Shown in pieces: positions 1 through 64,000 of a stretch of 64,000 nt of DNA (positions are counted from its first letter, which is position 1; each line of letters begins with the position of its first letter). This stretch comes from Prevotella melaninogenica (GTDB lineage Bacteria > Bacteroidota > Bacteroidia > Bacteroidales > Bacteroidaceae): positions 496,001-560,000 of the forward strand of contig NZ_CP072350.1 in the NCBI RefSeq assembly GCF_018127965.1, given 5' to 3'. Under the pieces are notes generated by a model. It was not told where the DNA came from. It worked only from the letters and a program-made list of their open reading frames with translations, and did not search any database. The translations under genes were made by a program, and so were the position numbers.

Positions 1-2313
1 GTTCTCGTTAGGATGACCGTCGTGATCGAGTATGGAACTATATACCCATCCGCTGGCTGCATAATGGCGATTGAAGATGTTGTTGAGGTTCACACCGAAG
101 ACAGCTTCCTTCAAACCAGCAATGTGCTTGGTAGGACGAAGGGTGTAGCTGAGGTTGACATTCGTCTGTGAATAGCATGGCAACGAACGTGTCATATTCT
201 CGGTATTGTCGAGATACTGACGACTGACGAAGTTTGTATGCCATACTGCCTCAAAGCCTTTGTAATGGAGATTGAGCATACCATTGAGGATGGCTGATGG
301 TGAGAATGCCAAAGTGGAGTGGTTGTAATGAATCTTACGGAACGAAGACTCCCAGTCTACACTTGCCATCTCGTCAAAATCCTTGATGATATTACGACTC
401 AAAGTAGCGTTACCCTCAACGGTCAACCATGACAATGGGCTCCAACCTGCCTCCAACTCAGCTCCCATACGATAGCTGTCCTTGATGTTTGTCGTCAGGT
501 TCGCACCGATATCACTCTGCGCACCAGTCTGTACAAACTGGTTGTTATAGTTCATATAATAGAGGTTCACCCCTGCTCTCCAGTTGCGACCATTGTATTG
601 ATAGCCCATTTCGATATCCACCATACGCTCTGGCGATGGTGCAGGATAACTACCATTGTTGGTGAAGTTATTACGTTCTGGCTCACGACTGGCATGCGCA
701 ATAGATGCGTAAGCCTTGTGACCACCACGATAATAGCTGATTCCTGCTTTGGGATTGACGAAGTCATAACGCTCGCTGATGTCTAAGAGCTGGTTCTGAT
801 AGCCACTTCCGACCTTATAGAAACGGTCGTTCTGACCATCGGTCATATATTCTACATGACGGATCTGCAGGTCCATAAACACGTTCCAATAGTCTGCAAA
901 GTTGTATTTTGCCTTGAAGAATCCACTGTAATCATACTTACGTGCCTTAGAGTCATAATACTTATAATCATTGCCACCAGCACGATACTTCGCATCTGCC
1001 TCCTCATTCTTTATATAGGTGAGGTAACCGAAGTGACTGCCACGGAACTGCTGTAGGTTCAGTCCGCCTGTCACATCCCAACTCTCGTCCTTGTAATTGC
1101 TGGTGTAAACAATGCCGTAGGTGTGCTGTGACAAACCTTTCAAGCGTACGAAGTCAGACTTCTTGATGAACTTACCATTGCTATCGGTGAACGCTAAACC
1201 AAACTTTGCAAACTTTGTGTTATGCTTAAATTCGCTGTAATAGCCGTAACCATAGGTGTAATGCAGGGTTACGTTATGACTCCAATGATTGGAAGGGTGG
1301 AAAGCAAACGATAAGAGGTTATGATTCTGATAGAAATTATCTGTCGTCTTGTTCCAAAATGAGCCGTCACGCATCGTGTAACGTGCTGTCTCGTAGTTGC
1401 CGTTTGCATCCTTAACGAAGGCTCCGTTAGCATCGGTCTGCAGGTATTCATAGAGTTGGTTGAACTTACCTAACCCCCTCTCATACATATCTTTATAGGT
1501 CATGATACCTGTCTTAGCACCGTAGGTACCATCCATCAGACTCAAGTCATTACTACCCGTAACGACACCGTTCCATGCCTGTCCAGTCTTTTCGAAGTTG
1601 CCGATGTTCTTATAACTGATGCGGAAGTTATCGCCCAACCATGTTAGTCCACCATAGTAAGAACCCGAACGCCCACTCGTTCCGTTGACATATCCGTCTG
1701 TTGCGGTCTCATGATAGGCTCCATCGAAGATAAGATGATTAAAGAGCAGACCAGTAGAGAACTTCAAACCAGCGTTATATGTATTGTATGAACCATACGA
1801 ACCACTCACCTCTACGCTCGGTTTTCTGCTTGGTGCACTCGTTGCCAACGACACCGAACCACCAAAAGCACCATCACCATTGGTTGATGTTCCGATACCA
1901 CGCTGTATCTGTACACTATTCATCAGCGAAGCGTATGAGTTCATGTTCGCCCAGAAAACGGTCTGATCTTCTGGTGAGTTGAGCGATACTCCATCTAACG
2001 TAATATTGATTCTACTACCTGCAGCACCACGGATGCGCATTGCTGCCGTACCCGTTCCGAGTCCGTTCTCGCCCCAAGCTAATACGCCCGGTGTCTGTGA
2101 GAGGAGGAAAGGCAGTTCACGTCCACTCTTTGAAAACGCCTCAAGTTCCGTTTTTTTGATATTAGAAACAGCGTATGGTGCACTCTTTGGCGCACGTACA
2201 CCTGCCACAACGACCTCGTCGAGATGTTGTTGTTTCAGCGTGTCCGTCACTGTTTGCGCCTTTATAGCTGCCACGCACGTCAGTGCAGCAGTAAACAGGA
2301 TAATTCTTTTCAT
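1..2313 (-). CDS. TonB-dependent outer-membrane receptor, TPP-riboswitch controlled (3' end outside window)
   Basis: The reading frame is open from the ATG at 2311-2313 to the window edge, so the C-terminus is missing. The protein starts with a signal peptide (MKRIILF...VAAIKAQ) followed by a plug domain with recognisable features: LDEVVVAG near residue 28, QTPGVLAWGENGLGTG, MRIRGAAGSRINITLDGV, and GAFGGSVSL. The rest is an aromatic-rich beta-barrel. It sits directly behind a TPP riboswitch. In Bacteroidota that arrangement marks a receptor for thiamine or a thiamine precursor, often followed by the inner-membrane transporter PnuT. The downstream gene would lie beyond position 1 and cannot be seen. 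The TonB receptor family is certain; the thiamine substrate is inferred from the riboswitch. Confidence 0.93.
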   Translation of the reverse strand, partial: MKRIILFTAALTCVAAIKAQTVTDTLKQQHLDEVVVAGVRAPKSAPYAVSNIKKTELEAFSKSGRELPFLLSQTPGVLAWGENGLGTGTAAMRIRGAAGSRINITLDGVSLNSPEDQTVFWANMNSYASLMNSVQIQRGIGTSTNGDGAFGGSVSLATSAPSRKPSVEVSGSYGSYNTYNAGLKFSTGLLFNHLIFDGAYHETATDGYVNGTSGRSGSYYGGLTWLGDNFRISYKNIGNFEKTGQAWNGVVTGSNDLSLMDGTYGAKTGIMTYKDMYERGLGKFNQLYEYLQTDANGAFVKDANGNYETARYTMRDGSFWNKTTDNFYQNHNLLSFAFHPSNHWSHNVTLHYTYGYGYYSEFKHNTKFAKFGLAFTDSNGKFIKKSDFVRLKGLSQHTYGIVYTSNYKDESWDVTGGLNLQQFRGSHFGYLTYIKNEEADAKYRAGGNDYKYYDSKARKYDYSGFFKAKYNFADYWNVFMDLQIRHVEYMTDGQNDRFYKVGSGYQNQLLDISERYDFVNPKAGISYYRGGHKAYASIAHASREPERNNFTNNGSYPAPSPERMVDIEMGYQYNGRNWRAGVNLYYMNYNNQFVQTGAQSDIGANLTTNIKDSYRMGAELEAGWSPLSWLTVEGNATLSRNIIKDFDEMASVDWESSFRKIHYNHSTLAFSPSAILNGMLNLHYKGFEAVWHTNFVSRQYLDNTENMTRSLPCYSQTNVNLSYTLRPTKHIAGLKEAVFGVNLNNIFNRHYAASGWVYSSILDHDGHPNEN

Positions 2314-2346
2314 ATCCCAGGTTGATTATATTAAGATAAAATTAAA

Positions 2347-2430
2347 AGGGGGAATCTTCCTACGACGGCATTATCCGTATCAGGTCAATGGGTATAATCT
2401 CAGCAAGCCCAAACAGGCAAGCACCCCTTA
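2347..2430 (-). promoter_or_regulatory. TPP riboswitch (THI element)
   Basis: Read on the minus strand, the conserved THI-box elements are all present: GGGGTGC at the 5' end, GCTGAGA followed by TTATACCC, then GACCTGATACGGATAATGCC, and CGTAGGAA before a G-run that closes the structure. It lies about 35 bases upstream of the TonB receptor ATG. TPP binding would be expected to reduce expression of the receptor, by terminating transcription or blocking translation. Confidence 0.93.
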
Positions 2431-2452
2431 GTTTCCATTCTGAAAACCACTG

Positions 2453-2484
2453 CAAAAGTAATACTTTCTTATCAAACTGCCAAA
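2453..2484 (-). promoter_or_regulatory. Bacteroidota-type promoter for the riboswitch-receptor transcript
   Basis: On the minus strand a TTTG (2484-2481) is followed after 20 bases by TACTTTTG (2460-2453), matching the Bacteroidota -33/-7 consensus. The predicted start is a few bases upstream of the TPP riboswitch. Confidence 0.6.
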
Positions 2485-2604
2485 AGTAATCTGTACAAAT
2501 ATCGGATACGCGTATTTATATTCCTTTCTTTCTATATAGGGAGTGATAACTCTTCTCTGATATGAGAAACTATTACACTTCTCACAACACAAGTTTTGTT
2601 TTGA

Positions 2605-2690
2605 TTTGCTGTCACTTTTAACATTTCATCCTTTCCTTCTGTAATCTAACGAGTTAGCTTGTTCCTTTAAGTGATAGCAGTGACAGCAAA
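2605..2690. repeat. 12-bp inverted repeat with long loop (TTTGCTGTCACT)
   Basis: TTTGCTGTCACT at 2605-2616 is perfectly complementary to AGTGACAGCAAA at 2679-2690. A related string, GCTGTCACTTTTAACA, recurs near 27370, so this is probably a dispersed intergenic repeat. No gene is visible here. Confidence 0.5.
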
Positions 2691-2850
2691 TTTGAAATAT
2701 GCAAAAAGGAAAGAAGATGCGAAGTAATTAAAACCATAGCTTATAGTAGTTCATAGCTGTTTTAGTTTACGAGTTTACGAGTTCACAAGTTCACAAGTCA
2801 TTTGTTGTGATAATGATTCGTGGCATTCGCGTAATTCGTAGTTTGTTTTA

Positions 2851-3234
2851 GGAGTCTTCAGCAATTTGGAGTGATACCTTTTGAGATTAGAACTTTGATG
2901 TATTGTCACACAGAGCAAAGGAGAACACAGAGGTTTTATATAGTAGAAATCGTTAGGCACAGAGGCACCGTTGGTGTGTGGAGCATCAGAGGATATTTGC
3001 GAGTTTTATTAATGTTTTTGTCTACTTCATTACAAAGCAGTGGGTTTACAAGATTTCTTAAAACGTTTATTACCAAAGTTATCAGCAACACGTACACTAC
3101 GGCTCTGTCGCTCTTTGTGCCTTCGGCACCTCCATGATATTGTCTTTTATGTTTTTCATCTCCGTGTTCTCCTCCTCTCTGTGTGCCTTTTATATGTAGT
3201 AGGCTTACTTTATCACTCCATATTTCGGAAGAAC
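2851..3234. repeat. Dispersed palindromic element of the CACAGAG/CTCCGTG type
   Basis: This non-coding stretch is bounded by imperfect inverted ends (CAATTTGGAGTGATA near 2860, TATCACTCCATATTTCGG near 3210-3226). Internal inverted arms are CACACAGAG...GGAGAACACAGAGG on the left and CTCCGTGTTCTCC...CTCTGTGTG on the right. It is homologous, in inverted orientation, to the element at 47661-47998: both share GGTGCCGxxxGCACA and AATAAAACTCGCAAA. Short antisense ORFs inside it look like chance ORFs of the repeat. Confidence 0.6.
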
Positions 3235-3256
3235 CGTATTTTTTATTTATAAATAT

Positions 3257-3287
3257 TTTGCTAATCAATAAAATATCCTTATTTTTG
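3257..3287 (+). promoter_or_regulatory. Promoter for the DUF308 membrane protein
   Basis: TTTG (3257-3260), a 19-base spacer, then TATTTTTG (3280-3287). This matches the Bacteroidota housekeeping promoter and sits just upstream of the following ATG. Confidence 0.65.
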
Positions 3288-3314
3288 CGTCATTAATTTT
3301 TAAATGATAAAGTT

Positions 3315-3947
3315 ATGTTGCATTTTTTCAAATCCATCAGAAGATCAGTAAAACACTGGTACATTCCCCTTATATTAGGGATTTTGTTCATTCTTTGTGG
3401 TATAGGGGTAATTATGTCACCACAAGATTCTTATCTTACCCTTTCAATACTCTTTAGTCTTTCGTTCTTAGTATCGGGGATAATTGAAACCTTCTTTGCC
3501 CTACAGAATACTAAAAATCTTAATGGTTGGGGCTGGTATTTGGTAAGCGGACTTATTTCATTGATAATGGGTATTTTTTTACTTATGTATCCTGCCCTAT
3601 CAATGTCTATATTACCATTGGTAGTAGGTTTTACGTTGCTATTCCGTTCGTTTGAGCTACTTGGTTTTGCCTTCGAAGAAAAAGAAGCAGGCGTACTGAA
3701 TTGGGGGAACTTAGCCATAGTGAGCGTATTGAGTATTATCCTCTCGTTCATTTTGATTGCTAATCCTGTCTTTACAGGTATCTCATTAGTAGTATTCACA
3801 GGTTTATCATTTATCTCCACAGGTATTTCATCTGTAATACTTTCGTTCAATCTGAAAAAGTTAAAAGGTTCTGCTCAAAAGTTATCAGATGATTTAAAGA
3901 ACCGCATAGAAGACGTCGAAAAAGAAGTGAAAGAAGCTACGAAATAA
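3315..3947 (+). CDS. HdeD/DUF308 family membrane protein
   Basis: A 210-residue, strongly hydrophobic protein with about six membrane helices in pairs and a charged C-terminal tail that is probably helical (KKLKGSAQKLSDDLKNRIEDVEKEVKEATK spread over the last 30 residues). The paired-helix pattern with PxxS/T and G-rich turns fits the DUF308 family to which Escherichia coli acid-resistance protein HdeD belongs. The molecular function of the family is not established. It stands alone, with its own promoter and a downstream hairpin. A distant relative is encoded at 24754-25416. Confidence 0.75.
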   Translation: MLHFFKSIRRSVKHWYIPLILGILFILCGIGVIMSPQDSYLTLSILFSLSFLVSGIIETFFALQNTKNLNGWGWYLVSGLISLIMGIFLLMYPALSMSILPLVVGFTLLFRSFELLGFAFEEKEAGVLNWGNLAIVSVLSIILSFILIANPVFTGISLVVFTGLSFISTGISSVILSFNLKKLKGSAQKLSDDLKNRIEDVEKEVKEATK

Positions 3948-4026
3948 TAGCAAATTAGTAAAATATCACTGGCACAAGTCTATAGTTATACCTATGATTA
4001 CAGAGCTATAGTGCTTTTTTGCAGAA

Positions 4027-4063
4027 AATACCTCCAAAGAATTAAATACTCTTTGGAGGTATT
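4027..4063. terminator. 14-bp hairpin after the DUF308 gene
   Basis: AATACCTCCAAAGA (4027-4040) pairs perfectly with TCTTTGGAGGTATT (4050-4063) across a 9-base loop. No clean U-tract follows, only an AT-rich stretch. It probably ends the DUF308 transcript and could shield the opposite strand too. Confidence 0.6.
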
Positions 4064-4170
4064 ATGATTTTATAATTGACGCGCCTACGTCCAATATCCA
4101 GCACTCTTTTTAAGAGTTGTCTTTATCTTATCTTTTATCTTCAGTAATTGGCATTATTGGCTTTGTGGTA

Positions 4171-4390
4171 TTAAAAGAATACTCCATTGGTAAACCCATA
4201 CCACCGCAATACCGTTTCACCCCCACAAGAGTATCATCAACCAACTGATAAACATTATCGTAATACCAAACTTGAAGGTATCGCTCCAGCTGTATTGATT
4301 GGTAGTGTACAGTAGGGCAGCAGGTTTACTGTTAAAAGGCAGTACATACACGTGTCCCACAAGCATTGCCACCGGGAAGGCAAGACTCAT
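4171..4390 (-). pseudogene. Remnant of a membrane transporter C-terminus (SLC13/DASS-like)
   Basis: On the minus strand a short frame reads about 57 hydrophobic residues (SLAFPVAMLVGHVYVLPFNS, then KPAALLYTTN and FKFGITIMFISWLMILLWG) before a stop. Moving the frame by one base in the run of five C at 4220-4224 continues it as ETVLRWYGFTNGVFF to a natural stop at 4171. The pattern of a hydrophobic segment, LPFNSKPA, then a last membrane helix resembles the end of SLC13/DASS anion symporters, but the assignment is tentative. An in-frame stop directly precedes the first ATG, so the 5' part is lost. The break abuts a repeat fragment. Confidence 0.45.
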
Positions 4391-4512
4391 TCAGCATTTT
4401 ATCTTGTAGTTTATCTTCCTTTGTCAGACCATTTAATTTGGGATAGTCATATCCTGCAAGTGTATAAGTTTTTATTTAATTTCCAATCTACACATTTAAC
4501 GAAAGAGCCCAT
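4391..4512. repeat. Right-end fragment of the ~588-bp MITE-like element
   Basis: This segment aligns with the right end of the elements at 10163-10750 and 28973-29559: a TTTATC..TGTAGTTTATC stretch, then ATCATA, then CTACACATTTAACGAAAGAG. It begins where the transporter remnant stops, so the element or a deletion anchored in it may have removed the rest of that gene. Confidence 0.5.
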
Positions 4513-4692
4513 TTTTCTCCTTGGATATCATTTCTTATTTATGAATCAATAGTAGAAGGAATTACTTTCTCTTGTGTCCAACACTCCCCTCTCTCTCGGA
4601 GAGGGGTTGGGGAGAGGACTTTTTTTCTTCTGTCCTTCTGTCTTGTAAAGATAATTCTAATCTTGAAAATCAAAAAGGCATTAATTACCTTT

Positions 4693-4774
4693 CAATTAAC
4701 GCCCCTTTAGTTTGCAAAAGATGCCCTTTAAGCCCCTTACTAACGCCCTTTTGGAGTCCAATTAAGCACCTTTT
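4693..4774 (-). repeat. Short copy of the AAAAGGTGCTTAATT core repeat
   Basis: On the minus strand it reads AAAAGGTGCTTAATTGGACT, AAAAGGGCGTTAGTAAGG, then AAAGGGCATCTTTTGCAA, the same core as inside the large element. The 5' arm AAAAGGTGC can pair with GCATCTTTT, allowing one G-U pair. The distal arm of the large element is not preserved here. The surrounding 4520-5050 region has no convincing gene. Confidence 0.6.
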
Positions 4775-4998
4775 CTGTATCGCCTTTGTAACTAATTGAA
4801 TCCCTGACTGTTGCAGACTTCTTTCTTACACCTGTTTTCTACCTTTGTTTTAGGAGTTTCCTTTGATTTTATGTAAACATTTTTCACCCAACACTCCGCC
4901 TTTTATAGCTTGCGAATGGATAGCCTTTTTGTATCGTTAGAAGGATAGAAGGAAAGTTTATTGGCTATCTAAGTCATCTGTTTCTCACTATAAAGTAT

Positions 4999-5006
4999 TA
5001 TCTTTG
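4999..5006 (+). promoter_or_regulatory. Possible -7 box for the DNPH1-like gene
   Basis: TATCTTTG lies 48 bases before the ATG of the interrupted DNPH1-like gene. A good -33 TTTG is not present at the usual spacing, so only the -7 part is supported. Confidence 0.35.
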
Positions 5007-5132
5007 TGGGAGAGTATTACTCAAGTATGTTTTATCAATGAAAGCATTGTATTATGGAGAAGAAGGTATATTTTGCTGGTTCTATCCGTGGCGGTAGGGA
5101 GGATGCAGCTGTGTATAGGCGCATTATAGATT

Positions 5133-6178
5133 ACGCGAGTTCGGGATAAGAAAAGGCTTGTAAAAGTTGGTAATCTCGTCAAAAATTCGTATCTTTATAG
5201 GTGATAATCAATAGATTACAAATTTTTGAACGATGATTACCAAGGACAAAGTTACTGAAATTTTCTGTATAATCGACGAGTTTGATAAGAATTTGAGTGC
5301 CGAATTTGCGAAAAACCTGCGTCTACCGTCTCATAACAGTGACGGCAAACGCTACCGAAACCGCAAGGGCAGGCTCTCAGAAAGTGAGATTATGACCATT
5401 TTGGTATGCTATCATTTCGGCGCATATCGCAATTTCAAGGAGTATTATTTGAATTGGGTCAAAGGGGTGATGCGTCAGGATTTTCCCGATGCGGTTTCCT
5501 ATAACCGCTTCGTTGAACTCATGCCAAGAGTGTTCTTTAAGATGATGCTGTTCATGAAGCTCTATGCCTTCGGCAAGTGTACGGGTATAACATTCGTTGA
5601 TAGCACAATGATACCCGTGTGTCACAATGTACGACGATATTACAACAAAGTCTTTGCCGGCCTTGCCAAGGACGGAAAGGGCACCATGGGCTGGTGCCAT
5701 GGATTTAAGCTGCACCTGCTATGCAATGATTCTGGTGAAGTGATAACGTTCTGTCTTACAGGAGCAAATGTGGATGACAGGGATAGCAGGGTGTGGACGG
5801 TGTTTGCAAAGGTCTTGTTTGGGAAGGTCTTCGCTGATAGAGGATATATCAAGCAGGAACTCTTTGAGAGCCTGTTCGGTCAAGGTATCCAACTCGTTCA
5901 TGGGCTCAAGGCTAAGATGAAGAACAAACTGATGCCTATGTGGGACAAGATCATGCTGAGGAAAAGATACATCATCGAGTGCATTAACGAACTGCTTAAG
6001 AACAAGGCCAACCTTGTTCACTCAAGACACCGCTCGATACACAACTTTATCATGAACTTGTGTTCTGCCCTTACAGCATACTGCTTCTTTGATAACAAGC
6101 CAGAGGCACTGCCGGTGTATGTGGAAAAAACAAGGCAGTTGGAACTTTTTTCATGCTAAACTTATCCCGAACTCAAGT
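5133..6178 (+). mobile_element. IS982-family insertion sequence (1046 bp) with 7-bp target duplication
   Basis: The ends are 18-bp inverted repeats with two mismatches (ACGCGAGTTCGGGATAAG on the left; ACTTGAGTTCGGGATAAG as reverse complement on the right). They share the 14-bp GAGTTCGGGATAAG. Directly outside, ATAGATT occurs at 5126-5132 and again at 6179-6185, a 7-bp target duplication. The single transposase gene fills the element. Intact ends, an intact ORF and an intact duplication suggest a recent insertion. Confidence 0.92.
5233..6159 (+). CDS. IS982-family transposase
   Basis: A 308-residue DDE transposase. First catalytic Asp is in ITFVDSTMIPVCHN, second in FADRGYIK. The third acidic residue is the Glu of RYIIECINELLKNKANL, followed by HSRHRSIHNFIMNLCSALTA, which is typical of the IS982 family near the C-terminus. 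Length is normal for the family. It ends 2 bases before the right inverted repeat, and there are no frameshifts. Confidence 0.92.
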   Translation: MITKDKVTEIFCIIDEFDKNLSAEFAKNLRLPSHNSDGKRYRNRKGRLSESEIMTILVCYHFGAYRNFKEYYLNWVKGVMRQDFPDAVSYNRFVELMPRVFFKMMLFMKLYAFGKCTGITFVDSTMIPVCHNVRRYYNKVFAGLAKDGKGTMGWCHGFKLHLLCNDSGEVITFCLTGANVDDRDSRVWTVFAKVLFGKVFADRGYIKQELFESLFGQGIQLVHGLKAKMKNKLMPMWDKIMLRKRYIIECINELLKNKANLVHSRHRSIHNFIMNLCSALTAYCFFDNKPEALPVYVEKTRQLELFSC

Positions 6179-6615
6179 ATAGATTATATCAATGCGACGG
6201 ATACGGTGCTGACGGAGCATATCGGATTAGGGAGTTTGAGCGTTAAGGCACGTACAAAAGAGGATGACGTACATATATATGAGCGTGATACAGAGTGGCT
6301 TAGGTCATCCGATGTGCTGATAGCAGAATGTACGAACCCCTCTCATGGCGTCGGTTATGAATTAGCATACGCTGAGGCTCGTAATATCCCTGTGCATATC
6401 TTCTATGACAAGCGCAAAGCCAATATCTCCGCAATGCTGAATGGCAATGCCTATTTTAAGGTTTATCCTTATGAGAACGAAGCAGAGATATATCCCGTTT
6501 TGGATATAATCTTAGGAAATAAGTAGGGCGATTTAATAGAGAAAAAACAATATTCGAGGTTGACAGTATTCTCTCATTCTTGTCAAGATAGGGACGGACA
6601 CGATTGCTTTTTCTG

Positions 6616-9228
6616 TTATAAAGCAAAGTGGGTAGTTAGCATCACACTTCTTGGACGAAGCTGGTAAAGGGTGTAGCTTTCGGAAAGATTGCTGTTAGAA
6701 CGATATATAAAGGTTTTTGTATTGAAGACATTATCGACGTTCAAGACGAATTGTATCTTCTTTTTTGTTTTAAAGGTGATACTAAGATTCATAAAGGTGT
6801 AATCCTTTTTATCCGTAAAACCACTATTATGCGTGTATTGTAGGTTGGTGTTAAGTATCAGTCTGTCAGGGATAAAAGCCATGGAGAGCGCAGCCTCATT
6901 ACTAAAGTTGCGAATCATATTTTTATAGTTACCCGACTTTGATTGAGAGATTGCCCATCGACAGTTCTCTGTCAGGCGGATGTTCTTGATAAGATTAAAA
7001 GCAAGGTTGGCAGAGACGAAGAAACTATTATACTGATAGTCGGTGATGACTGACTGGCGCAGTATCTTGCTTGTGTTAGCCGAATAATCAGCTGTTGCCC
7101 CGATACTCATGTCGTGCCAACTAATCTCCTTTCTTACATTTGCCGTCATAGAGAAGTTGTTTTGGTGGTTCGGAGCATATTCAGCTTGCAATAGTGTATG
7201 TGCATTCTGGTCTATTGTCGTACCATAAATCATGTCACTCCATGAGCGACTAACGGCCCCAGAGAGGTAGGCAAAGAACTGATGAGGGATATTCTTGTAG
7301 TGTATCTTCCCATGTATAGTTGCCGATTTGTTTTCCGATAGATTCACCTTGTAGCGGTTCAGTGTCCTATAGTTGCTCATCAGATAAGCAGTGAACAGAC
7401 TTCTCCAACTCGTAGGAAACATTCCGTAACTCCCTCCTGCAGAAAGCGTCCAATTATCCGTTGCTTTCCAAAGCATTGTAAAAGATGGCGAGAAGAGTAG
7501 GGTTGTGCGCTTTCCTTTCGTCGTCTCGTTAGCTATCGGTTCGTTATCTACGTTTATGTAGTTGAAAGATAAAGGCAGATTGAACGATAGACGGAACGTA
7601 TTTTTGACATATTGTAGGTTGGCTCCAATGTTGCTTTTCATCTGCAAGTAACCCATGTCTCCACTCGTTGCCATTGTCACAGCTGTATCGTTTAATAAAC
7701 TTTTCAGTCCCACATATTCAATATTCAGTTCTGCGGAAGGCGCAATAGTCCAGTTGTGTTTTCGGATGTTTCTTATCAAAGTGAGGCTGTTGTAACTTCC
7801 CATGTTTGAGAGTCTTACGTCTTGTCTTGTCTGCATATCCCCTTCAATGGCGAGTGCTTGTGGATTTGTCTGTACAAAGTTGGTTGTCTTTAGCTTAAAA
7901 CCTCCACCATTGGTTGTACGCTGAATCCATTCTGTATGATTGTTCAGTCCTAAGTTTCTGTTAAAGGCATGTTGCTGAATACGTGCATTGTTAGACAAAG
8001 TTAGTCCATTGTCGTCACTCCAGTTTCCTGCTAAATCAAGTGTGTTTTTAAGATAAGTCTTACTGCCGTTGTTCTCAAAATGCAACTGCATTGTGGCTGC
8101 ATTCGTTGTATTACGCGCAGAAATGTCTTCGGTCATCATACGAGTACTTGCATCAGGGAGCAGATAAGTGGTTTGCGAATAGCTACTTTGCCGTTGGATA
8201 TCGTGCCTGTAAGTTATGTTATATTTTATTTCCGCCGTTTCGCTTAGTTTGTTGAGATTACTGAAACATAGGTTATGCTGATTGTTACGTAGACTCTTAC
8301 CTACAGGAGATGACCCCGGAAAGATGATGGATGTTAGGCGAGAGGCTCCGATATTACTCCCACCATAGTATGATTTAAACCAATCAACGCTTGAACCATT
8401 ATTATCTGTTTCGTAATAGAATACGTGCTGTTGTCTTTGTGCGAAGTACATAAGGGCAGCATTGACCTCTCTCAAAAAACCATTAGAATCGAAGCCTACA
8501 CCTAAGTCTATAGTCTTTAGCCATCTGCCCTTTGCTTTCTTCTTTAGCCTTAAGTTGATAGCTGCCGATTCAGGTGGTATCTGATCCTGCAATGCCTTGA
8601 TGTGTTCATGGTTTTCCATCACCTGCACCGTACTGACATCCTCAGCCTTAATACCATTCGTTGCGATGCTATATTTGCCCGCAAACATATCCATGTTCTC
8701 AATATAGAAATGATTGATAGGTACACCTTGATACTTCACCATGCCACCTTCTAACGTGATACCTGGTAGCTGTTTGAGAATATCACCAATGGTTCTGTCC
8801 TGTCCTTTCATATAGGCAGAGACCAAGTAGTTCAGTGTGTCCCTACTTCCCCATAGCTTTCTTGCCTTTATCTCTACTTCTTTCAGTGTGATACTCTCGT
8901 AGGTGGTATTGAAGTTAACGGTCTGACTCGTAGGAGTTATCCGCTTTACCTGCCGTTTTATATTGAATCCTGTCAGGCTTAAAAGAAGGTTATCATTTGT
9001 TCGTGGATAGCTGATAGCGTATCTGCCGTCTTCATTGGTCACACTACTCGCAAGAATGGAAGAATCCTTTTCTTGTATGATTGTAAGAATACAGCCATCC
9101 ATAGGTTGATGTTTATTATCAACCACACGACCAGTAATAGTCAGAGAGTCTCCCTGACTATTCTGAGCCATACTGTTTATAGACAATAAGCCGATAAACG
9201 ATAGTAAGATAAGTAGGCGTCTTATCAT
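6616..9228 (-). CDS. TonB-dependent receptor-like outer-membrane protein with N-terminal carboxypeptidase-regulatory-like domain
   Basis: 870 residues: signal peptide (MIRRLLILLSF...NSMAQ), a beta-sandwich carboxypeptidase-regulatory-like domain at about 28-115 (TGRVVDNKHQPMDGC..., EDGRYAIS), a plug-like segment (IGDILKQLPGITLEGGMVKY, YIENMDMFAGKY, AEDVSTVQVMENHEHI), then a long beta-barrel. Its start overlaps the stop of the upstream GLPGLI gene by 4 bases, so the two are translationally coupled. Receptors of this type are repeatedly found next to GLPGLI proteins in Bacteroidota. The substrate is unknown; no SusD partner is present, which argues against a standard glycan-uptake system. Confidence 0.85.
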   Translation of the reverse strand: MIRRLLILLSFIGLLSINSMAQNSQGDSLTITGRVVDNKHQPMDGCILTIIQEKDSSILASSVTNEDGRYAISYPRTNDNLLLSLTGFNIKRQVKRITPTSQTVNFNTTYESITLKEVEIKARKLWGSRDTLNYLVSAYMKGQDRTIGDILKQLPGITLEGGMVKYQGVPINHFYIENMDMFAGKYSIATNGIKAEDVSTVQVMENHEHIKALQDQIPPESAAINLRLKKKAKGRWLKTIDLGVGFDSNGFLREVNAALMYFAQRQQHVFYYETDNNGSSVDWFKSYYGGSNIGASRLTSIIFPGSSPVGKSLRNNQHNLCFSNLNKLSETAEIKYNITYRHDIQRQSSYSQTTYLLPDASTRMMTEDISARNTTNAATMQLHFENNGSKTYLKNTLDLAGNWSDDNGLTLSNNARIQQHAFNRNLGLNNHTEWIQRTTNGGGFKLKTTNFVQTNPQALAIEGDMQTRQDVRLSNMGSYNSLTLIRNIRKHNWTIAPSAELNIEYVGLKSLLNDTAVTMATSGDMGYLQMKSNIGANLQYVKNTFRLSFNLPLSFNYINVDNEPIANETTKGKRTTLLFSPSFTMLWKATDNWTLSAGGSYGMFPTSWRSLFTAYLMSNYRTLNRYKVNLSENKSATIHGKIHYKNIPHQFFAYLSGAVSRSWSDMIYGTTIDQNAHTLLQAEYAPNHQNNFSMTANVRKEISWHDMSIGATADYSANTSKILRQSVITDYQYNSFFVSANLAFNLIKNIRLTENCRWAISQSKSGNYKNMIRNFSNEAALSMAFIPDRLILNTNLQYTHNSGFTDKKDYTFMNLSITFKTKKKIQFVLNVDNVFNTKTFIYRSNSNLSESYTLYQLRPRSVMLTTHFAL

Positions 9229-10064
9229 TCTCGTTCCAAAGGATTGTCGAATGTGAAGAGCGTTAGTTTCACAACTTGTCCACTGAAATTAGTTGTAGTG
9301 AAGTTGTAGCCATAACTCTCAAGGTAGCCTGCAGGATCTTTCAGCAATAGCCTCTCTTGCTTGCGTGTGTTCTCACGAGAAGTCTTTACATAGTTCCTGT
9401 CAAGGAAATAGATAGGCGTTGCTGTCTTAGGCTTTTCTATGCCTGTAACCGTCCAATGATAATCTCCCTCTTTGGTTTCAGCCTCCATAACCAAGCCTGG
9501 CAGCCCTGTAAACTTCCAAGGACCATAAGAAAGCGGAATCTTGGTAGTGAACCATACCTTATAATTTCTTCCACGATAAGAACAGGTTGCAGCTGTACAA
9601 TCGTAGTCTAAAAGTGTTTTATGTTCGGTTGTAAGTTTCCATTGCATCTTTGGAGTAGCCTCTTGATAAAGGTAAGAGCCAGCTCCGTCCATATTGTAAA
9701 TCACTGTTGTCTTTCCCTTTGGATAGCCAATATAGGTTTCACCAACATTAGCCACGAGTTTCATAGATGCTCTTGAGCCACGCTTCCCATTACGTAGAAA
9801 GGCTTTAGCCATGCGCAGGTCGACATTATGCTCGCTCTCTACAAAACTCTGGCACACCTTACGTCCGATGTAAGTATATACCTTTTCATGGTCAGGATTA
9901 TTCTGTCCTGATAGGTCATATTTAACGGTTAGGTCATAAGAAACAATCAACTGCGTTGTGTCGATTGCTGTATGCTTAAAAACATCTAATTCCGTCTTCT
10001 CCTGTGCATTTGCGGATACCGACAAGGTTAGCGCAATGAGTAGTAGTTTAATCTTCGAATTCAT
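9225..10064 (-). CDS. GLPGLI family secreted protein
   Basis: 279 residues from the chosen ATG at 10062-10064. An upstream in-frame ATG at 10103 would add 13 residues before the signal peptide MNSKIKLLLIALTLSVSANA and is less likely. The family signature is FTGLPGLVMEAE near residue 190, with the preceding DYDCTAATCSYRGRNYKVWF segment and its two cysteines. GLPGLI proteins (TIGR01200) are Bacteroidota-specific, exported and of unknown function. The gene is followed, with a 4-base overlap, by a TonB receptor-like protein, suggesting a joint envelope role. Confidence 0.85.
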   Translation of the reverse strand: MNSKIKLLLIALTLSVSANAQEKTELDVFKHTAIDTTQLIVSYDLTVKYDLSGQNNPDHEKVYTYIGRKVCQSFVESEHNVDLRMAKAFLRNGKRGSRASMKLVANVGETYIGYPKGKTTVIYNMDGAGSYLYQEATPKMQWKLTTEHKTLLDYDCTAATCSYRGRNYKVWFTTKIPLSYGPWKFTGLPGLVMEAETKEGDYHWTVTGIEKPKTATPIYFLDRNYVKTSRENTRKQERLLLKDPAGYLESYGYNFTTTNFSGQVVKLTLFTFDNPLERE

Positions 10065-10162
10065 AGTTATATTATCTATTCGGTCAGTTAAAAACGAGTA
10101 CAATTTTACGAAATCTTTTTGTAAAAAGCAAGTGAATATCCCTTTAAGTTTAAATTATTTTT

Positions 10163-10750
10163 GGTTCTTCTGCTAAATGTGTGGACGCTTTTCGTATTGC
10201 TTTAGTGAAAGAACCAAAGTTACTCACAAAACAAAAAACATTGCTAAGATTGTCAACTATCTATCTTATTCTCATCCCCTGACATTGAAAACCATTTCTT
10301 TTTATACTTCGAAAATATGCAGACAAGGGTTTGAAAAATTATTACATAAGGTTAAAGAAAACATCTATAACTAACGGTAAAAACATATATATGAAGCAAG
10401 TTTGTAACCAACAGTTAGTCAATTAGTTATAAAGTGGTAAGGTAAGAGATGCTTAATTGGACTTCAAAAGGGCGTTAGTAAGGCTCTTAAAGGGCACCAA
10501 TAGCAAGTTAATTAGGCATCTTTTAGAAGCCTAAAGAGCATGTATTGGGTTTGAAGTGCGCGAAAATAATTTACAGACTTCACATAATAAAGGAATACGT
10601 TGTTTGTTGAAGACAGATAGACGATGTTCCTAATTACATTTATCATGTAGTTTATCCACCTTTGTAAAACCATCTATTTAAGGCTAATCATACCGTGTAT
10701 ACGGATTAATCTTATTCTATTAACCTGTCTACGCATTTAACGGAAGAACC
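10163..10750. repeat. MITE-like non-coding element, full-length copy 1 (588 bp)
   Basis: The ends are 24-bp inverted repeats with four mismatches (GGTTCTTCTGCTAAATGTGT... against GGTTCTTCCGTTAAATGCGT...). Outside them TTATTTTT occurs at 10155-10162 and again at 10751-10758, an apparent 8-bp target duplication, although T-rich. There is no ORF of note. The core at 10444-10524 holds a 16-bp stem (AAGAGATGCTTAATTG with TAATTAGGCATCTTTT, some G-U pairs). A second full-length copy is at 28973-29559 and a truncated one at 21156-21622. Confidence 0.75.
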
Positions 10751-10968
10751 TTATTTTTCTCTGTTAATTAACCTACCTTCTCCTTTCGTCATGTTGAAAG
10801 CATATCTTTATTGGATTTAAGTTATAGCTTCCTTTTATTTTAAAAGTGATAGAATGATGCTTACTTTGTTAAGGTTGGGTATAATAGTAAATCTTAACAA
10901 CATTTGTTAAGAAGTGTTTTTCATATTTAATGAATGGTAAAAACTTACCTTTTGTTGAAGTAAAAAGC

Positions 10969-10976
10969 TAACTTTG
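10969..10976 (+). promoter_or_regulatory. Possible -7 box for the GH130 gene
   Basis: TAACTTTG lies 58 bases before the GH130 ATG. A TTTG at 10951-10954 is closer than the usual 19-20 bases, so the -33 part is uncertain. Confidence 0.4.
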
Positions 10977-11034
10977 CTTGTACTTATAATGTATAGACAT
11001 GTATAAAAACTAAAAGCATAAAACTATATTTACA

Positions 11035-12009
11035 ATGAAAAGTTTAAAAGATATTCTGCCTTGGGAAGAACGTCCAGAAGGATGCAAGGATGTGATGTGG
11101 CGTTATTCAAAGAACCCAATCATCGATCGTTATCATATTCCAACATCAAACAGTATCTTCAATAGTGCTGTTGTTCCTTTTGGGGATGGCTTCGCTGGTG
11201 TGTTTCGTTGCGACAACAAGGCGGTGCAGATGAACATTTTTGCTGGTTTCAGTAAGGACGGTGTGAACTGGGAAATCAATCACGAGCCTATTAAGTTTGA
11301 GGCTGGTAACACTGAAATGATTGAGTCAGAGTATAAGTATGACCCACGTGTTACATGGATTGAGGATCGTTATTGGATTACATGGTGTAACGGTTATCAC
11401 GGACCAACAATCGGTATTGCTTACACCTTCGACTTCAAGAAGTTCTATCAGTGTGAGAATGCTTTTCTTCCATTCAACCGTAATGGCGTACTCTTCCCAG
11501 AGAAGATTAACGGAAAGTATGCGATGTTGAGTCGTCCAAGCGACAATGGTCACACTCCTTTCGGCGATATCTATATCAGCTTTAGCCCAGATATGAAGTA
11601 TTGGGGCGAGCATCGTTGCGTAATGAAGGTGACTCCATTCCCAGAGAGTGCATGGCAGTGTACGAAGATTGGTGCAGGTTCAGTTCCTTTCTTGACCGAT
11701 GAGGGTTGGCTTTTGTTCTATCACGGAGTAATCAACACCTGTAATGGTTTCCGCTATTCAATGGGTGCAGCTATCCTTGATAAGGACAATCCAGAGAAGG
11801 TTCTCTATCGTACTCGTCCATATCTTTTAGCTCCAGCTGCCACCTACGAGTTGCAAGGTGACGTACCAAACGTTGTCTTCCCATGTGCTGCTTTGCAGGA
11901 TGGCGAGCGTGTAGCCGTTTACTATGGTGCAGCTGATACAGTCGTTGGTATGGCATTCGGCTATATTAAAGAGATTGTAGAGTTCACTAAGAACAATAGT
12001 ATTTTATAA
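11035..12009 (+). CDS. GH130 family beta-mannoside phosphorylase (likely mannosyl-GlcNAc phosphorylase)
   Basis: 324 residues with no signal peptide, so cytoplasmic. GH130 features include [20 protein letters not shown] near the N-terminus, the [20 protein letters not shown] segment with the presumed catalytic Asp, [39 protein letters not shown], and YYGAADT near the C-terminus. GH130 enzymes cleave beta-1,4-mannosides with phosphate to give mannose-1-phosphate. Its place at the head of a cluster with two GH92 mannosidases, a GH20 hexosaminidase and a NahK-like GlcNAc kinase argues for Man-beta-1,4-GlcNAc, the N-glycan core disaccharide, as substrate. Family is secure; the exact substrate is an inference. 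Confidence 0.9.
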
Positions 12010-12252
12010 GGTGTTAAGTGTTGGGTGTTGGGTGTTGATGAATTGTTAGGTGATAGGTGATAGGTGTTGGGTGTTGATGAATTGCTTAGAAGTAAATAAT
12101 GATAGCTTCATCACAATTCATCACCACCCACCATCCACCACCTAACACCCATCACCACCCACCATCCACCACCTAACACCCATCACCCATCACCACCTAA
12201 CACCCACTACCTATCACCTACTATTCATCACCACCTATCACCTATCACCCAA
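12010..12252. repeat. GT-rich/AC-rich imperfect palindrome with 31-bp tandem repeat before the GH92 gene
   Basis: A GT-rich arm (repeats of GGTGTTGGGTGTT and GGTGATAGGT) is followed by an AC-rich arm (CACCACCTAACACCCATCAC). GGGTGTTGATGAATTG (12069-12084) pairs with CAATTCATCACCACCC (12114-12129) with one mismatch. Two perfect 31-bp tandem copies occupy 12122-12152 and 12153-12183. The repeat runs right up to 4 bases from the GH92 start codon, so it forms that gene's leader. It is not a CRISPR array, as there are no spacers. Confidence 0.75.
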
Positions 12253-14508
12253 ATGAATCGTAAATTCCTATTAGTACTACTTCTTTCCTTGTCTTTCCTC
12301 TCGCTGATGGCGGCTGGTAAGGGTGGGGAAGAGCCTGTTGACCTTGTCAATCCTTTTATCGGAACATCTAATTTTGGTACAACCAATCCGGGAGCAGTAT
12401 GCCCTAACGGACTGATGTCAGTTGTACCATTCAACGTAATGGGTTCCGATTTGAATAAATATGACAAGGATGCACGCTGGTGGTCAACTCCTTACGAATA
12501 TCATAACGTCTTTTTCACTGGTTATTCTCACGTCAACTTGAGTGGTGTGGGCTGTCCAGAGGTAGGCTCATTGTTGCTTATGCCAACGACAGGAAAGTTG
12601 AACGTAGACTATAAGGAGTACGGAAGTACATACGAAAAGGAGGTTGCACACCCTGGTTATTATTCTAATTATCTGAAAAAGTATAATGTGAAAACAGAGG
12701 TGACAGCTACTCCTCGCAGTTCTGTTGCACGTTTCACATTCCCGAAAGGAGAAAGTCATATCTTGCTGAACCTCGGTGAAGGACTCACAAATGAGTCGGG
12801 TGCCATGGTGAAGAAGGTGAGCGACACAGAGTATGAGGGCGTAAAGCTGCAGGGTACATTCTGTTATAACCCTCAGGCTGTATTCCCAATTTACTTCGTG
12901 ATGCGTGTCAGTAAGAAGCCTACAGAGGCTGGTTATTGGAAGAAACAGCGTCCGATGACAGGCGTAGAAGCAGAGTGGGATGTCGACAATGGCAAGTATA
13001 AGCTCTATAAGACCTATAACAAGGAACTCTCTGGCGATGATATCGGTGTATGGATGAACTTCAACACAGAGGCTGACGAGCAGATAGAGGTGCAGCTGGG
13101 TGTGTCATTCGTAAGTATGGCAAACGCCCGTGAGAACCTTGATGCCGAACAGCGTGGAAAGAACTTCGACGCTATTCGTGCCGAGGTGCGTACTAAGTGG
13201 AATGATGACCTCTCTCGCATCCTCGTTGAGGGTGGTACAAAGACAGAGCGCACCATCTTCTATACAGCTCTTTATCATACGCTTATCCACCCAAATATCC
13301 TACAGGATGTCAACGGACAGTACCCTGCCATGGAGGGTGATGAGATTCGTACGGTGAAGGAGGGCAATCGTTATACGGTCTTCTCACTCTGGGATACCTA
13401 TCGCAATGTGCATCAGCTGCTTACGTTGGTCTATCCAAATCGTCAGCGCGACATGATTCGTTCGATGATTGGGATGTACGAGGAGCATGGCTGGATGCCA
13501 AAGTGGGAACTCTTTAGTCGTGAGACTTACACGATGGAAGGCGACCCAGCTATCCCTGTTATCACTGATTCTTGGTTGAAAGGTCTGCGTGGTTACGATA
13601 TTAACAAGGCTTACGAGGCATTCCGCAAGTCGGCTTTGACAAAGGGAAGCGAGAACCCGCTGCGCCCAGATAATGACGAATACATGGAGAAGGGATATGT
13701 AGCCTTGCACGAGAAGTTCGATAACTCTGTTTCTCATGCCCTCGAATACTACATTGCCGACAATGCCCTTTCACGTTTGGCTACGGCATTGGGTAAGAAA
13801 GATGATGCTCGCCTGTTCCACAATCGTGCCTTGGGTTATCGCCATTACTTCAGCAAGGAGTTTGGTTTGTTGCGCCCATTGATCCCAGACGGCACCTTCT
13901 ATAAGCCTTTCGATCCAAAGCAGGGAGAGAACTTCGAACCATCCCCAGGCTTCCACGAAGGTAATGCTTGGAACTATACTTTCTATGTTCCGCATGACGT
14001 AATGGGACTTGCAAAGCTCATGGGAGGACAGAAAAACTTTGTAAACAAGCTCCAGAGCGTGTTTGACAAGGGTTATTACGACCCAGCCAACGAGCCTGAT
14101 ATCGCTTATCCTCACCTCTTCTCTTATTTCAAGGGCGACGAGTGGCGTACACAGGTGCAGACACGCAGACTCTTGAAGGAGTATTTCAAGAATGCTCCAG
14201 AGGGCATCCCGGGTAATGATGATACAGGAACAATGTCGGCTTGGGCAGTGTTCAATATGATCGGTTTCTATCCTGACTGTCCGGGTGATCCATCTTACAC
14301 GCTCACTTCGCCAGTCTTTGACAAGGTTACTATCCGTTTGGATAAGACACAGTGGGGCAGAGATAATCTCTTGATTGAGACTGTTCGTCCAAATGATGAG
14401 GCTGTTATTATTAAGAAGATAGAATTAGGTGGTAAGCCATTGAACCGCTATCGCATTACGAATGACGAACTCTTGAAGGCTGGAGTATTAAAGTTCTATC
14501 TAAAGTAA
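12253..14508 (+). CDS. GH92 family alpha-mannosidase
   Basis: 751 residues beginning with a signal peptide (MNRKFLLVLLLSLSFLSLMA), so exported. GH92 landmarks in order: DLVNPFIGTSNFGTTNPGAV at about 30-50, HVNLSGVGCPEVG, an HPNILQDVNG region, WDTYRNVHQL near 380, FHEGNAWNYTFYVPHDVMGL near 575, and PGNDDTGTMSAWAVFNMIGF near 655 with the acidic residues used for Ca-dependent catalysis. GH92 enzymes are exo-alpha-mannosidases, mostly alpha-1,2 or alpha-1,3, acting on high-mannose N-glycans. Together with the paralogue at 17024 and the GH20 it would trim N-glycans outside the cytoplasm. The leader is an unusual palindromic repeat. Confidence 0.93.
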   Translation: MNRKFLLVLLLSLSFLSLMAAGKGGEEPVDLVNPFIGTSNFGTTNPGAVCPNGLMSVVPFNVMGSDLNKYDKDARWWSTPYEYHNVFFTGYSHVNLSGVGCPEVGSLLLMPTTGKLNVDYKEYGSTYEKEVAHPGYYSNYLKKYNVKTEVTATPRSSVARFTFPKGESHILLNLGEGLTNESGAMVKKVSDTEYEGVKLQGTFCYNPQAVFPIYFVMRVSKKPTEAGYWKKQRPMTGVEAEWDVDNGKYKLYKTYNKELSGDDIGVWMNFNTEADEQIEVQLGVSFVSMANARENLDAEQRGKNFDAIRAEVRTKWNDDLSRILVEGGTKTERTIFYTALYHTLIHPNILQDVNGQYPAMEGDEIRTVKEGNRYTVFSLWDTYRNVHQLLTLVYPNRQRDMIRSMIGMYEEHGWMPKWELFSRETYTMEGDPAIPVITDSWLKGLRGYDINKAYEAFRKSALTKGSENPLRPDNDEYMEKGYVALHEKFDNSVSHALEYYIADNALSRLATALGKKDDARLFHNRALGYRHYFSKEFGLLRPLIPDGTFYKPFDPKQGENFEPSPGFHEGNAWNYTFYVPHDVMGLAKLMGGQKNFVNKLQSVFDKGYYDPANEPDIAYPHLFSYFKGDEWRTQVQTRRLLKEYFKNAPEGIPGNDDTGTMSAWAVFNMIGFYPDCPGDPSYTLTSPVFDKVTIRLDKTQWGRDNLLIETVRPNDEAVIIKKIELGGKPLNRYRITNDELLKAGVLKFYLK

Positions 14509-14624
14509 ACGACTACTACCCATCGAACTTCCCACGCATCAGACGGTCTTTAATGTCATATTACATTATATATAATGATAAAAACAGACATTGTTTGTCG
14601 TCTTCTACCCTTGTTCGAACGCTT

Positions 14625-14700
14625 CGGACAAGTTGTGTGGAGCCTTAACACAAGTTGTGCGGATACTTAGCACATTTGGTGCGGAGGCTTAATACGAAGC
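14625..14700. repeat. Dispersed repeat with GTGTGGAG / GGTGCGGAGGC units
   Basis: The 341-base gap between GH92 and GH20 contains short related units (ACAAGTTGTGTGGAGCC, ACAAGTTGTGCGGATAC, ACATTTGGTGCGGAGGC). Relatives occur at 47543-47596, 55612-55676 and 60414-60472. No gene is visible in the gap. Confidence 0.6.
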
Positions 14701-14849
14701 ATGAAGGAGGCAGTTTGGAAGGTAGTCTATTATCAGGAAGGTATTAACCGACCGCAGATAAGAAGAAAGTTAGCCGACAGTCATCGAAGAAAGAGACATA
14801 AAGTAAAAACAAATAATAAAGAAATAAAACCGAAATTTATACTCACGTT

Positions 14850-16925
14850 ATGAGAAAAAAAGTTCTTTTGAGTGCAGTTTTCCTGTTGTTTGCAGCAGCC
14901 GTCTCTATGCCTGTTGCAGCTCAGAACATCATCCCACAACCTGAGAATATCAGTCTTTTGAAGGGTCAATTCAAACTGAATAAGGGTACGAAGATTGTAA
15001 CCAATCTTACAGGTCGTGACTTTAAGATGCTTAATCAGTACACTTCTGAGGTGTTGAAGCATCCATTAGCATACGCAAAGAATCCTTCTAAGCAGGGCAC
15101 TTTCCGCTTGATTTGCAAGGGAACAGCCCAGCAGGCAGCGCAGGCGATGGACAGTGTACGTCTGCAAGGCTATGAGTTGGAGGTAACACCAAAGGGTATC
15201 ACCATTCAGGCACTGACCCCAACGGGCTTGTTCTATGGTCTGCAGACCCTTCGCCAACTCGAAAAGGATGGTCAGATAGCCTGTGTAAAGGTGAAGGATG
15301 CCCCTCGTTTCGCTTATCGTGGTTTGATGATCGACTGCTCTCGACACTTCTGGACAAAGGACTTCTTGAAGAAACAGATTGACGCAATGGCTTACTTCAA
15401 GCTCGACCGTTTCCATTGGCACCTCACCGATGGTGGTGGATGGCGCATGGAAGTGAAGAGATATCCTCGATTGACCGATGAAGCCTCTTATCGCACACAG
15501 TCTGATTGGACAAAGTGGTGGATGGATAACGACCGTAAGTATTGTCATAAGAATACTCCAGGTGCCTACGGTGGCTATTACACACAGGAAGATATCAAGG
15601 ACATCGTACGTTATGCAGCAGCACGCCACATAGAGGTAATCCCAGAGATAGAGATGCCCGGTCATAGTGATGAGGTAGTTTATGCCTACCCAGAGTTGTC
15701 ATGTACAGGCAAGCCTTACACACAGTCAGACCTCTGTGTCGGTAAGGAAGCCACCTATACCTTCATGGAGAACGTGCTGAAAGAAGTGATGCAACTCTTC
15801 CCTTCTAAGTATATCCACATCGGAGGAGACGAGGCAGAGCGTCGCACATGGAAGACTTGTCCTGATTGTCAGAAGGTAATGAAAGAGAACCACTTAAAGG
15901 ACGTAGCCGAGTTGCAGAGCCATTTCACCCATCGTATGGAACAATTCTTGAACCGTAACGGACGTAAACTCCTCGGTTGGGACGAGATTATGGAAGGTAA
16001 ATTAGCTCCTAACGCAGCCGTGATGTCATGGCGTGGCACAGAAGCAGGTATTGAGGCTGCAACAAGTAAGCACCATGTAGTGATGGCACCACAGCAGTTC
16101 TATTATCTGAATATGTATCAGGACAATCCGATGGAACAGCCAAAGGCGCAGGGAGGATATACTCGTTTGGATAAGACTTATAACTATGAGCCAATTCCTG
16201 CAGCGTATAAGGGAAGCAATCTTGAGAAATATATGGATGGCGTTCAGGCTTGTGTATGGACCGAGTTCATCGCTGAGCCAAGCCATTTAGAGTATATGCT
16301 CTATCCTCGTCTGTTTGCTTTGGCAGAGACAGGTTGGACAAAGAAGCGTACTGGTTACGATAACTTCCGCAAGAGAGCAGTCGTAAATGTAGACCGACTG
16401 AAGCGTGCGGGCTATAATGCTTTTGACCTCTCAAAGGAGAAGGGTTCACGTATGGAAAGCCGTAGTGTGACACAGCATGAGGCATTGGGTAAGCCTGTCA
16501 CTTACTTAGGACGTTATGCAGAGAAGTATCGTGCCGAAGGTGACAGCACACTGACCAATGGTTTGCGTGGCGACTGGGGCTACCTTGAGGGTCGTTGGCA
16601 GGGCTTCATCGACAGTACTGGTGTGGATGTAGTAGTCGATATGGGTAAGGTTACGGACATACGTGACGTACGTGTCGACTTTATGCACCTCTATGAGTCT
16701 GTTATCTATACGCCTGAAACAATCGAATTAATGGTGTCAGACGATGGTAAGAACTTCAAGACGATTGACACAGTACGACCAGGTATTAAGGCTTCAGAGG
16801 ATTATCTCGTCTATCCTTACAAGTGGAAGGGAGATGTCAAGGGTCGTTATGTGCGTGTGAAAGCCCTCTCTCGTGAGAAGGATGCATGGATTTTCACAGA
16901 CGAAATTATCGTTAACGAGAAGTAA
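14850..16925 (+). CDS. GH20 family beta-N-acetylhexosaminidase with C-terminal discoidin-like domain
   Basis: 691 residues. Signal peptide (MRKKVLLSAVFLLFAAAVSM...AQN), a GH20 N-terminal beta/alpha domain (about 25-140), then the catalytic barrel: RFAYRGLMIDCSRHFW, FHWHLTDGGGWRMEVKRYP, IPEIEMPGHS, and YIHIGGDEAERRTW carrying the catalytic Asp-Glu pair. The last ~120 residues (GYLEGRWQGFIDSTGVDVVV to FTDEIIVNEK) look like an F5/8-type C (discoidin) domain that would bind sugar. It likely removes terminal beta-GlcNAc or GalNAc from host glycans and works with the flanking GH92 enzymes. Confidence 0.93.
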   Translation: MRKKVLLSAVFLLFAAAVSMPVAAQNIIPQPENISLLKGQFKLNKGTKIVTNLTGRDFKMLNQYTSEVLKHPLAYAKNPSKQGTFRLICKGTAQQAAQAMDSVRLQGYELEVTPKGITIQALTPTGLFYGLQTLRQLEKDGQIACVKVKDAPRFAYRGLMIDCSRHFWTKDFLKKQIDAMAYFKLDRFHWHLTDGGGWRMEVKRYPRLTDEASYRTQSDWTKWWMDNDRKYCHKNTPGAYGGYYTQEDIKDIVRYAAARHIEVIPEIEMPGHSDEVVYAYPELSCTGKPYTQSDLCVGKEATYTFMENVLKEVMQLFPSKYIHIGGDEAERRTWKTCPDCQKVMKENHLKDVAELQSHFTHRMEQFLNRNGRKLLGWDEIMEGKLAPNAAVMSWRGTEAGIEAATSKHHVVMAPQQFYYLNMYQDNPMEQPKAQGGYTRLDKTYNYEPIPAAYKGSNLEKYMDGVQACVWTEFIAEPSHLEYMLYPRLFALAETGWTKKRTGYDNFRKRAVVNVDRLKRAGYNAFDLSKEKGSRMESRSVTQHEALGKPVTYLGRYAEKYRAEGDSTLTNGLRGDWGYLEGRWQGFIDSTGVDVVVDMGKVTDIRDVRVDFMHLYESVIYTPETIELMVSDDGKNFKTIDTVRPGIKASEDYLVYPYKWKGDVKGRYVRVKALSREKDAWIFTDEIIVNEK

Positions 16926-17023
16926 ACGAACACTTGATGAGCCTTTGAATGACGGCTCTATCAAGACAAATAAAACAAGAAGATTAAAACAATTCAGTAT
17001 ATGAAAAAAAGTTCTTAACTTTA

Positions 17024-19150
17024 ATGGCGTTTGCTGCAACCAGTCTTTTCGCTCTTGCGCAGGACTATACGCAGTATGTTGACCCATTTATTGGAACAGG
17101 CGGACACGGACATGTGTTCCTTGGAGCTAATGTTCCATTCGGTAACATTCAGGCAGGTCCTACACAGAAGAAGCAGGGCTGGGACTGGTGTTCTGGTTAT
17201 CATTACAGCGATTCAACAGTCATCGGATTCGGACAGATGCACCTAAGTGGTACGGGTATTGGTGACTTGGGTGATGTATCACTCCTTCCAACTACCAATC
17301 CAGCACAGCGTGAGGTGAAGTTTGCCCATCGTGCCGAGCATGTAACCCCTGGTTACTACTCTGTAATGTTGGCTTCTGGTGTTCGTGTAGAGTTGACTGC
17401 GACTCAGCGTGTAGCCTTCCATCGTTACGCTTTCCCTGCTGATGCAACAAAGGGTTACGTTATTTTGAACCTCTCACAGGGTATCGGTTGGGACAAGATG
17501 ACCTCTTGCAGCTTCAAGCAGGAGTCGGCTAAGACTGTCAGTGGCTATCGTATGTCACAAGGATGGGCTAAAGACCAGCGCGTTTACTTTGTGGCAGAGT
17601 TCTCACAGACTGTTAAGTTGGAGTCAAACGAGCGTGATACAATCGGTGTCTTCGCTTTCGACAATGCCGAGCAGCCACTTCTTGTGAAGGTAGGAATCTC
17701 TGCAGTGAGTGTTGAGAATGCTCGACAGAATATGCAAAAGGAACTTCCAGGTTGGGACTTCCGCAATGCTGTTGCTCAGGCAAAGGATGAGTGGAACCGT
17801 GAATTGAGTAAGATTGCTATCAAGACACAGGACGAGAGTGCAAGAAAGATATTCTATACAGCAATGTATCACTCAATGATTGCACCTTCTGTCTTCAATG
17901 ATGTAAACGGTGAATATCGTGGTGCAGACGGCAAGACCTATAAGGGTGACTTTACAAATTATACTACTTTCTCACTTTGGGATACCTATCGTGCTGCACA
18001 TCCATTGATGACAATCATTCACCCAGAGAAGCAGCGCGACATCGCACAGACCATGCTTCATATCTTTAAGGAGCAGGGTAAGTTGCCAGTATGGCACCTT
18101 GTAGGTAACGAAACCGACTGTATGATTGGTAACCCAGGCGTTCCTGTCCTCGTTGATATCGCACTGAAAGGCTTTGATGTAGATAAGAATGCAGTCTTTG
18201 AGGCTGCTAAGGCGTCTGCTATGCTTGATGAACGTGGTATGGGATTATTGAAGAAATATGGTTATATTCCTTGTGATCTCGACCCAGAGCATGAGACAGT
18301 TGCAAAGGGATTGGAGTATGCTTTGGCAGATGCATGTATTGCAAAACTTGCCAAGGAATTGGGTAAGACGGCTGATTATAAGTATTTCTCAAAGCGCAGT
18401 CAGTCGTATCGTGACTTCTACTTCGATAAGAAGACGAAGTTTATGCGTGGTGTAACTTCTACTGGTAAGTTCCGTGAACCATTCGATCCATTCAGTACTG
18501 TTCACCGTCAGGACGACTATGCAGAGGGTAATGCTTGGCAGTATGTATGGCTGGTACCACACGATGTGCACGGTCTTGTAGCTGCCTTCGGTGGTGAGAA
18601 GCCATTTGTTTCAAAGCTTGATTCCCTCTTCATCGTTAGTGGTGATATGGGAGCAGACGCCTCACCAGACATTACAGGTCTGATTGGCCAGTACGCTCAC
18701 GGTAATGAGCCAAGCCATCATATCCTCTATATGTACAACTATGTGGGTCAGCCTTGGAAGGCAGCGGACAAGATTCGCTATGTACTTAAGAACTTGTATC
18801 ACGACGACTTCGATGGTTTGAGTGGTAACGAGGACGTGGGTCAGATGTCTGCATGGTACATTCTTTCCTCTCTTGGCATGTATCAGGTAGAGCCTGCTGG
18901 TGGCAAATATATCTTCGGTACACCGCTCTTCGATGAGGCTACGGTGAACGTTGGAGGTGGTAAGACCTTCCGCATTGTGGCACATAACAACAGCGATAAG
19001 AATATTTATATTCAGAGTGCTAAGTTGAATGGCAAGCCTTATACCCGTTCTTACATCGACTTCAAGGACATCAAACGTGGTGGAACACTTGAGTTTGTAA
19101 TGGGTAGCAAACCTTCTCAGTTTGGTGTTAAGCCTGCTGACAGACCGTAA
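17024..19150 (+). CDS. GH92 family alpha-mannosidase, start disrupted in an A-tract
   Basis: 708 residues from the ATG at 17024. GH92 motifs are complete: YVDPFIGTGGHGHVFLGANV, HLSGTGIGDLGD, WDTYRAAHPLMT, EGNAWQYVWLVPHDVHGL, SGNEDVGQMSAWYILSSLGM. From this ATG the signal peptide lacks a basic N-region (MAFAATSLFALAQ). An upstream ATG at 17001 is followed by seven A and then stops after five codons. With eight A the frame would run straight into the gene, giving MKKKFLTLMAFAATSLFALA, a normal signal peptide. So either one A is missing, by mutation, slippage or sequencing error, or expression depends on slippage. The two GH92 paralogues are clearly diverged and may differ in linkage specificity. 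Confidence 0.9.
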   Translation: MAFAATSLFALAQDYTQYVDPFIGTGGHGHVFLGANVPFGNIQAGPTQKKQGWDWCSGYHYSDSTVIGFGQMHLSGTGIGDLGDVSLLPTTNPAQREVKFAHRAEHVTPGYYSVMLASGVRVELTATQRVAFHRYAFPADATKGYVILNLSQGIGWDKMTSCSFKQESAKTVSGYRMSQGWAKDQRVYFVAEFSQTVKLESNERDTIGVFAFDNAEQPLLVKVGISAVSVENARQNMQKELPGWDFRNAVAQAKDEWNRELSKIAIKTQDESARKIFYTAMYHSMIAPSVFNDVNGEYRGADGKTYKGDFTNYTTFSLWDTYRAAHPLMTIIHPEKQRDIAQTMLHIFKEQGKLPVWHLVGNETDCMIGNPGVPVLVDIALKGFDVDKNAVFEAAKASAMLDERGMGLLKKYGYIPCDLDPEHETVAKGLEYALADACIAKLAKELGKTADYKYFSKRSQSYRDFYFDKKTKFMRGVTSTGKFREPFDPFSTVHRQDDYAEGNAWQYVWLVPHDVHGLVAAFGGEKPFVSKLDSLFIVSGDMGADASPDITGLIGQYAHGNEPSHHILYMYNYVGQPWKAADKIRYVLKNLYHDDFDGLSGNEDVGQMSAWYILSSLGMYQVEPAGGKYIFGTPLFDEATVNVGGGKTFRIVAHNNSDKNIYIQSAKLNGKPYTRSYIDFKDIKRGGTLEFVMGSKPSQFGVKPADRP

Positions 19151-19178
19151 GGTTAGGAGTTAAGAAGTAAGGAGTAAG

Positions 19179-19275
19179 GAGTTAAGACAAATGTATAGTA
19201 GATCTATCATGGGTATGAGTCTGCGATGAGTATCAAGCAATCTTGTTATTGCCAATCAAACATTTGTCTTAACTC
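19179..19275 (+). terminator. Long-loop hairpin with T-run between GH92 and NahK-like genes
   Basis: GAGTTAAGACAAATGT (19179-19194) is perfectly complementary to ACATTTGTCTTAACTC (19260-19275), followed by TTTTT. The 65-base loop is long for a terminator. It may be partial terminator, attenuator or simply a repeat remnant; the upstream GGAGTTAAGAAGTAAGGAG units are repetitive. Confidence 0.4.
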
Positions 19276-19324
19276 TTTTTCCTTCTCATTTTTAAGTATA
19301 AATCTTTAATACTAATAAACAACT

Positions 19325-20416
19325 ATGACTAATTTTAATGATGTTGTATCACAGTTCCGTATTGAGGGAACTGTTGAGAGTGTAAGTCCAATTGGTAATG
19401 GACTGATCAATGAAACACTGCATGTAAAAACTGTAGATGCTAATACGCCTGATTATATCTTACAGCGTATTAACAACGCCATATTCACCGATGTAGACCT
19501 GTTGCAGCATAATATCGAACTTGTAACTGACCATATCCGCCACAAGTTGATGGAGAAAGGTGAGACAGATATCGAACGGAAATGTCTGCGTTTCGTACAG
19601 GCTAAGGACGGTAAGACCTACTACAAGGATGCTGACAACCTCTACTGGCGTGTGAGTGTATTCATTCCTAACGCTGTTACCAAAGAGGAAGTAAACCCAG
19701 AGAGCGCATTCTGCTGTGGTGAAACCTTCGGTAACTTCCAGAATATGTTGGTTGATTTGAACGAACCATTGGGAGAAACCATCCCTGACTTCCATAACAT
19801 GGAACTTCGTCTGCGCCAGTTGCGTGAGGCTGTTAGTGCTGATAAGGCTGGCCGAGTGGCTTCTGTGAAAGATATCCTTGCAGAGTTAGAGCGTGATGCA
19901 GATGAGATGTGCCTTGCTGAGCGCCTCTATCGTGAGGGAAAACTGCCTAAGCGTATCTGCCACTGTGATACAAAGGTCAACAATATGATGTTTGATAAGG
20001 ATGGTAAGGTACTCTGTGTTATCGACCTCGATACCGTAATGCCAAGCTTTATCTTCTCTGATTATGGCGACTTCTTGCGTACTGGTGCTAACCATGTGGC
20101 TGAGGATAGCGATAACTACGATGCTGTTGGATTGAAAGAGGATATATTCTGTTCGTTTACAGAGGGTTATCTCAGTACTGCGGGCAATTTCCTTACACCA
20201 GTAGAGACCAGCCATCTGCCATACGCTGTGGCACTCTTCCCATATATGCAGTGTGTTCGTTTCCTTGCTGATTACATCAATGGAGACATCTATTACAAGA
20301 CAAAGTATGCTGAGCATAACCTCGTTCGCTCACGTAATCAGCTCTTGCTTTATCGTGACGTACGTCGTCATGACCAGATGATGGCTGACTTTGTGAAGAA
20401 GACTTTGAAACAATGA
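19325..20416 (+). CDS. nahK: NahK-like N-acetylhexosamine 1-kinase (APH-fold)
   Basis: 363 residues, no signal peptide. Kinase features: an N-lobe with SPIGNGLINETLHV (nucleotide-binding loop) and YILQRIN with the conserved Lys position replaced by Q/R. The C-lobe has the catalytic loop RICHCDTKVNNMMFD near 215, then CVIDLDTVMPSFIFSDYGDF near 240, whose first Asp binds metal. This combination matches Bifidobacterium NahK, which makes GlcNAc-1-phosphate or GalNAc-1-phosphate. In this cluster it would take the GlcNAc released by the GH130 phosphorylase. It overlaps the next gene by 4 bases. The symbol follows homology, not experiment. Confidence 0.83.
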   Translation: MTNFNDVVSQFRIEGTVESVSPIGNGLINETLHVKTVDANTPDYILQRINNAIFTDVDLLQHNIELVTDHIRHKLMEKGETDIERKCLRFVQAKDGKTYYKDADNLYWRVSVFIPNAVTKEEVNPESAFCCGETFGNFQNMLVDLNEPLGETIPDFHNMELRLRQLREAVSADKAGRVASVKDILAELERDADEMCLAERLYREGKLPKRICHCDTKVNNMMFDKDGKVLCVIDLDTVMPSFIFSDYGDFLRTGANHVAEDSDNYDAVGLKEDIFCSFTEGYLSTAGNFLTPVETSHLPYAVALFPYMQCVRFLADYINGDIYYKTKYAEHNLVRSRNQLLLYRDVRRHDQMMADFVKKTLKQ

Positions 20417-21066
20417 AACAACTCGAAGTAAAACGTTTGGAGTGTCAGCAGGTGAAAGCTGTTGACATTCCAGCCCTTTTCAAGGATAATGGTGTGTCTT
20501 ACAATAAGATAGACACAGTAGACTGGGCAGCAGAATTCCCTTATTGCCCACAGGTTGAGTTTGCTATTGCACACGTGGGAGATGCTATTCTGTTGCATTA
20601 TCGAGTAGAAGAAGACTGCGTGCGTGCTGAGGCTGGCACCGACTTAGGTCCAGTTTGGCAAGACTCATGCTGTGAGTTCTTCTGCAGTCCTGATGAAGAA
20701 GGAGGTTATTACAACCTTGAAAGCAACTGTATCGGTACAGTGTTACTGTGCAATGGTAGGGGACGAGAGAATCGTACCCATGCCCCAGCAGCTGCTTTAG
20801 AGCAGATTGATCGTTGGGCATCTTTGGGTCGTGAGCCTTTCGAGATGCGAGAGGGTCAACAGGCATGGGAACTCGCTCTCGTTGTTCCTGTTAGTTCTTA
20901 CTTCCGTCACACGTTAGAGAATCTCTCAGGAAAGACGATAAGAGCCAATTTCTATAAGTGTGGTGACAAGACATCGCAACCTCATTTCCTCTCTTGGAAT
21001 CCCATTGCTTTGCCTTCTCCCGACTTCCATTGTCCCGCTTTCTTTGGTGAACTGAACTTTGAGTAA
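20413..21066 (+). CDS. Carbohydrate-binding family 9-like (CBM9-like) protein
   Basis: 217 residues, no signal peptide. The region FAIAHVGDAILLHYRVEEDC, then GPVWQDSCCEFFCSPDEEGG and YYNLESNCIGTVLL, follows the pattern of CBM9-like DOMON-fold domains, ending in FLSWNPIALPSPDFHCPAFF. Proteins of this sort often sit in glycan-use clusters of Bacteroidota. Its ATG overlaps the stop of the NahK-like gene (ATGA), so the two are co-translated. A cytoplasmic sugar-binding or accessory role is possible; function is not known. Confidence 0.7.
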   Translation: MKQLEVKRLECQQVKAVDIPALFKDNGVSYNKIDTVDWAAEFPYCPQVEFAIAHVGDAILLHYRVEEDCVRAEAGTDLGPVWQDSCCEFFCSPDEEGGYYNLESNCIGTVLLCNGRGRENRTHAPAAALEQIDRWASLGREPFEMREGQQAWELALVVPVSSYFRHTLENLSGKTIRANFYKCGDKTSQPHFLSWNPIALPSPDFHCPAFFGELNFE

Positions 21067-21081
21067 ACGATAAAAGAAATA

Positions 21082-21138
21082 AAATGTAGTAAGTTTTAGG
21101 GATATGAATAAGTCCCTATCACTTACTACATTTCTTTT
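21082..21138 (+). terminator. Strong intrinsic terminator of the glycan cluster
   Basis: AAATGTAGTAAGT (21082-21094) pairs with ACTTACTACATTT (21121-21133), with an inner TAGGGA/TCCCTA stem, followed by CTTTTTA. It closes the transcript 16 bases after the CBM9-like stop codon. Confidence 0.85.
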
Positions 21139-21155
21139 TATATACCTGAAGGAAC

Positions 21156-21622
21156 GGTGTTTCCGTTAAATGCGTAGATATATTTCGTATAGCTTTAACG
21201 GAAGAAGCGAGGTTACTTATAAAATAAAGACATGACTAAGACGCTCATCTTTCTATTTTATTATTATCTTTCGACACAGAAAACCTTTTTATTTTGATAC
21301 TCCAAAAACCGCAGATAGGGTTCTGAAAAATCATTACATAATTTCAAGTAAACCATCTATAGATAAGGGTGAAATCACGTGTAAAAAGTAAGTTCATAAC
21401 CTACAGGAAATCAATAGGTTATAAAATAGTAAAGTAAAAGGTGCTTAATTGTACTTTAAAAGGGCGTTAGTAAGAGGGTTAAAGGGCACCTTTTGCAAAT
21501 CAATTAAGCGTCTTTTAGAAGCTAAAAGAGCATGTATTGATTTTGAATGACATAAAAAAAGTTTACAAATGCCAGAAATATGGGAATAAAGGATATTGTC
21601 TTTTGAAGATAAATAAATGACG
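21156..21622. repeat. MITE-like element, copy 2, right end missing
   Basis: It starts with GGTGTTTCCGTTAAATGCGT, matching the element ends at 10163 and 28973, and follows the same order of segments. These include the core stem AAAAGGTGCTTAATTG (21436-21451) with CAATTAAGCGTCTTTT (21501-21516). Similarity fades near 21622, so the right inverted end is absent. The inner arm GCACCTTTT (21486-21494) could alternatively pair with AAAAGGTGC. Confidence 0.65.
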
Positions 21623-21720
21623 CCTACGTTTACTTTCGGCTAAGACTTTAATTATTGTGACATTTCAACTCTTGCGCTACGCAAGAAATACTTGCGTCAC
21701 GAAAAATAATTTTTGGTTTA

Positions 21721-21752
21721 TTTGGAAATGAGAAACTTATTCATTACCTTTG
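21721..21752 (+). promoter_or_regulatory. Promoter upstream of the interrupted two-TM gene
   Basis: TTTG (21721-21724), a 20-base spacer and TACCTTTG (21745-21752) match the Bacteroidota promoter. The next sizable start codon, at 21874, belongs to the interrupted membrane-protein gene. A five-codon ORF (ATGGGAACAGACGCATAA) lies between. Confidence 0.6.
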
Positions 21753-22101
21753 CAAAGTAGTATATATCAACTACATCAATAACTTAGCTTAGTTGCTTTT
21801 TAGCAGTTACAATATATTACAATTATGGGAACAGACGCATAACTACATACCTTTTATACACCGATAATCATACATGAAATTGTGGGATTTTTTAGGGACA
21901 TATATATCAAGTACATGTTCTTTCCTTGCATCATTTTGTTCTATACTTAGTATAATATTAATGCTTGTGAGCAATGAGACTTATACGCTTATTGCTTTAA
22001 TTGTCTTATGCCTTGGGTTTATAATGGGTCAGTTCTAAAACCCAGTTGCAAGTCTACCCTCTTAAGCACTCAATTTCATAAGTATTTATTACCTTTGCAT
22101 C

Positions 22102-22392
22102 ATGAAGAGTCACCAATTATTACGTTGCATCTTTCCAGATGTACTTGCCGACTACTTTGATGTTGTCGATATTCACGAGAGGGTTTCGCAGTTTGACTTT
22201 TGGCTTGACGAGCGTAACTTTATGGAAAAGTCAGACCATAAGTTAGGCACTGTAAGCAGTTATGGTTTTACCAGCGAGCGTGTTATTCAGGACTTTCCCC
22301 TTCATGGCAAAGCAGTTTACCTCCATGTGCGCCGTCGCAAGTGGCGTGACAGTTCCAACGGAGAATATTTACTTATTCATATGATGATTTGA
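22102..22392 (+). CDS. ISAon1-type transposase N-region protein, frameshifted near its end
   Basis: 96 residues (MKSHQLLRCIFPDVLADYFD..., YLHVRRRKWRD). The normal continuation, IFTYSYDDLTAEGSRLSPEF followed by VSFLKE and a stop at about 22443, is found one frame over. Adding a single A in the GAATATTT stretch near 22367 would restore it. So this copy carries a one-base deletion and is probably defective. The part read here resembles the N-terminal DNA-binding region of two-ORF ISL3-like transposases. Confidence 0.7.
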   Translation: MKSHQLLRCIFPDVLADYFDVVDIHERVSQFDFWLDERNFMEKSDHKLGTVSSYGFTSERVIQDFPLHGKAVYLHVRRRKWRDSSNGEYLLIHMMI

Positions 22393-22560
22393 CGGCTGAG
22401 GGCAGTAGACTATCCCCCGAGTTCGTTTCTTTTTTAAAAGAATAGAATTGAGTCCACTGCAGAGAGCATCACAAGCATTGGTGCGCACTATGGCGTAAAT
22501 GGCAAGCTGTTATCCACACAGTACAAGGAACATTTCAGTGATTATCGTAGCTGGGATCAG

Positions 22561-23430
22561 TTGAGTCATGCTCAAGACTGGCTATTGTTTGAAGACAACA
22601 TAGGAGAGAATCTAAGTATTGATGAGACCTGTCTAAGCAGTGGCGAGGTTTATACTTTTCTGACCAACAAGGCGAGAAAGGGCAGAAAAGGGACTTTGGT
22701 AGCTGTGGTTAAAGGGACCAAGGCTGAGGACGTCATCCAAATTCTCAAGACGATAAACCTTTCTAAACGGGAGACTGTCAAAGAGATAACACTCGATTTA
22801 TCATCTTCTATGATGCGTATAGCCCGCGCTGTTTTTCCAAAAGCACTTATTACCAATGATAGATTTCATGTGCAGAAACTATATTATGATGCTCTGGATG
22901 ACATGCGTATCGCTTACCGATGGATGGCAAGAGATAAAGAGAACGAGGAGATAAAAGAAGCTAAAAGTAAGGGAAAGGAATATATACCTTTTAGATACAG
23001 CAATGGTGACACGCGTAAGCAGTTGCTCGCCAGAGCAAAGTTCATATTGACCAAGCACAAGACCAAGTGGACTGAAACACAGAAAGGTAGGGCACAAATC
23101 ATCTTTGAACATTATCCGACACTGAAAAAGGCATATGAGCTGGCTATGAAACTTACCGATATTTATAACATCAAGAGCATCAAGGATGCTGCAAGGCTGA
23201 AGCTGGCAAAATGGTTTAATGAGGTTGAAGAGCTGGGAGTGGACAATTTCTACACAGTGATTGACACGTTTGAAAATCATTATCAAACCATACTCAATTT
23301 CTTTGTAAACAGAGCTACAAATGCAAATGCCGAGTCATTCAATGCTAAAGTTAAGGCATTCAGGGCACAGTTCAGAGGAGTGACAGATATTCCTTTCTTT
23401 TTATATAGGCTTATGAAATTGTGTGCTTAA
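22561..23430 (+). CDS. ISL3-like transposase catalytic part
   Basis: 289 residues from the ATG at 22561. The frame is open further upstream, from about 22443 (RIESTAESITSIGAHYGVNG...), so the real N-terminus may come from frameshifting out of the N-region ORF at the T6A4 run near 22430-22439. Acidic residues of the DDE core: LSIDETCLSSGE, EITLDLSSSMMRIA with ITNDRFHVQKLYYD, and the final Glu in ATNANAESFNAKVKAFRAQF. An insertion between the second and third positions is rich in Lys and Glu. It ends inside the right inverted repeat. Confidence 0.8.
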   Translation: MSHAQDWLLFEDNIGENLSIDETCLSSGEVYTFLTNKARKGRKGTLVAVVKGTKAEDVIQILKTINLSKRETVKEITLDLSSSMMRIARAVFPKALITNDRFHVQKLYYDALDDMRIAYRWMARDKENEEIKEAKSKGKEYIPFRYSNGDTRKQLLARAKFILTKHKTKWTETQKGRAQIIFEHYPTLKKAYELAMKLTDIYNIKSIKDAARLKLAKWFNEVEELGVDNFYTVIDTFENHYQTILNFFVNRATNANAESFNAKVKAFRAQFRGVTDIPFFLYRLMKLCA

Positions 23431-24261
23431 GAGGATAGGCTTGCAACTGGGTTTTAGGACTGACCCTTTATAATTTTAATATATGGAATCCTCAGAGGTA
23501 TAAATAAAATCGTTTTAGATAATTCTTCAGAAGACTATCGTCGCATCTCCTCTTTCTGTATCTTTCAATCACATGATGGGGTAAAATCAACGTTTGAATC
23601 TTTTCGTATGATACAATGTAAGCGTTTGTTTCTTACTGACATACCCTATAATTTCAAATGGACAGGAAGTATTCGCCCAAAGTTGTCATCTACATCGCAA
23701 ATCATAGAAGACATTGTCTTTCATGATGATGAAAAGAAATGGGATGAAGCAAAGATAAAGTTCAAACATCCCCTTAAATACAATCAGAGTACAGTTATTC
23801 ATATAAAGACTGAGAATGATGATCCTGACCATAAGGCACAGCCGTGGATTAGTTGTAAGTTAGACTCTCCTATAGATATGATGACTTTCCGAGTTCTGTT
23901 ATCATACAAAGATGCAAACTTTAATAAACCAGCAATACTTGAATATAAGGAACTGAATACACAGATTGATGGTGACTACAAAGCCTTAGAGTGTGTTCCT
24001 TTTGACATGGGAAACAAAATGTATTCTTATTGTTGTGCTAATCCGCAGTCTGGTCGTATATACAGATTACGATGGGAGAGGTAAAGAATCATATTATTAA
24101 TCAAGAATATCAGAATAGATGCTGATTATTTGTAGGCTTTCAAACTATAAGTTATAATCCTCTGAAAGATAGAAAAGACCATTCTTGTCCTCAATCTTGA
24201 GTACATGGAATGGTCTTTTCTTATTGGATTATTTCAAATTATATAATCATCAGAACGGTCA

Positions 24262-24750
24262 TTACAATTTGTTATGCCCCTTTTCTTTTTCCAATAACCA
24301 CACTTTTCGGGCTGTTCCTCCTGCATATCCTCCCAATTCTCCATTGCTTGCCACTACTCTATGGCAGGGAATGATGACCATTAAAGGATTGTGGTGATTG
24401 GCATTACCCACAGCGCGAGCGGCTTTGTTTCTGCCTATACGTCTTGCTAATTCAGCGTAAGAAAACGTTTCTCCGTATGGGATTTGCTGCAAACCTTCCC
24501 ATGCGAGTAGCTGAAAGGGAGTGCCGTTTAATCGTATGGGGAGGTTAAAAGTCTTGCGCTTCTGAGTGAAATATTCCGTTAATTGTCGGCAAGCCTCAGT
24601 CAGTAACACGCTGTTTTGTTCCTTGTCTTCCGTCCACTTCGCTATCATTCGTTCGTCAATCGTATCTTCCCATTGGCAATAAACGATAGCGTCTTCTTCC
24701 TCGGCAAGTAATAAGTTGCCGAGGGGTGAGGGGTAACGACAGAAGTTCAT
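24262..24750 (-). CDS. ogt: Methylated-DNA--protein-cysteine methyltransferase
   Basis: 162 residues. The active-site motif is IIPCHRVVASNGELGGYAGG near 128-147, with the Cys that takes the O6-alkyl group, preceded by the helix-turn-helix segment YGETFSYAELARRIGRNKAA and the Asn hinge GNANHHNPL. Length and order match Ogt-type repair proteins without an Ada regulatory domain. It follows the DUF308 gene after 3 bases on the same strand, so they form an operon. Confidence 0.93.
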   Translation of the reverse strand: MNFCRYPSPLGNLLLAEEEDAIVYCQWEDTIDERMIAKWTEDKEQNSVLLTEACRQLTEYFTQKRKTFNLPIRLNGTPFQLLAWEGLQQIPYGETFSYAELARRIGRNKAARAVGNANHHNPLMVIIPCHRVVASNGELGGYAGGTARKVWLLEKEKGHNKL

Positions 24751-24753
24751 GAG

Positions 24754-25416
24754 TTATTCCTCTACAACCTCAGCGTCTTCGATATTATCTGTAACCAACT
24801 TGTCGCCTGTCACAACCTTAGCATCTTCAGCCTTCTCGTAAGATTTACGGACAAGATACATGCGGATAATCAAGATGAATTCTAAGACACCATAGTACAT
24901 AAATGCCCATCCGAGAACTAACAATGGAAGCTGCGCAGTCTCTATTGGTTTACTTATCAACAGAATAGCTACTGCCAAGATGACTGTTGGGAAGAGCCAC
25001 ATATAGACTGGAACACGAGCGTATTGACGTGAACGAGAGAGGTTCATAAACTGATTGACAGCACCGAGAATCAGTAATGCTGCAAGGATATAAACCACCC
25101 ATGTGATAAACGTGTTGGGCATAACGGCAAGGATGATACCCAAGGCAATACTGCCAACACCTGCAATAGGGAAGGAAGGTGACTTGAGATTTTCCTCTTC
25201 TGCCTGTCCTTCTTGCTGTTCAGCTTTCGCTGTTTTCTTTGCTACTTTCTCCTTTTCAAAATAGTAAGCAATGCAAGAAACCAATCCAGAGAGTAGGAAG
25301 AGTATACCCACGGTGATGGTCATCCACGTCATAGTTTCCTCACGATATCTTACGAGGAGGAAACCTGTTACTAACACGATAATAGCCCTTATGGCTGATA
25401 TTTGAAGTACTTTCAT
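24754..25416 (-). CDS. DUF308/HdeD-like membrane protein
   Basis: 220 residues with about six membrane helices: two near the N-terminus, an acidic and lysine-rich linker (EKVAKKTAKAEQQEGQAEEE) at about 57-76, four further helices, and an acidic C-terminal tail (KAEDAKVVTGDKLVTDNIED). The arrangement resembles HdeD/DUF308 proteins, as at 3315-3947, but with an inserted linker. Function unknown. First gene of a two-gene operon with ogt; the divergent phosphatase gene begins 83 bases away. Confidence 0.65.
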   Translation of the reverse strand: MKVLQISAIRAIIVLVTGFLLVRYREETMTWMTITVGILFLLSGLVSCIAYYFEKEKVAKKTAKAEQQEGQAEEENLKSPSFPIAGVGSIALGIILAVMPNTFITWVVYILAALLILGAVNQFMNLSRSRQYARVPVYMWLFPTVILAVAILLISKPIETAQLPLLVLGWAFMYYGVLEFILIIRMYLVRKSYEKAEDAKVVTGDKLVTDNIEDAEVVEE

Positions 25417-25471
25417 AGATGCAAAAATACAAAATAATCTCTATTCCAACGTTTTACTCCCTGACTTTTAT

Positions 25472-25479
25472 TATTTTTG
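25472..25479 (+). promoter_or_regulatory. Possible -7 box for the histidine phosphatase gene
   Basis: TATTTTTG lies 20 bases before the chosen ATG at 25500. This position supports 25500 over the in-frame ATG at 25419, whose added 27 residues would contain the promoter. No clear -33 TTTG. Confidence 0.45.
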
Positions 25480-25499
25480 CAATAAGAAATGATGAAGTT

Positions 25500-26018
25500 A
25501 TGACATTATTATATCTTGTAAGGCATGGTGAAACGGTGGATAACGCCAATCATATCATGCAAGGACAAACACCAGGAGAACTGAATGAGCAGGGTATCAA
25601 GCAGGCAGAAGAACTTGCATATCGTTTGAAAGATGACCCGATAGATGCCTTTGTTTCAAGTGATTTGCAGCGTAGTATTCATACCTGCGAACTGATTGCT
25701 GCCCCTCATGGGACGGCTGTTACGACGACTCCACTGCTTCGAGAACGTGACTGGGGTTCGTTTACTGGGAAGTATATCCCTGGTTTAGCGAATCTGAAGG
25801 ACCCCTCTTTATGGCCAGATGACATCGAAAGCTTAGAAGATTTGAAGGCTCGTGCTAAGGAATTCCTCACATGGTTGAAGGGAGAATATGCTGATAAGAA
25901 GGTGCTTGCCGTGGGACATGGTATCATCAATAAAGCCATTCAAAGCGTTTACTTTGACAAGCCGATGAATGAGCTGAAGCCAATGGGGAATGCTGAGGTT
26001 AGGGTACTTGAGCTATAA
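25500..26018 (+). CDS. Histidine phosphatase superfamily protein (phosphoglycerate mutase-like)
   Basis: 172 residues from the ATG that starts MTLLYLVRHGETVDNANHI. The catalytic RHG motif is at residues 8-10, LRERDWGSFTGK has the conserved acidic residue, and VLAVGHGIINKAI carries the second catalytic His. The chain is short and has a single domain, typical for broad-specificity phosphatases of the branch-1 superfamily; the substrate cannot be told. Confidence 0.88.
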   Translation: MTLLYLVRHGETVDNANHIMQGQTPGELNEQGIKQAEELAYRLKDDPIDAFVSSDLQRSIHTCELIAAPHGTAVTTTPLLRERDWGSFTGKYIPGLANLKDPSLWPDDIESLEDLKARAKEFLTWLKGEYADKKVLAVGHGIINKAIQSVYFDKPMNELKPMGNAEVRVLEL

Positions 26019-26073
26019 GGTTTATTAGCCCTATAAGCCTAATTAGGCCAATTAGCCTAATACCAAAAGCGAA

Positions 26074-26108
26074 GAGGAGCCTCACTCACGTGAAACTCCT
26101 CCCCTTCA
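26074..26108 (+). terminator. Hairpin after the histidine phosphatase gene
   Basis: GAGGAG (26074-26079) pairs with CTCCTC (26096-26101), with an inner TCAC/GTGA stem, followed by CCCTTCATTT. Another small hairpin (ATTAGGC/GCCTAAT) lies just before. The remaining 26109-26289 shows nothing recognisable. Confidence 0.5.
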
Positions 26109-26289
26109 TTTAAATAACTCTCTTTGTTACATCTCTAATTTGGTCTGAATGCAGTTTTAGTCATTGGTTTGCTAACTGCTAAACAATCTTTATTACCTTA
26201 ATTCGTCTAATCTATTTATCTTTTAAAACCTTAGTGCTTAGTATTTAAACCTGATTGAATCAACGTCTATTTATTATATCTTAATGTCG

Positions 26290-27159
26290 TTATCTATGTC
26301 CACCAAATGAGCTACCTCCGTTTGAAACGCTTCCACCACCTGAGCGGCTTCCGCCAAATGTTGCGCCACCACCACCGAAGCTGTTGCTTGGTGCACCGAA
26401 TGAGCGACTTGGCTCATAGCTTCTTGTTGCGCTACCGTAGTTCCTACTTCCACCAAAGCTACCACCATAGTTAGGCTGAGTAACCGTTGTTCGTGTTGAA
26501 CTCTCTCGTGGAGCGTAGTACTGATAATTACGTGGTCCATCAAAGTTTCCGCGTTGCTGATTGCCGAAGCTACGTGGGCGGTCGTTCTGATAAGTAGGAC
26601 CATTGTTATAATAGTAGTTTCCTCCTCTATTGTAATCGCCACGTATGTAGCAGTCTCTCATACCATATCGGCTGTTATAATCTCTGCCGTAGAAGATTTC
26701 TCTTCCATTATACCAACTTCTTCCGCCATTCATTCGCCAGCTGTGGGCTCCGTTGTAAACGTTGTAGAACGATGGTCGTCCGAAGTAATAATAGTCGCGG
26801 CGAGGATAACGAGCATAAATGCCAAATCTCCAGTAGCCTGCGTCCCATCTCAGTGGGCGGTAGAAATATGCAGCTTCAACGTATGCACGATATTGCCAAT
26901 CATAGAGGATATAGCTCAAATCTGCGTTTCGATGTGACCAATACATTCCATAGAGGTCGTCTACCGTGTTGACATTCATGAGGTAATCCAAGTTTATTTC
27001 GTAGGCTGCCTCATATTGTGCCTCCGTCAGATTCAGCTCGTAAGCCATCTTATCTGTTAGAAAGAGTGCTTGTACTCGAGCCTGCTCATAACTCATTGCG
27101 CTTGTTGATGCGCCGATAACTATGAGCGATGCGATGAGGGTTAGTACTATCCTTCTCAT
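26290..27159 (-). CDS. Secreted Tyr/Arg-rich protein with Gly/Ser-rich C-terminus, unknown function
   Basis: 289 residues from the ATG at 27157-27159, chosen because it opens a clear signal peptide (MRRIVLTLIASLIVIGAST); an upstream ATG at 27213 would add 18 residues. The N-terminal part has a helical stretch (LFLTDKMAYELNLTEAQYEA, then AYEINLDYLMNVN) that recalls small periplasmic Spy/CpxP-like helices, but no LTxxQ pair is present, so this is only a resemblance. The middle is very rich in Tyr, Arg, Asn and Gly. The last ~90 residues are FGG/SFG/GGS repeats of low complexity. Probably an envelope or surface protein. Confidence 0.6.
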   Translation of the reverse strand: MRRIVLTLIASLIVIGASTSAMSYEQARVQALFLTDKMAYELNLTEAQYEAAYEINLDYLMNVNTVDDLYGMYWSHRNADLSYILYDWQYRAYVEAAYFYRPLRWDAGYWRFGIYARYPRRDYYYFGRPSFYNVYNGAHSWRMNGGRSWYNGREIFYGRDYNSRYGMRDCYIRGDYNRGGNYYYNNGPTYQNDRPRSFGNQQRGNFDGPRNYQYYAPRESSTRTTVTQPNYGGSFGGSRNYGSATRSYEPSRSFGAPSNSFGGGGATFGGSRSGGGSVSNGGSSFGGHR

Positions 27160-27489
27160 AATCGTTACCTTTTTTATGTTCTTATTCAAGTTTTGGAGTA
27201 CTTCGAAAAGCATTTCCTAACTTTCACGATGCAAAGGAACGAAGAAAAAAAGACATGTGAAAAGGATTTCCCCTATACAGTGGGGGATTTTCCCTAAACT
27301 TGTGTTTGACACGATATAAAGTCCTAAAATCTCACCTTATTTATATACAGTTAGTTTTATTTTTACGTTGCTGTCACTTTTAACAATTCGCGTAATCGGA
27401 TGAAAATTAAATGATTACATACTGAAAGGAGATGACAGGAATGACAGGAAAGTTAGTTTTGATGGATTCTTTCAGTTGCTATTTCATTA

Positions 27490-27536
27490 AAATCGGTCAT
27501 TAGTCCCCAATATGTTTAGGCGCTAATGACCGATTT
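27490..27536. repeat. AAATCGGTCATTAG palindrome
   Basis: AAATCGGTCATTAG (27490-27503) pairs perfectly with CTAATGACCGATTT (27523-27536). Relatives lie at 39190-39368, 60501-60571 and about 63657-63688. It falls between the 3' ends of no particular gene pair. The rest of 27160-27621 holds a GCTGTCACTTTTAACA copy near 27370 and no gene. Confidence 0.65.
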
Positions 27537-27621
27537 GACTTTAAAGCCTTCTCATTTTTAATAGATGACTGGATAGCTTCTATTGCTCGAATAGAAATCT
27601 CAGAAGCCAGACTGTAAGATA

Positions 27622-28836
27622 TTACTCATCACGCATCTTCTCCATCTCGATATCAACATCCATGCGATAGCGGCGATAATGCTTCCCGGCAATATCCTCA
27701 AAGCCTGGAAGATGAAAGTACTTGTTACGTTTGAGATAATCACGGAGGTCCTCGTCATAGCATAAGCCGTGACCGAATCCGTTTATATCAATGGAAGTAC
27801 CGATACCTTTGTCGAACAGAAGACCATAATAATAGCCCACGTAAGCACCAATTCTATACCTCTCCTCTTTCGTAAGGCCGTCGAACTCGGGATAATTCCT
27901 TAAATCCAACAAGGTAGATGCATACTGATCCAGCATAAGGAAATACTCATTCTCCTCATTTACGTGCTTCAACATATACTCCATCAAACCTCGGTGAATA
28001 AGCAATTTCCCATTGGCGCCTCTTGAAGCAAAGAGTGCCTTGGTCTCATCAGCCTCAGGAATTCTGTTAACCACCTTGATTTCATCGAGCATCATCTTGT
28101 TGATTACATCAGACTTGTCGTAGCCATATTTCAGGAACAGGTCACGAAGGAAGTTCCTGTCATTATTCATAAGCCAAGTGAGTGCTGCCTTGCTGTCGTG
28201 GAAGATGAACTGGTTGACATAAAAAATACTCTTCTCTAATGAGTAAGTAATTCTGCCTTTCTTAAAGACGCTGTCTGGAACCTCGTCCTCATAAAGGTAG
28301 CCTTTAAGCTCAACGACGTTGTCAATCACAGGAGCATATAGCAGCAAGTTATCTTTTGGAATGAATATTGTATTATTAAAAAAGGTATATCCGTCTGAAA
28401 GAATCTTGCTCTGCCGTGCACGTCCCTTCACATCACCACCCGGGAAGACGAACTTATGAAAGCCATTCTCCGACAAGGAGGCAGTCCTGTTTATATCTAC
28501 ACCATAATACTTCTTTATTGCATTCGCAGCTGTAATATTATCTACTGACTTGAATCCATACCGATAGAGTGCATGACACATCAGTTCAACAGCAATGTCA
28601 GTGTACTTTACTTGGTCTTTGTTTGACATGGCTATTATCCCATCCAAGCCTATATCATATATTTCTCTATAGTAGTCTCTGATTTCGTGGTCATACTTCT
28701 TTATCAAGTCTACCTCACTCTTTACCGTTCTTTCTTGATGAACCTGCTGTTTTGAGCTCTGCTTTGGAGCCTGTTCCTTGCATCCATTCATTAATACTAC
28801 ATTTAGAATAAGTAGTAAAAGATATATTTTCTTCAT
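27622..28836 (-). CDS. Large lipoprotein of unknown function at the end of the T6SS payload array
   Basis: 404 residues starting with a lipoprotein signal (MKKIYLLLLILNVVLMNGCK; Cys at 19). The rest is mixed alpha/beta, with no family I recognise; segments include FVFPGGDVKGRARQSKILSD, TYSLEKSIFYVNQFIFHDSK and RIGAYVGYYYGLLFDKGIGT. It shares strand with the T6SS cassette upstream but is separated from it by a full-length MITE-like element. Length and location resemble the next lipoprotein (399 residues). Both are candidate immunity lipoproteins against periplasm-acting effectors; that role is an inference from position only. Confidence 0.6.
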   Translation of the reverse strand: MKKIYLLLLILNVVLMNGCKEQAPKQSSKQQVHQERTVKSEVDLIKKYDHEIRDYYREIYDIGLDGIIAMSNKDQVKYTDIAVELMCHALYRYGFKSVDNITAANAIKKYYGVDINRTASLSENGFHKFVFPGGDVKGRARQSKILSDGYTFFNNTIFIPKDNLLLYAPVIDNVVELKGYLYEDEVPDSVFKKGRITYSLEKSIFYVNQFIFHDSKAALTWLMNNDRNFLRDLFLKYGYDKSDVINKMMLDEIKVVNRIPEADETKALFASRGANGKLLIHRGLMEYMLKHVNEENEYFLMLDQYASTLLDLRNYPEFDGLTKEERYRIGAYVGYYYGLLFDKGIGTSIDINGFGHGLCYDEDLRDYLKRNKYFHLPGFEDIAGKHYRRYRMDVDIEMEKMRDE

Positions 28837-28972
28837 AAGACAACTATTTTCAGTTCCTTAAAATATTTATGGCTTAAAGTTGATATGCGAGGACTATTTT
28901 AACAAGCCTCTAATAACTTTGAATAATATACTGCAAAGATAAAAAAATATCTGAAATCCTTAGAACTTTTTG

Positions 28973-29559
28973 AGCTCTTCCATTAAATGTGTGGACGCTT
29001 TTCGTATTGCTTTAATGTAAGAAACAAAGTAACTCATTAAACAAAAATATGACTGAGACAGTCAACTTTCTGTCCTCTTATCATCCTCTGACATTGAAAA
29101 TCATTTCTTTTTATACTTCAAAAATATGCAGATAATGGTTTGAAAAATCATTACATAATTTCAGATAAGACATCAATAAATAACGGAAAGACTACATAAA
29201 AAAAGCAGGTCTGCAATCAACAGAAAATCAATTAGTTATAAAGTAGCAAAATAAAAGGTGCTTAATTGGATTTCAAAAGGGCGTTAGTAAGGCTCTTAAA
29301 GGGCACCTATTGCAAGGCAATTAGGCGTCTTTTAGAAGCCAAAAGAGCATGTATTAGTTTTGAAGAGCGTGAAAATAATTTACAAACTTTTGTTAATAAG
29401 GGAATACGTTGTTTGTAGAAGGCAGATAGACATCGCACCTAATTACATTTATCATGTAGTTTATCCCCCTTTATAAAACCATCTTATTGGGGGCAATCAT
29501 ACCATGTATGTCGATTAATCTCATTCTATTAACCTGTCTACGCATTTAACGGAAGAACC
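28973..29559. repeat. MITE-like non-coding element, full-length copy 3
   Basis: 587 bp, collinear with the copy at 10163-10750 over its whole length. Left end AGCTCTTCCATTAAATGTGT, right end as reverse complement GGTTCTTCCGTTAAATGCGT. Flanks ACTTTTTG (28965-28972) and ATTTTTTG (29560-29567) differ by one base and may be a target duplication. Core stem: AAAAGGTGCTTAATTG (29253-29268) with CAATTAGGCGTCTTTT (29318-29333), fully paired if G-U is allowed. It separates two lipoprotein genes transcribed in the same direction. Confidence 0.75.
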
Positions 29560-29612
29560 ATTTTTTGCTTCCTCTTTAGGGGGGAGTTGTGATTAAAGTC
29601 CAATAGAAACAG

Positions 29613-30812
29613 TTAATTACATCTAATCCTACTCTTGTGAATATATCCAACTTTACCATTGTCTGTCTTTACTTTCCACCAATCTCCGCGTTTCTCAATG
29701 ACATCAACAAAGCTGCCTGATTTAACCTGAGTTATAATCTTAGCTTTAGAACTTCCAGACGTTCGTACATTGGTATAACCATCAGGATCTTCAATATAAT
29801 AATCTGCGAAATCATCTGTTGTAGAGCTTAACAATAGTACAGCCTTAGCAACATCACGCAAAGCAGTACTCCCATAAAAATTATTTTTCTCCATACGCTG
29901 TATAAGCTCTTTGTCAACTAACATGAAATTAGAAAGATGCTGATATACTTTTTTATCCATCACCTTGAGGATATTGTCTTGATGTGTCTCATCGTACTTG
30001 TTCAAGCAATCCAATAGACATACCAAACATTCGTCTTTCACTTCCTGCCTCACATTGATTTGCTTATAATGCTTATAATAGGCATAAACAAGATTCTCGA
30101 AAGTTTCCATACGATCATTGCTTGTTTCTGCATACTTATAAAACATGGTAATCAGTTTCTTCCTATACCCCCTTGATGGATTGTTGTAGAACAGGACGTT
30201 CGTAACATCATTGACAATATAACCGTTTTGACAAGCGTATTCAATGGCACGCTGGGTAAGCAAGTCATTATTTTCATAATTTAAGTCAAAGACTATATCT
30301 ATCGCATTATCCTTATGTTTATAGAAATAAGGCAAGGAAGAAGGATTGTCATTAAAAAGTAATTTATTATATGCCAGCAACATATCTGCTATACCATTTT
30401 CCTTTGTATAAAGAACTTTACGAGCTTCATCCATAGTTGGCTCATGGTCTAATGCAGGCTGATAGAACAGACTTTCGTTGCCCGTATAGATAAACCTGCC
30501 AATCTCATTGACAGAATATATAATATCCTCATTTATATCTAAGCTGTACACTTGTGCAGACGGATGAAGTCGTATTCCAAAAAGCTGTAGACACTTTTCT
30601 TTGAACACTTCATAGCTTGGTGCCTTATAACCATGTGATTTTGCATACTCTTCCAATATGAGAGACTGCATACTGTCTTCTTTCTCCATTAATTTTGTAT
30701 TTACATATTCGGTTTTTACCTTTTTTTGCTTGGAAACTGAAGGCTGACCCTTACAATTTATTATTGTCAGGCTGAACAAGCAGAATAATATTATTTTTAT
30801 GTTTCTATTCAT
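29613..30812 (-). CDS. Lipoprotein with C-terminal bacterial SH3 domain, candidate T6SS immunity protein
   Basis: 399 residues. Lipoprotein signal MNRNIKIILFCLFSLTIINC (Cys at 20), a long helical middle without recognised family, and a C-terminal SH3b domain at about 340-399 (DGYTNVRTSGSSKAKIITQV, GDWWKVKTDNGKVGYIHKSR). SH3b domains commonly bind cell-wall peptides. It overlaps the L,D-transpeptidase ORF by 4 bases, so the two are coupled. A wall-binding lipoprotein made together with a wall-acting effector is a good candidate for immunity, but this is inferred from context. Confidence 0.7.
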   Translation of the reverse strand: MNRNIKIILFCLFSLTIINCKGQPSVSKQKKVKTEYVNTKLMEKEDSMQSLILEEYAKSHGYKAPSYEVFKEKCLQLFGIRLHPSAQVYSLDINEDIIYSVNEIGRFIYTGNESLFYQPALDHEPTMDEARKVLYTKENGIADMLLAYNKLLFNDNPSSLPYFYKHKDNAIDIVFDLNYENNDLLTQRAIEYACQNGYIVNDVTNVLFYNNPSRGYRKKLITMFYKYAETSNDRMETFENLVYAYYKHYKQINVRQEVKDECLVCLLDCLNKYDETHQDNILKVMDKKVYQHLSNFMLVDKELIQRMEKNNFYGSTALRDVAKAVLLLSSTTDDFADYYIEDPDGYTNVRTSGSSKAKIITQVKSGSFVDVIEKRGDWWKVKTDNGKVGYIHKSRIRCN

Positions 30813-31309
30813 TGCTTTTTACTATTTCCCGTTCGTTGACTATCTTTTGGATCTTTTTTCATTTCATAATGCTCATAAACATCATTAATGTCTCCATTAT
30901 AGTCTTCTATATAACAATATATTTTGTATTTTTTATTTTTATATTCATTGTATATCTCCGTTAATCTTTTCATAGAATCATTATAAATCCGAATACAACC
31001 ATAGGTTGGCATTAATTTACCTTTATCATTTATTAATTTACCATATCCAACTGTATGACCACCATGAATTGCAATTCCGTCTCTACCCTTATTTGATGCT
31101 TCTTGAAATTCACCACTAATTCCAGTTAGATAAATCAGCCCATTATTTCCAAAGCTAGGGTTTCCATGATGTTTATTAGGAGAATAACTTGTTGAAGCTT
31201 TACCTGTTGGAGTATCTCCATTACCAGCCTTACGCAGTCTATTCCTATTACTACCTCTACATAAAGAATGTGTCTTATAAACAATACCATTACTGTCTAA
31301 AACTATCAT
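30809..31309 (-). CDS. L,D-transpeptidase (YkuD) catalytic domain, probably detached by frameshift from the upstream effector
   Basis: 166 residues from the first ATG. The active site is clear: GIAIHGGHTVGYGKL followed by PTYGCIRIYNDSMKRL with the catalytic Cys in GCIR, and GNGDTPTGKAS earlier. The frame stays open and protein-like upstream of the ATG, back to about 31403 (KTYTFDGKYEVKEKELYIDV, then ITPSKRDFEGPM), where it overlaps the end of the DUF4280-GH19 gene. One extra A in the run near 31408 would fuse both into a single effector with two wall-active domains. YkuD enzymes act on peptidoglycan stem peptides. Alternatively it is a separate gene that starts at 31309 with a truncated domain. 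Confidence 0.75.
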   Translation of the reverse strand: MIVLDSNGIVYKTHSLCRGSNRNRLRKAGNGDTPTGKASTSYSPNKHHGNPSFGNNGLIYLTGISGEFQEASNKGRDGIAIHGGHTVGYGKLINDKGKLMPTYGCIRIYNDSMKRLTEIYNEYKNKKYKIYCYIEDYNGDINDVYEHYEMKKDPKDSQRTGNSKKQ

Positions 31310-31368
31310 TGGCCCCTCAAAATCTCTTTTTGAGGGAGTTATAACGTCAATATAAAGTTCTTTTTCTT

Positions 31369-33834
31369 TTACCTCATATTTCCCATCAAAAGTGTATGTT
31401 TTATTTTTGATTTTTTATTAGATAAATTAATGCATTGAGCTACTTTTAGGACCTCGATTGCATTGTGGAAGAACTCACGGCGCGGTACTATTATACTTTC
31501 ACTCTTTGATTTATTCATTAATGCAGAAACATTGTCTACATCTTTGTCTGACAGGCCCACGGCTCTACCATTTAATCCCACTTTCTTCCAATATACTATT
31601 GATGAAAGAATAGCATCGTATGGATTTTGTTTTAACTTAAAAGGGTTGTCGTTCAATGCCCATTTAACATCAAGCTCACATTCTTTAATTGCATACTCTT
31701 CAATAGATGTATAAGTATCTTTCAAGCTAATTTGATGAAAGCCTTTTCCACTATACCGCCATCCGTCTCCCTGTTTTGTGTGATTTTTAGATAGTTTATT
31801 TTTGGAGCTATAAACAGTATTTGCAATTATTGGCCAGTTAGATTTATTCATAGATAAATTAGACAAACGACGTGCTTCTGCTTTTTTAGCATCCAAACTT
31901 TTAAAAGAATCAAAATATGATGAAAATATCGCCATCATTCTATCAGGATTACTATACTTAAACCTTTCTTGTAAATCATAAAACTTTGTTTCAGCAGCTA
32001 ACTGGGCTAGAAAATGAGCCTTTCTTATGCAAGTGTTTAAACCTGCAAGTTTTCGATATTTATTGAAATATGGCAAAGCGGCCTTAATCATAGTGTCATC
32101 TTCTATAACACATTTCCCACTTTGATTTATGCAAATTTGTTTTATTTCCTCTAATGTAACATCCTTATTACAACGTGGACATCCATCTTTTTCAGGCTCT
32201 GTGCGATTAACATTCGCCTTGCTGGGTTCTGCCTTTGGCGTTGGGATATGCCGCTTGACAGAGAAAAGAACTTCCTTCCCTTTAAGTATGTATTGTTTGG
32301 TTTCCTTTGAGGTCTGTCTGTTAGTATTATTATTTACATTTCCGTTGGAAGACTGACTACTGAAAATCCATGAGACAACAACCTTGTAGGCTGTACCTTC
32401 CTTGTATGGAGGCGCTGCCAACGTCAAAGAGAACTTATAGACACCCGTACTATTGACAGGGCAACTGGTACTATATACAGGTGATGGCTTGGGACTTTTC
32501 TCTTCTTGGTTGTCTGTTTCGTGCTTATATACATCCAGACGTATCTTGCCGGTTTCCATATTGGCAGTAGAGACACGCACGTATACCGTACTCCCGCTGT
32601 CAGCAATACCACCCTGCAGTTTTTCTTTGCAGTCAGAATCTTTATAAATGATCAGGCTGCGGAACTCTATCGTGTCATTGAACAGGATAGGATGCTGTGA
32701 AGTCTTTGTAAGGTTTTCTATCCAATGTCGAGAACTCAGTTCCAGATATATCCTTATTTTCTGCCCATTGCTGAAACGCTTACGGTCTTCTATTATCTTC
32801 TTTAACTGGTCGCTTGAAAGGGAAAGGGCTATCTTTACTTTTCCTGCAGCAGACAAGGTTATTGGAGTAAGGGCGGATAGATAGGTTTTTCCCTCATATC
32901 CATTATAATAAAAGCGGCAATTTACAGGTATACCTTTACAGCCCGGCAAAGATACATGTGCAAACACTTTATTACGCAACCCTATGTAAGTAACAGGTTT
33001 GCCATTCTCGTCCTTCCATTCTAAACTTTTGAACTTAGGATAGTATACAGTTATCCTGACCACACCTTTGCCTTTGGGTGAGCCTGGTTTATGAACATAA
33101 GCATATACAAAGTACGTACCTTCTTTGGTAAAGTAAGTACGTGCTGGAGCTTCTGTCAACCCTTTTGCAATCACACGATTGCCATGACAGACATCCCACT
33201 TAACACCAGTACCCCGTACACTCCCTGCTGTTAATGACGTAGTGAAAAGAAGTTCTTCATGATCATAAGGGGTTATGGTTATCTCTCTCTTTCCATTGAC
33301 AAGAACATTGTTTACCTGTACCGCTGCTGGAACACGTTTGTTCTGACTCTTCTCGTCCTCCTGCGGCAAATGCTTCCAATCTTCTTCTGTAAAGATCGGA
33401 CTCTTATGTGCCGTACTGTTAGCCTTACGTGGTGAAGCAGAAGGCTTTACTACAACCTGTTGACCAGATGTCTGTATATTGATTCTACCGCCTCCAGCTT
33501 TACAAGTACCAGAACTCTTGACTGTTAGGGGATACATCTTACCCTTTATGGCAATCTTATTATACGTGTTACTCCAAACGATATTCGGAGAACAAGGACC
33601 ATTATTCTTTGCTGCACAGCTTCCAAAATTTAAGGACTTTATATCCTTGTCTTGGTCTGTGGCAACAAGTTTTCTTGCGCCGTTACAGTAAATCTTCTGC
33701 TGGCTGGTAACACGGAAAGTTCCTGGTTTGGAACCTTTGTCACATGTGCAAATTGCACTATCTGCAACAATCTCCTCACTGTTCCCAGTCTGTTTACGAT
33801 TACGGTCTGCTGAAGTATTTTTGCCTGTTTCCAT
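31369..33834 (-). CDS. DUF4280 PAAR-like T6SS effector with GH19-type lysozyme/chitinase domain
   Basis: 821 residues. Residues ~25-130 form a DUF4280 PAAR-like tip (CTCDKGSKPGTFRVTSQQKI, NFGSCAAKNNGPCSPN, CKAGGGRINIQTSGQQVV). Residues ~165-540 are beta-rich Ig-like modules (LFTTSLTAGSVRGTGVKWDV, TYFVYAYVHKPGSPKGKG). A CPRCNKD zinc-ribbon-like motif at about 558 precedes a GH19-like domain: HFLAQLAAETKFYDLQE with a probable catalytic Glu, then GDGWRYSGKGFHQISLKDTY. GH19 enzymes of T6SS effectors cut peptidoglycan. The stop comes right after the domain, and a YkuD domain continues in another frame. It is preceded after 6 bases by an unknown gene and, before that, by a VgrG. Confidence 0.85.
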   Translation of the reverse strand: METGKNTSADRNRKQTGNSEEIVADSAICTCDKGSKPGTFRVTSQQKIYCNGARKLVATDQDKDIKSLNFGSCAAKNNGPCSPNIVWSNTYNKIAIKGKMYPLTVKSSGTCKAGGGRINIQTSGQQVVVKPSASPRKANSTAHKSPIFTEEDWKHLPQEDEKSQNKRVPAAVQVNNVLVNGKREITITPYDHEELLFTTSLTAGSVRGTGVKWDVCHGNRVIAKGLTEAPARTYFTKEGTYFVYAYVHKPGSPKGKGVVRITVYYPKFKSLEWKDENGKPVTYIGLRNKVFAHVSLPGCKGIPVNCRFYYNGYEGKTYLSALTPITLSAAGKVKIALSLSSDQLKKIIEDRKRFSNGQKIRIYLELSSRHWIENLTKTSQHPILFNDTIEFRSLIIYKDSDCKEKLQGGIADSGSTVYVRVSTANMETGKIRLDVYKHETDNQEEKSPKPSPVYSTSCPVNSTGVYKFSLTLAAPPYKEGTAYKVVVSWIFSSQSSNGNVNNNTNRQTSKETKQYILKGKEVLFSVKRHIPTPKAEPSKANVNRTEPEKDGCPRCNKDVTLEEIKQICINQSGKCVIEDDTMIKAALPYFNKYRKLAGLNTCIRKAHFLAQLAAETKFYDLQERFKYSNPDRMMAIFSSYFDSFKSLDAKKAEARRLSNLSMNKSNWPIIANTVYSSKNKLSKNHTKQGDGWRYSGKGFHQISLKDTYTSIEEYAIKECELDVKWALNDNPFKLKQNPYDAILSSIVYWKKVGLNGRAVGLSDKDVDNVSALMNKSKSESIIVPRREFFHNAIEVLKVAQCINLSNKKSKIKHTLLMGNMR

Positions 33835-33840
33835 TCTTCT

Positions 33841-34632
33841 TTATTGAAAGGTTAGACTTATTTCAATATCCTTAAGTATCTGCTCCCGCCCTTTAACCAT
33901 ATAATGACTATATACGGATTGAGGACCTTCTGTAAGGTTGGTTGTCTTCACAATACAATGTTGTTCTATAGATGTTATATCTTCTATCTGGGCCTCACCA
34001 AGGAGGGAAATCTTTTCAATCTGTACTTCATTCTTTCTCAAGTCAGCATTTCCAACAATGTGTAGCGATATTCCTTCTTCTGTGTCCTCAATGGAACAAT
34101 CTTGTGAGAAGAGAAGCGGTACTCCCAAGGCTACCTCTTCGTGCTCTCTGTGTCCTTTCCCTTCTGTGAATTCTATGCCTAACCAGTCGGCTTCCAGCCA
34201 CTCTGAAAGTACGTAATATCTTTTCATCATGTTAAGTAGAAGTCCCTTGTCATGAACCCTATCAGTCAACAACTGTAGCTCCTTTTCAACCCATTCTCCT
34301 TCATACTTGGCACGCAAAAGAAAGAGACTGTCATCCCAGCGTCTACAGAGTTCGCCATGGTCTGAAATCCCGACACATCTCCCCCTGCTGTCCAATTCCA
34401 GACATATAGGGTTAAGAGTAGATTCTATATCATGCACAAATGCTGCTGTAGCATCGTCATCATCTGCAAAGGCATGTAGATACACTACAGCTTTGACTTT
34501 GCTGTCTTTAGAAAGAGGAGCAAACTCTATAGAAGTATCACATTTTGTCTCACTTACCCCGTCTGGCATAACTTCTGTTCTAACTCCATGAACCTTGCAT
34601 GAGCCTGTCGGTACTTTAAAAGGAATATACAT
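33841..34632 (-). CDS. Unknown protein between VgrG and DUF4280 effector
   Basis: 263 residues, no signal peptide, acidic. No family recognised. It is beta-rich, with segments such as YIPFKVPTGSCKVHGVRTEV, KAVVYLHAFADDDDATAAFV, ELCRRWDDSLFLLRAKYEGE and EEGISLHIVGNADLRKNEVQ. It lies 3 bases after vgrG and 6 bases before the DUF4280 effector, so all three are one translation unit. In other T6SS clusters that slot holds an adaptor or chaperone which loads the effector onto VgrG; this gene would fit, but only its position says so. Confidence 0.6.
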   Translation of the reverse strand: MYIPFKVPTGSCKVHGVRTEVMPDGVSETKCDTSIEFAPLSKDSKVKAVVYLHAFADDDDATAAFVHDIESTLNPICLELDSRGRCVGISDHGELCRRWDDSLFLLRAKYEGEWVEKELQLLTDRVHDKGLLLNMMKRYYVLSEWLEADWLGIEFTEGKGHREHEEVALGVPLLFSQDCSIEDTEEGISLHIVGNADLRKNEVQIEKISLLGEAQIEDITSIEQHCIVKTTNLTEGPQSVYSHYMVKGREQILKDIEISLTFQ

Positions 34633-34635
34633 CGT

Positions 34636-36486
34636 TTAGAACAAGTTTACTTTTTCAGAACTTTGGATATTAACTTTCTTTGGAGAAGAAAGGTCGAGGT
34701 CCTCCATCGTACTGTCAATGTTGATTTTCTCTGCTGTTTCCGATATTGTAGATGCCTGAAGATTATGTTCTTCTGTGACCTGTACATTAGCATCATTAGC
34801 AGATAGGACATAACTGTCTGCTGCTATCTCTGTGAGGGATTCACCTGCTTGTATAGACGTACTTTCTCCAGAGACACTGGTAATATCCTGCTCCGCATTC
34901 ATATTGATGGATTCCTCCGCAAGGATGTTGGCATTCTTGCAGTTCACGGTAAAAGTCTCTCCTGCATTGATGGTAATATTTCGCTTTGCATTGATGATGA
35001 TGTCATCTCCTACAGAGTCAATATGGATGGAATTCCCCTTTATGTCTTTGATGGTAATTCCAAGTGACGATAGTGAATCGTTCAACTTTATAGTGTGCCC
35101 ACTACGAGTTGTGAGACTCTTCATGTGATTTCCTTCGAGACCGCCACCACCTGTTGTTCCGTTAAACAGGCTACCCATAACGTATGGTCTTGCAGGGTCA
35201 CCATGACGGAAACCGAGGAGGACCTGGTCGCCTACCTCTGGGATAAACACAAAACCACGGTTGCTCTTTACATCACTACTACTACCGCCATCAGGTGTCA
35301 TCACACGCACCCAGCCTGTCTGCATACCATCTGTTTGCCAGTTCATGCGCACACGCACACGGCCCTTACCCTCTGGGTCAGCATTACTAAGTACCGTTGC
35401 CATCTGCGTTTCAGCTAATGGCATACGCACCTTTGGACTTGGTAATGCTTTTATTGTAGCAGGTATAGCCTTGAAGCGGTTTTTGTAGTAGCTTCCTTGG
35501 CTCACCTCATGGGTTATTTCGGTAATGATGAAGTTACCTAAACTCTCCTTAGATATATTTCCTACACGTTCCAAGAATGAACTGTAGAGACTTATGACAG
35601 AACCTACACGCAGGGTTGGCACCTGACTCTCAGCTGTGATATAATGTGTCTCAGCCGTTTCTGCCGCTTGCTTACGCCCCATGTAGTTAATAAGCTCCGT
35701 CTCATTGCTTATACGTGGCAGTGCATGCTGTCTTGCAGGTTTTGAGAACATACCTAATGATGCACGGAAAGCCTCGCCCGATAGTTTGTCATGACCATAG
35801 GCCAAGTCTGGTGTCATGCGTTGCATCTCACGATCTGCCCCTGAATGATAAGAGAACACCTGTTCTGAACGTGCCAGTGTCTGTAAACCAATGTCAAGTG
35901 AAGACAACGTCGTTCCATATTCCAATATTATAGGGTCAGCCAATTTCCTTGGTTTACCAAAGATGAGTTTTGTTCCATCGAAATACATCCACTCTTGATA
36001 CTGATGTGCAAGACGGCGGATAAAATCGAAGTCAGACTCTTCGTACTGGCAGATAAAGTCTTTGGTTTCCTTGAATGCAGGATTCAACTCTAATTGCACC
36101 TTAGCTTGTTCGCATAGCTTTTTCACTACATCCCCAATGGTTCTATCATTCCATGAGAAACAGCTATGAGCCGTTTCCAGCCTGTAAGTAGCAGAGTCGC
36201 CAGAAACGATGATACATCCAAAGTCACTTCCTTCTCTGTGTAACTGTACATTTGTCACCACGCCCAAGAAGATAGGAGTTCCCACAGCTTTCACCACGAT
36301 GTTTTTACCCAGCCACTCTTTGCTGCTACTGATATTATGTACATATCTATTGCTACCCGTTTCCAATTCGACTGACATTTGGAAACGATGATGTGTACCT
36401 ATGTTTTGTTCAATCTGTAGGGAAATAAATGACGAAAGAGTCTTCTTTCCTATGCTGATAGTGATGGGGTTGAAAGGAATTGACAT
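34636..36486 (-). CDS. vgrG: T6SS spike protein VgrG (TssI), copy 1
   Basis: 616 residues. N-terminal gp27-like part (MSIPFNPITISIGKKTLSSF..., HSCFSWNDRTIGDVVKKLCE, DFIRRLAHQYQEWMYFDGTK), then the gp5 OB fold (GKGRVRVRMNWQTDGMQTGW, VMTPDGGSSSDVKSNRGFVF, PEVGDQVLLGFRHGDPARPY), then a repetitive beta-helix spike (AKRNITINAGETFTVNCKNA, NADEQ-type repeats, SPKKVNIQSSEKVNLF at the end). No C-terminal effector domain, so its cargo is likely the following DUF4280 protein. The first ~450 residues are almost the same as in the copies at 37677 and 40542. Confidence 0.93.
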   Translation of the reverse strand: MSIPFNPITISIGKKTLSSFISLQIEQNIGTHHRFQMSVELETGSNRYVHNISSSKEWLGKNIVVKAVGTPIFLGVVTNVQLHREGSDFGCIIVSGDSATYRLETAHSCFSWNDRTIGDVVKKLCEQAKVQLELNPAFKETKDFICQYEESDFDFIRRLAHQYQEWMYFDGTKLIFGKPRKLADPIILEYGTTLSSLDIGLQTLARSEQVFSYHSGADREMQRMTPDLAYGHDKLSGEAFRASLGMFSKPARQHALPRISNETELINYMGRKQAAETAETHYITAESQVPTLRVGSVISLYSSFLERVGNISKESLGNFIITEITHEVSQGSYYKNRFKAIPATIKALPSPKVRMPLAETQMATVLSNADPEGKGRVRVRMNWQTDGMQTGWVRVMTPDGGSSSDVKSNRGFVFIPEVGDQVLLGFRHGDPARPYVMGSLFNGTTGGGGLEGNHMKSLTTRSGHTIKLNDSLSSLGITIKDIKGNSIHIDSVGDDIIINAKRNITINAGETFTVNCKNANILAEESINMNAEQDITSVSGESTSIQAGESLTEIAADSYVLSANDANVQVTEEHNLQASTISETAEKINIDSTMEDLDLSSPKKVNIQSSEKVNLF

Positions 36487-36589
36487 TGGTTGTTTGTTTT
36501 GAGTTAAATAAGAGATAGGTAGTAAATGATTATTTACTTTTGCGACCCTAACATTTTTGTAGGAACGTTTATAGAAACCTTTACTTGCA

Positions 36590-36637
36590 AAAAGTAAAAA
36601 GGACTATGTCAAGCCGCTAAAGCTCCACATAGTCCTT
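36590..36637 (-). terminator. Terminator between tssD1 and vgrG1
   Basis: On the minus strand AAGGACTATGT pairs with ACATAGTCCTT (arms 36627-36637 and 36599-36609), followed by TTTACTTTTT. The second copy at 43816-43863 keeps the pairing with a compensating base pair change (ATGC/GCAT). It should make most tssD transcripts stop before vgrG. Confidence 0.8.
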
Positions 36638-36650
36638 CTGTGCCTTAAAC

Positions 36651-37049
36651 TTATGTGCGAGGCCAACGGTTGTCAAGCTCAGCATTACCCACGGTGATAT
36701 TCTCAGCAGAGAAAGTCATAGCAATGGTCATAGGAGCCTCGTTGTTAACGTCCAGAGTTTCCTTGTAGTGAACGATGTAAGCATTCTTGAAAGAAATCTC
36801 CTTCATCTTAGCATCCTCTTCGCTCTTCTTGTAAACGATCTTACCCTCAACAGGCTTGAACTGGCTGTTGAGCATAGCCTCGATAGTAGAAGTGTCATCA
36901 GTTGACTCGATAGTTACACTGATACGACCGCCAGAGATGCTTGATGCAGGCTGACCCTTCTTGTCAGTAGTACGGCTGAACTCGTAGTTAGAGTAGAGTA
37001 CGTCATACTCCTTACCACCCAATTCCAAAGTTGCTCTAAATGAACTCAT
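36651..37049 (-). CDS. tssD: T6SS tube protein TssD (Hcp), copy 1
   Basis: 132 residues: MSSFRATLELGGKEYDVLYS, FSRTTDKKGQPASSISGGRI, then FKNAYIVHYKETLDVNNEAP and an MTFSAENITVGNAELDNRW ending. This is the Bacteroidota type of Hcp, a beta-barrel that stacks into the inner tube. It differs from copy 2 at 43877 by a single residue (Asp versus Glu in the ST-D/E-DTST segment). It has its own promoter, a ~180-base leader and a terminator, consistent with high-level separate expression. Confidence 0.93.
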   Translation of the reverse strand: MSSFRATLELGGKEYDVLYSNYEFSRTTDKKGQPASSISGGRISVTIESTDDTSTIEAMLNSQFKPVEGKIVYKKSEEDAKMKEISFKNAYIVHYKETLDVNNEAPMTIAMTFSAENITVGNAELDNRWPRT

Positions 37050-37063
37050 AATTGAAAAGTTTT

Positions 37064-37148
37064 AAGTTGTTAGAAAAAAAATGATAAACGAGGCACCCTT
37101 ATCATCTCCTACTTGTAGGAAAATAAAAAGAGAAAACCTCAACAACTT
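37064..37148 (-). promoter_or_regulatory. tssD1 leader with terminator-like hairpin and alternative pairing
   Basis: On the minus strand ATGATAA...TTATCAT (25-base hairpin at 37081-37105) is followed by eight T, like an intrinsic terminator, before the start codon. AAGTTGTT (37141-37148 as reverse complement) could pair with AACAACTT (37064-37071) around this hairpin, close to the ribosome-binding region. The leader of tssD2 is almost the same (hairpin near 44308-44333). This may be an attenuator; no ligand is suggested. Confidence 0.45.
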
Positions 37149-37231
37149 CTTGAAGTCCCCTCTGTACGGCTGATAAACAGTCTTGCTCTTGAAAAGAAGA
37201 GGAAGATTTGCAATCTGTTGTTTTACAGTGT

Positions 37232-37263
37232 CAAAAGTAAAGATATAATTCTATAAAAACAAA
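37232..37263 (-). promoter_or_regulatory. tssD1 promoter
   Basis: TTTG (37263-37260 on the minus strand), a 20-base spacer and TACTTTTG (37239-37232). The same arrangement precedes tssD2. Confidence 0.7.
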
Positions 37264-37462
37264 TTAAAGATGTAAAATAACATAAGTTTAACATTTGATA
37301 AGCTAAATCCTTATCTTACTTCGAGAGTAGGAGGAACACCTCATCATTATAAGAATAAACTTGTCAACTCATCAGTCTGTCTACTTATCCACTTGTTTAT
37401 CCTCATAGAACTGTAAACAATTTTCCACTTTCTATATTTTCATTTATGCTTAATAGCCTTCG

Positions 37463-37543
37463 AAAAGACGCCCTTTTGGCTTGCTAAAGATGCCCTTTAA
37501 GCCCCTTACTAACGCCCTTTTGACGGCTAATTAAGCACCTTTT
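37463..37543 (-). repeat. Core repeat copy upstream of tssD1
   Basis: On the minus strand AAAAGGTGCTTAATTAG, AAAAGGGCGTTAGTAAGG, AAAGGGCATCTTTAGCAAG and AAAAGGGCGTCTTTT. It holds two 3' arms (GCATCTTTA and GCGTCTTTT) able to pair with AAAAGGTGC. The rest of 37264-37676 shows no gene. Confidence 0.6.
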
Positions 37544-37676
37544 GTATTGTAATTCTGTAATACGCTGATATCGAATGATTTATAAAGGAATGAGATTCAT
37601 AGGTTTTCTTGCTCTTTACCTGACTTTTATTCATCTATGTTGTAATTATATTTCAAGATGGCAGACGGTCAAAGTT

Positions 37677-39160
37677 CTATATGGCTGAGTTTAAGCAAAT
37701 ATGATTGCCAGCAACATCTTTGATAATAATACTCCAATCACCATTTACGTTATCATTGAATGATAGTGTATGCCCACTTCTGGTTATTAGACTTTTCTTG
37801 TGATTATCTTCAAGCCCCCTCACCTGTAACTCCGTTAAACAAGCTACCCATAACGTATGGACGTGCTGGGTCACCATGACGGAAGCCGAGGAGGACTTGG
37901 TCGCCTACCTCTGGGATAAAGACAAAACCACGGTTGCTCTTTACGTCCTTACTGCTACCACCATCTGGTGTCATCACACGCACCCAGCTTGTCTGCATAC
38001 CCTCTGTTTGCCAGTTCATGCGTACACGCACACGGCCCTTACCCTGTGGGATCAGCATTACTAAGCACGGTTGCCATCTGCGTTTCAGCTAATGGCATAC
38101 GCACCTTTGGACTTGGCAGTGCCTTTATCGTTGCAGGTATAGCTTTGAAGCGGTTCTTGTAATAGCTTCCTTGGCTCACCTCATGGGTTATCTCAATGAT
38201 GATAAAGTTACCCAAACTTTCTTTTGATATGTTTCCTACACGTTCCAAGAATGAACTATAGAGACTTACGACAGAACCTACACGCAGGGTTGGCACCTGA
38301 CTCTCAGCCGTGATGTAATGTGTCTCAGCAGTCTCTGCCGCCTGCTTACGCCCCATGTAATTAATAAGTTCCGTCTCATTGCTTATACGTGGCAGTGCAT
38401 GCTGTCGTGCGGGTTTTGAGAACATACCGAGTGATGCACGAAAAGCCTCGCCCGAAAGTTTGTCATGACCATAAGCCAAGTCGGGTGTCATACGCTGCAT
38501 CTCACGGTCAGCACCAGAGTGATAAGAGAACACCTGCTCTGAGCGCGCGAGGGTCTGTAACCCAATGTCAAGTGAAGACAGTGTTGTTCCATATTCTAAT
38601 CTTATAGGGTCAGCCAATTTCCTTGGTTTACCAAAGATGAGTTTAGTTCCATCGAAATACATCCACTCTTGATACTGATGAGCAAGACGACGGATAAAGT
38701 CGAAGTCTGACTCTTCATACTGGCAGATAAAGTCTTTGGTTTCCTTGAATGCAGGATTCAACTCTAATTGCACCTTAGCTTGTTCGCACAGCTTTTTCAC
38801 TACATCCCCAATGGTTCTATCATTCCATGAGAAGCAGCTGTGTGCCGTTTCCATTCTGTAAGTAGCAGAGTAGCCAGAAACGATGATACATCCAAAGTCA
38901 CTTCCTTCTCGGTGTAGCTGTACATTTGTCACCACACCAACGAAGATAGGAGTATTTGCAGCCTTCACAACGATGCTTTCTCCGAGCCATTTCTTGCTGC
39001 TATTGATATTATGTACATATCTATTACCACCCGTTTCCAATTCAACAGACATTTGGAATCGGTGGTGTTTACCTATGTTTTGTTCGATTTGTAGAGAAAT
39101 AAAAGAAGAAAGAGACTTCTTTCCTACGCTGATAGTGATGGGGTTGAAAGGAATTGACAT
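37677..39160 (-). pseudogene. Truncated, frameshifted VgrG copy 2
   Basis: From the ATG at 39160 the sequence matches the other VgrG proteins for ~370 residues. One extra A at about 38050 (GGGATCAGC versus GGGTCAGC in the intact copies) then shifts the frame within the linker NADP-GKGRV. The OB-fold region continues in the next frame (to about 37810). A further shift near 37820 leads into SGHTLSFNDNVNGDWSIIIK and an early stop at 37677, so the beta-helix is lost. It cannot make a functional spike, but it can serve as a donor for recombination with the two intact copies. Confidence 0.88.
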
Positions 39161-39189
39161 TGGTTGTTTGTTTTGAGATAAATTAAGCC

Positions 39190-39368
39190 GAATCGGTTAT
39201 TAGAGCCTAAACATATTTTGTTTTATTATCGAACAGATTGTTTGACTTTAGGGCGCAGGCGTAGCGGGTTACGTCAAGTCACAAGGACAAGCAAGATGCT
39301 CGATAATAAAATATGTTAGGAAACAATAGCATATAAGAGTTATACATATTGTTGTTTAATGACCGATT
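39190..39368. repeat. AATCGGT-TATTAG palindrome with an internal inverted stretch
   Basis: AATCGGTTATTAGAGCC near 39191 and TAATGACCGATT near 39357 are inverted copies of the palindrome seen intact at 27490. Inside, AACATATTTT..TATTATCGA and TCGATAATAAAATATGTT are also inverted, enclosing ~60 bases (GGGCGCAGGCGTAGCGGG...). No gene. Confidence 0.5.
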
Positions 39369-39373
39369 GAGTT

Positions 39374-39718
39374 TTATTCACTTTCAACAAAAGAATTACT
39401 TCCTGTATCAACGAATGATATTCTTCCTCCTTTAGCACACATACAGAATGACTGCTCCGTCAGCTTCTTCATCCCATTGATACTGTCTTTCTGTGTTGTT
39501 TGCTGCCAGCCTTGTGGCTGTGGAATACAAGGAGGATTCGGAGAACTACATTTGCAAACTCCAAAACTTGGGATATTATTTAAACCAATTTTATCCTCCT
39601 CTGTCGCTACCAATGCTCCCGAAATACTTCGGAAACTTTGACTAAGAACCGTCAACTTAGCTTGCCAAGTTCCTAAAGTGCAACACATAATAGCTCCATC
39701 AGTTACAATTTTTACCAT
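39374..39718 (-). CDS. Stand-alone DUF4280 PAAR-like protein
   Basis: 114 residues: MVKIVTDGAIMCCTLGTWQA, then PSFGVCKCSSPNPPCIPQPQ, then FCMCAKGGRISFVDTGSNSF. The paired cysteines and the CxxGG end agree with DUF4280, the PAAR-like cap of VgrG in Bacteroidota T6SS. It lies 1 base after the lipoprotein at 39720 in the direction of transcription, behind the VgrG-metzincin gene. It has no effector extension, so it may just sharpen the spike. Confidence 0.82.
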   Translation of the reverse strand: MVKIVTDGAIMCCTLGTWQAKLTVLSQSFRSISGALVATEEDKIGLNNIPSFGVCKCSSPNPPCIPQPQGWQQTTQKDSINGMKKLTEQSFCMCAKGGRISFVDTGSNSFVESE

Positions 39719-39719
39719 T

Positions 39720-40343
39720 CTACTTTATTATAGGATTTGTACCTTTCTTTATAATTTCTCCTGTATTGGCATTTATTTTAATAGAAACTATATTTGATCC
39801 TACCTTGTAATGAATAATCCATACTGGTATATTGGTTTTATCACTTACATATCGCCTTATAGAAACATTCTTATCGAATAAATCCAGCTTTAACTCTTCC
39901 TTTACAAACTTCTCTACTTTTTCCCATGGATAGTTCTTATAAGGGGCATCTTGGTCGTATTCAGCTATTAAATAACCATTCTCGTCATACTCTTTCCATA
40001 TACCACTTTCAAAATCGTTATAATAGTACTTCCCTATCAGCTTAAGGGTCTTACTTTTATTGTAATACTCTCTATATGTACCGAATAACTCCTTATCTTT
40101 CTTGGCGTATTCAAAATAATTAGAACCATTCTCTCCTCCGAACTGACGTACCTTGCCTTTTAAATAACTTTTAAACTCATAGTCGTCATTTTCTCTATGT
40201 GTGTAATATTTCCATGAATCAAATTTCTCAGTTGTCCTTTCCATATTCTTGTTTTTTTTGATGTTATTACTACTATTGTCTTGTGCCTTACAACTACCTA
40301 TTACAACGAGTAATGTAAGTAAAATAATTATTTGTCTTACCAT
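39720..40343 (-). CDS. Lipoprotein, candidate immunity for the VgrG-metzincin
   Basis: 207 residues with a lipoprotein signal (MVRQIIILLTLLVVIGSCKA; Cys at 18). The middle has MORN-like turns (GTYREYYNKSKTLKLIGKYY, YNDFESGIWKEYDENGYLIA), and the C-terminus looks like a small alpha/beta domain (YKVGSNIVSIKINANTGEII). It is the first gene after the VgrG with a C-terminal protease-like domain, the typical place for an immunity gene. That role is inferred; no inhibitor family was recognised. Confidence 0.65.
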   Translation of the reverse strand: MVRQIIILLTLLVVIGSCKAQDNSSNNIKKNKNMERTTEKFDSWKYYTHRENDDYEFKSYLKGKVRQFGGENGSNYFEYAKKDKELFGTYREYYNKSKTLKLIGKYYYNDFESGIWKEYDENGYLIAEYDQDAPYKNYPWEKVEKFVKEELKLDLFDKNVSIRRYVSDKTNIPVWIIHYKVGSNIVSIKINANTGEIIKKGTNPIIK

Positions 40344-40541
40344 TCCTTTATTTTTATTTACAGTAATTATTCAGCGATAATGAACGTTGAATATTAAGAA
40401 CTTATAAACGTTATATTGTGGGAAAAAGGCTCGAAATGACATTCTTCATCAAAATCCGTATGTGCCTGTTTATGTAACTTATTGATAATCAATAATAGTT
40501 TATCGCCTTATCGTTGAATAGTTACTATTTACATTTGAATC

Positions 40542-43500
40542 TTATTTATTGTTTGCCATACTATCCTTCCCTTGCACTACGGTCATCAAATCTTTATGGA
40601 GAATGTCCCATTGGAATTGCCATGTAGCTACTACAGGTATTGGCTTGTCAGATACATCTGAATAATCCATAATATTATCCGTTTTATTCATCTCAAAAGT
40701 ATGTAAGTTTAAACTACTAAATGAATGGTATAATCCCAATGCATGATACAACTCATGTACGCAAGTTGTATCATGCAGCCCTGGTGCTAATACAACAACT
40801 TCCTTAGAGCAAATTTTTCTGGCTTGTCCATATAAGTTCTCATCTTCATTCTTTTCGTTAAGAAAAAATATTTTGTGATACTCCTTATATTTTGATGTTA
40901 TGTTGTCTTCATTAAATGTCTCCGTGAGGTATTCAAATACCTCAGCGGGCAACTCCTTCCCCTTCAGATAGCCTCCTTCTGTATAGGCAAGAAAGGCTTC
41001 TTTTCGTTCTTGTATTGTTAAATCAAGCTTACATTCGACAATATTAGTATCGATATATGCCTGAGCAAGATATTTCTCTAATATTCTTCTACGGAAAGAA
41101 TTTTCAGGTGGTTCTACTCCTTTACTGTTACCATTCCTTTTAAGATTTGTTCTCACCCTCACCATCGCTATGTTCAGTGCATATCGATGGTGCTCATCAT
41201 TAGCTTTTACAATTAACTTTCCTGCCAGTGATTTATTATCTTTCTCGTCATAGGCATAAAGACATATTTCCTTATCTTCCGAGAACTCTTGTTTGCATGT
41301 TATTTTCAATTTATCACCTTTTTTATGGAAACCCTTGTTATGAGTTTTAGCTGTGCTCTTACTCAAAGAAAACAGTTCCTCATCATACTCGTATTTAAGT
41401 GCTACAGCCTTTTCATGAATATCTATATTTAATTCTAAGGCTGCAGAGTTTCCTTTCTTCAAGGTCATCACAGGTACTACATAGAGATAGTCTGTTGATT
41501 TTTTACCGTCATTAGTCCCTGTATTAAGAGTAGCAGCTTTAGCGGCTTCTGCTTCTTTCTTCTTCCAAGGTATGATATACTGTTGCTTGTATTCGGACAG
41601 GAATTGATTATATTTGTTTGTTTCCTGTTTGAAATTATCCCCTTCTCCCTCGCAAGAACCGATTATTTTGTCATAACGATTATCTTCTATATCCCCAGCT
41701 CTGTCGGAATCCGCAAAACGTACCCAGTCAAAGCCATAATCACCTTTATATTTCTTAGGAGTTCTAAACTGTACACATACCTTTGTTCCTATTTCCTCTT
41801 TTACTGTTTCATATTCTTTAGCTGTATTCAGTTCGTGCATGCCTTGTTCTCCACGCATCTCCATCGTGCCTTGCGAATTCACCACCGTTTTGTTTGCAGA
41901 ATGTATAAAAAGTTCCTGCTCACCAACAACATTCGTCTCTGGAGCCTCAATCTTTATTTGCTTCTGAGAGTTGAGCAATGCCTTTCCTGCCTGTGTGTGG
42001 AAGAAGTCTGCAACAATCTGCTGCATGAAAGGTGTGTTTACCAATATCTTCTGCATTACATTGGTCAGCAACATATTACCAATGTTCGTTGTTTGTGAGT
42101 TTCCAACATTAACTTGTAGGTCGTGACCTACCATTAAGGACATATCATTACCAGCATGGAGCTGTATGTTCTTAGGGGCATTAATCAAGATGTTTCCATT
42201 TCCATCCAAATGAATGGAACTACCGCCCGCATCTTTTATTGCAAGTGACTTATTATCATCATTCAGGATAACAGAAATACCACTACGCGTCTTAAGACTT
42301 TTAATACTATTATTTGAACCGCCACCGTTACCAGTAGTTCCGTTAAAGAGACTACCCAAAACGTATGGTCTTGCAGGGTCACCATGACGGAAGCCGAGGA
42401 GGACTTGGTCGCCTACCTCTGGGATAAATACAAAACCACGGTTACTCTTTACGTCACTACTACTACCGCCATCTGGGGTCATCACACGCACCCAACCTGT
42501 CTGCATACCATCTGTCTGCCAGTTCATACGTACACGCACACGGCCCTTGCCCTGTGGGTCAGCATTGCTAAGCACAGTTGCCATCTGTGTCTCAGCCAAT
42601 GGCATACGCACCTTTGGACTTGGCATTGCCTTTATTGTTGCAGGGATAGCCTTGAAGCGGTTTTTGTAGTAGCTTCCTTGACTCACCTCGTGGGTTATCT
42701 CGATAATGATAAAGTTACCCAAGCTCTCTTCTGATAGGTTCCCTACACGTTCCAAGAATGAACTGTAGAGACTTATAACGGAACCTACACGCAGGGTTGG
42801 CACCTGACTCTCAGCTGTGATATAATGTGTCTCAGCCGTCTCAGCCGCCTGCTTACGCCCCATGTAGTTAACGAGCTCTGTCTCATTGCTGATACGTGGC
42901 AGCGCATGCTGTCTTGCTGGTTTTGAGAACATACCTAATGATGCACGGAAAGCCTCACCCGCAAGTTTGTCATGACCATATGCCAAGTTTGGCGTCATAC
43001 GTTGCATCTCGCGGTCAGCACCAGAGTGATAAGAGAACACCTGCTCAGAGCGTGCGAGGGTCTGTAAACCAATGTCAAGTGAAGACAGTGTTGTTCCATA
43101 TTCTAATCTTATAGGGTCAGCCAATTTCCTTGGTTTACCAAAGATGAGTTTAGTTCCATCGAAATACATCCACTCTTGATACTGATGAGCAAGACGACGG
43201 ATAAAGTCGAAGTCCGACTCTTCGTATTGGCAGATATAGTCTTTGTTTTCCTTGAATGCAGGGTTTAACTCTAATTGCACTTTGGCTTGTTCGCACAACT
43301 TCTTAACCACATCCCCAATGGTTGTGTCATTCCATGAGAAACAGCTGTGAGCCGTTTCCATTCTGTATGTTGCAGAATAACCTGAAACGATGATACATCC
43401 AAAGTCACTTCCTTCTCTGTGTAACTGTACATTTGTCACCACACCCAAGAAGATAGGAGTACTTGCAGACTTTACGACGATGTTTTTTCCGAGCCACTCT

Positions 43501-43667
43501 TTGCTACTACTGATATTATGTACATATCTATTGCTACCCGTTTCCAATTCAACCGACATTTGGAAACGATGATGTGTACCTATGTTTTGATCAATTTGTA
43601 AAGAAATAAAAGACGAAAGAGTCTTCTTTCCTATGCTGATAGTGATTGGGTTGAACGGAATTGACAT
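40542..43667 (-). CDS. vgrG: Evolved VgrG with C-terminal metzincin-like metalloprotease domain
   Basis: 1041 residues. Residues 1-~450 match the other VgrGs (gp27-like part and OB fold, GKGRVRVRMNWQTDGMQTGW), followed by a shorter beta-helix (HAGNDMSLMVGHDLQVNVGN, EIEAPETNVVGEQELF-like repeats) to about 600. The extension ends in a zinc-binding motif, HELYHALGLYH at about 971-981, matching HExxHxxGxxH, with a Met-turn candidate NIMDYS 27 residues later. Both are hallmarks of metzincin proteases. The stretch 620-950 is lysine- and glutamate-rich with no recognised fold. A toxin fused to the spike would be delivered into target cells; a proteolytic effect on the target is inferred. Confidence 0.88.
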   Translation of the reverse strand: MSIPFNPITISIGKKTLSSFISLQIDQNIGTHHRFQMSVELETGSNRYVHNISSSKEWLGKNIVVKSASTPIFLGVVTNVQLHREGSDFGCIIVSGYSATYRMETAHSCFSWNDTTIGDVVKKLCEQAKVQLELNPAFKENKDYICQYEESDFDFIRRLAHQYQEWMYFDGTKLIFGKPRKLADPIRLEYGTTLSSLDIGLQTLARSEQVFSYHSGADREMQRMTPNLAYGHDKLAGEAFRASLGMFSKPARQHALPRISNETELVNYMGRKQAAETAETHYITAESQVPTLRVGSVISLYSSFLERVGNLSEESLGNFIIIEITHEVSQGSYYKNRFKAIPATIKAMPSPKVRMPLAETQMATVLSNADPQGKGRVRVRMNWQTDGMQTGWVRVMTPDGGSSSDVKSNRGFVFIPEVGDQVLLGFRHGDPARPYVLGSLFNGTTGNGGGSNNSIKSLKTRSGISVILNDDNKSLAIKDAGGSSIHLDGNGNILINAPKNIQLHAGNDMSLMVGHDLQVNVGNSQTTNIGNMLLTNVMQKILVNTPFMQQIVADFFHTQAGKALLNSQKQIKIEAPETNVVGEQELFIHSANKTVVNSQGTMEMRGEQGMHELNTAKEYETVKEEIGTKVCVQFRTPKKYKGDYGFDWVRFADSDRAGDIEDNRYDKIIGSCEGEGDNFKQETNKYNQFLSEYKQQYIIPWKKKEAEAAKAATLNTGTNDGKKSTDYLYVVPVMTLKKGNSAALELNIDIHEKAVALKYEYDEELFSLSKSTAKTHNKGFHKKGDKLKITCKQEFSEDKEICLYAYDEKDNKSLAGKLIVKANDEHHRYALNIAMVRVRTNLKRNGNSKGVEPPENSFRRRILEKYLAQAYIDTNIVECKLDLTIQERKEAFLAYTEGGYLKGKELPAEVFEYLTETFNEDNITSKYKEYHKIFFLNEKNEDENLYGQARKICSKEVVVLAPGLHDTTCVHELYHALGLYHSFSSLNLHTFEMNKTDNIMDYSDVSDKPIPVVATWQFQWDILHKDLMTVVQGKDSMANNK

Positions 43668-43815
43668 TGGTTGTATGTTTTGAAATAAATAAAATCTAAT
43701 AATCGTATTAGAATGATATATCCTTTTTATAGATTTATAGATAGGTAGTAAATGATTATTTACTTTTGCGATCCTAATATTTTAATAGGATTGTTTATAG
43801 AAACCTTTACTTGCA

Positions 43816-43863
43816 AAAAGCAAAAAGGACTATGCCGAGCATAGCCTGCCCTGCATAGTCCTT
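43816..43863 (-). terminator. Terminator between tssD2 and vgrG3
   Basis: On the minus strand AAGGACTATGC pairs with GCATAGTCCTT (arms 43853-43863 and 43825-43835), followed by TTTTTGCTTTTT. Same position relative to tssD as the copy at 36590. Confidence 0.8.
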
Positions 43864-43876
43864 CTGCTCTTTAAGC

Positions 43877-44275
43877 TTATGTGCGAGGCCAACGGTTGTC
43901 AAGCTCTGCATTACCCACGGTGATATTCTCAGCAGAGAAAGTCATAGCGATGGTCATAGGAGCCTCGTTGTTAACGTCGAGTGTCTCCTTGTAGTGAACG
44001 ATGTAAGCATTCTTGAAAGAAATCTCCTTCATCTTAGCATCCTCTTCGCTCTTCTTGTAAACGATCTTACCCTCAACAGGCTTGAACTGGCTGTTGAGCA
44101 TAGCCTCGATAGTAGAAGTGTCCTCAGTTGACTCGATGGTCACGCTGATACGACCGCCAGAGATGCTTGATGCTGGCTGACCCTTCTTGTCAGTTGTGCG
44201 GCTGAACTCGTAGTTAGAGTAGAGTACGTCATACTCCTTACCACCCAATTCCAAAGTTGCTCTAAATGAACTCAT
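43877..44275 (-). CDS. tssD: T6SS tube protein TssD (Hcp), copy 2
   Basis: 132 residues, one residue different from copy 1 (Glu instead of Asp in the STxDTST segment). The surrounding promoter, leader hairpin and terminator are also duplicated, so a block of about 650 bp was copied together. It precedes the VgrG-metzincin gene. Two near-identical tssD genes ahead of two different VgrG units suggest that each payload unit carries its own tube gene, or that gene conversion keeps them alike. Confidence 0.93.
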   Translation of the reverse strand: MSSFRATLELGGKEYDVLYSNYEFSRTTDKKGQPASSISGGRISVTIESTEDTSTIEAMLNSQFKPVEGKIVYKKSEEDAKMKEISFKNAYIVHYKETLDVNNEAPMTIAMTFSAENITVGNAELDNRWPRT

Positions 44276-44456
44276 AATTGAAAAGTTTTAAGTTGTTAGA
44301 AAAAAATGATAAACGAGGCACCCTTATCATCTCCTTTACAAGAAAACAAAAAAGAGAAAACCTCAACAACTTCTTGAAGTCCCCTCTGTACGGCTGATAA
44401 ACAGTCTTGCTCTTGGAAAGAAGAGGATGATTCACAATCTGTTGTTTTTATAGTTT

Positions 44457-44488
44457 CAAAAGTAAAAATATAATTCTATAAAAGCAAA
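44457..44488 (-). promoter_or_regulatory. tssD2 promoter
   Basis: TTTG (44488-44485), a 20-base spacer and TACTTTTG (44464-44457) on the minus strand, identical in layout to the tssD1 promoter. The ~180-base leader to the ATG carries the ATGATAA/TTATCAT hairpin with a T-run. Confidence 0.7.
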
Positions 44489-44897
44489 TTAAAGACGTAA
44501 AATAACATAAGTTTAACATTAAAAAACTAAATGCTTACTTATTATCTTTGCATTTTCTGCAAAGTGCATTGTTAAGTCTTCATTTTCGAGTAGCGGTAAA
44601 TTAGCCTCTGTCTGTAGCTTAAAGACACAATTCCCCCAATAATCAATCGGTTACAGCCATTGATAGTTTTTCCCATATGACTTAAATTACTTTGAATATG
44701 AGCTTACAAGTTTTCTTTAAATTATATCATATCTAATATAAAAATATGATTTATTTGTGTTTTTATATGCGTTCGAATATAAAATGGGGTGTAAAACATA
44801 GGGAATACAGACTCAGTAAACAGCTATTCAGACGATGAGGAGGGGATAATGGATGGTGTCGTCTTGCTTGGTAATGTTTGGGGATATAATCTGTTTT

Positions 44898-45130
44898 GTC
44901 CGATTTTTTCACATGGTGATTTTATAAAGACCTCCAAACGGCTTGCAAAAGACGCCCTTTTGGCTTGCAAAAGGTGCCCTTTTGAGGTCTTGTTAACGCC
45001 CTTTTGAAGTCTAATTAAGCACCTTTTAAAATCTCTCTTTGCAACTATCTGATTACAAATAACTTACATAGATGCTAAAGCGATGCGCTTTTAAGCCTTT
45101 TCCTTGCCTTTCCTTCGAACGTTTTGTCAA
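44898..45130. repeat. Second type of dispersed element carrying the core repeat (copy 1)
   Basis: From TTGTCCGATTTTTTCACA to TTTTGTCAATATATTTC it is homologous to 63751-64000. On the minus strand the core reads AAAAGGTGCTTAATTAGACT, AAAAGGGCGTT, AAAGGGCACCTTTTGCAAG, AAAGGGCGTCTTTTGCAAG. Flanks differ from those of the 588-bp element, so the same core sits in two contexts. The rest of 44489-45309 has no convincing gene; a CACAGAGACACGGAG fragment lies near 45165. Confidence 0.6.
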
Positions 45131-45309
45131 TATATTTCTTTGTCTTTTCAGGTTAAATCTCACACAGAGACACGGAGTTAACGGAGGTTTTATGTAAGGA
45201 TGTGTAGCCCACGAAGGGGTGTTAATGTTGAATAGATAGCAGAGGAATGTTTTTATTCACTTTTCTATTTGAAATCTAATAAGTTGCGCTTACTTGCGAG
45301 GGGATTAAG

Positions 45310-45340
45310 TTTGCTGGTCATCTTTTTTTTATTATCTTTG
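45310..45340 (+). promoter_or_regulatory. Promoter of the Wzi-like gene
   Basis: TTTG (45310-45313), a 19-base spacer and TATCTTTG (45333-45340), 18 bases before the first ATG. Confidence 0.7.
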
Positions 45341-45357
45341 TAGCTGGTATTAACTTT

Positions 45358-46959
45358 ATGATGATGAAGAAGTTATTTTCAACCTTGGTTGTCCTTTTGA
45401 TGACATCGACGATGCAGGCTCAGTATCAAGAACCGGTGCGACGTGACACGTCAAAGTTGCAGCCATTAAAAGGCTTAGAATATAAGGTGGAGATGCAGGG
45501 GAGCCTTTCAAAGGGTAAGACCCCACTCTGGCTCAATGCCAATAAGTATGGACTCAGTTCGCTGGAGACAGCGAACGGCTATCTGCGAGGGGGCATAGAA
45601 CGTCCAATCCAGACGGATGAAGGGCAGAAGTTTGGCTTAGGCTATGGGTTAGACGTTGCTTTACCTATCAACTATACTAATAAGGCGGTCATTCAGCAGG
45701 CATACGTGGAAGGACGATGGTGGCACGGAACGCTGACCATTGGAGCCAAGGAACAGCCGATGGAACTGAAGAACAATGAGCTCAGTTCGGGTTCGCAGAC
45801 ATTGGGCATCAATGCTCGTCCTATTCCGCAGGTGCGTTTGGCATTGTCAGACTATTGGACACTACCCTTTGCGAATGGCTGGTTGCACCTCAAAGGACAC
45901 GTTGCTTACGGAATGATGACCGACCAAAATTGGCAACATGATTTCACGGCTAAGCAATCGAAATATACCGACCGTGCGCTCTTCCACTCTAAGGCAGGCT
46001 ATCTGAAGGTGGGGAATGATGAGGTGTTCTGTCCATGGTCGTTAGAGATGGGGTTAGAGATGGTTAGTATCTTTGGCGGTACCTCTTATCTTCCTGATGG
46101 TCATGGCGCAATGAAGACCATAGAGAATGGGAAAGGGCTGCACGCTTATTGGAACGCTTTTCTCCCCGGTGGTGCCGACAATGGTGAGACAACTTATCAG
46201 AATGTACAGGGCGACCAGTTGGGCAGTTGGGTGATGCGTTTCAACTATGATGGCGACTGGCACGGCTTTTCACTCTATGCTGATAAGTTCTTTGAGGACC
46301 ATTCCGCCATGCTCCAGCTTGACTATGACGGTTATGGTGAGGGCAGCGAGTGGCAAGAGAAGAAGCAACGTCGCTACTTGATTTATGATTTCAAGGACTG
46401 GCTCTTAGGTTTTGAATATCGTTATAAGCCTGATAATTGGTTGAACACTTTTGTCGTTGAATATCTTTATTCAAAGTATCAGAGTGGTCCGATTTACCAT
46501 GATCATACCATCACGGTAGCCGACCATATTGGAGGCAAGGACAACTTCTATAACCATTATATCCTCCCCGGTTTCCAACATTGGGGACAAGGCATTGGTA
46601 ATCCGCTCTATCGTTCACCGATTTACAATGAAGATGGGACTATCTACTTTAAGGACAACCGTTTCGTGGGTTTCCATGTAGGTCTGGGTGGTCATCCTTC
46701 AGAGTATTTCAAGTGGCGCTTCCTCGGCACATGGCAGGAGGGATTGGGAACCTACGAACAGCCTTATACGAAGAGACGACACAACGTGAGTCTGATGGGA
46801 GAGGCAACTTATACGCTGCAAGGACAGAAACTTCCGATGTGGATGAGAGGTGTTGATGTCCGAATGGGCATCGGTGCCGACTTCGGTTCAGTACTCGGTG
46901 GCAACAACTATGGTATGCAGTTGACCATTACGAAGCGTGGTTTGTTAGGAAAGAAATAG
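45358..46959 (+). CDS. Wzi-like capsule assembly outer-membrane protein
   Basis: 533 residues. Signal peptide (MMMKKLFSTLVVLLMTSTMQ), then a beta-barrel with many aromatic residues. The N-terminal pattern SLSKGKTPLWLNANKYGLSS and ANGYLRGGIERPI is typical for the Wzi/capsule assembly family of Bacteroidota, as are YVEGRWWHGTLTIGAKEQPM and SDYWTLPFANGWLHLKGHVA. Wzi binds exported polysaccharide at the cell surface. Here it starts the region with Wzx, Wzy, Wzz and Wza genes and is followed after 33 bases by a small lipoprotein. Several ATG codons in a row make the exact start uncertain by two residues. Confidence 0.82.
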   Translation: MMMKKLFSTLVVLLMTSTMQAQYQEPVRRDTSKLQPLKGLEYKVEMQGSLSKGKTPLWLNANKYGLSSLETANGYLRGGIERPIQTDEGQKFGLGYGLDVALPINYTNKAVIQQAYVEGRWWHGTLTIGAKEQPMELKNNELSSGSQTLGINARPIPQVRLALSDYWTLPFANGWLHLKGHVAYGMMTDQNWQHDFTAKQSKYTDRALFHSKAGYLKVGNDEVFCPWSLEMGLEMVSIFGGTSYLPDGHGAMKTIENGKGLHAYWNAFLPGGADNGETTYQNVQGDQLGSWVMRFNYDGDWHGFSLYADKFFEDHSAMLQLDYDGYGEGSEWQEKKQRRYLIYDFKDWLLGFEYRYKPDNWLNTFVVEYLYSKYQSGPIYHDHTITVADHIGGKDNFYNHYILPGFQHWGQGIGNPLYRSPIYNEDGTIYFKDNRFVGFHVGLGGHPSEYFKWRFLGTWQEGLGTYEQPYTKRRHNVSLMGEATYTLQGQKLPMWMRGVDVRMGIGADFGSVLGGNNYGMQLTITKRGLLGKK

Positions 46960-46992
46960 CCTTTTTATTGTGTAAACAGAACGAAATAGAAT

Positions 46993-47442
46993 ATGAAAAG
47001 AATAAAGATATTATCCTTTGTCTTGCCTCTACTGACACTCCTCTTCTCCTCTTGTACATTGGAAACGGACAATGATGCAGGCAGAATGGAGGGAATGTGG
47101 CATCTTGTGAAGATAGAATCAATGACATCCGCTGCAAATGAAGACTTGAGTGAGCAGGTAATCTTCTGGTCTTTTCAAGCTAAGCTCTTGCAGATGGAGG
47201 ATAAGACAGGACAGCATTATAGCTATCTCTATCGTTTCCGAATTGATAATGACCAACTTACGTTGACTTCTCCTTATCAGTTTGACCGTGAGAATGGCGA
47301 CCGACCACTAACAGCTTATGAGTCAACATTAGGCTTATATGGTATTAAAAGTCTTACCCCAGTGTTTCGAATTGAGAAGATAGACAGACGAAAGATGATA
47401 TTGAATGATGGGGCAGTAAGGCTCTACTTTGATAAATTCTAA
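46993..47442 (+). CDS. Small lipocalin-like lipoprotein
   Basis: 149 residues with lipoprotein signal (MKRIKILSFVLPLLTLLFSS followed by Cys at 21). The mature part starts MEGMWHLVKIESM, then strands YSYLYRFRIDNDQLTLTSPY and KSLTPVFRIEKIDRRKMILN, the layout of lipocalin-like lipoproteins common in Prevotella and Bacteroides. Function unknown; co-transcribed with the Wzi-like gene by position. Confidence 0.68.
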   Translation: MKRIKILSFVLPLLTLLFSSCTLETDNDAGRMEGMWHLVKIESMTSAANEDLSEQVIFWSFQAKLLQMEDKTGQHYSYLYRFRIDNDQLTLTSPYQFDRENGDRPLTAYESTLGLYGIKSLTPVFRIEKIDRRKMILNDGAVRLYFDKF

Positions 47443-47542
47443 GTTGTAGTTGCCGACTGAACATTGTCGATATCATGTGAGTTATTAGCATCTTTGGATT
47501 CTTATCTCTCTCTTCTTGACACGTTCTATCCCTCTTTAATAG

Positions 47543-47596
47543 ACGTGTGGACGCCTAACACATGACGTGCGGAGGCTTCGCACTATTGGTGCGGAC
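47543..47596. repeat. GTGTGGACGC / GGTGCGGACC repeat
   Basis: ACGTGTGGACGCCTAACAC, GACGTGCGGAGGCTTCG, CACTATTGGTGCGGACC: same family as 14625-14700. Confidence 0.55.
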
Positions 47597-47660
47597 CGTA
47601 AGTTCAATATAAAGTGATGCTCGGATAGAGATAAGCAGGTGGGTAGTAATCGTTTAAGAA

Positions 47661-47998
47661 GATGCTTTTAGTTCTTCCGAGATATAGAATGATAAGCTAA
47701 AACCCTTACATGATAAGGCATACAGAGTCACGGAGTGGACGGAGAATATCGCTATGTCAGGGAGGTGCCGATAGCACAGAGAGCGATAGAGATATAGCGT
47801 ATAGTTCTTTGATAACTAAGGAGATAAACGCTTTGTTCATTAATCTCTAATAAAACTCGCAAACAACCTCCTTTGCTCCATGCACCAACGGTGCCTCCGT
47901 GAATACCATTGCTTTGTTTTTATAATCCTCCATTCACTCCGTGACTCTGTGTGATATTTCTTCAAAATCCTAAACTTAGGAGGACGCTTATCATTCTA
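47661..47998. repeat. Palindromic CACAGAG/CTCCGTG element, second copy
   Basis: It starts GTTCTTCCGAGATATAGAAT and GATAAGC and ends near GCTTATCATTCTAAAT, inverted. Inner arms are ACAGAGTCACGGAGTGGACG and CATTCACTCCGTGACTCTGT, nearly perfect complements. The middle (GAGGTGCCGATAGCACAGAG... AATAAAACTCGCAAA) matches the reverse complement of the element at 2851-3234. No gene. Confidence 0.65.
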
Positions 47999-48038
47999 AA
48001 TTACTGATGTCACAGTTTTTTACCTTTTTTCTTCCTCT

Positions 48039-49145
48039 TTATTCAGTGAAAGGAAGTCCACCCTTTCTTCTTATAAAGATGTCGAGGGTATATTGGAAGG
48101 CGATATAGATAATAATATCAATCGCAATAATCCATGTCACAAGAAGTTGATTGAAGAGAGAAAGGTTGATGATGATAAAGATAAGCGACAGTGCAATGAT
48201 GCTTATCAAAGCCTGATGCTGTGTCATTCCTGCACGCATTAGCTTATGGTGGATATGGTTTTTATCCGCTCTGAAGATCGGTTTTCGGTGAAGAATTCGA
48301 ACGATGATGACTCTGAATACATCAAAGGTTGGTACGAGGAGTAAGGTTACGGAAAGGAGTGTTGCACCCTTCTGATAAGGCATGACATGTGGGTTATACA
48401 TGCAGAACTTAATCAGTAGTACGCCAAGGATGTAACCAAGTGTCAGACTACCAGAGTCGCCCATGAATATCTTTTGGTTCTTTTCCTGTTTTCCCCATAT
48501 GTTATGGTAAAGGAAAGGAATCAATACACCCATCAGTCCAGCAATAAGGATGCAATAGACCCATATCTTTTCGCGTTGGAAAATAAAGTAAAGACCGCAT
48601 AACGCAATGAGCGTAAGGCTCGCAGAGAGTCCGTCAATACCATCTATCAGATTGATAGCATTCATGATAAATACCAGTACACCAACGGTTAACACCGCCC
48701 CTACGAGTGGCGGAATCTCATAGATACCTAAGAAACCATAGAGGTTGTTGATGTAAAGATAGGACATCGGAAGCAGACTTGCCACAATAATCTGCATGAG
48801 AAGTTTCTTCTTTGCCCGCACGCCAAAGATGTCATCGAGTACGCCTGTTATATAGATAACGGTGATACCCACACCAAAGAAGATGCTCCATGGGCTGACC
48901 CCAATCTTATTGCCTTTGCTTGTATAGACCCATGCTAATAGTGCAACGACCGTAGCAATCAGCATACTGGGCATAAAAGATACGCCCCCTAAGCGAGGAA
49001 TAGCATTCTTGTGTATTTTTCTGGCATCTGGTGTGTCATATAATTTTCTCTTTTTACAAAACGAGAGAATCTGTGGAATCATAATGAATCCACAGACAGC
49101 ACTCATGGCAAATGCAAACAGGCTTATCAAAATATATGTTGACAT
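48039..49145 (-). CDS. WecA/TagO-type polyprenyl-phosphate sugar-1-phosphate transferase
   Basis: 368 residues from the ATG at 49143-49145; an ATG at 49178 would add 11 polar residues before the first membrane helix. About eleven membrane helices. Motifs of the MraY/WecA family: YDTPDARKIHKNAIPRLGGV near the start, ITGVLDDIFGVRAKKKL (Asp-Asp), NLIDGIDGLSA, KIFMGDSGSLTLGYI, and HIHHKLMRAGM near the C-terminus. It loads the first sugar-phosphate, often GlcNAc, onto undecaprenyl phosphate. The window also has a PglC/WcaJ-type priming enzyme at 58469, so two priming enzymes exist here. Confidence 0.9.
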   Translation of the reverse strand: MSTYILISLFAFAMSAVCGFIMIPQILSFCKKRKLYDTPDARKIHKNAIPRLGGVSFMPSMLIATVVALLAWVYTSKGNKIGVSPWSIFFGVGITVIYITGVLDDIFGVRAKKKLLMQIIVASLLPMSYLYINNLYGFLGIYEIPPLVGAVLTVGVLVFIMNAINLIDGIDGLSASLTLIALCGLYFIFQREKIWVYCILIAGLMGVLIPFLYHNIWGKQEKNQKIFMGDSGSLTLGYILGVLLIKFCMYNPHVMPYQKGATLLSVTLLLVPTFDVFRVIIVRILHRKPIFRADKNHIHHKLMRAGMTQHQALISIIALSLIFIIINLSLFNQLLVTWIIAIDIIIYIAFQYTLDIFIRRKGGLPFTE

Positions 49146-49391
49146 GTTGTATGTATTCTTGTGTTTAATAAAACTCAAAAATTGTAATTATATTGTATTT
49201 GGGTGTCATAAAAAGTATAATTATTATCTGATGATAATCGTTTTTGCGAAATCTTCTCACTATGAATGGTTATTTGTTATTTTCTTTTTGTAAATTTGTA
49301 GCTAAAGAATATTAGTTGAGTCGTTGTCTATTATAGGCATTGAGCGGTTCTATTAAATATTTTTTGTTAAATAATCCTTGAGCATTAACGT

Positions 49392-50213
49392 ATGGAACGT
49401 ATTGACATATCAGTTTTAATGGCTGTCTATAAGAAAGATAATCCAGCTTTCCTTCGTGAAAGTTTAGAGAGTATCTTTTCTCAGACGGTGGAGGCTGCCG
49501 AGGTCGTTTTGTTAGAGGATGGACCTTTGACGGATGCTTTGTATGACGTTATAAAGTCTTATGAGTCGAGATATTCAACCTTGAAAGTGGTATCATTCCC
49601 AGAGAATAGGGGGTTGGGTAAGACCTTAAATGATGGCTTACTACTTTGTAAATATGATCTTGTGGCACGTATGGATGCTGACGATATCTGTAAACCGAAT
49701 AGGTTAGAGGTGGAGTATAATTGGCTAAAGGCACATGAAGACTATGACGTGATAGGCTCTTGGGTGGATGAATTTACAGACGATAAGACGCGGGTAAAGT
49801 CGATAAGAAAGGTTCCTGAAGCATATGATGAGATAAAGAAATATGCGCAGTATAGATGTCCTATAAACCATCCGACAGCTATGTATAGAAAGGCAGCAGT
49901 GCTGGCAGTAGGTGGTTATCTCACAGAATATTTCCCTGAAGATTATTTCCTTTGGTTGCGAATGTTGAAGAATGGGAGTAAGTTTTATAATATTCAAGAG
50001 TCTTTGTTGTGGTTCCGTTATTCGGAGGAGACGGTGGCAAAGCGAGGTGGCTTGGCTTATGCTTGTGATGAGGTGCGTATCTTGGTACGGATGCTGAAGA
50101 TGGGCTACATTCCTTTCCATGTTTTTTGCCAAAGTGTTGTAATCCGTTTTACCACTCGTGTTATGCCTTTACCTATCCGTCAGCGATTGTATAATCTGAT
50201 AAGAAAAACATAG
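49392..50213 (+). CDS. Family 2 glycosyltransferase
   Basis: 273 residues. GT-A fold: ISVLMAVYKKDNPAFLRESL at the N-terminus, VVLLEDGPL, ENRGLGKTLNDGL, and DLVARMDADDICKPNRLEVE with the metal-binding DxD. A later HPTAMYRKAAVLAVGGY and EDYFLWLRMLKNG match Rhamnosyl/galactosyl-type GT2 enzymes of polysaccharide loci. The acceptor and donor are unknown. First gene of the plus-strand assembly cluster. Confidence 0.88.
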   Translation: MERIDISVLMAVYKKDNPAFLRESLESIFSQTVEAAEVVLLEDGPLTDALYDVIKSYESRYSTLKVVSFPENRGLGKTLNDGLLLCKYDLVARMDADDICKPNRLEVEYNWLKAHEDYDVIGSWVDEFTDDKTRVKSIRKVPEAYDEIKKYAQYRCPINHPTAMYRKAAVLAVGGYLTEYFPEDYFLWLRMLKNGSKFYNIQESLLWFRYSEETVAKRGGLAYACDEVRILVRMLKMGYIPFHVFCQSVVIRFTTRVMPLPIRQRLYNLIRKT

Positions 50214-50350
50214 CTTTGCAGGGTTAAATAAGCTAAGAAATATCATACTTATCTACAAAGAGATGATACAATAAAATAGCGAACATTACGTTTCTATTTT
50301 TATATCGTAGTTAATTATTAAAGATAAATACAGAATTAAATATAGTTTCA

Positions 50351-51403
50351 ATGGAAGACAATAAGAAAGAGAATGTTGCAGTAGTTTCCTTTCTCAAAAA
50401 ACTTAAGCATGACTTGTTACGATACGTTATCGTATTTGTTGTTGCTTTGGTAGGATCAATCTTAGTGATTCTACCTGTTCCACGCTATTATAAGTGCGAT
50501 ATATCACTTGCTCCGGAGATGGATAATACCGAGAACGGAGGTAAGTTGAGTTCTATTGCGTCTTCCTTTGGTGTGGATCTTGGCGATGTTGCTTCTGCCA
50601 ATGCCTTACAGCCAAGTCTTTATCCAGACTTGATGAAGTCTAATGAGTTTATTAAGAGTCTGCTACAGATTCCAGTAGAAACAAAAGATGGTTCGGTAAA
50701 AACCAATTACTACGATTATCTTTATAATCATCAGAAAGAGTCGCCATACGCTAAAGCGATTGGATGGATTGGAAAGAAGTTTAGCGATAAAGACAGTCTT
50801 ACAAGCAAAATAGACTCTATTAATCCGTTTATGCTTAATAAAAAGCAAGACGAAATCTTCACGAGTATAAAGAATAGTATTGCATGTGACATTGATATTA
50901 AGACTGGATTGATAACGATTTCAGTGGAAGATCAAGACCCATTGATTAGTGCTACGATTGCTGATTCGGTACGAGCTAAACTGCAGGACTTCATCACCAA
51001 CTATAAAACAAACAAGATGAAGAATGACGTGAAGTATTATACAAAGTTGGTCGCAGAGGCAAAGAAGAAGTATGAGGACGCACGTCAGAAGTATGCAACC
51101 TTCTCTGATGCCAATCAAGATGTTATCTTACAAGAGCTTCAGTCACAACGTGATGACTTGGAGAATGATATGCAGTTGAAGTTTAATGCTTATAGTGCGT
51201 TGAGCACACAGCTGCAAAATGCACAGGCAAAGTTGCAGGAACACACCCCTTCTTTTACGATAGTTCAGAGTGCATCTGTACCTGTTAAGCCTGCTGGACC
51301 AAAGCGAATGGCATTTGTTTTCATTGTTGTTTTTCTGAGTATGATGGTTACATTCGTTGTTTGTAACTTCTCGTTATTGTTTGGTGGAGCAAAGGGCGAA
51401 TAG
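50351..51403 (+). CDS. Wzz-like chain-length determinant
   Basis: 350 residues. One membrane helix near residues 20-42 (LLRYVIVFVVALVGSILVIL) and one near 325-345 (MAFVFIVVFLSMMVTFVVCN), with a periplasmic coiled-coil-rich domain between (YTKLVAEAKKKYEDARQKYA, LQSQRDDLENDMQLKFNAYS) and a PxxP-type segment (PVKPAGPKR) before the second helix. It is the usual layout of Wzz/PCP proteins that set polymer length. No tyrosine-kinase domain is attached. The next gene starts 3 bases after the stop. Confidence 0.87.
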   Translation: MEDNKKENVAVVSFLKKLKHDLLRYVIVFVVALVGSILVILPVPRYYKCDISLAPEMDNTENGGKLSSIASSFGVDLGDVASANALQPSLYPDLMKSNEFIKSLLQIPVETKDGSVKTNYYDYLYNHQKESPYAKAIGWIGKKFSDKDSLTSKIDSINPFMLNKKQDEIFTSIKNSIACDIDIKTGLITISVEDQDPLISATIADSVRAKLQDFITNYKTNKMKNDVKYYTKLVAEAKKKYEDARQKYATFSDANQDVILQELQSQRDDLENDMQLKFNAYSALSTQLQNAQAKLQEHTPSFTIVQSASVPVKPAGPKRMAFVFIVVFLSMMVTFVVCNFSLLFGGAKGE

Positions 51404-51406
51404 TTG

Positions 51407-52720
51407 ATGATTAGAGTTAAGGATATCATAACGCGTATAAACTCATCTTCTATATCACGAAGAATGGGGCAAGGGCTGGTGTGGTCGTTCACTGGAACGG
51501 CTTTAGCGAAGTTCCTTACCTTACTCGTTGGTATCATCTGTGCCCATATTTTGCAGAAAGAAGCATACGGAGAGTTCTCTATGGTGCGCTCTACGATTAA
51601 TATGTTTATTGTGCTTGGCTCTGCAGGATTAGGTGTTACGTCAACTAAGTATATAGCAGAATATAGGGAGAAGCAGGCAGATAAGATTCCTGCTGTCTAT
51701 GCTGCGACGAATTACTTTGGACTTTTAATGGCTATCATAACGGCAATCTTGATACTGTTAGGCGCACCGTTTATAGCTAATAACATCCTTCACCATCCAA
51801 GTATTGTATTACCTGTAAGGGTAGGAGCGGTCTTGTTGTTCTTTTCTATCATCAATGGCGTACAGAATGGAGCCTTGATGGGCTTTGAAAATTTCAAGGC
51901 AATCGCTATCAATACATTGTTGGGAAGTGTCTTAGAATCGGTTTTAACGATTCTTGGAGCATATTATTTTGGTGTTAATGGAGCTATTCTTGGTTTTGGA
52001 ATGGGATTCATCTTGATATTTGTTACGAATCATCTTTCTATCAATAAGAACTTCTCAGCTATTCATATAAAGAAGTTAAGCATAAAGAAACTTCATCTAA
52101 AGGACTTCTCTATCTTATATACCTATAGCCTTCCAGCAGCTTTATCGGCATTGCTTATCACCCCTTCTTTCTGGTTGATACGCTCAATACTTGTGCGTGC
52201 AGAGGGCTTTCAGGAACTTGCAGTCTTTGAAGCGGCTGACCAGTGGAAAGTTATTATCTTGTTTGTTCCCACAGCCTTCAGTCAGATAGTCCTGCCAATC
52301 CTATCCAGTTTACATAAGGAAAAGACCTCCTTTGTATCTACTTTGAAGTATAATATGCTGATAGTAGGTGTTACGGCACTGTTACTATCTATCGGAGTGA
52401 TGCTCTTTGGAGGTTTTATCATGAGACTATACGGAGCAACTTATGACAATTCCGTACCTGTACAGATACTTGCAATCTCAACAATATTCTCCGCTTTAGC
52501 TAATGTTCTTGAGATGGCAGTATACAGTCTTGGTAAGATGTGGCAATGTTTTGCTATTAATATCGTCTGGGCATTGCTGATGGTAGGATGCTCTTACTAT
52601 CTTTGTATGAGAGGCGAAGGGGCTAATGGCTTGTCAATGGCAGTATTAATCTCATACGTTGTGTCCTTCCTTATGTTCTTGGTGTACACAATTATCGTTG
52701 TTAGAAAGGAGGTAAAGTGA
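51407..52720 (+). CDS. Wzx-like oligosaccharide flippase
   Basis: 437 residues from the ATG at 51407; the TTG immediately before is also in frame. About twelve to fourteen membrane helices. N-terminal GQGLVWSFTGTALAKFLTLL and AHILQKEAYGEFSMVRSTIN match the MATE-like polysaccharide transporter family (Wzx). It moves the undecaprenyl-linked repeat unit across the inner membrane. A Shine-Dalgarno-like AGAAAGGAGG inside its last codons serves the next gene. Confidence 0.88.
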   Translation: MIRVKDIITRINSSSISRRMGQGLVWSFTGTALAKFLTLLVGIICAHILQKEAYGEFSMVRSTINMFIVLGSAGLGVTSTKYIAEYREKQADKIPAVYAATNYFGLLMAIITAILILLGAPFIANNILHHPSIVLPVRVGAVLLFFSIINGVQNGALMGFENFKAIAINTLLGSVLESVLTILGAYYFGVNGAILGFGMGFILIFVTNHLSINKNFSAIHIKKLSIKKLHLKDFSILYTYSLPAALSALLITPSFWLIRSILVRAEGFQELAVFEAADQWKVIILFVPTAFSQIVLPILSSLHKEKTSFVSTLKYNMLIVGVTALLLSIGVMLFGGFIMRLYGATYDNSVPVQILAISTIFSALANVLEMAVYSLGKMWQCFAINIVWALLMVGCSYYLCMRGEGANGLSMAVLISYVVSFLMFLVYTIIVVRKEVK

Positions 52721-53867
52721 TGTCAGAGAAGGTTCGTTATATCTTATTTGCACTCTTTCTTTTCCTTACACAGATATTAGGTACGGGCATTGTTCCTATG
52801 GGATTGTTTGCCCTTTCACTGTTAATGATATTCTCACCTACCACCTTTCTTCGTAGTCTGAGATATACCCCAATCTTCTTTTATTCATCTGTCTCTCCTT
52901 GGGAGTCGGTTTTTACTTTGCGTTATGCAATGGTCTGAAACCTTGGAATATAGCTTATTGGGGACAATTCTATTTCCTTTGTATTCTCCTCTTGGGTGTT
53001 AAGGATAAGAAGTCGTGCTTGGAAGCCTTGCGCATCTTCGTTTTTATCATCTTTATTCTTGACTTTGGAACGAATCTCTTGTTCCTTGTAGGGGTGAATG
53101 TGCCATGGACAGAACTGCCGCCAGTGCGCCCTGGTGAGGCACTTGCACGTTTCCCAGGCTTTAAGGGTAATGCCTTATATTCAGGAAGTATCACCTTTGT
53201 GAGTGCTTGTTATATGCTCAACCAGAAGAAGGTGAATAAACTTGTCTTCTACATAGGACTTGCCTCAATGGTGGGTAACCTCATCTTGTCTGGTTCGTAT
53301 CGCTATCTTATCATCGGTGCGGTCGTTGCAACGATGTATTATCTGCGTCTGTATAGAAGTAAGATCATGATGGTTGGAATGTATGTTTCAAGTATTGTCA
53401 TAGTGTTTATGGCAACACTTGTCACGATGTTCTCTAATCTAAGCAACTTCTATCGTGCGTTTATTTGGTTCCACTTCTTAAAAGAGATAGCAAAAGATCC
53501 ATGGATAGGACATGGCTTCTTCAATATCCATTTGGATGAAAACCAAGACTTTAGTACACCTTCTCATTTGATAGCCAATGGCGTGACGGAGTCTTGTATC
53601 TTGACGCTTGGTTATAGTTTTGGCGTTATCGTCTTGTTATTCTTCCTCGTAAGTATTGTCAAAACATTGTTGAGATATAAGGCATACCAACGTTATTCAG
53701 TAGAGTTAGGACTGTTTATCGGTTTAACTTTGGACCTCTTTTGGGGTGGAAGCTTCGATAACACCTATACCTTTGCATTATTGTTATTGAGTTGGTATGT
53801 AATCAATGAAACAGCTTGTAAAAAAGAATTGAATGAAGACATTCACGATAGTACTACCGACGTATAA
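52720..53867 (+). pseudogene. Wzy-like O-antigen polymerase, frameshifted in a T-run
   Basis: The first ~55 codons (MSEKVRYILFALFLFLTQIL..., LRSLRYTPIFF) and the remaining ~320 codons (LGVGFYFALCNGLKPWNIAY onward) are in different frames. One additional T in the run at 52879-52882 would give ...TPIFFLFICLSLGVGFYF and join them into a ~382-residue protein with about ten membrane helices and a large periplasmic loop (PWTELPPVRPGEALARFPGF). The FHFLKEIAKDPWIGHG region resembles O-antigen ligase/polymerase proteins (WzyE/RfaL-like). As written the polymerase is broken. A sequencing error or phase switching are alternatives. A strong GGAGG lies 6 bases before the start. Confidence 0.8.
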
Positions 53868-54612
53868 TAATCTCGACCTTTTTAAGAGTGCGTACAGTTC
53901 TGTCTGTAAGCAGGATTTTAAGGACTATGAGATTGTTGTAGTAGATGATTCTGACGATTCGTCTATAGAGGATTACGTGTCTTCGCTTAATAATCCCGTT
54001 CTTATTTATCGACATCATGTGCCCTCAGCAGGCGCAGTGAATAATTGGAATCATGGTTTACAGTTAGCAAGTGGTAAGTATGTTATTGTATTACACCATG
54101 ATGAGGCTTTCGAAGAAGACAATTATCTGACTTCTCTAAACGTAGAATTCCAAAAGGGATATGACGTACTTGTAAGCCGTGTAAAGGTTTTTAATGGTGG
54201 AATATTAAAGCCAAATGTCTTTTCGCAGGCTGTGATGAAAGGCTTTACAGGCTGTCCTTCCCTTCTTTTCCTTTGTAATGGCATTGGTCCTTGTTCCTGT
54301 ATTGCTTTTAAGCGAGCGCATATTACCGACTTTGACAACCGCCTTAACTGGCTTGTTGATGTTGATTGGTATTACCGTCTACTGAAAGGGAAGCGCAGAA
54401 AGTTCTTAGATGATCTTCATATCAACTCTTTTAACGACCATGAGGATAAGATTACAAATCAGATAGATGTGAAGCAATCAGAGGTGAAAGACATAGCTAT
54501 TCTCAACGTAAAGTATAAGTGTCACCCTCTATTAAGATGTTGCTTATTCATCAATAAAATGGTTATGCTCTATGATTTAAAGGGTATAATAAAGAAACTC
54601 ATCCGCAAATGA
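53833..54612 (+). CDS. Family 2 glycosyltransferase
   Basis: 259 residues: MKTFTIVLPTYNNLDLFKSA, YEIVVVDDSDDSSIEDYV, GAVNNWNHGLQLASGKYVIV, and LHHDEAFEEDNYL where the DxD motif is replaced by HHDE. It overlaps the end of wzy by 35 bases and the start of the fucosyltransferase gene by 4. The substituted metal motif may mean altered metal handling or simply another GT2 clade. Confidence 0.86.
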   Translation: MKTFTIVLPTYNNLDLFKSAYSSVCKQDFKDYEIVVVDDSDDSSIEDYVSSLNNPVLIYRHHVPSAGAVNNWNHGLQLASGKYVIVLHHDEAFEEDNYLTSLNVEFQKGYDVLVSRVKVFNGGILKPNVFSQAVMKGFTGCPSLLFLCNGIGPCSCIAFKRAHITDFDNRLNWLVDVDWYYRLLKGKRRKFLDDLHINSFNDHEDKITNQIDVKQSEVKDIAILNVKYKCHPLLRCCLFINKMVMLYDLKGIIKKLIRK

Positions 54613-55475
54613 AGATAGTAAAGATATTAGGTGGCTTGGGCAATCAGATGTTCCAGTATGCTTTATACCTCTCCTTGCAGGAGTCTTTTCCCAAGGAGCG
54701 TGTGGCACTCGACCTTTTTAGTTTCCACGGCTACCATCTGCATAATGGTTTCGAACTGGAGAACATCTTTTCAGTAACGGCTCAAAAGGCTTCAGCTGCT
54801 GACATTATGCGCATAGCCTATTACTATCCTAATTATCTTTTATGGTGTGTTGGCAAACGCCTGCTCCCACGTCGTAGGGGGATGTGTTTGGAGAGTTCTA
54901 CGCTCCGTTTTGATGAATCGGTATTGACGAGAGAAGGAAACAGATACTTCGATGGCTATTGGCAGGATGAAAGATACTTTGCCGCATATCGCGAGAAGGT
55001 GTTGAAAGCCTTTACTTTTCCTGCTTTTAAGCGTGCTGAAAACCTATCTTTGTTAGAGAAATTAGATGAAAACAGCGTTGCGTTACACGTAAGACGAGGA
55101 GATTATGTTGGTAATAGTCTTTATCAAGGTATCTGTGACCTCGACTATTATCGTACTGCCATTGAGAAGATGTGTGCTCATGTTACGCCCTCACTGTTTT
55201 GTATCTTTAGTAACGACATCGCATGGTGTCAGCAGCATCTTCAGCCGTATCTGAAAGCTCCGGTAGTCTATGTGACATGGAATACAGGTGCTGAGAGTTA
55301 CCGAGATATGCAGTTGATGTCGTGTTGTGCGCATAATATCATCGCAAATTCTTCCTTTTCGTGGTGGGGTGCATGGCTCAATCAGAATCGTGAAAAGGTG
55401 GTTATTGCACCTAAGAAATGGTTGAATATGGAAGAATGTCATTTCACTTTGCCAGCATCATGGATTAAAAGCTAA
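54609..55475 (+). CDS. GT11 family alpha-1,2-fucosyltransferase-like enzyme
   Basis: 288 residues. GT11 motifs: KILGGLGNQMFQYALYLSLQ at the N-terminus, SVALHVRRGDYVGN near 155 (the HxRRGDY GDP-fucose motif), DMQLMSCCAHNIIANSSFSW WGAW near 235-258. GT11 enzymes add fucose in alpha-1,2 linkage. It suggests a fucosylated surface polysaccharide that could mimic host blood-group-like structures; that last step is speculation. It ends the plus-strand operon. Confidence 0.9.
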   Translation: MKIVKILGGLGNQMFQYALYLSLQESFPKERVALDLFSFHGYHLHNGFELENIFSVTAQKASAADIMRIAYYYPNYLLWCVGKRLLPRRRGMCLESSTLRFDESVLTREGNRYFDGYWQDERYFAAYREKVLKAFTFPAFKRAENLSLLEKLDENSVALHVRRGDYVGNSLYQGICDLDYYRTAIEKMCAHVTPSLFCIFSNDIAWCQQHLQPYLKAPVVYVTWNTGAESYRDMQLMSCCAHNIIANSSFSWWGAWLNQNREKVVIAPKKWLNMEECHFTLPASWIKS

Positions 55476-55611
55476 ATTCTTTTACTGCTGTCAGATACGA
55501 ATAGAATAGCATATTTTCTTCTGCTAAAACTCTTTTAGACTATGGGAATGGGTAGTGTAACGCTTTCCCAACCACCAATTCATTCCCTTTTTGTACTCTA
55601 TTGTGAGGCTA

Positions 55612-55676
55612 TAAGTGCTCCGCACCAATGGTGCGAAGTATGAACACGAAATGTGCGGGGCACCAACACGAGTTTA
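55612..55676. repeat. CGCACCAATGGTGCG repeat
   Basis: AAGTGCTCCGCACCAATGGT and GCGAAGTATGAACACGAAA, then TGTGCGGGGCACCAACACGA. Same family as 14625-14700, inverted. CGCACCAATGGTGCG (55621-55635) is itself palindromic apart from the centre. Confidence 0.55.
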
Positions 55677-55728
55677 ATAGATGGTATAAAACGATTTTAT
55701 ATAGGTGATATTCATCGTGCGGTTTTTA

Positions 55729-55779
55729 AAAAAAAAGAAGTTAGGTCAGTACAAATTGCATTGACCTAACTTCTTTTTT
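55729..55779. terminator. Bidirectional terminator between the two polysaccharide operons
   Basis: GAAGTTAGGTCA (55737-55748) pairs with TGACCTAACTTC (55762-55773), flanked by an A-run (55728-55736) on one side and TTTTTTA on the other. It can end both the plus-strand fucosyltransferase transcript and the minus-strand Wza transcript. Confidence 0.9.
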
Positions 55780-55826
55780 ATTGACTGCAAAACACTGTCT
55801 ACAGTCTTGTTGACAGAGATAATTCC

Positions 55827-58460
55827 TTACTTCAGCAAGTTTGCAATCGTAGCAATGACGGCTGCGATGCTGGCAGCACTTGAACCGACGCTGAGGGTTT
55901 CGGCAAGGCTCATCTTACTTTGTATCTTTGTAGGAACAATGATCTCGCAGCCTGGGCGCACCTTAGCATTGTGGCCTACCTTCGCTAACATTCCGTTCAT
56001 GTAGAGGATATAGGTGTTACTCTTCTTCGCATCACTGGCAAAACCACCAGCCTGATCGATATAGTAAGCAACGCTCTTGCCCTCAACATAACCGACAGAG
56101 TTAGGGAACATAACCGCACCGTTAATCTTAACGGTTCCATTGTATTGTGGAATGATGATGCGATCGCCCTCACGAAGGACGATGTCGGCATCACTTCCTG
56201 GATTAGCTATCGCCTTATCTAACTCGATACCAACAGGATATACATCAGGAACTTTGAACTTCTCCTCTAACTTCTTGTTATTTTCTTGTATTGCTTGAAG
56301 AACACCTGCATCCTTAGTTTTCACAGCTAAGTTTACCATGTTCTTATGTTGCTGTTCCAACTGCACCTTATAGATATTCTCCATTCGTATGCGTTCGGAT
56401 GGAGTAGGGCGACGCTCTAAGCGCGCACCTTTGATATATCCTAATTCTGTTGCACCACCTGCTGCCTTGTAAATGTCGCTTAGGCGCATCTTTCTTGAGG
56501 TCAGTGTGTAGTTTCCTGCAAACACAACCTCACCATCAATACTAACATTCTGCTGGTTGGTTGTACCCGGACTCTTACGTACATACACCTCATCATAAGG
56601 TTCAAGAACGAAACCTGGCGCACCATCGATGACAAAGCCGTCACGTAGAGAGAAGGAGTAGGTGCGGGCTATGATAGAGTCTGGCGTCAGTGCTTGTGGG
56701 TTTGTGATACGGCGTGATACATCTACTCTCACCGTAGAGGCACTCTGTTTCAGACCTCCTGCTTGCAGGATGAAGTCTTCTAACGACTCATTGTCAGCGT
56801 ATTGATAGATACCTGGGTAGAGAACTTCACCATGAATGGTTATGGTTCGTTGCTCCTGTGCATCCGTACATGTAGGGATGAAGAGTACATCTTCGTTTTG
56901 TATAGGGATGTCAGCCACACGACCCGTAAGGATTCCATCCACATCTACCGAGATAACCTCCAATGTGCGGTCAGCCTTCTTACGGTGTAAAACGGCGTGT
57001 GGAGCAAATGCCACCTCCGTCAATCCATCTGCTGCTTCAATCAATCCACGTACACTGTTGATGCGTCCACCTACCTCATACATACCCGGACGGAACACGG
57101 CTCCCTTGATTTCCACCATGTTTTCGTATCTTGGAATAACCGAGTCAACACTGATTGAGTCTTCATCAGCAACACGGAAGTTGCGCATATCAAACTCATT
57201 AACATTGAAGATAGAATACTGGCGACCCGTCTTTCTGCGTACACGTACCGAACGTGTATAGGCGTCACCGGCAAATCCACCTGCGTAACCAATGAGTGTT
57301 CCAAGGCTTTCGCCACGTTTCATCTCATAGAACATTGGGCGTTTCACCTTACCGCTAATCTGTGCAAGCATCTCGTAAGGACCCACAACGATGACGTCGT
57401 TATCAGCCAAGCGCACATTACCACTCAGATGACCGCGACGAAGGAAGTCGTATACGTCAACCGTAGTGATGAGTGTTCCTCCTCTATATACCTTGATATT
57501 GCGCAGTGTTCCTAAGTCACCAATACCACCAGCCATGTAAAGTGCGTTGAAAACAGTGGCAAAAGCTGACAGTGTATAGGTACCTGGGGTCTTCACTTCA
57601 CCCACAACATTCACCATAATGGTATGGGTCTGACCAACAGAGAGGCGTATGTTCGAACTACTAAAACGCTTACCAATCTTCTCACGGATGCGGTTGTTCG
57701 CCTGATCTACAGTCAATCCACTCACCTGAACAGGGCCGAAACCCTCCAAGGTGACGTAACCATCAGGCGCAACCGTTGTCTGGTAAGACTTCTGTGAAGC
57801 ACCATATACATCGATAAACACAGCATCACCGGGACCAATACGGTAGTTGCGAGGCAGCGCCATGTTCATGTTTGGTTCAAAAGAAAGACTCTTATTATTA
57901 AAGATGTCACGTCCCCAGACCTTCTTTCGGTTACGACTCAGCTGCTTCAGTAGGTTTTCATACATCGCAGCAGTGTCCTGTGGCATCCAATCATTCATCT
58001 CAGCCTGCATCTTCAGGTACTCACCATCGTTCTCATCGTAGGTGTTTGTCCACGAACGATTAGCCGAGATGCGTCCCTCAGAGTATCTGTTTATCTCCTG
58101 CTCGTTGTTGTTGTAATCATCGAGTGTCGCATCAGCGATTTGTCGTTTGCTCTTTCCTGGGGCAGCAGTAGGACTTGTCTGTCCGTTATTTGTACGACTA
58201 CGATCCGTTGTCGTACCCTCTTTTGCGGCTCCAAAGGCAGCATTTCCCTTCTGCATCTTCTCGTATATGTTTCTCACACGGCGTATCTGCGAGATGTCTA
58301 CACCACTCTGCATGAGCTTGGTGACAATCTGCGCCTGTGGAGTACCTTTCTTGTGCTCCTTCTGCACGAAGTCCATTACCTGCGTATCCGTCATAGACGA
58401 CTGTGCAAAACCATTCAAAGAACATAATGCGAGTAATACAAATAGAATATATTTCTTCAT
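55827..58460 (-). CDS. Wza-like polysaccharide export outer-membrane protein with multiple SLBB domains
   Basis: 877 residues. Signal peptide (MKKYILFVLLALCSLNGFAQ), a helical N-terminal region with glutamine/asparagine-rich linker, then a polysaccharide export domain (RNYRIGPGDAVFIDVYGASQ, PDGYVTLEGFGPVQVSGLTV). Behind it are repeated SLBB domains (VNVVGEVKTPGTYTLSAFAT; VEIKGAVFRPGMYEVGGRIN; ITIHGEVLYPGIYQYADNES; VSIDGEVVFAGNYTLTSRKM; VKINGAVMFPNSVGYVEGKS). The length, well above E. coli Wza (~380), is usual for Bacteroidota. It starts 8 bases after the sugar transferase gene. Confidence 0.92.
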   Translation of the reverse strand: MKKYILFVLLALCSLNGFAQSSMTDTQVMDFVQKEHKKGTPQAQIVTKLMQSGVDISQIRRVRNIYEKMQKGNAAFGAAKEGTTTDRSRTNNGQTSPTAAPGKSKRQIADATLDDYNNNEQEINRYSEGRISANRSWTNTYDENDGEYLKMQAEMNDWMPQDTAAMYENLLKQLSRNRKKVWGRDIFNNKSLSFEPNMNMALPRNYRIGPGDAVFIDVYGASQKSYQTTVAPDGYVTLEGFGPVQVSGLTVDQANNRIREKIGKRFSSSNIRLSVGQTHTIMVNVVGEVKTPGTYTLSAFATVFNALYMAGGIGDLGTLRNIKVYRGGTLITTVDVYDFLRRGHLSGNVRLADNDVIVVGPYEMLAQISGKVKRPMFYEMKRGESLGTLIGYAGGFAGDAYTRSVRVRRKTGRQYSIFNVNEFDMRNFRVADEDSISVDSVIPRYENMVEIKGAVFRPGMYEVGGRINSVRGLIEAADGLTEVAFAPHAVLHRKKADRTLEVISVDVDGILTGRVADIPIQNEDVLFIPTCTDAQEQRTITIHGEVLYPGIYQYADNESLEDFILQAGGLKQSASTVRVDVSRRITNPQALTPDSIIARTYSFSLRDGFVIDGAPGFVLEPYDEVYVRKSPGTTNQQNVSIDGEVVFAGNYTLTSRKMRLSDIYKAAGGATELGYIKGARLERRPTPSERIRMENIYKVQLEQQHKNMVNLAVKTKDAGVLQAIQENNKKLEEKFKVPDVYPVGIELDKAIANPGSDADIVLREGDRIIIPQYNGTVKINGAVMFPNSVGYVEGKSVAYYIDQAGGFASDAKKSNTYILYMNGMLAKVGHNAKVRPGCEIIVPTKIQSKMSLAETLSVGSSAASIAAVIATIANLLK

Positions 58461-58468
58461 CTTTCTGT

Positions 58469-59089
58469 TTAGAATTTCTTTCCAGTAACAATTTTTAGAA
58501 CCGTCTTAATGACGATGGTAAAGTCCAACCACAAGGTGCGATGTTCCAAGTAATGGATGTCCATCTCCATTCGTCGGAGCATTTTCTCCATCGTATCGGT
58601 ATAACCATTGTAGAGTGTTGCCTCTGAAGTAAGCCCCGGTCGCATCTGATAGATGAGTTGATAGCGGTCGGTCTGTTCGATAATCTTGTCGATAAAGAAC
58701 TTACGTTCAGGGCGCGGACCTACGAAAGACATGTCGCCTCTGAGCACATTCCATAGTTGTGGTAGTTCGTCTAAGTGATGCCCACGCAGGAACTGTTCCA
58801 AACGAGTAGAGTTCGAATTGTCACATTTTGCAACAAGTTGCGGACCCTCTTCCTCCACAACACTGCTCATTGTACGAAACTTAAAGATAGCAAACGGACG
58901 TCCTTTATATCCGATACGTATCTGTCGGAAGATGATCGGTCCATTGCTTTGATAAGTAATAAGAATACTGATGAGGAGAAATAGAGGAGAGCAGATGATA
59001 AGTCCGATGAGCGCACCAACAATGTCAAAAGCACGCTTCAAACAGCGTTGAAGCTTTCCCATGCCATCATGACTCTCGTTTTCTCTCAT
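58469..59089 (-). CDS. Priming sugar-1-phosphate transferase (WcaJ/PglC family)
   Basis: 206 residues. The conserved order is visible: KRAFDIVGALIGLIICSPLF (membrane hairpin), GPIIFRQIRIGYKGRPFAIF, KFRTMSSVV, HHLDELPQLWNVLRGDMSFV, GPRPERKFFIDKI with catalytic D/E residues, and RPGLTSEATLYNG. It is the short form with only the catalytic domain. It transfers the first sugar-phosphate to undecaprenyl phosphate for the polysaccharide made here. First gene of a two-gene operon with wza. Confidence 0.92.
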   Translation of the reverse strand: MRENESHDGMGKLQRCLKRAFDIVGALIGLIICSPLFLLISILITYQSNGPIIFRQIRIGYKGRPFAIFKFRTMSSVVEEEGPQLVAKCDNSNSTRLEQFLRGHHLDELPQLWNVLRGDMSFVGPRPERKFFIDKIIEQTDRYQLIYQMRPGLTSEATLYNGYTDTMEKMLRRMEMDIHYLEHRTLWLDFTIVIKTVLKIVTGKKF

Positions 59090-59148
59090 TTGGTTATTCG
59101 TACTTTGATCCGTATAGTTATTATAACTCTATTTTCGTTATTTTGTTG

Positions 59149-59183
59149 CAAAGATACGCTTTTTTATTTATTTATTAATCAAA
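59149..59183 (-). promoter_or_regulatory. Promoter of the sugar transferase-wza operon
   Basis: On the minus strand TATCTTTG (59156-59149) with a TTTG 23 bases upstream (59183-59180). Spacing is longer than usual. The box is good on its own. Confidence 0.5.
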
Positions 59184-59210
59184 AATCCTTATCTTTCCAC
59201 ATCTTAGCCG

Positions 59211-59218
59211 TATCTTTG
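59211..59218 (+). promoter_or_regulatory. -7 box of the dinB promoter
   Basis: TATCTTTG lies 21 bases before the dinB ATG. The -33 region has CTTATCTTTCC instead of a clean TTTG. Confidence 0.5.
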
Positions 59219-59239
59219 CATAGAGAATAGGGTGCTATC

Positions 59240-60340
59240 ATGCGTAAAATTATTCATATTGACATGGATGCTTTCTTTGCTTCGGTTGAGCAAAGGGACA
59301 ATCCAGAACTGAGAGGGAAGCCTATCGCTGTCGGTTTCGATGGTCCACGTGGCGTGGTGTCGACTGCCAGCTACGAGGCTCGTCCCTTTGGCGTTCATTC
59401 TGCCATGTCAATGGCGCAGGCGAAAAGGCGTTGTCCGCAACTGATCGTTGTCTCTTCACATTTCGATAGATACAAAGAAGTGTCACGACAGATTCATGCT
59501 GTCTTTCATGAATACACCGATTTGGTTGAGCCAATCTCATTGGATGAGGCGTTCCTTGATGTTTCTGAGAATAAAAAAGGAATAGAACTGGCTGTTGATA
59601 TAGCGAAAGAAATCAAGCAAAAGATATTCGAGCGCACCTCGCTAACTGCCTCTGCAGGAATAAGCTACAACAAACTGTTGGCTAAGATAGCCTCTGATAT
59701 GCACAAGCCAAATGGAATCTTCACGGTACATCCCGACCGTGCGCTTGACTTTATAGGTAAACTCCCCATTGAGAAGCTATGGGGCGTTGGCCCAAAGACG
59801 GCTGAACGAATGCACAGTATGGGTGTCTTTACGGGTGAACAACTACGAGAAATATCGCGAGAACACCTTGTGCAGGTATTTGGGAAAATGGGTAATGTCT
59901 ACTATGATTTCTCACGTGGCATTGACAATCGTCCTGTCATCGTTGCCTATGAGCGTAAGTCTGTGGGCTGTGAGCGCACTTTTCTTGAAGATTTACATAT
60001 CGAATCGAAGATTATCATCGAACTCTATCACATCACTTTAGAATTAGTTGATCGAATCAAGACGAAAGATTTTAAGGGTAGAACGCTCACGCTAAAACTG
60101 AAGTGGGATGCTACAACGCAGATAACGCGTAGTCTTACACAGGATAAAATCCTCCGAACGAAAGATGATATCCTTCCTCTTGCCAAGCTATTATTAAAAG
60201 ACACGGACTATCACAACCGTCCTATCCGCTTGATGGGACTCTCTGTTTCTTCGCCCGAAATGAATGAAAAAGAAGGACAAATACGCCCTCAATGGATAGA
60301 AGGATTGCTTCCTTTTGAAGAAAAAGACTTTGTTACGTAA
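59240..60340 (+). CDS. dinB: DNA polymerase IV (Y-family)
   Basis: 366 residues. Catalytic acids are in IIHIDMDAFFASVEQRDNPE at the N-terminus and EPISLDEAFLDVSENKKGIE near 100-120. The thumb HhH motif is IEKLWGVGPKTAERMHSMGV, and the little-finger domain follows (VGCERTFLEDLHIESKIIIE). The protein is of normal length and lacks an obvious C-terminal clamp-binding motif beyond LLPFEEKDF. It performs translesion synthesis. Transcribed away from the polysaccharide operon. Confidence 0.95.
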   Translation: MRKIIHIDMDAFFASVEQRDNPELRGKPIAVGFDGPRGVVSTASYEARPFGVHSAMSMAQAKRRCPQLIVVSSHFDRYKEVSRQIHAVFHEYTDLVEPISLDEAFLDVSENKKGIELAVDIAKEIKQKIFERTSLTASAGISYNKLLAKIASDMHKPNGIFTVHPDRALDFIGKLPIEKLWGVGPKTAERMHSMGVFTGEQLREISREHLVQVFGKMGNVYYDFSRGIDNRPVIVAYERKSVGCERTFLEDLHIESKIIIELYHITLELVDRIKTKDFKGRTLTLKLKWDATTQITRSLTQDKILRTKDDILPLAKLLLKDTDYHNRPIRLMGLSVSSPEMNEKEGQIRPQWIEGLLPFEEKDFVT

Positions 60341-60413
60341 TCGTTTTATGCTATTTTCTATTAACGATAAAGAACTTAACGCCCCTTTCTCCTTATCTTT
60401 AAGCGGGGTAGAG

Positions 60414-60472
60414 ACACTGCGCACATCGTGTGCTAAGGCTAAACACCAATGGTGCTAAGCACTAAACGCTGA
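60414..60472. repeat. CACCAATGGTGCTAAG repeat
   Basis: ACTGCGCACATCGTGTGCTA and AGGCTAAACACCAATGGTGC belong to the same family as 55612-55676. Confidence 0.5.
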
Positions 60473-60500
60473 GTAAATAGCAGTTTCTTATTGTAGAATT

Positions 60501-60571
60501 TTAACCCAAATCGGTCATTAAATCTAAACATATAATGTGCATATTGTGGTCTAATGAGCGATTTGGGTTAA
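60501..60571. repeat. AACCCAAATCGGTCATTA palindrome
   Basis: TTAACCCAAATCGGTCATTA (60501-60520) pairs with TAATGAGCGATTTGGGTTAA (60552-60571) with one mismatch over 20 bases. Related to 27490-27536. It lies between dinB and the zinc-ribbon gene and could act as a weak terminator. Confidence 0.6.
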
Positions 60572-60740
60572 GTTATAAGTTTCTCATTTGTTCGTAAAAT
60601 TGACCTTATATTATTGCTTAAAACATTTCCAAATATGGAAGAAAATTATTAATTTTGCACAAGATAAACCGTGTTAGACGATTAGGGATGTTGTTAACCC
60701 TTTGTCCTCACTAATCATTGTTCTTAAGAAGTGGTAGCAT

Positions 60741-61484
60741 ATGCAGTATAATGTAACTTGTAACAAGTGCAATCGCACGTTTATGATTACGGCCGATGGC
60801 AATGATAAAATACATTGCAATTGTCCTTATTGTGGAGAGTCGTTGCTCGTTAACTTGCCTACGTTGGCAAGTCCAGTTACCCCTTCTGTACAACAACCTA
60901 TTATGGGTCAAGGTGAGCAGAAAGGGTCTGGCTCTACGCTGAAAGTATTGCTTACGATCTTGATCGTTCTCATCTTAGGTGGCTTGGCAGTCTTTGGTTA
61001 CATCTATTGGAACAACCAAAAGGAAGCTGCTCAGCTGGAACTCCAAGCACAACGCAAGGCACAAGCAGACTCTATGATGCAGGTTCGTGCACAGATAGAG
61101 GCGCAAGAAGCTGAGGCACAGCGACAGGATGAGAAGCGAAAGGGCATTTGCAGATTCTTAGAGTCATTCTATAAGAAAGCTGTTCTTACGGAGGATGCGG
61201 ATGTAGACTTCTACAGTCGTTATCTCACAGACTACTGTCATCGAATGGTCTTTGGCACGCAAGGCTCTTATGACTATGATGCTGATGAGGCGACTGTGTG
61301 GTGGGGTGCCTTTGGAAATACGGCTACAGAGCCAGATTTTAACCAGCTTCAACGCAACCTAAAGGTTGATGCTATTGATGATAATTGGTATAAAGTGAGA
61401 CTGTCGCAAGATGGTGAAACGGAATATCGTCAGGTGAAGGTGCTATCGCAAGATGGGCATATTCTTATTGACGACGTAAGATAA
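60741..61484 (+). CDS. Zinc-ribbon membrane protein, unknown function
   Basis: 247 residues. An N-terminal zinc ribbon (CNKCNRTFMITADGNDKIHC, then NCPYCGES), a linker rich in Pro and Gln, a membrane helix at about 74-95 (VLLTILIVLILGGLAVFGYI), a coiled coil rich in Gln/Ala/Glu (AAQLELQAQRKAQADSMMQV), and a C-terminal domain (ICRFLESFYKKAVLTEDADV, DYDADEATVWWGAFGNTATE) that may be NTF2-like. I know no function. The next gene repeats the zinc ribbon plus helix only. A likely -7 box, TAATTTTG, lies at 60650-60657. Confidence 0.7.
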   Translation: MQYNVTCNKCNRTFMITADGNDKIHCNCPYCGESLLVNLPTLASPVTPSVQQPIMGQGEQKGSGSTLKVLLTILIVLILGGLAVFGYIYWNNQKEAAQLELQAQRKAQADSMMQVRAQIEAQEAEAQRQDEKRKGICRFLESFYKKAVLTEDADVDFYSRYLTDYCHRMVFGTQGSYDYDADEATVWWGAFGNTATEPDFNQLQRNLKVDAIDDNWYKVRLSQDGETEYRQVKVLSQDGHILIDDVR

Positions 61485-61506
61485 TAACAGACGAAAGGAG
61501 GTTTAA

Positions 61507-61851
61507 ATGCAATTTCAGATAGCCTGTAAACATTGTCATCGTCCCTTTGTAATAGAGTCGGAGGGTGGTAATACGCTAAGATGTAATTGCCCCTATTGTG
61601 GTGAGAGTATGACGGTTGCGACCCCGCAGATGGGTGCGCCAAGTGGTAGTGCTGCTGAGACAACTGCCACTGTGAACCATGTACAAGTGGAAAGGGATAA
61701 CACGCAAGGACACGTCAGACCTGCGATGGAGACAAAAACATCGAAGGGCGGACTGGGAAAGAAAGTAACCATCATCTTTGTTGGCTTCTTGTTGTTCGTT
61801 ATTCTCATATCATCACTCTTATATATTATTTTCTCAGCAATGTCAAATTAA
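61507..61851 (+). CDS. Short zinc-ribbon membrane protein
   Basis: 114 residues: ribbon CKHCHRPFVIESEGGNTLRC, NCPYCGES, a Thr/Pro-rich linker, and a C-terminal membrane helix (KVTIIFVGFLLFVILISSLL). It looks like the first half of the upstream protein. Translation is preceded by AAAGGAGG, a strong Shine-Dalgarno that is unusual in this genome. 22 bases after the upstream stop and 20 before pyk, so likely one operon. Confidence 0.7.
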   Translation: MQFQIACKHCHRPFVIESEGGNTLRCNCPYCGESMTVATPQMGAPSGSAAETTATVNHVQVERDNTQGHVRPAMETKTSKGGLGKKVTIIFVGFLLFVILISSLLYIIFSAMSN

Positions 61852-61871
61852 ACAATAACACACTCAATTTT

Positions 61872-63335
61872 ATGAAACAGACAAAGATAGTATGTTCTAT
61901 TAGCGACCGTCGCTGTGATGTTGACTTCCTAAGAAAGCTTTTCTTCTCAGGTATGAATGTCGTACGTATGAATACGGCACATGCAAGTCCTGAAGGTATT
62001 AAGGAGATTATTCGCAATACACGTGCTGTGTCTCAGCACGTAGCTTTGCTGATTGATACCAAGGGACCAGAGGTGAGAACCACCGCTGTGGCTGAGCCTA
62101 TCCAGTATAAGGTGGGCGATATGGTTAAGATTTTCGGTCGTCCTGATGTTGATTCAACAAAGGATATTATCAATGTTTCTTACCCTGACTTCGCTCGTGA
62201 TGTGAAGGTTGGCGACCACGTTCTCTTTGATGACGGTGCATTGGATATGGTAATCGTTGAGAGTGCAGGTCCAATGTTAGTCGCACAGGTGCAGAATGAA
62301 GGTGAGCTTGGCTCACGCAAGAGTGTGAATGTACCTGGTGAACATATTGAACTTCCAGCCTTAACAGAGAAGGATAAGGCTAATATTTTGTTGGCAATAG
62401 AGGAGGATATCGACTTCATCGCTCACTCTTTCGTTCGTTCAGCAGCTGATGTTCGTGAGGTTCAGAAGATTCTTGACGAGCATAACTCTGATATTAAGAT
62501 TATCTCAAAGATTGAGAATCAAGAGGGTGTGGATAACATCGACGAGATTATCGATGCTTCATACGGTATCATGATTGCACGTGGTGACTTGGGTATTGAG
62601 GTGCCTATCGAGCAGATTCCTGGTATTCAGCGTAGCATTATCAATAAGTGTATCTTGAAGAAGAAGCCTGTTATCGTCGCTACTCAGATGTTGCACACGA
62701 TGATTAACAATCCTCGTCCTACGCGTGCTGAGGTTACTGACATTGCGAATGCTATCTATAGCCACACCGATGCGTTGATGTTGAGTGGTGAGACAGCAAG
62801 CGGTAAGTATCCTGTTGAGGCTGTACAGACAATGGCTCGTATTGCTGAAGCAGCTGAGCAGGATGCACATAAGCGTGGACATGTAACTGTTCCGATGGTC
62901 AACCAGAATGATCAGCGTGAGTTCTTGTCAAGAAGTGCTATCGAGGCTACAGAGCAGTTGGGTGTAAAGGGTATCATTACCGATAGCGAGACAGGTCAGA
63001 CTGCTCGTAATCTTGCTGCTTTCCGTGGTCCACACCCAGTGTTGGCTATCTGCTACAAGGATAAGGTACAGCGTTGGTTGAACCTTAGCTACGGTGTTAT
63101 TGCGGTTTATCAGCATCGCTATAAGTCAAATGAGGAGATGTTTACAGCTGCTTTGCGTATGCTTCGTCAGAAGGGTTACATTGAGTTAGAGGATAAGATT
63201 GCTTACCTTTCTGGTACGTTTGGGGAGGGTGGTGGCACTACCTTCCTTGAGATTAACAAGGTGGGTGATGTCTTTGCACGCAAGTATCGCTTCCATCTCC
63301 CTGAAGAGGTGAACACGAGTGAGGAAGGGGAATAA
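61872..63335 (+). CDS. pyk: Pyruvate kinase
   Basis: 487 residues. Motifs in order: KIVCSISDRRCDVDFLRKLF (start), NVVRMNTAHA (substrate loop), LLIDTKGPEVRT, IISKIENQEGVDNIDEIIDA, MIARGDLGIEVPIEQIPGIQ, VIVATQMLHTMINNPRPTRA, ALMLSGETASGKYPVEAV. The C-terminal allosteric domain is present (GIITDSETGQTARNLAAFRG) with FGEGGGTTFLEINKV near the end. It makes pyruvate and ATP from phosphoenolpyruvate. The final ~15 residues are acidic. Confidence 0.95.
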   Translation: MKQTKIVCSISDRRCDVDFLRKLFFSGMNVVRMNTAHASPEGIKEIIRNTRAVSQHVALLIDTKGPEVRTTAVAEPIQYKVGDMVKIFGRPDVDSTKDIINVSYPDFARDVKVGDHVLFDDGALDMVIVESAGPMLVAQVQNEGELGSRKSVNVPGEHIELPALTEKDKANILLAIEEDIDFIAHSFVRSAADVREVQKILDEHNSDIKIISKIENQEGVDNIDEIIDASYGIMIARGDLGIEVPIEQIPGIQRSIINKCILKKKPVIVATQMLHTMINNPRPTRAEVTDIANAIYSHTDALMLSGETASGKYPVEAVQTMARIAEAAEQDAHKRGHVTVPMVNQNDQREFLSRSAIEATEQLGVKGIITDSETGQTARNLAAFRGPHPVLAICYKDKVQRWLNLSYGVIAVYQHRYKSNEEMFTAALRMLRQKGYIELEDKIAYLSGTFGEGGGTTFLEINKVGDVFARKYRFHLPEEVNTSEEGE

Positions 63336-63595
63336 CCCTATTCTCTCACTGCGAGAATGCCATATGAAGTAAAATTGAAGGAGTGGAGTTTATTTAAGTC
63401 AAACTGCTTAGTAGACTATAATAAGCATTATTGCCACTATGTGCGGTATGGTCTCCCAACTTCTTTTATCTCCTTGTCGGCATCTTATATAGCTTTTTAG
63501 CTTGATGTAGTCTGCTACATCTTTGTTATTGAGATAAATAACGTTCCTCCGAGAGATGGAGTGATAAGCTAAAGCTATCATATAATACGGTACAC

Positions 63596-63645
63596 AGAGC
63601 AATTCTAAGTTTGCAGTTAGAAACTTAGAGTTGCTCTTTTTTTTA
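63596..63645 (+). terminator. Intrinsic terminator downstream of pyk
   Basis: AGAGCAATTCTAAGTTT (63596-63612) pairs with AAACTTAGAGTTGCTCT (63621-63637) with one mismatch, followed by TTTTTTTT. It lies 260 bases after pyk. Between them is a fragment of the GTTCCTCCGAG / GATAAGC element (63543-63569) but no gene. Confidence 0.85.
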
Positions 63646-63750
63646 TCTCTTAAATCCAAATCGGTCTATTGTGGACTAATGAACGATTGGGGTTAAAGTG
63701 CTAAACGTAAAGACAAACGCTATTGATTCAAACTGCGGATGAATCTCCTT

Positions 63751-64000
63751 TTGTCCGAATTTTTCACATTCTGATTTTTAAAAGAGCACCAAATGGCTCG
63801 CAAATAACGCCCTTTTGGCTTGTAATAGGTGCCCTTTTGAGGTCTTACTAACGCTCTTTTAGAGTCCAATTAAGCACCTTTTGAAACCTTACTTTGCAAC
63901 TGCTTGATAACAAAAGAGTTACAGAGGCGTTAAAAGAAGCCGCTTTTAAGCTATTTCCTCACCTTTTCTTTAAAGATTTTGTCAATATATTTCCATACTG
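63751..64000. repeat. Second type of dispersed element carrying the core repeat (copy 2, cut by window end)
   Basis: It starts TTGTCCGAATTTTTCACA and follows 44898-45130 base by base with changes, including AACGCCCTTTTGGCTTG, AGGTGCCCTTTTGAGGTC, CCAATTAAGCACCTTTTGAA and TTTTGTCAATATATTTCC at the window edge. An AATCGGTC palindrome fragment (63659-63688) precedes it. Confidence 0.6.

What the first reader, a model, noticed from the sequence alone, without database searches (positions are those of the whole stretch)
10444..10524. Covarying 16-bp stem and competing arm inside the repeat core
In all three large copies a 16-base 5' arm pairs completely, allowing G-U, with a 3' arm about 50-65 bases on (21436-21451 with 21501-21516; 29253-29268 with 29318-29333; 10444-10459 with 10509-10524). 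Bases differ at several paired positions (GGTGC/GCGTC versus GATGC/GCATC; AAGC versus AGGC), yet none breaks pairing. The 5' half AAAAGGTGC can also pair with an inner GCACCTTTT, so two exclusive folds exist. This points to a functional RNA or a hairpin recognised as DNA.
Basis: partly seen in the sequence, partly recalled or inferred. Interest (0 to 1): 0.7.

Follow-up and report, generated by a model that had tools for sequence, protein, structure and literature searches.

The report
Phased DNA-box arrays dispersed in Prevotella
The supposed RNA stem is a by-product of a repeated 22-base DNA pattern, estimated at about 220 copies in this genome and lying beside a likely DNA-bending site; two of its boxes are kept by selection while the letters between them drift.

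Summary
The 16-pair stem is in all three copies, but the differences are one-sided wobble changes. Over 72 distinct copies it pairs no better than shuffled partners (84.2% against 84.2%), and between sister species 33 changed pairs are paired in one species only, 22 in both. The covarying stem is rejected.

The core is an array of 22-nt units: a 15-nt A/T-bounded box plus a 7-nt spacer; about 223 copies are estimated. The format, with other letters, occurs in other Prevotellaceae, usually beside a match to the IHF consensus. In 23 orthologous pairs boxes 2+3 differ at 2.3% of sites, their spacers at 12.7%; boxes 1 and 4 are not so kept.

20 of 55 sampled copies lie in a ~590-bp MITE with 8-bp target duplications.

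Best reading (inferred): a BIME/RIB-like architectural DNA element bound by an unknown box-binding protein and IHF/HU. Rivals: curvature alone, terminator, selfish repeat, RNA. Closest known: PINSR, BrickBuilt, BIME. Seven paper searches listed no report of the class.

The parts
10155..10162 (.). left copy of the 8-bp target duplication TTATTTTT
10163..10750 (+). MITE copy (588 bp) that holds the core of the finding; ends match GGTTCTTCCGTTAAATG (2 and 0 mismatches)
   Evidence: homology to P. melaninogenica stops at 10162
10751..10758 (.). right copy of the target duplication TTATTTTT
21156..21570 (+). MITE copy; left end found, right end not found; present at the orthologous place in P. melaninogenica
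   Evidence: the end 21570 is where similarity to another copy stops
28973..29559 (+). MITE copy (587 bp), flanking 8-mers agree at 7 of 8
10444..10545 (+). core: array of 22-nt units (site of the finding)
21436..21537 (+). core array
29253..29354 (+). core array
4673..4774 (-). core array outside the MITE group
   Evidence: present in P. melaninogenica
37442..37543 (-). core array outside the MITE group
44926..45027 (-). core array outside the MITE group
   Evidence: present in P. melaninogenica
63781..63882 (-). core array outside the MITE group
   Evidence: its P. melaninogenica counterpart is in the sequence printed
10417..10429 (+). match to the IHF consensus WATCAANNNNTTR, one mismatch
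   Evidence: read at the offset found
21409..21421 (+). IHF consensus match, exact
   Evidence: read at the offset found
29226..29238 (+). IHF consensus match, exact
   Evidence: read at the offset found
4789..4801 (-). IHF consensus match, one mismatch
   Evidence: flank printed
37558..37570 (-). IHF consensus match, one mismatch
   Evidence: flank printed
45042..45054 (-). IHF consensus match, one mismatch
   Evidence: flank printed
63897..63909 (-). IHF consensus match, exact
   Evidence: flank printed

Best explanation
The finding lies in a dispersed, non-coding element whose core is an array of about five 22-bp units, each a 15-bp box bounded by A/T tracts plus a 7-bp spacer, beside an IHF-type site. 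SHOWN: copy number, fixed 22-bp period (about two helical turns), 11-bp phasing of A/T tracts, IHF-consensus match at a fixed offset, conservation of boxes 2 and 3 over their spacers at fixed orthologous loci, and a MITE form with target duplications that carries the core. INFERRED: boxes 2 and 3 (above all their AAAGGGC, 22 bp apart on one face of the helix) are bound by an unknown sequence-specific protein, IHF/HU bends the neighbouring DNA, and together they form an architectural or insulating complex between genes, as BIME/RIB elements are thought to do. Long-range stems arise because near-palindromic boxes are repeated in tandem; they are not the selected feature. The MITE has helped to spread the module in the melaninogenica group.
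For: Boxes 2+3 differ at 16 of 689 sites, spacers 2+3 at 41 of 322, p=3e-10; columns 24-34 and 46-52 unchanged in 23 orthologous pairs. Gene conversion would not spare 15-nt boxes and miss 7-nt spacers. Spacer of 7 at every listed place but two, where 3-12 were allowed. IHF consensus: exact in 14 of 35 and within one mismatch in 27 of 35 copies outside the MITE group, 0.2% and 5% in shuffles; beside arrays of other species 13 of 40, 15 of 43, 5 of 7 exact against 0 of 38, 0 of 41, 0 of 7 at 340-400 nt; its fixed positions changed in 11 of 207 sites between orthologues, its free bases in 16 of 92. W4 tracts phased at 11.0 bp. Seven HU/IHF-family matches in this genome.
Against: No protein or binding was shown. 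Boxes 1 and 4 are not protected (8.4% and 9.0%; spacers 1 and 4 11.2% and 6.8%), and the core as a whole (6.9%) is no better kept than gene-side flanks (6.8-7.4%), only better than the repeat body (8.7-13.7%). One local hairpin covaries, and adjacent boxes are inverted partners more often than chance in two other species, which speaks for hairpins. 3 arrays of G102 have no IHF match. Two more distant relatives show phased tracts near the shuffled level. Several orthologous pairs are MITE copies, and most copies are related, so they are not independent.
Confidence: 0.5

Rival explanations
1. Curvature alone: the array is intrinsically bent DNA, A/T tracts one helical turn apart, and no sequence-specific protein is needed.
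For: W4 tracts have an 11.0-bp phase (vector 0.83); AATT replaces TTTT/AAAA in many copies; species differ in the letters between the tracts.
Against: GGGC and GTTA inside box 2 and GGGC in box 3 did not change in 23 orthologous pairs, more than curvature asks for.
Confidence: 0.13
2. Terminator: the units are arms of intrinsic, often bidirectional, transcription terminators.
For: 9 of 35 copies outside the MITE group have a hairpin with T-run against 10% of shuffles. Adjacent boxes are exact inverted complements in 15 of 50 listed P. bivia pairs (4.1 expected) and 5 of 22 in G102 (1.2 expected). Units 4/5 covary. Copies tend to follow genes on the same strand (19 of 27, p=0.05) and to avoid divergent regions (2 of 27 against 37 of 161, p=0.07; P. 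histicola 5 of 38 against 33 of 100).
Against: 26 of 35 such copies and 19 of 20 MITE copies lack a good terminator; no orientation bias for MITE copies nor avoidance of divergent regions in the remaining species (11 of 39 against 25 of 81); a terminator does not need a 22-bp period.
Confidence: 0.15
3. Functional RNA with two exclusive folds.
For: Low folding energies in most of eight cores; local hairpin covariation.
Against: No covariation in the named stem or the inner arm, weak in the long hairpin (63-65 of 500), pairing lost between orthologues, no Rfam match, consensus fold trivial.
Confidence: 0.08
4. A purely selfish repeat without host function: boxes are kept because its own copying needs them.
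For: MITE anatomy and target duplications; amplification in one group (at least 150 in G169 against 5 and 11 in two relatives).
Against: Boxes 2 and 3 stay conserved in copies fixed at orthologous places while the repeat body diverges 9-14%; selection for copying would not act on immobile copies.
Confidence: 0.1

Closest known systems
PINSR, 188-bp repeat of Prevotella intermedia/nigrescens (PMC4755523; abstract, passages and section 3.4 read)
   Same: Intergenic, non-coding, 177-184 copies, two-chromosome Prevotella; no terminal inverted repeats, as the copies outside the MITE group here.
   Different: Its letters are in a figure that is not held, so homology could not be tested; the paper reports it only from P. 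intermedia, nigrescens, falsenii and disiens. No 22-bp array or IHF site is described in the parts seen.
BrickBuilt MITE of Porphyromonas gingivalis (PMC4596501; passages)
   Same: Intergenic MITE with an internal short tandem repeat between a leader and a tail.
   Different: 23-nt repeats, 19 elements, other ends (GAGACCTTTGCA); expansion of the repeat number; no IHF site in the passages seen.
BIME / REP / RIB elements of enterobacteria (abstracts; RIB-IHF reference title; further details recalled)
   Same: Over 100 copies, intergenic, regularly spaced palindromic units, IHF-binding members.
   Different: No Y1 transposase in this genome or G169; GTAG/CTAC within 20 nt on both sides in 0 of 55; unit letters differ between species.

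Membership tests
MITE (the ~590-bp form) | terminal inverted repeats | tested here: met
   74 end-like sites with up to 3 mismatches in this genome
MITE (the ~590-bp form) | target-site duplication | tested here: met
   20 end pairs from 19 copies (17 here, 2 in G169), 8-mers agree at 5.4 of 8 against 3.3 shuffled; 7 pairs at 7 or 8 of 8
MITE (the ~590-bp form) | empty site in a relative | tested here: inconclusive
   left flank matches up to the first base and one TTATTTTT follows, but the right flank agrees for only 7 more bases before the genomes diverge
MITE (the ~590-bp form) | parent IS with the same ends | tested here: not met
   only the IS1595 family was searched; its one hit is a nested IS with other ends
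REP/BIME with RAYT | Y1 transposase in the genome | tested here: not met
   none in G000, G169, G003, G026, G102; found in G010, G077, G089
REP/BIME with RAYT | GTAG foot | tested here: not met
   within 20 nt upstream 8, downstream 4, both 0 of 55; control 4
RIB-like IHF element | IHF consensus beside palindromes | tested here: met
RIB-like IHF element | IHF binding | not testable with these tools
   HU/IHF-family genes exist
PINSR | 188-bp consensus | not testable with these tools
   consensus only in a figure
BrickBuilt | 23-nt repeat and ends GAGACCTTTGCA | tested here: not met
   22-nt period and ends GGTTCTTCCG here; BrickBuilt data
Structured RNA | covarying conserved stem | tested here: not met
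   named stem and inner arm; the local units 4/5 hairpin does covary
Known RNA family | Rfam match | tested here: not met
   no match in the window at gathering score
Intrinsic terminator | hairpin with T-run in most copies | tested here: not met
   9 of 35 and 1 of 20

The most novel reading that the evidence does not exclude
Prevotellaceae carry a hitherto undescribed class of chromosome-organising element: an IHF-type bend beside a helically phased array of boxes whose letters differ from species to species while the format stays fixed, as if each species' boxes track a fast-evolving DNA-binding protein; in the melaninogenica group a MITE has taken up the module and scattered it between genes as ready-made binding sites.
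Probability: 0.35. Interest if true: 0.8.

Novelty: new variant of a known kind. Interest (0 to 1): 0.6.

Why it matters
To my knowledge Bacteroidales have few described counterparts of the BIME/RIB elements of enterobacteria (recalled). An element with fixed geometry, changing letters and measurable selection on two of its boxes gives a direct handle on an unknown DNA-binding protein and on how repeats organise two-chromosome oral Prevotella genomes. It also warns that tandem near-palindromes look like conserved RNA stems.

Tried and rejected
Covarying 16-pair stem and inner switch: rejected. Consensus folding of 73 copies gave 7 pairs, none with a change on both sides. All-pairs covariation on 52 copies was dominated by pairs that are not base-paired, as family relatedness gives. 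G-U against A-C counts in the stem (243 against 30) were not used: they reflect fixed wobble positions of the consensus, not independent changes. An IS1595 transposase between two MITE ends looked like the parent, but reading it showed a nested IS with its own inverted repeats. Terminator as the general function: rejected for most copies. Gene-context bias: weak. REP/RAYT membership: not met. A simple scan for phased tracts gave 16 in the window against 3.5 in shuffles and 21 in P. melaninogenica against 4.7, but only 6 against 4.8 and 6 against 4.0 in two more distant relatives.

Rows dropped and limits. 3 partial copies of 55 were left out of A2 and. Two relative loci (L069, L074) were not printed, and one printed there (L076) is an 11-bp repeat, not the 22-nt format. 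Of 21 own copies with both flanks matched in G169, one had no called core and was dropped. Copy 63781 was not paired; copies 29253 and 37442 have no determined counterpart. One pair with a gap was skipped in the stem count. G169 stretches were chosen around known cores, so shared occupancy there is not an unbiased rate. In one search all 50 listed G010 pairs of 57 were used and 22 of 25 listed G102 pairs of 73 (3 identical duplicates left out; G010 keeps a few duplicated arrays). The split into 20 MITE copies and 35 others rests on right-flank similarity, so some of the 35 are probably MITE copies cut at the right end (for example L045:14315). Some of the 20 genomes have a single match and may be chance (G148 has as many in the reversed control).

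Full report
What was checked. The three arm pairs named in the finding are in the sequence and pair 16 of 16 with G-U allowed. The differences between the three copies are one-sided wobble changes at separate pairs, so they are not compensatory. The window has no Rfam match at gathering score.

Collecting copies. A 461-base query gave 40 scored matches among 224 candidates in the genome of the window, which has two contigs of 1.863 and 1.355 Mb. I took 35 stretches of 20 kb which, with the window, make a 764-kb sample. A profile of the core gave 58 hits, 55 copies after removing overlaps: 20 per 400 kb on the larger and 35 per 364 kb on the smaller replicon (p=0.02), about 223 genome-wide by extrapolation.

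The core is a tandem array. In register it is a string of 22-nt units: AAAAGGTGCTTAATTGGACTTC, AAAAGGGCGTTAGTAAG plus a variable end, AAAGGGCRYCTTTTGCAAGYC, then AAAAGGGCGTCTTTT or AATTAGGCGTCTTTT plus a 7-nt spacer, then a fifth. Each unit is a 15-nt box, often near-palindromic and bounded by A/T tracts, plus a spacer of 7.

Covariation. The inner arm shows none. The long hairpin of the RNA folds is marginal (63 and 65 of 500); units 3/4 are not significant (71-89 of 500). Only the local hairpin of units 4/5 exceeds all 500 shuffles in pairing and covariation score, mainly because TTTT/AAAA and AATT/AATT arms are exchanged together.

Architecture around the core. 32 of the 35 sampled copies outside the MITE group were aligned. 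They share a layout with little letter identity: a direct repeat of the type TGAAAWWTNNTTACA, about 60 nt, TTTGTAAC-n-WATCAANNNNTTR-n-AAA, the array, and in most a similar direct repeat in the same orientation. The inner motif matches the E. coli IHF consensus (recalled): exact in 14 of 35 and within one mismatch in 27 of 35, 23 of these 27 nt before the core, against 0.2% and 5% in shuffles; 11 of 20 MITE copies are exact. The role of the flanking direct repeats is unexplained.

The MITE form. 20 of 55 copies share the right flank of a ~590-bp element with terminal inverted repeats. Twenty end pairs from 19 copies have flanking 8-mers that agree at 5.4 of 8 positions on average against 3.3 in shuffles, seven of them at 7 or 8. 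The window copy 10163-10750 is flanked by TTATTTTT on both sides. In the sister species the left flank matches up to the first base of the element and one TTATTTTT follows, but the right flank agrees for only seven more bases (CTCTGTT) before the two genomes diverge; homology resumes 6.4 kb on. This is consistent with an empty site, not a full proof of one. The transposase source was not found; only the IS1595 family was searched, and its one match is a nested IS.

Selection. The sister genome G169 is 93-96% identical over window genes; its chromosome lengths, 1,796,408 and 1,371,874, are those I recall for P. melaninogenica ATCC 25845. It has at least 150 core matches (the number scored is capped), two more distant relatives 5 and 11. 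In 23 orthologous pairs (20 by flank matching plus 3 window copies) gene-side flanks differ by 6.8-7.4%, the repeat body by 8.7-13.7%, the core by 6.9%. Within the core, boxes 2+3 differ at 16 of 689 sites and their spacers at 41 of 322 (p=3e-10); columns 24-34 and 46-52 have no change. Against a uniform reading, box 1 differs by 8.4% (spacer 11.2%) and box 4 by 9.0% (spacer 6.8%). The fixed positions of the IHF-type site changed in 11 of 207, its free bases in 16 of 92, bases beside it in 24 of 184 and 47 of 320. In the long hairpin fold box 2 pairs with box 4, and box 4 varies while box 2 does not, so the constraint on box 2 is on its letters rather than on pairing.

Other species. A covariance model of the core found matches in 11 of 35 other genomes of the genus and in 0 of 24 genomes of other families. 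Most of the weaker loci that I could read are arrays of the same 22-nt format with other letters, for example AAAAGGGCTGCTTTT, AAAAGGTCATCTTTT and AAAAGATAATGTTTT; one is an 11-bp repeat. A two-box pattern with 3 to 12 spacer bases allowed was present in 20 of 150 genomes of the genus, some with a single, possibly chance, match; every listed place has a spacer of 7 except two in one genome with 8 (capped list). In P. bivia adjacent boxes are exact inverted complements in 15 of 50 listed pairs against 4.1 expected, direct copies in 4 against 4.8; in G102 5 of 22 against 1.2. The IHF consensus stands beside arrays in P. histicola (13 of 40 exact, 33 of 40 within one mismatch; shuffled 1.3% and 20%), in a mixed set of other species (15 and 28 of 43; 0.5% and 13%) and in P. 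bivia (5 of 7), against 0 of 38, 0 of 41 and 0 of 7 exact 340-400 nt away; 3 arrays of G102 had none.

Function. A terminator role fits 9 of 35 copies outside the MITE group and 1 of 20 MITE copies. Copies outside the MITE group tend to follow genes on the same strand (19 of 27, p=0.05) and to avoid divergent regions (2 of 27 against 37 of 161, p=0.07); in P. histicola 5 of 38 arrays lie between divergent genes against 33 of 100 background regions; in the remaining species there is no bias (11 of 39 against 25 of 81); MITE copies show none (simple ORF calling). A/T tracts recur with an 11.0-bp phase, so bending is plausible. The genome has seven HU/IHF-family matches. I therefore favour an architectural protein-DNA element and rank terminator, curvature alone, a purely selfish repeat and RNA below it. 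No binding, transcription or phenotype was shown.

Known relatives. PINSR of P. intermedia (abstract, passages and section 3.4 of PMC4755523) is nearest in kind, but its letters are in a figure that is not held. BrickBuilt (passages of PMC4596501) is a MITE with a 23-nt repeat and other ends. REP/BIME elements share palindromic units and copy number (abstracts), but no Y1 transposase is in this genome or in G169 and there is no GTAG foot. Seven paper searches listed no report of this phased array class; passages of PMC12306157 and PMC8040213 do not describe it. The library holds open-licence papers only, so a report elsewhere is possible.

Noticed in passing
47671-48013: A second dispersed repeat (about 340 bp, starts GTTCTTCCG) with many relatives in P. 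melaninogenica but absent at the orthologous place there, where 80 other bases stand.
   Followed up: partly
12010-12239: CACC-rich short tandem repeats; the stretch matches dozens of places of P. melaninogenica on both strands, another dispersed family.
   Followed up: no
35149-44520: Long direct repeats of 75-96% identity, some in three copies, which look like duplicated genes or gene segments.
   Followed up: no
L292:440-2300: An IS1595-family transposase gene (351 aa) with its own inverted repeats, nested inside a MITE copy.
   Followed up: yes
whole genome (sample L031-L065 and window): Core copies are about twice as dense on the smaller replicon (35 per 364 kb against 20 per 400 kb, p=0.02).
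   Followed up: partly
63307-64000 and its counterparts in L282-L288: Where this genome and P. melaninogenica carry an array, two more distant relatives show a simple hairpin with T-run instead (read by eye).
   Followed up: partly
flanks of the cores outside the MITE group, e.g. 63749-63993: Direct repeats of the type TGAAAWWTNNTTACA on both sides of the element, same orientation, role unknown.
   Followed up: partly
G010:C2:42744-43100 and 46554-46910 (L333, L336): Two Y1 transposase matches with equal scores about 4 kb apart in P. bivia.
   Followed up: no
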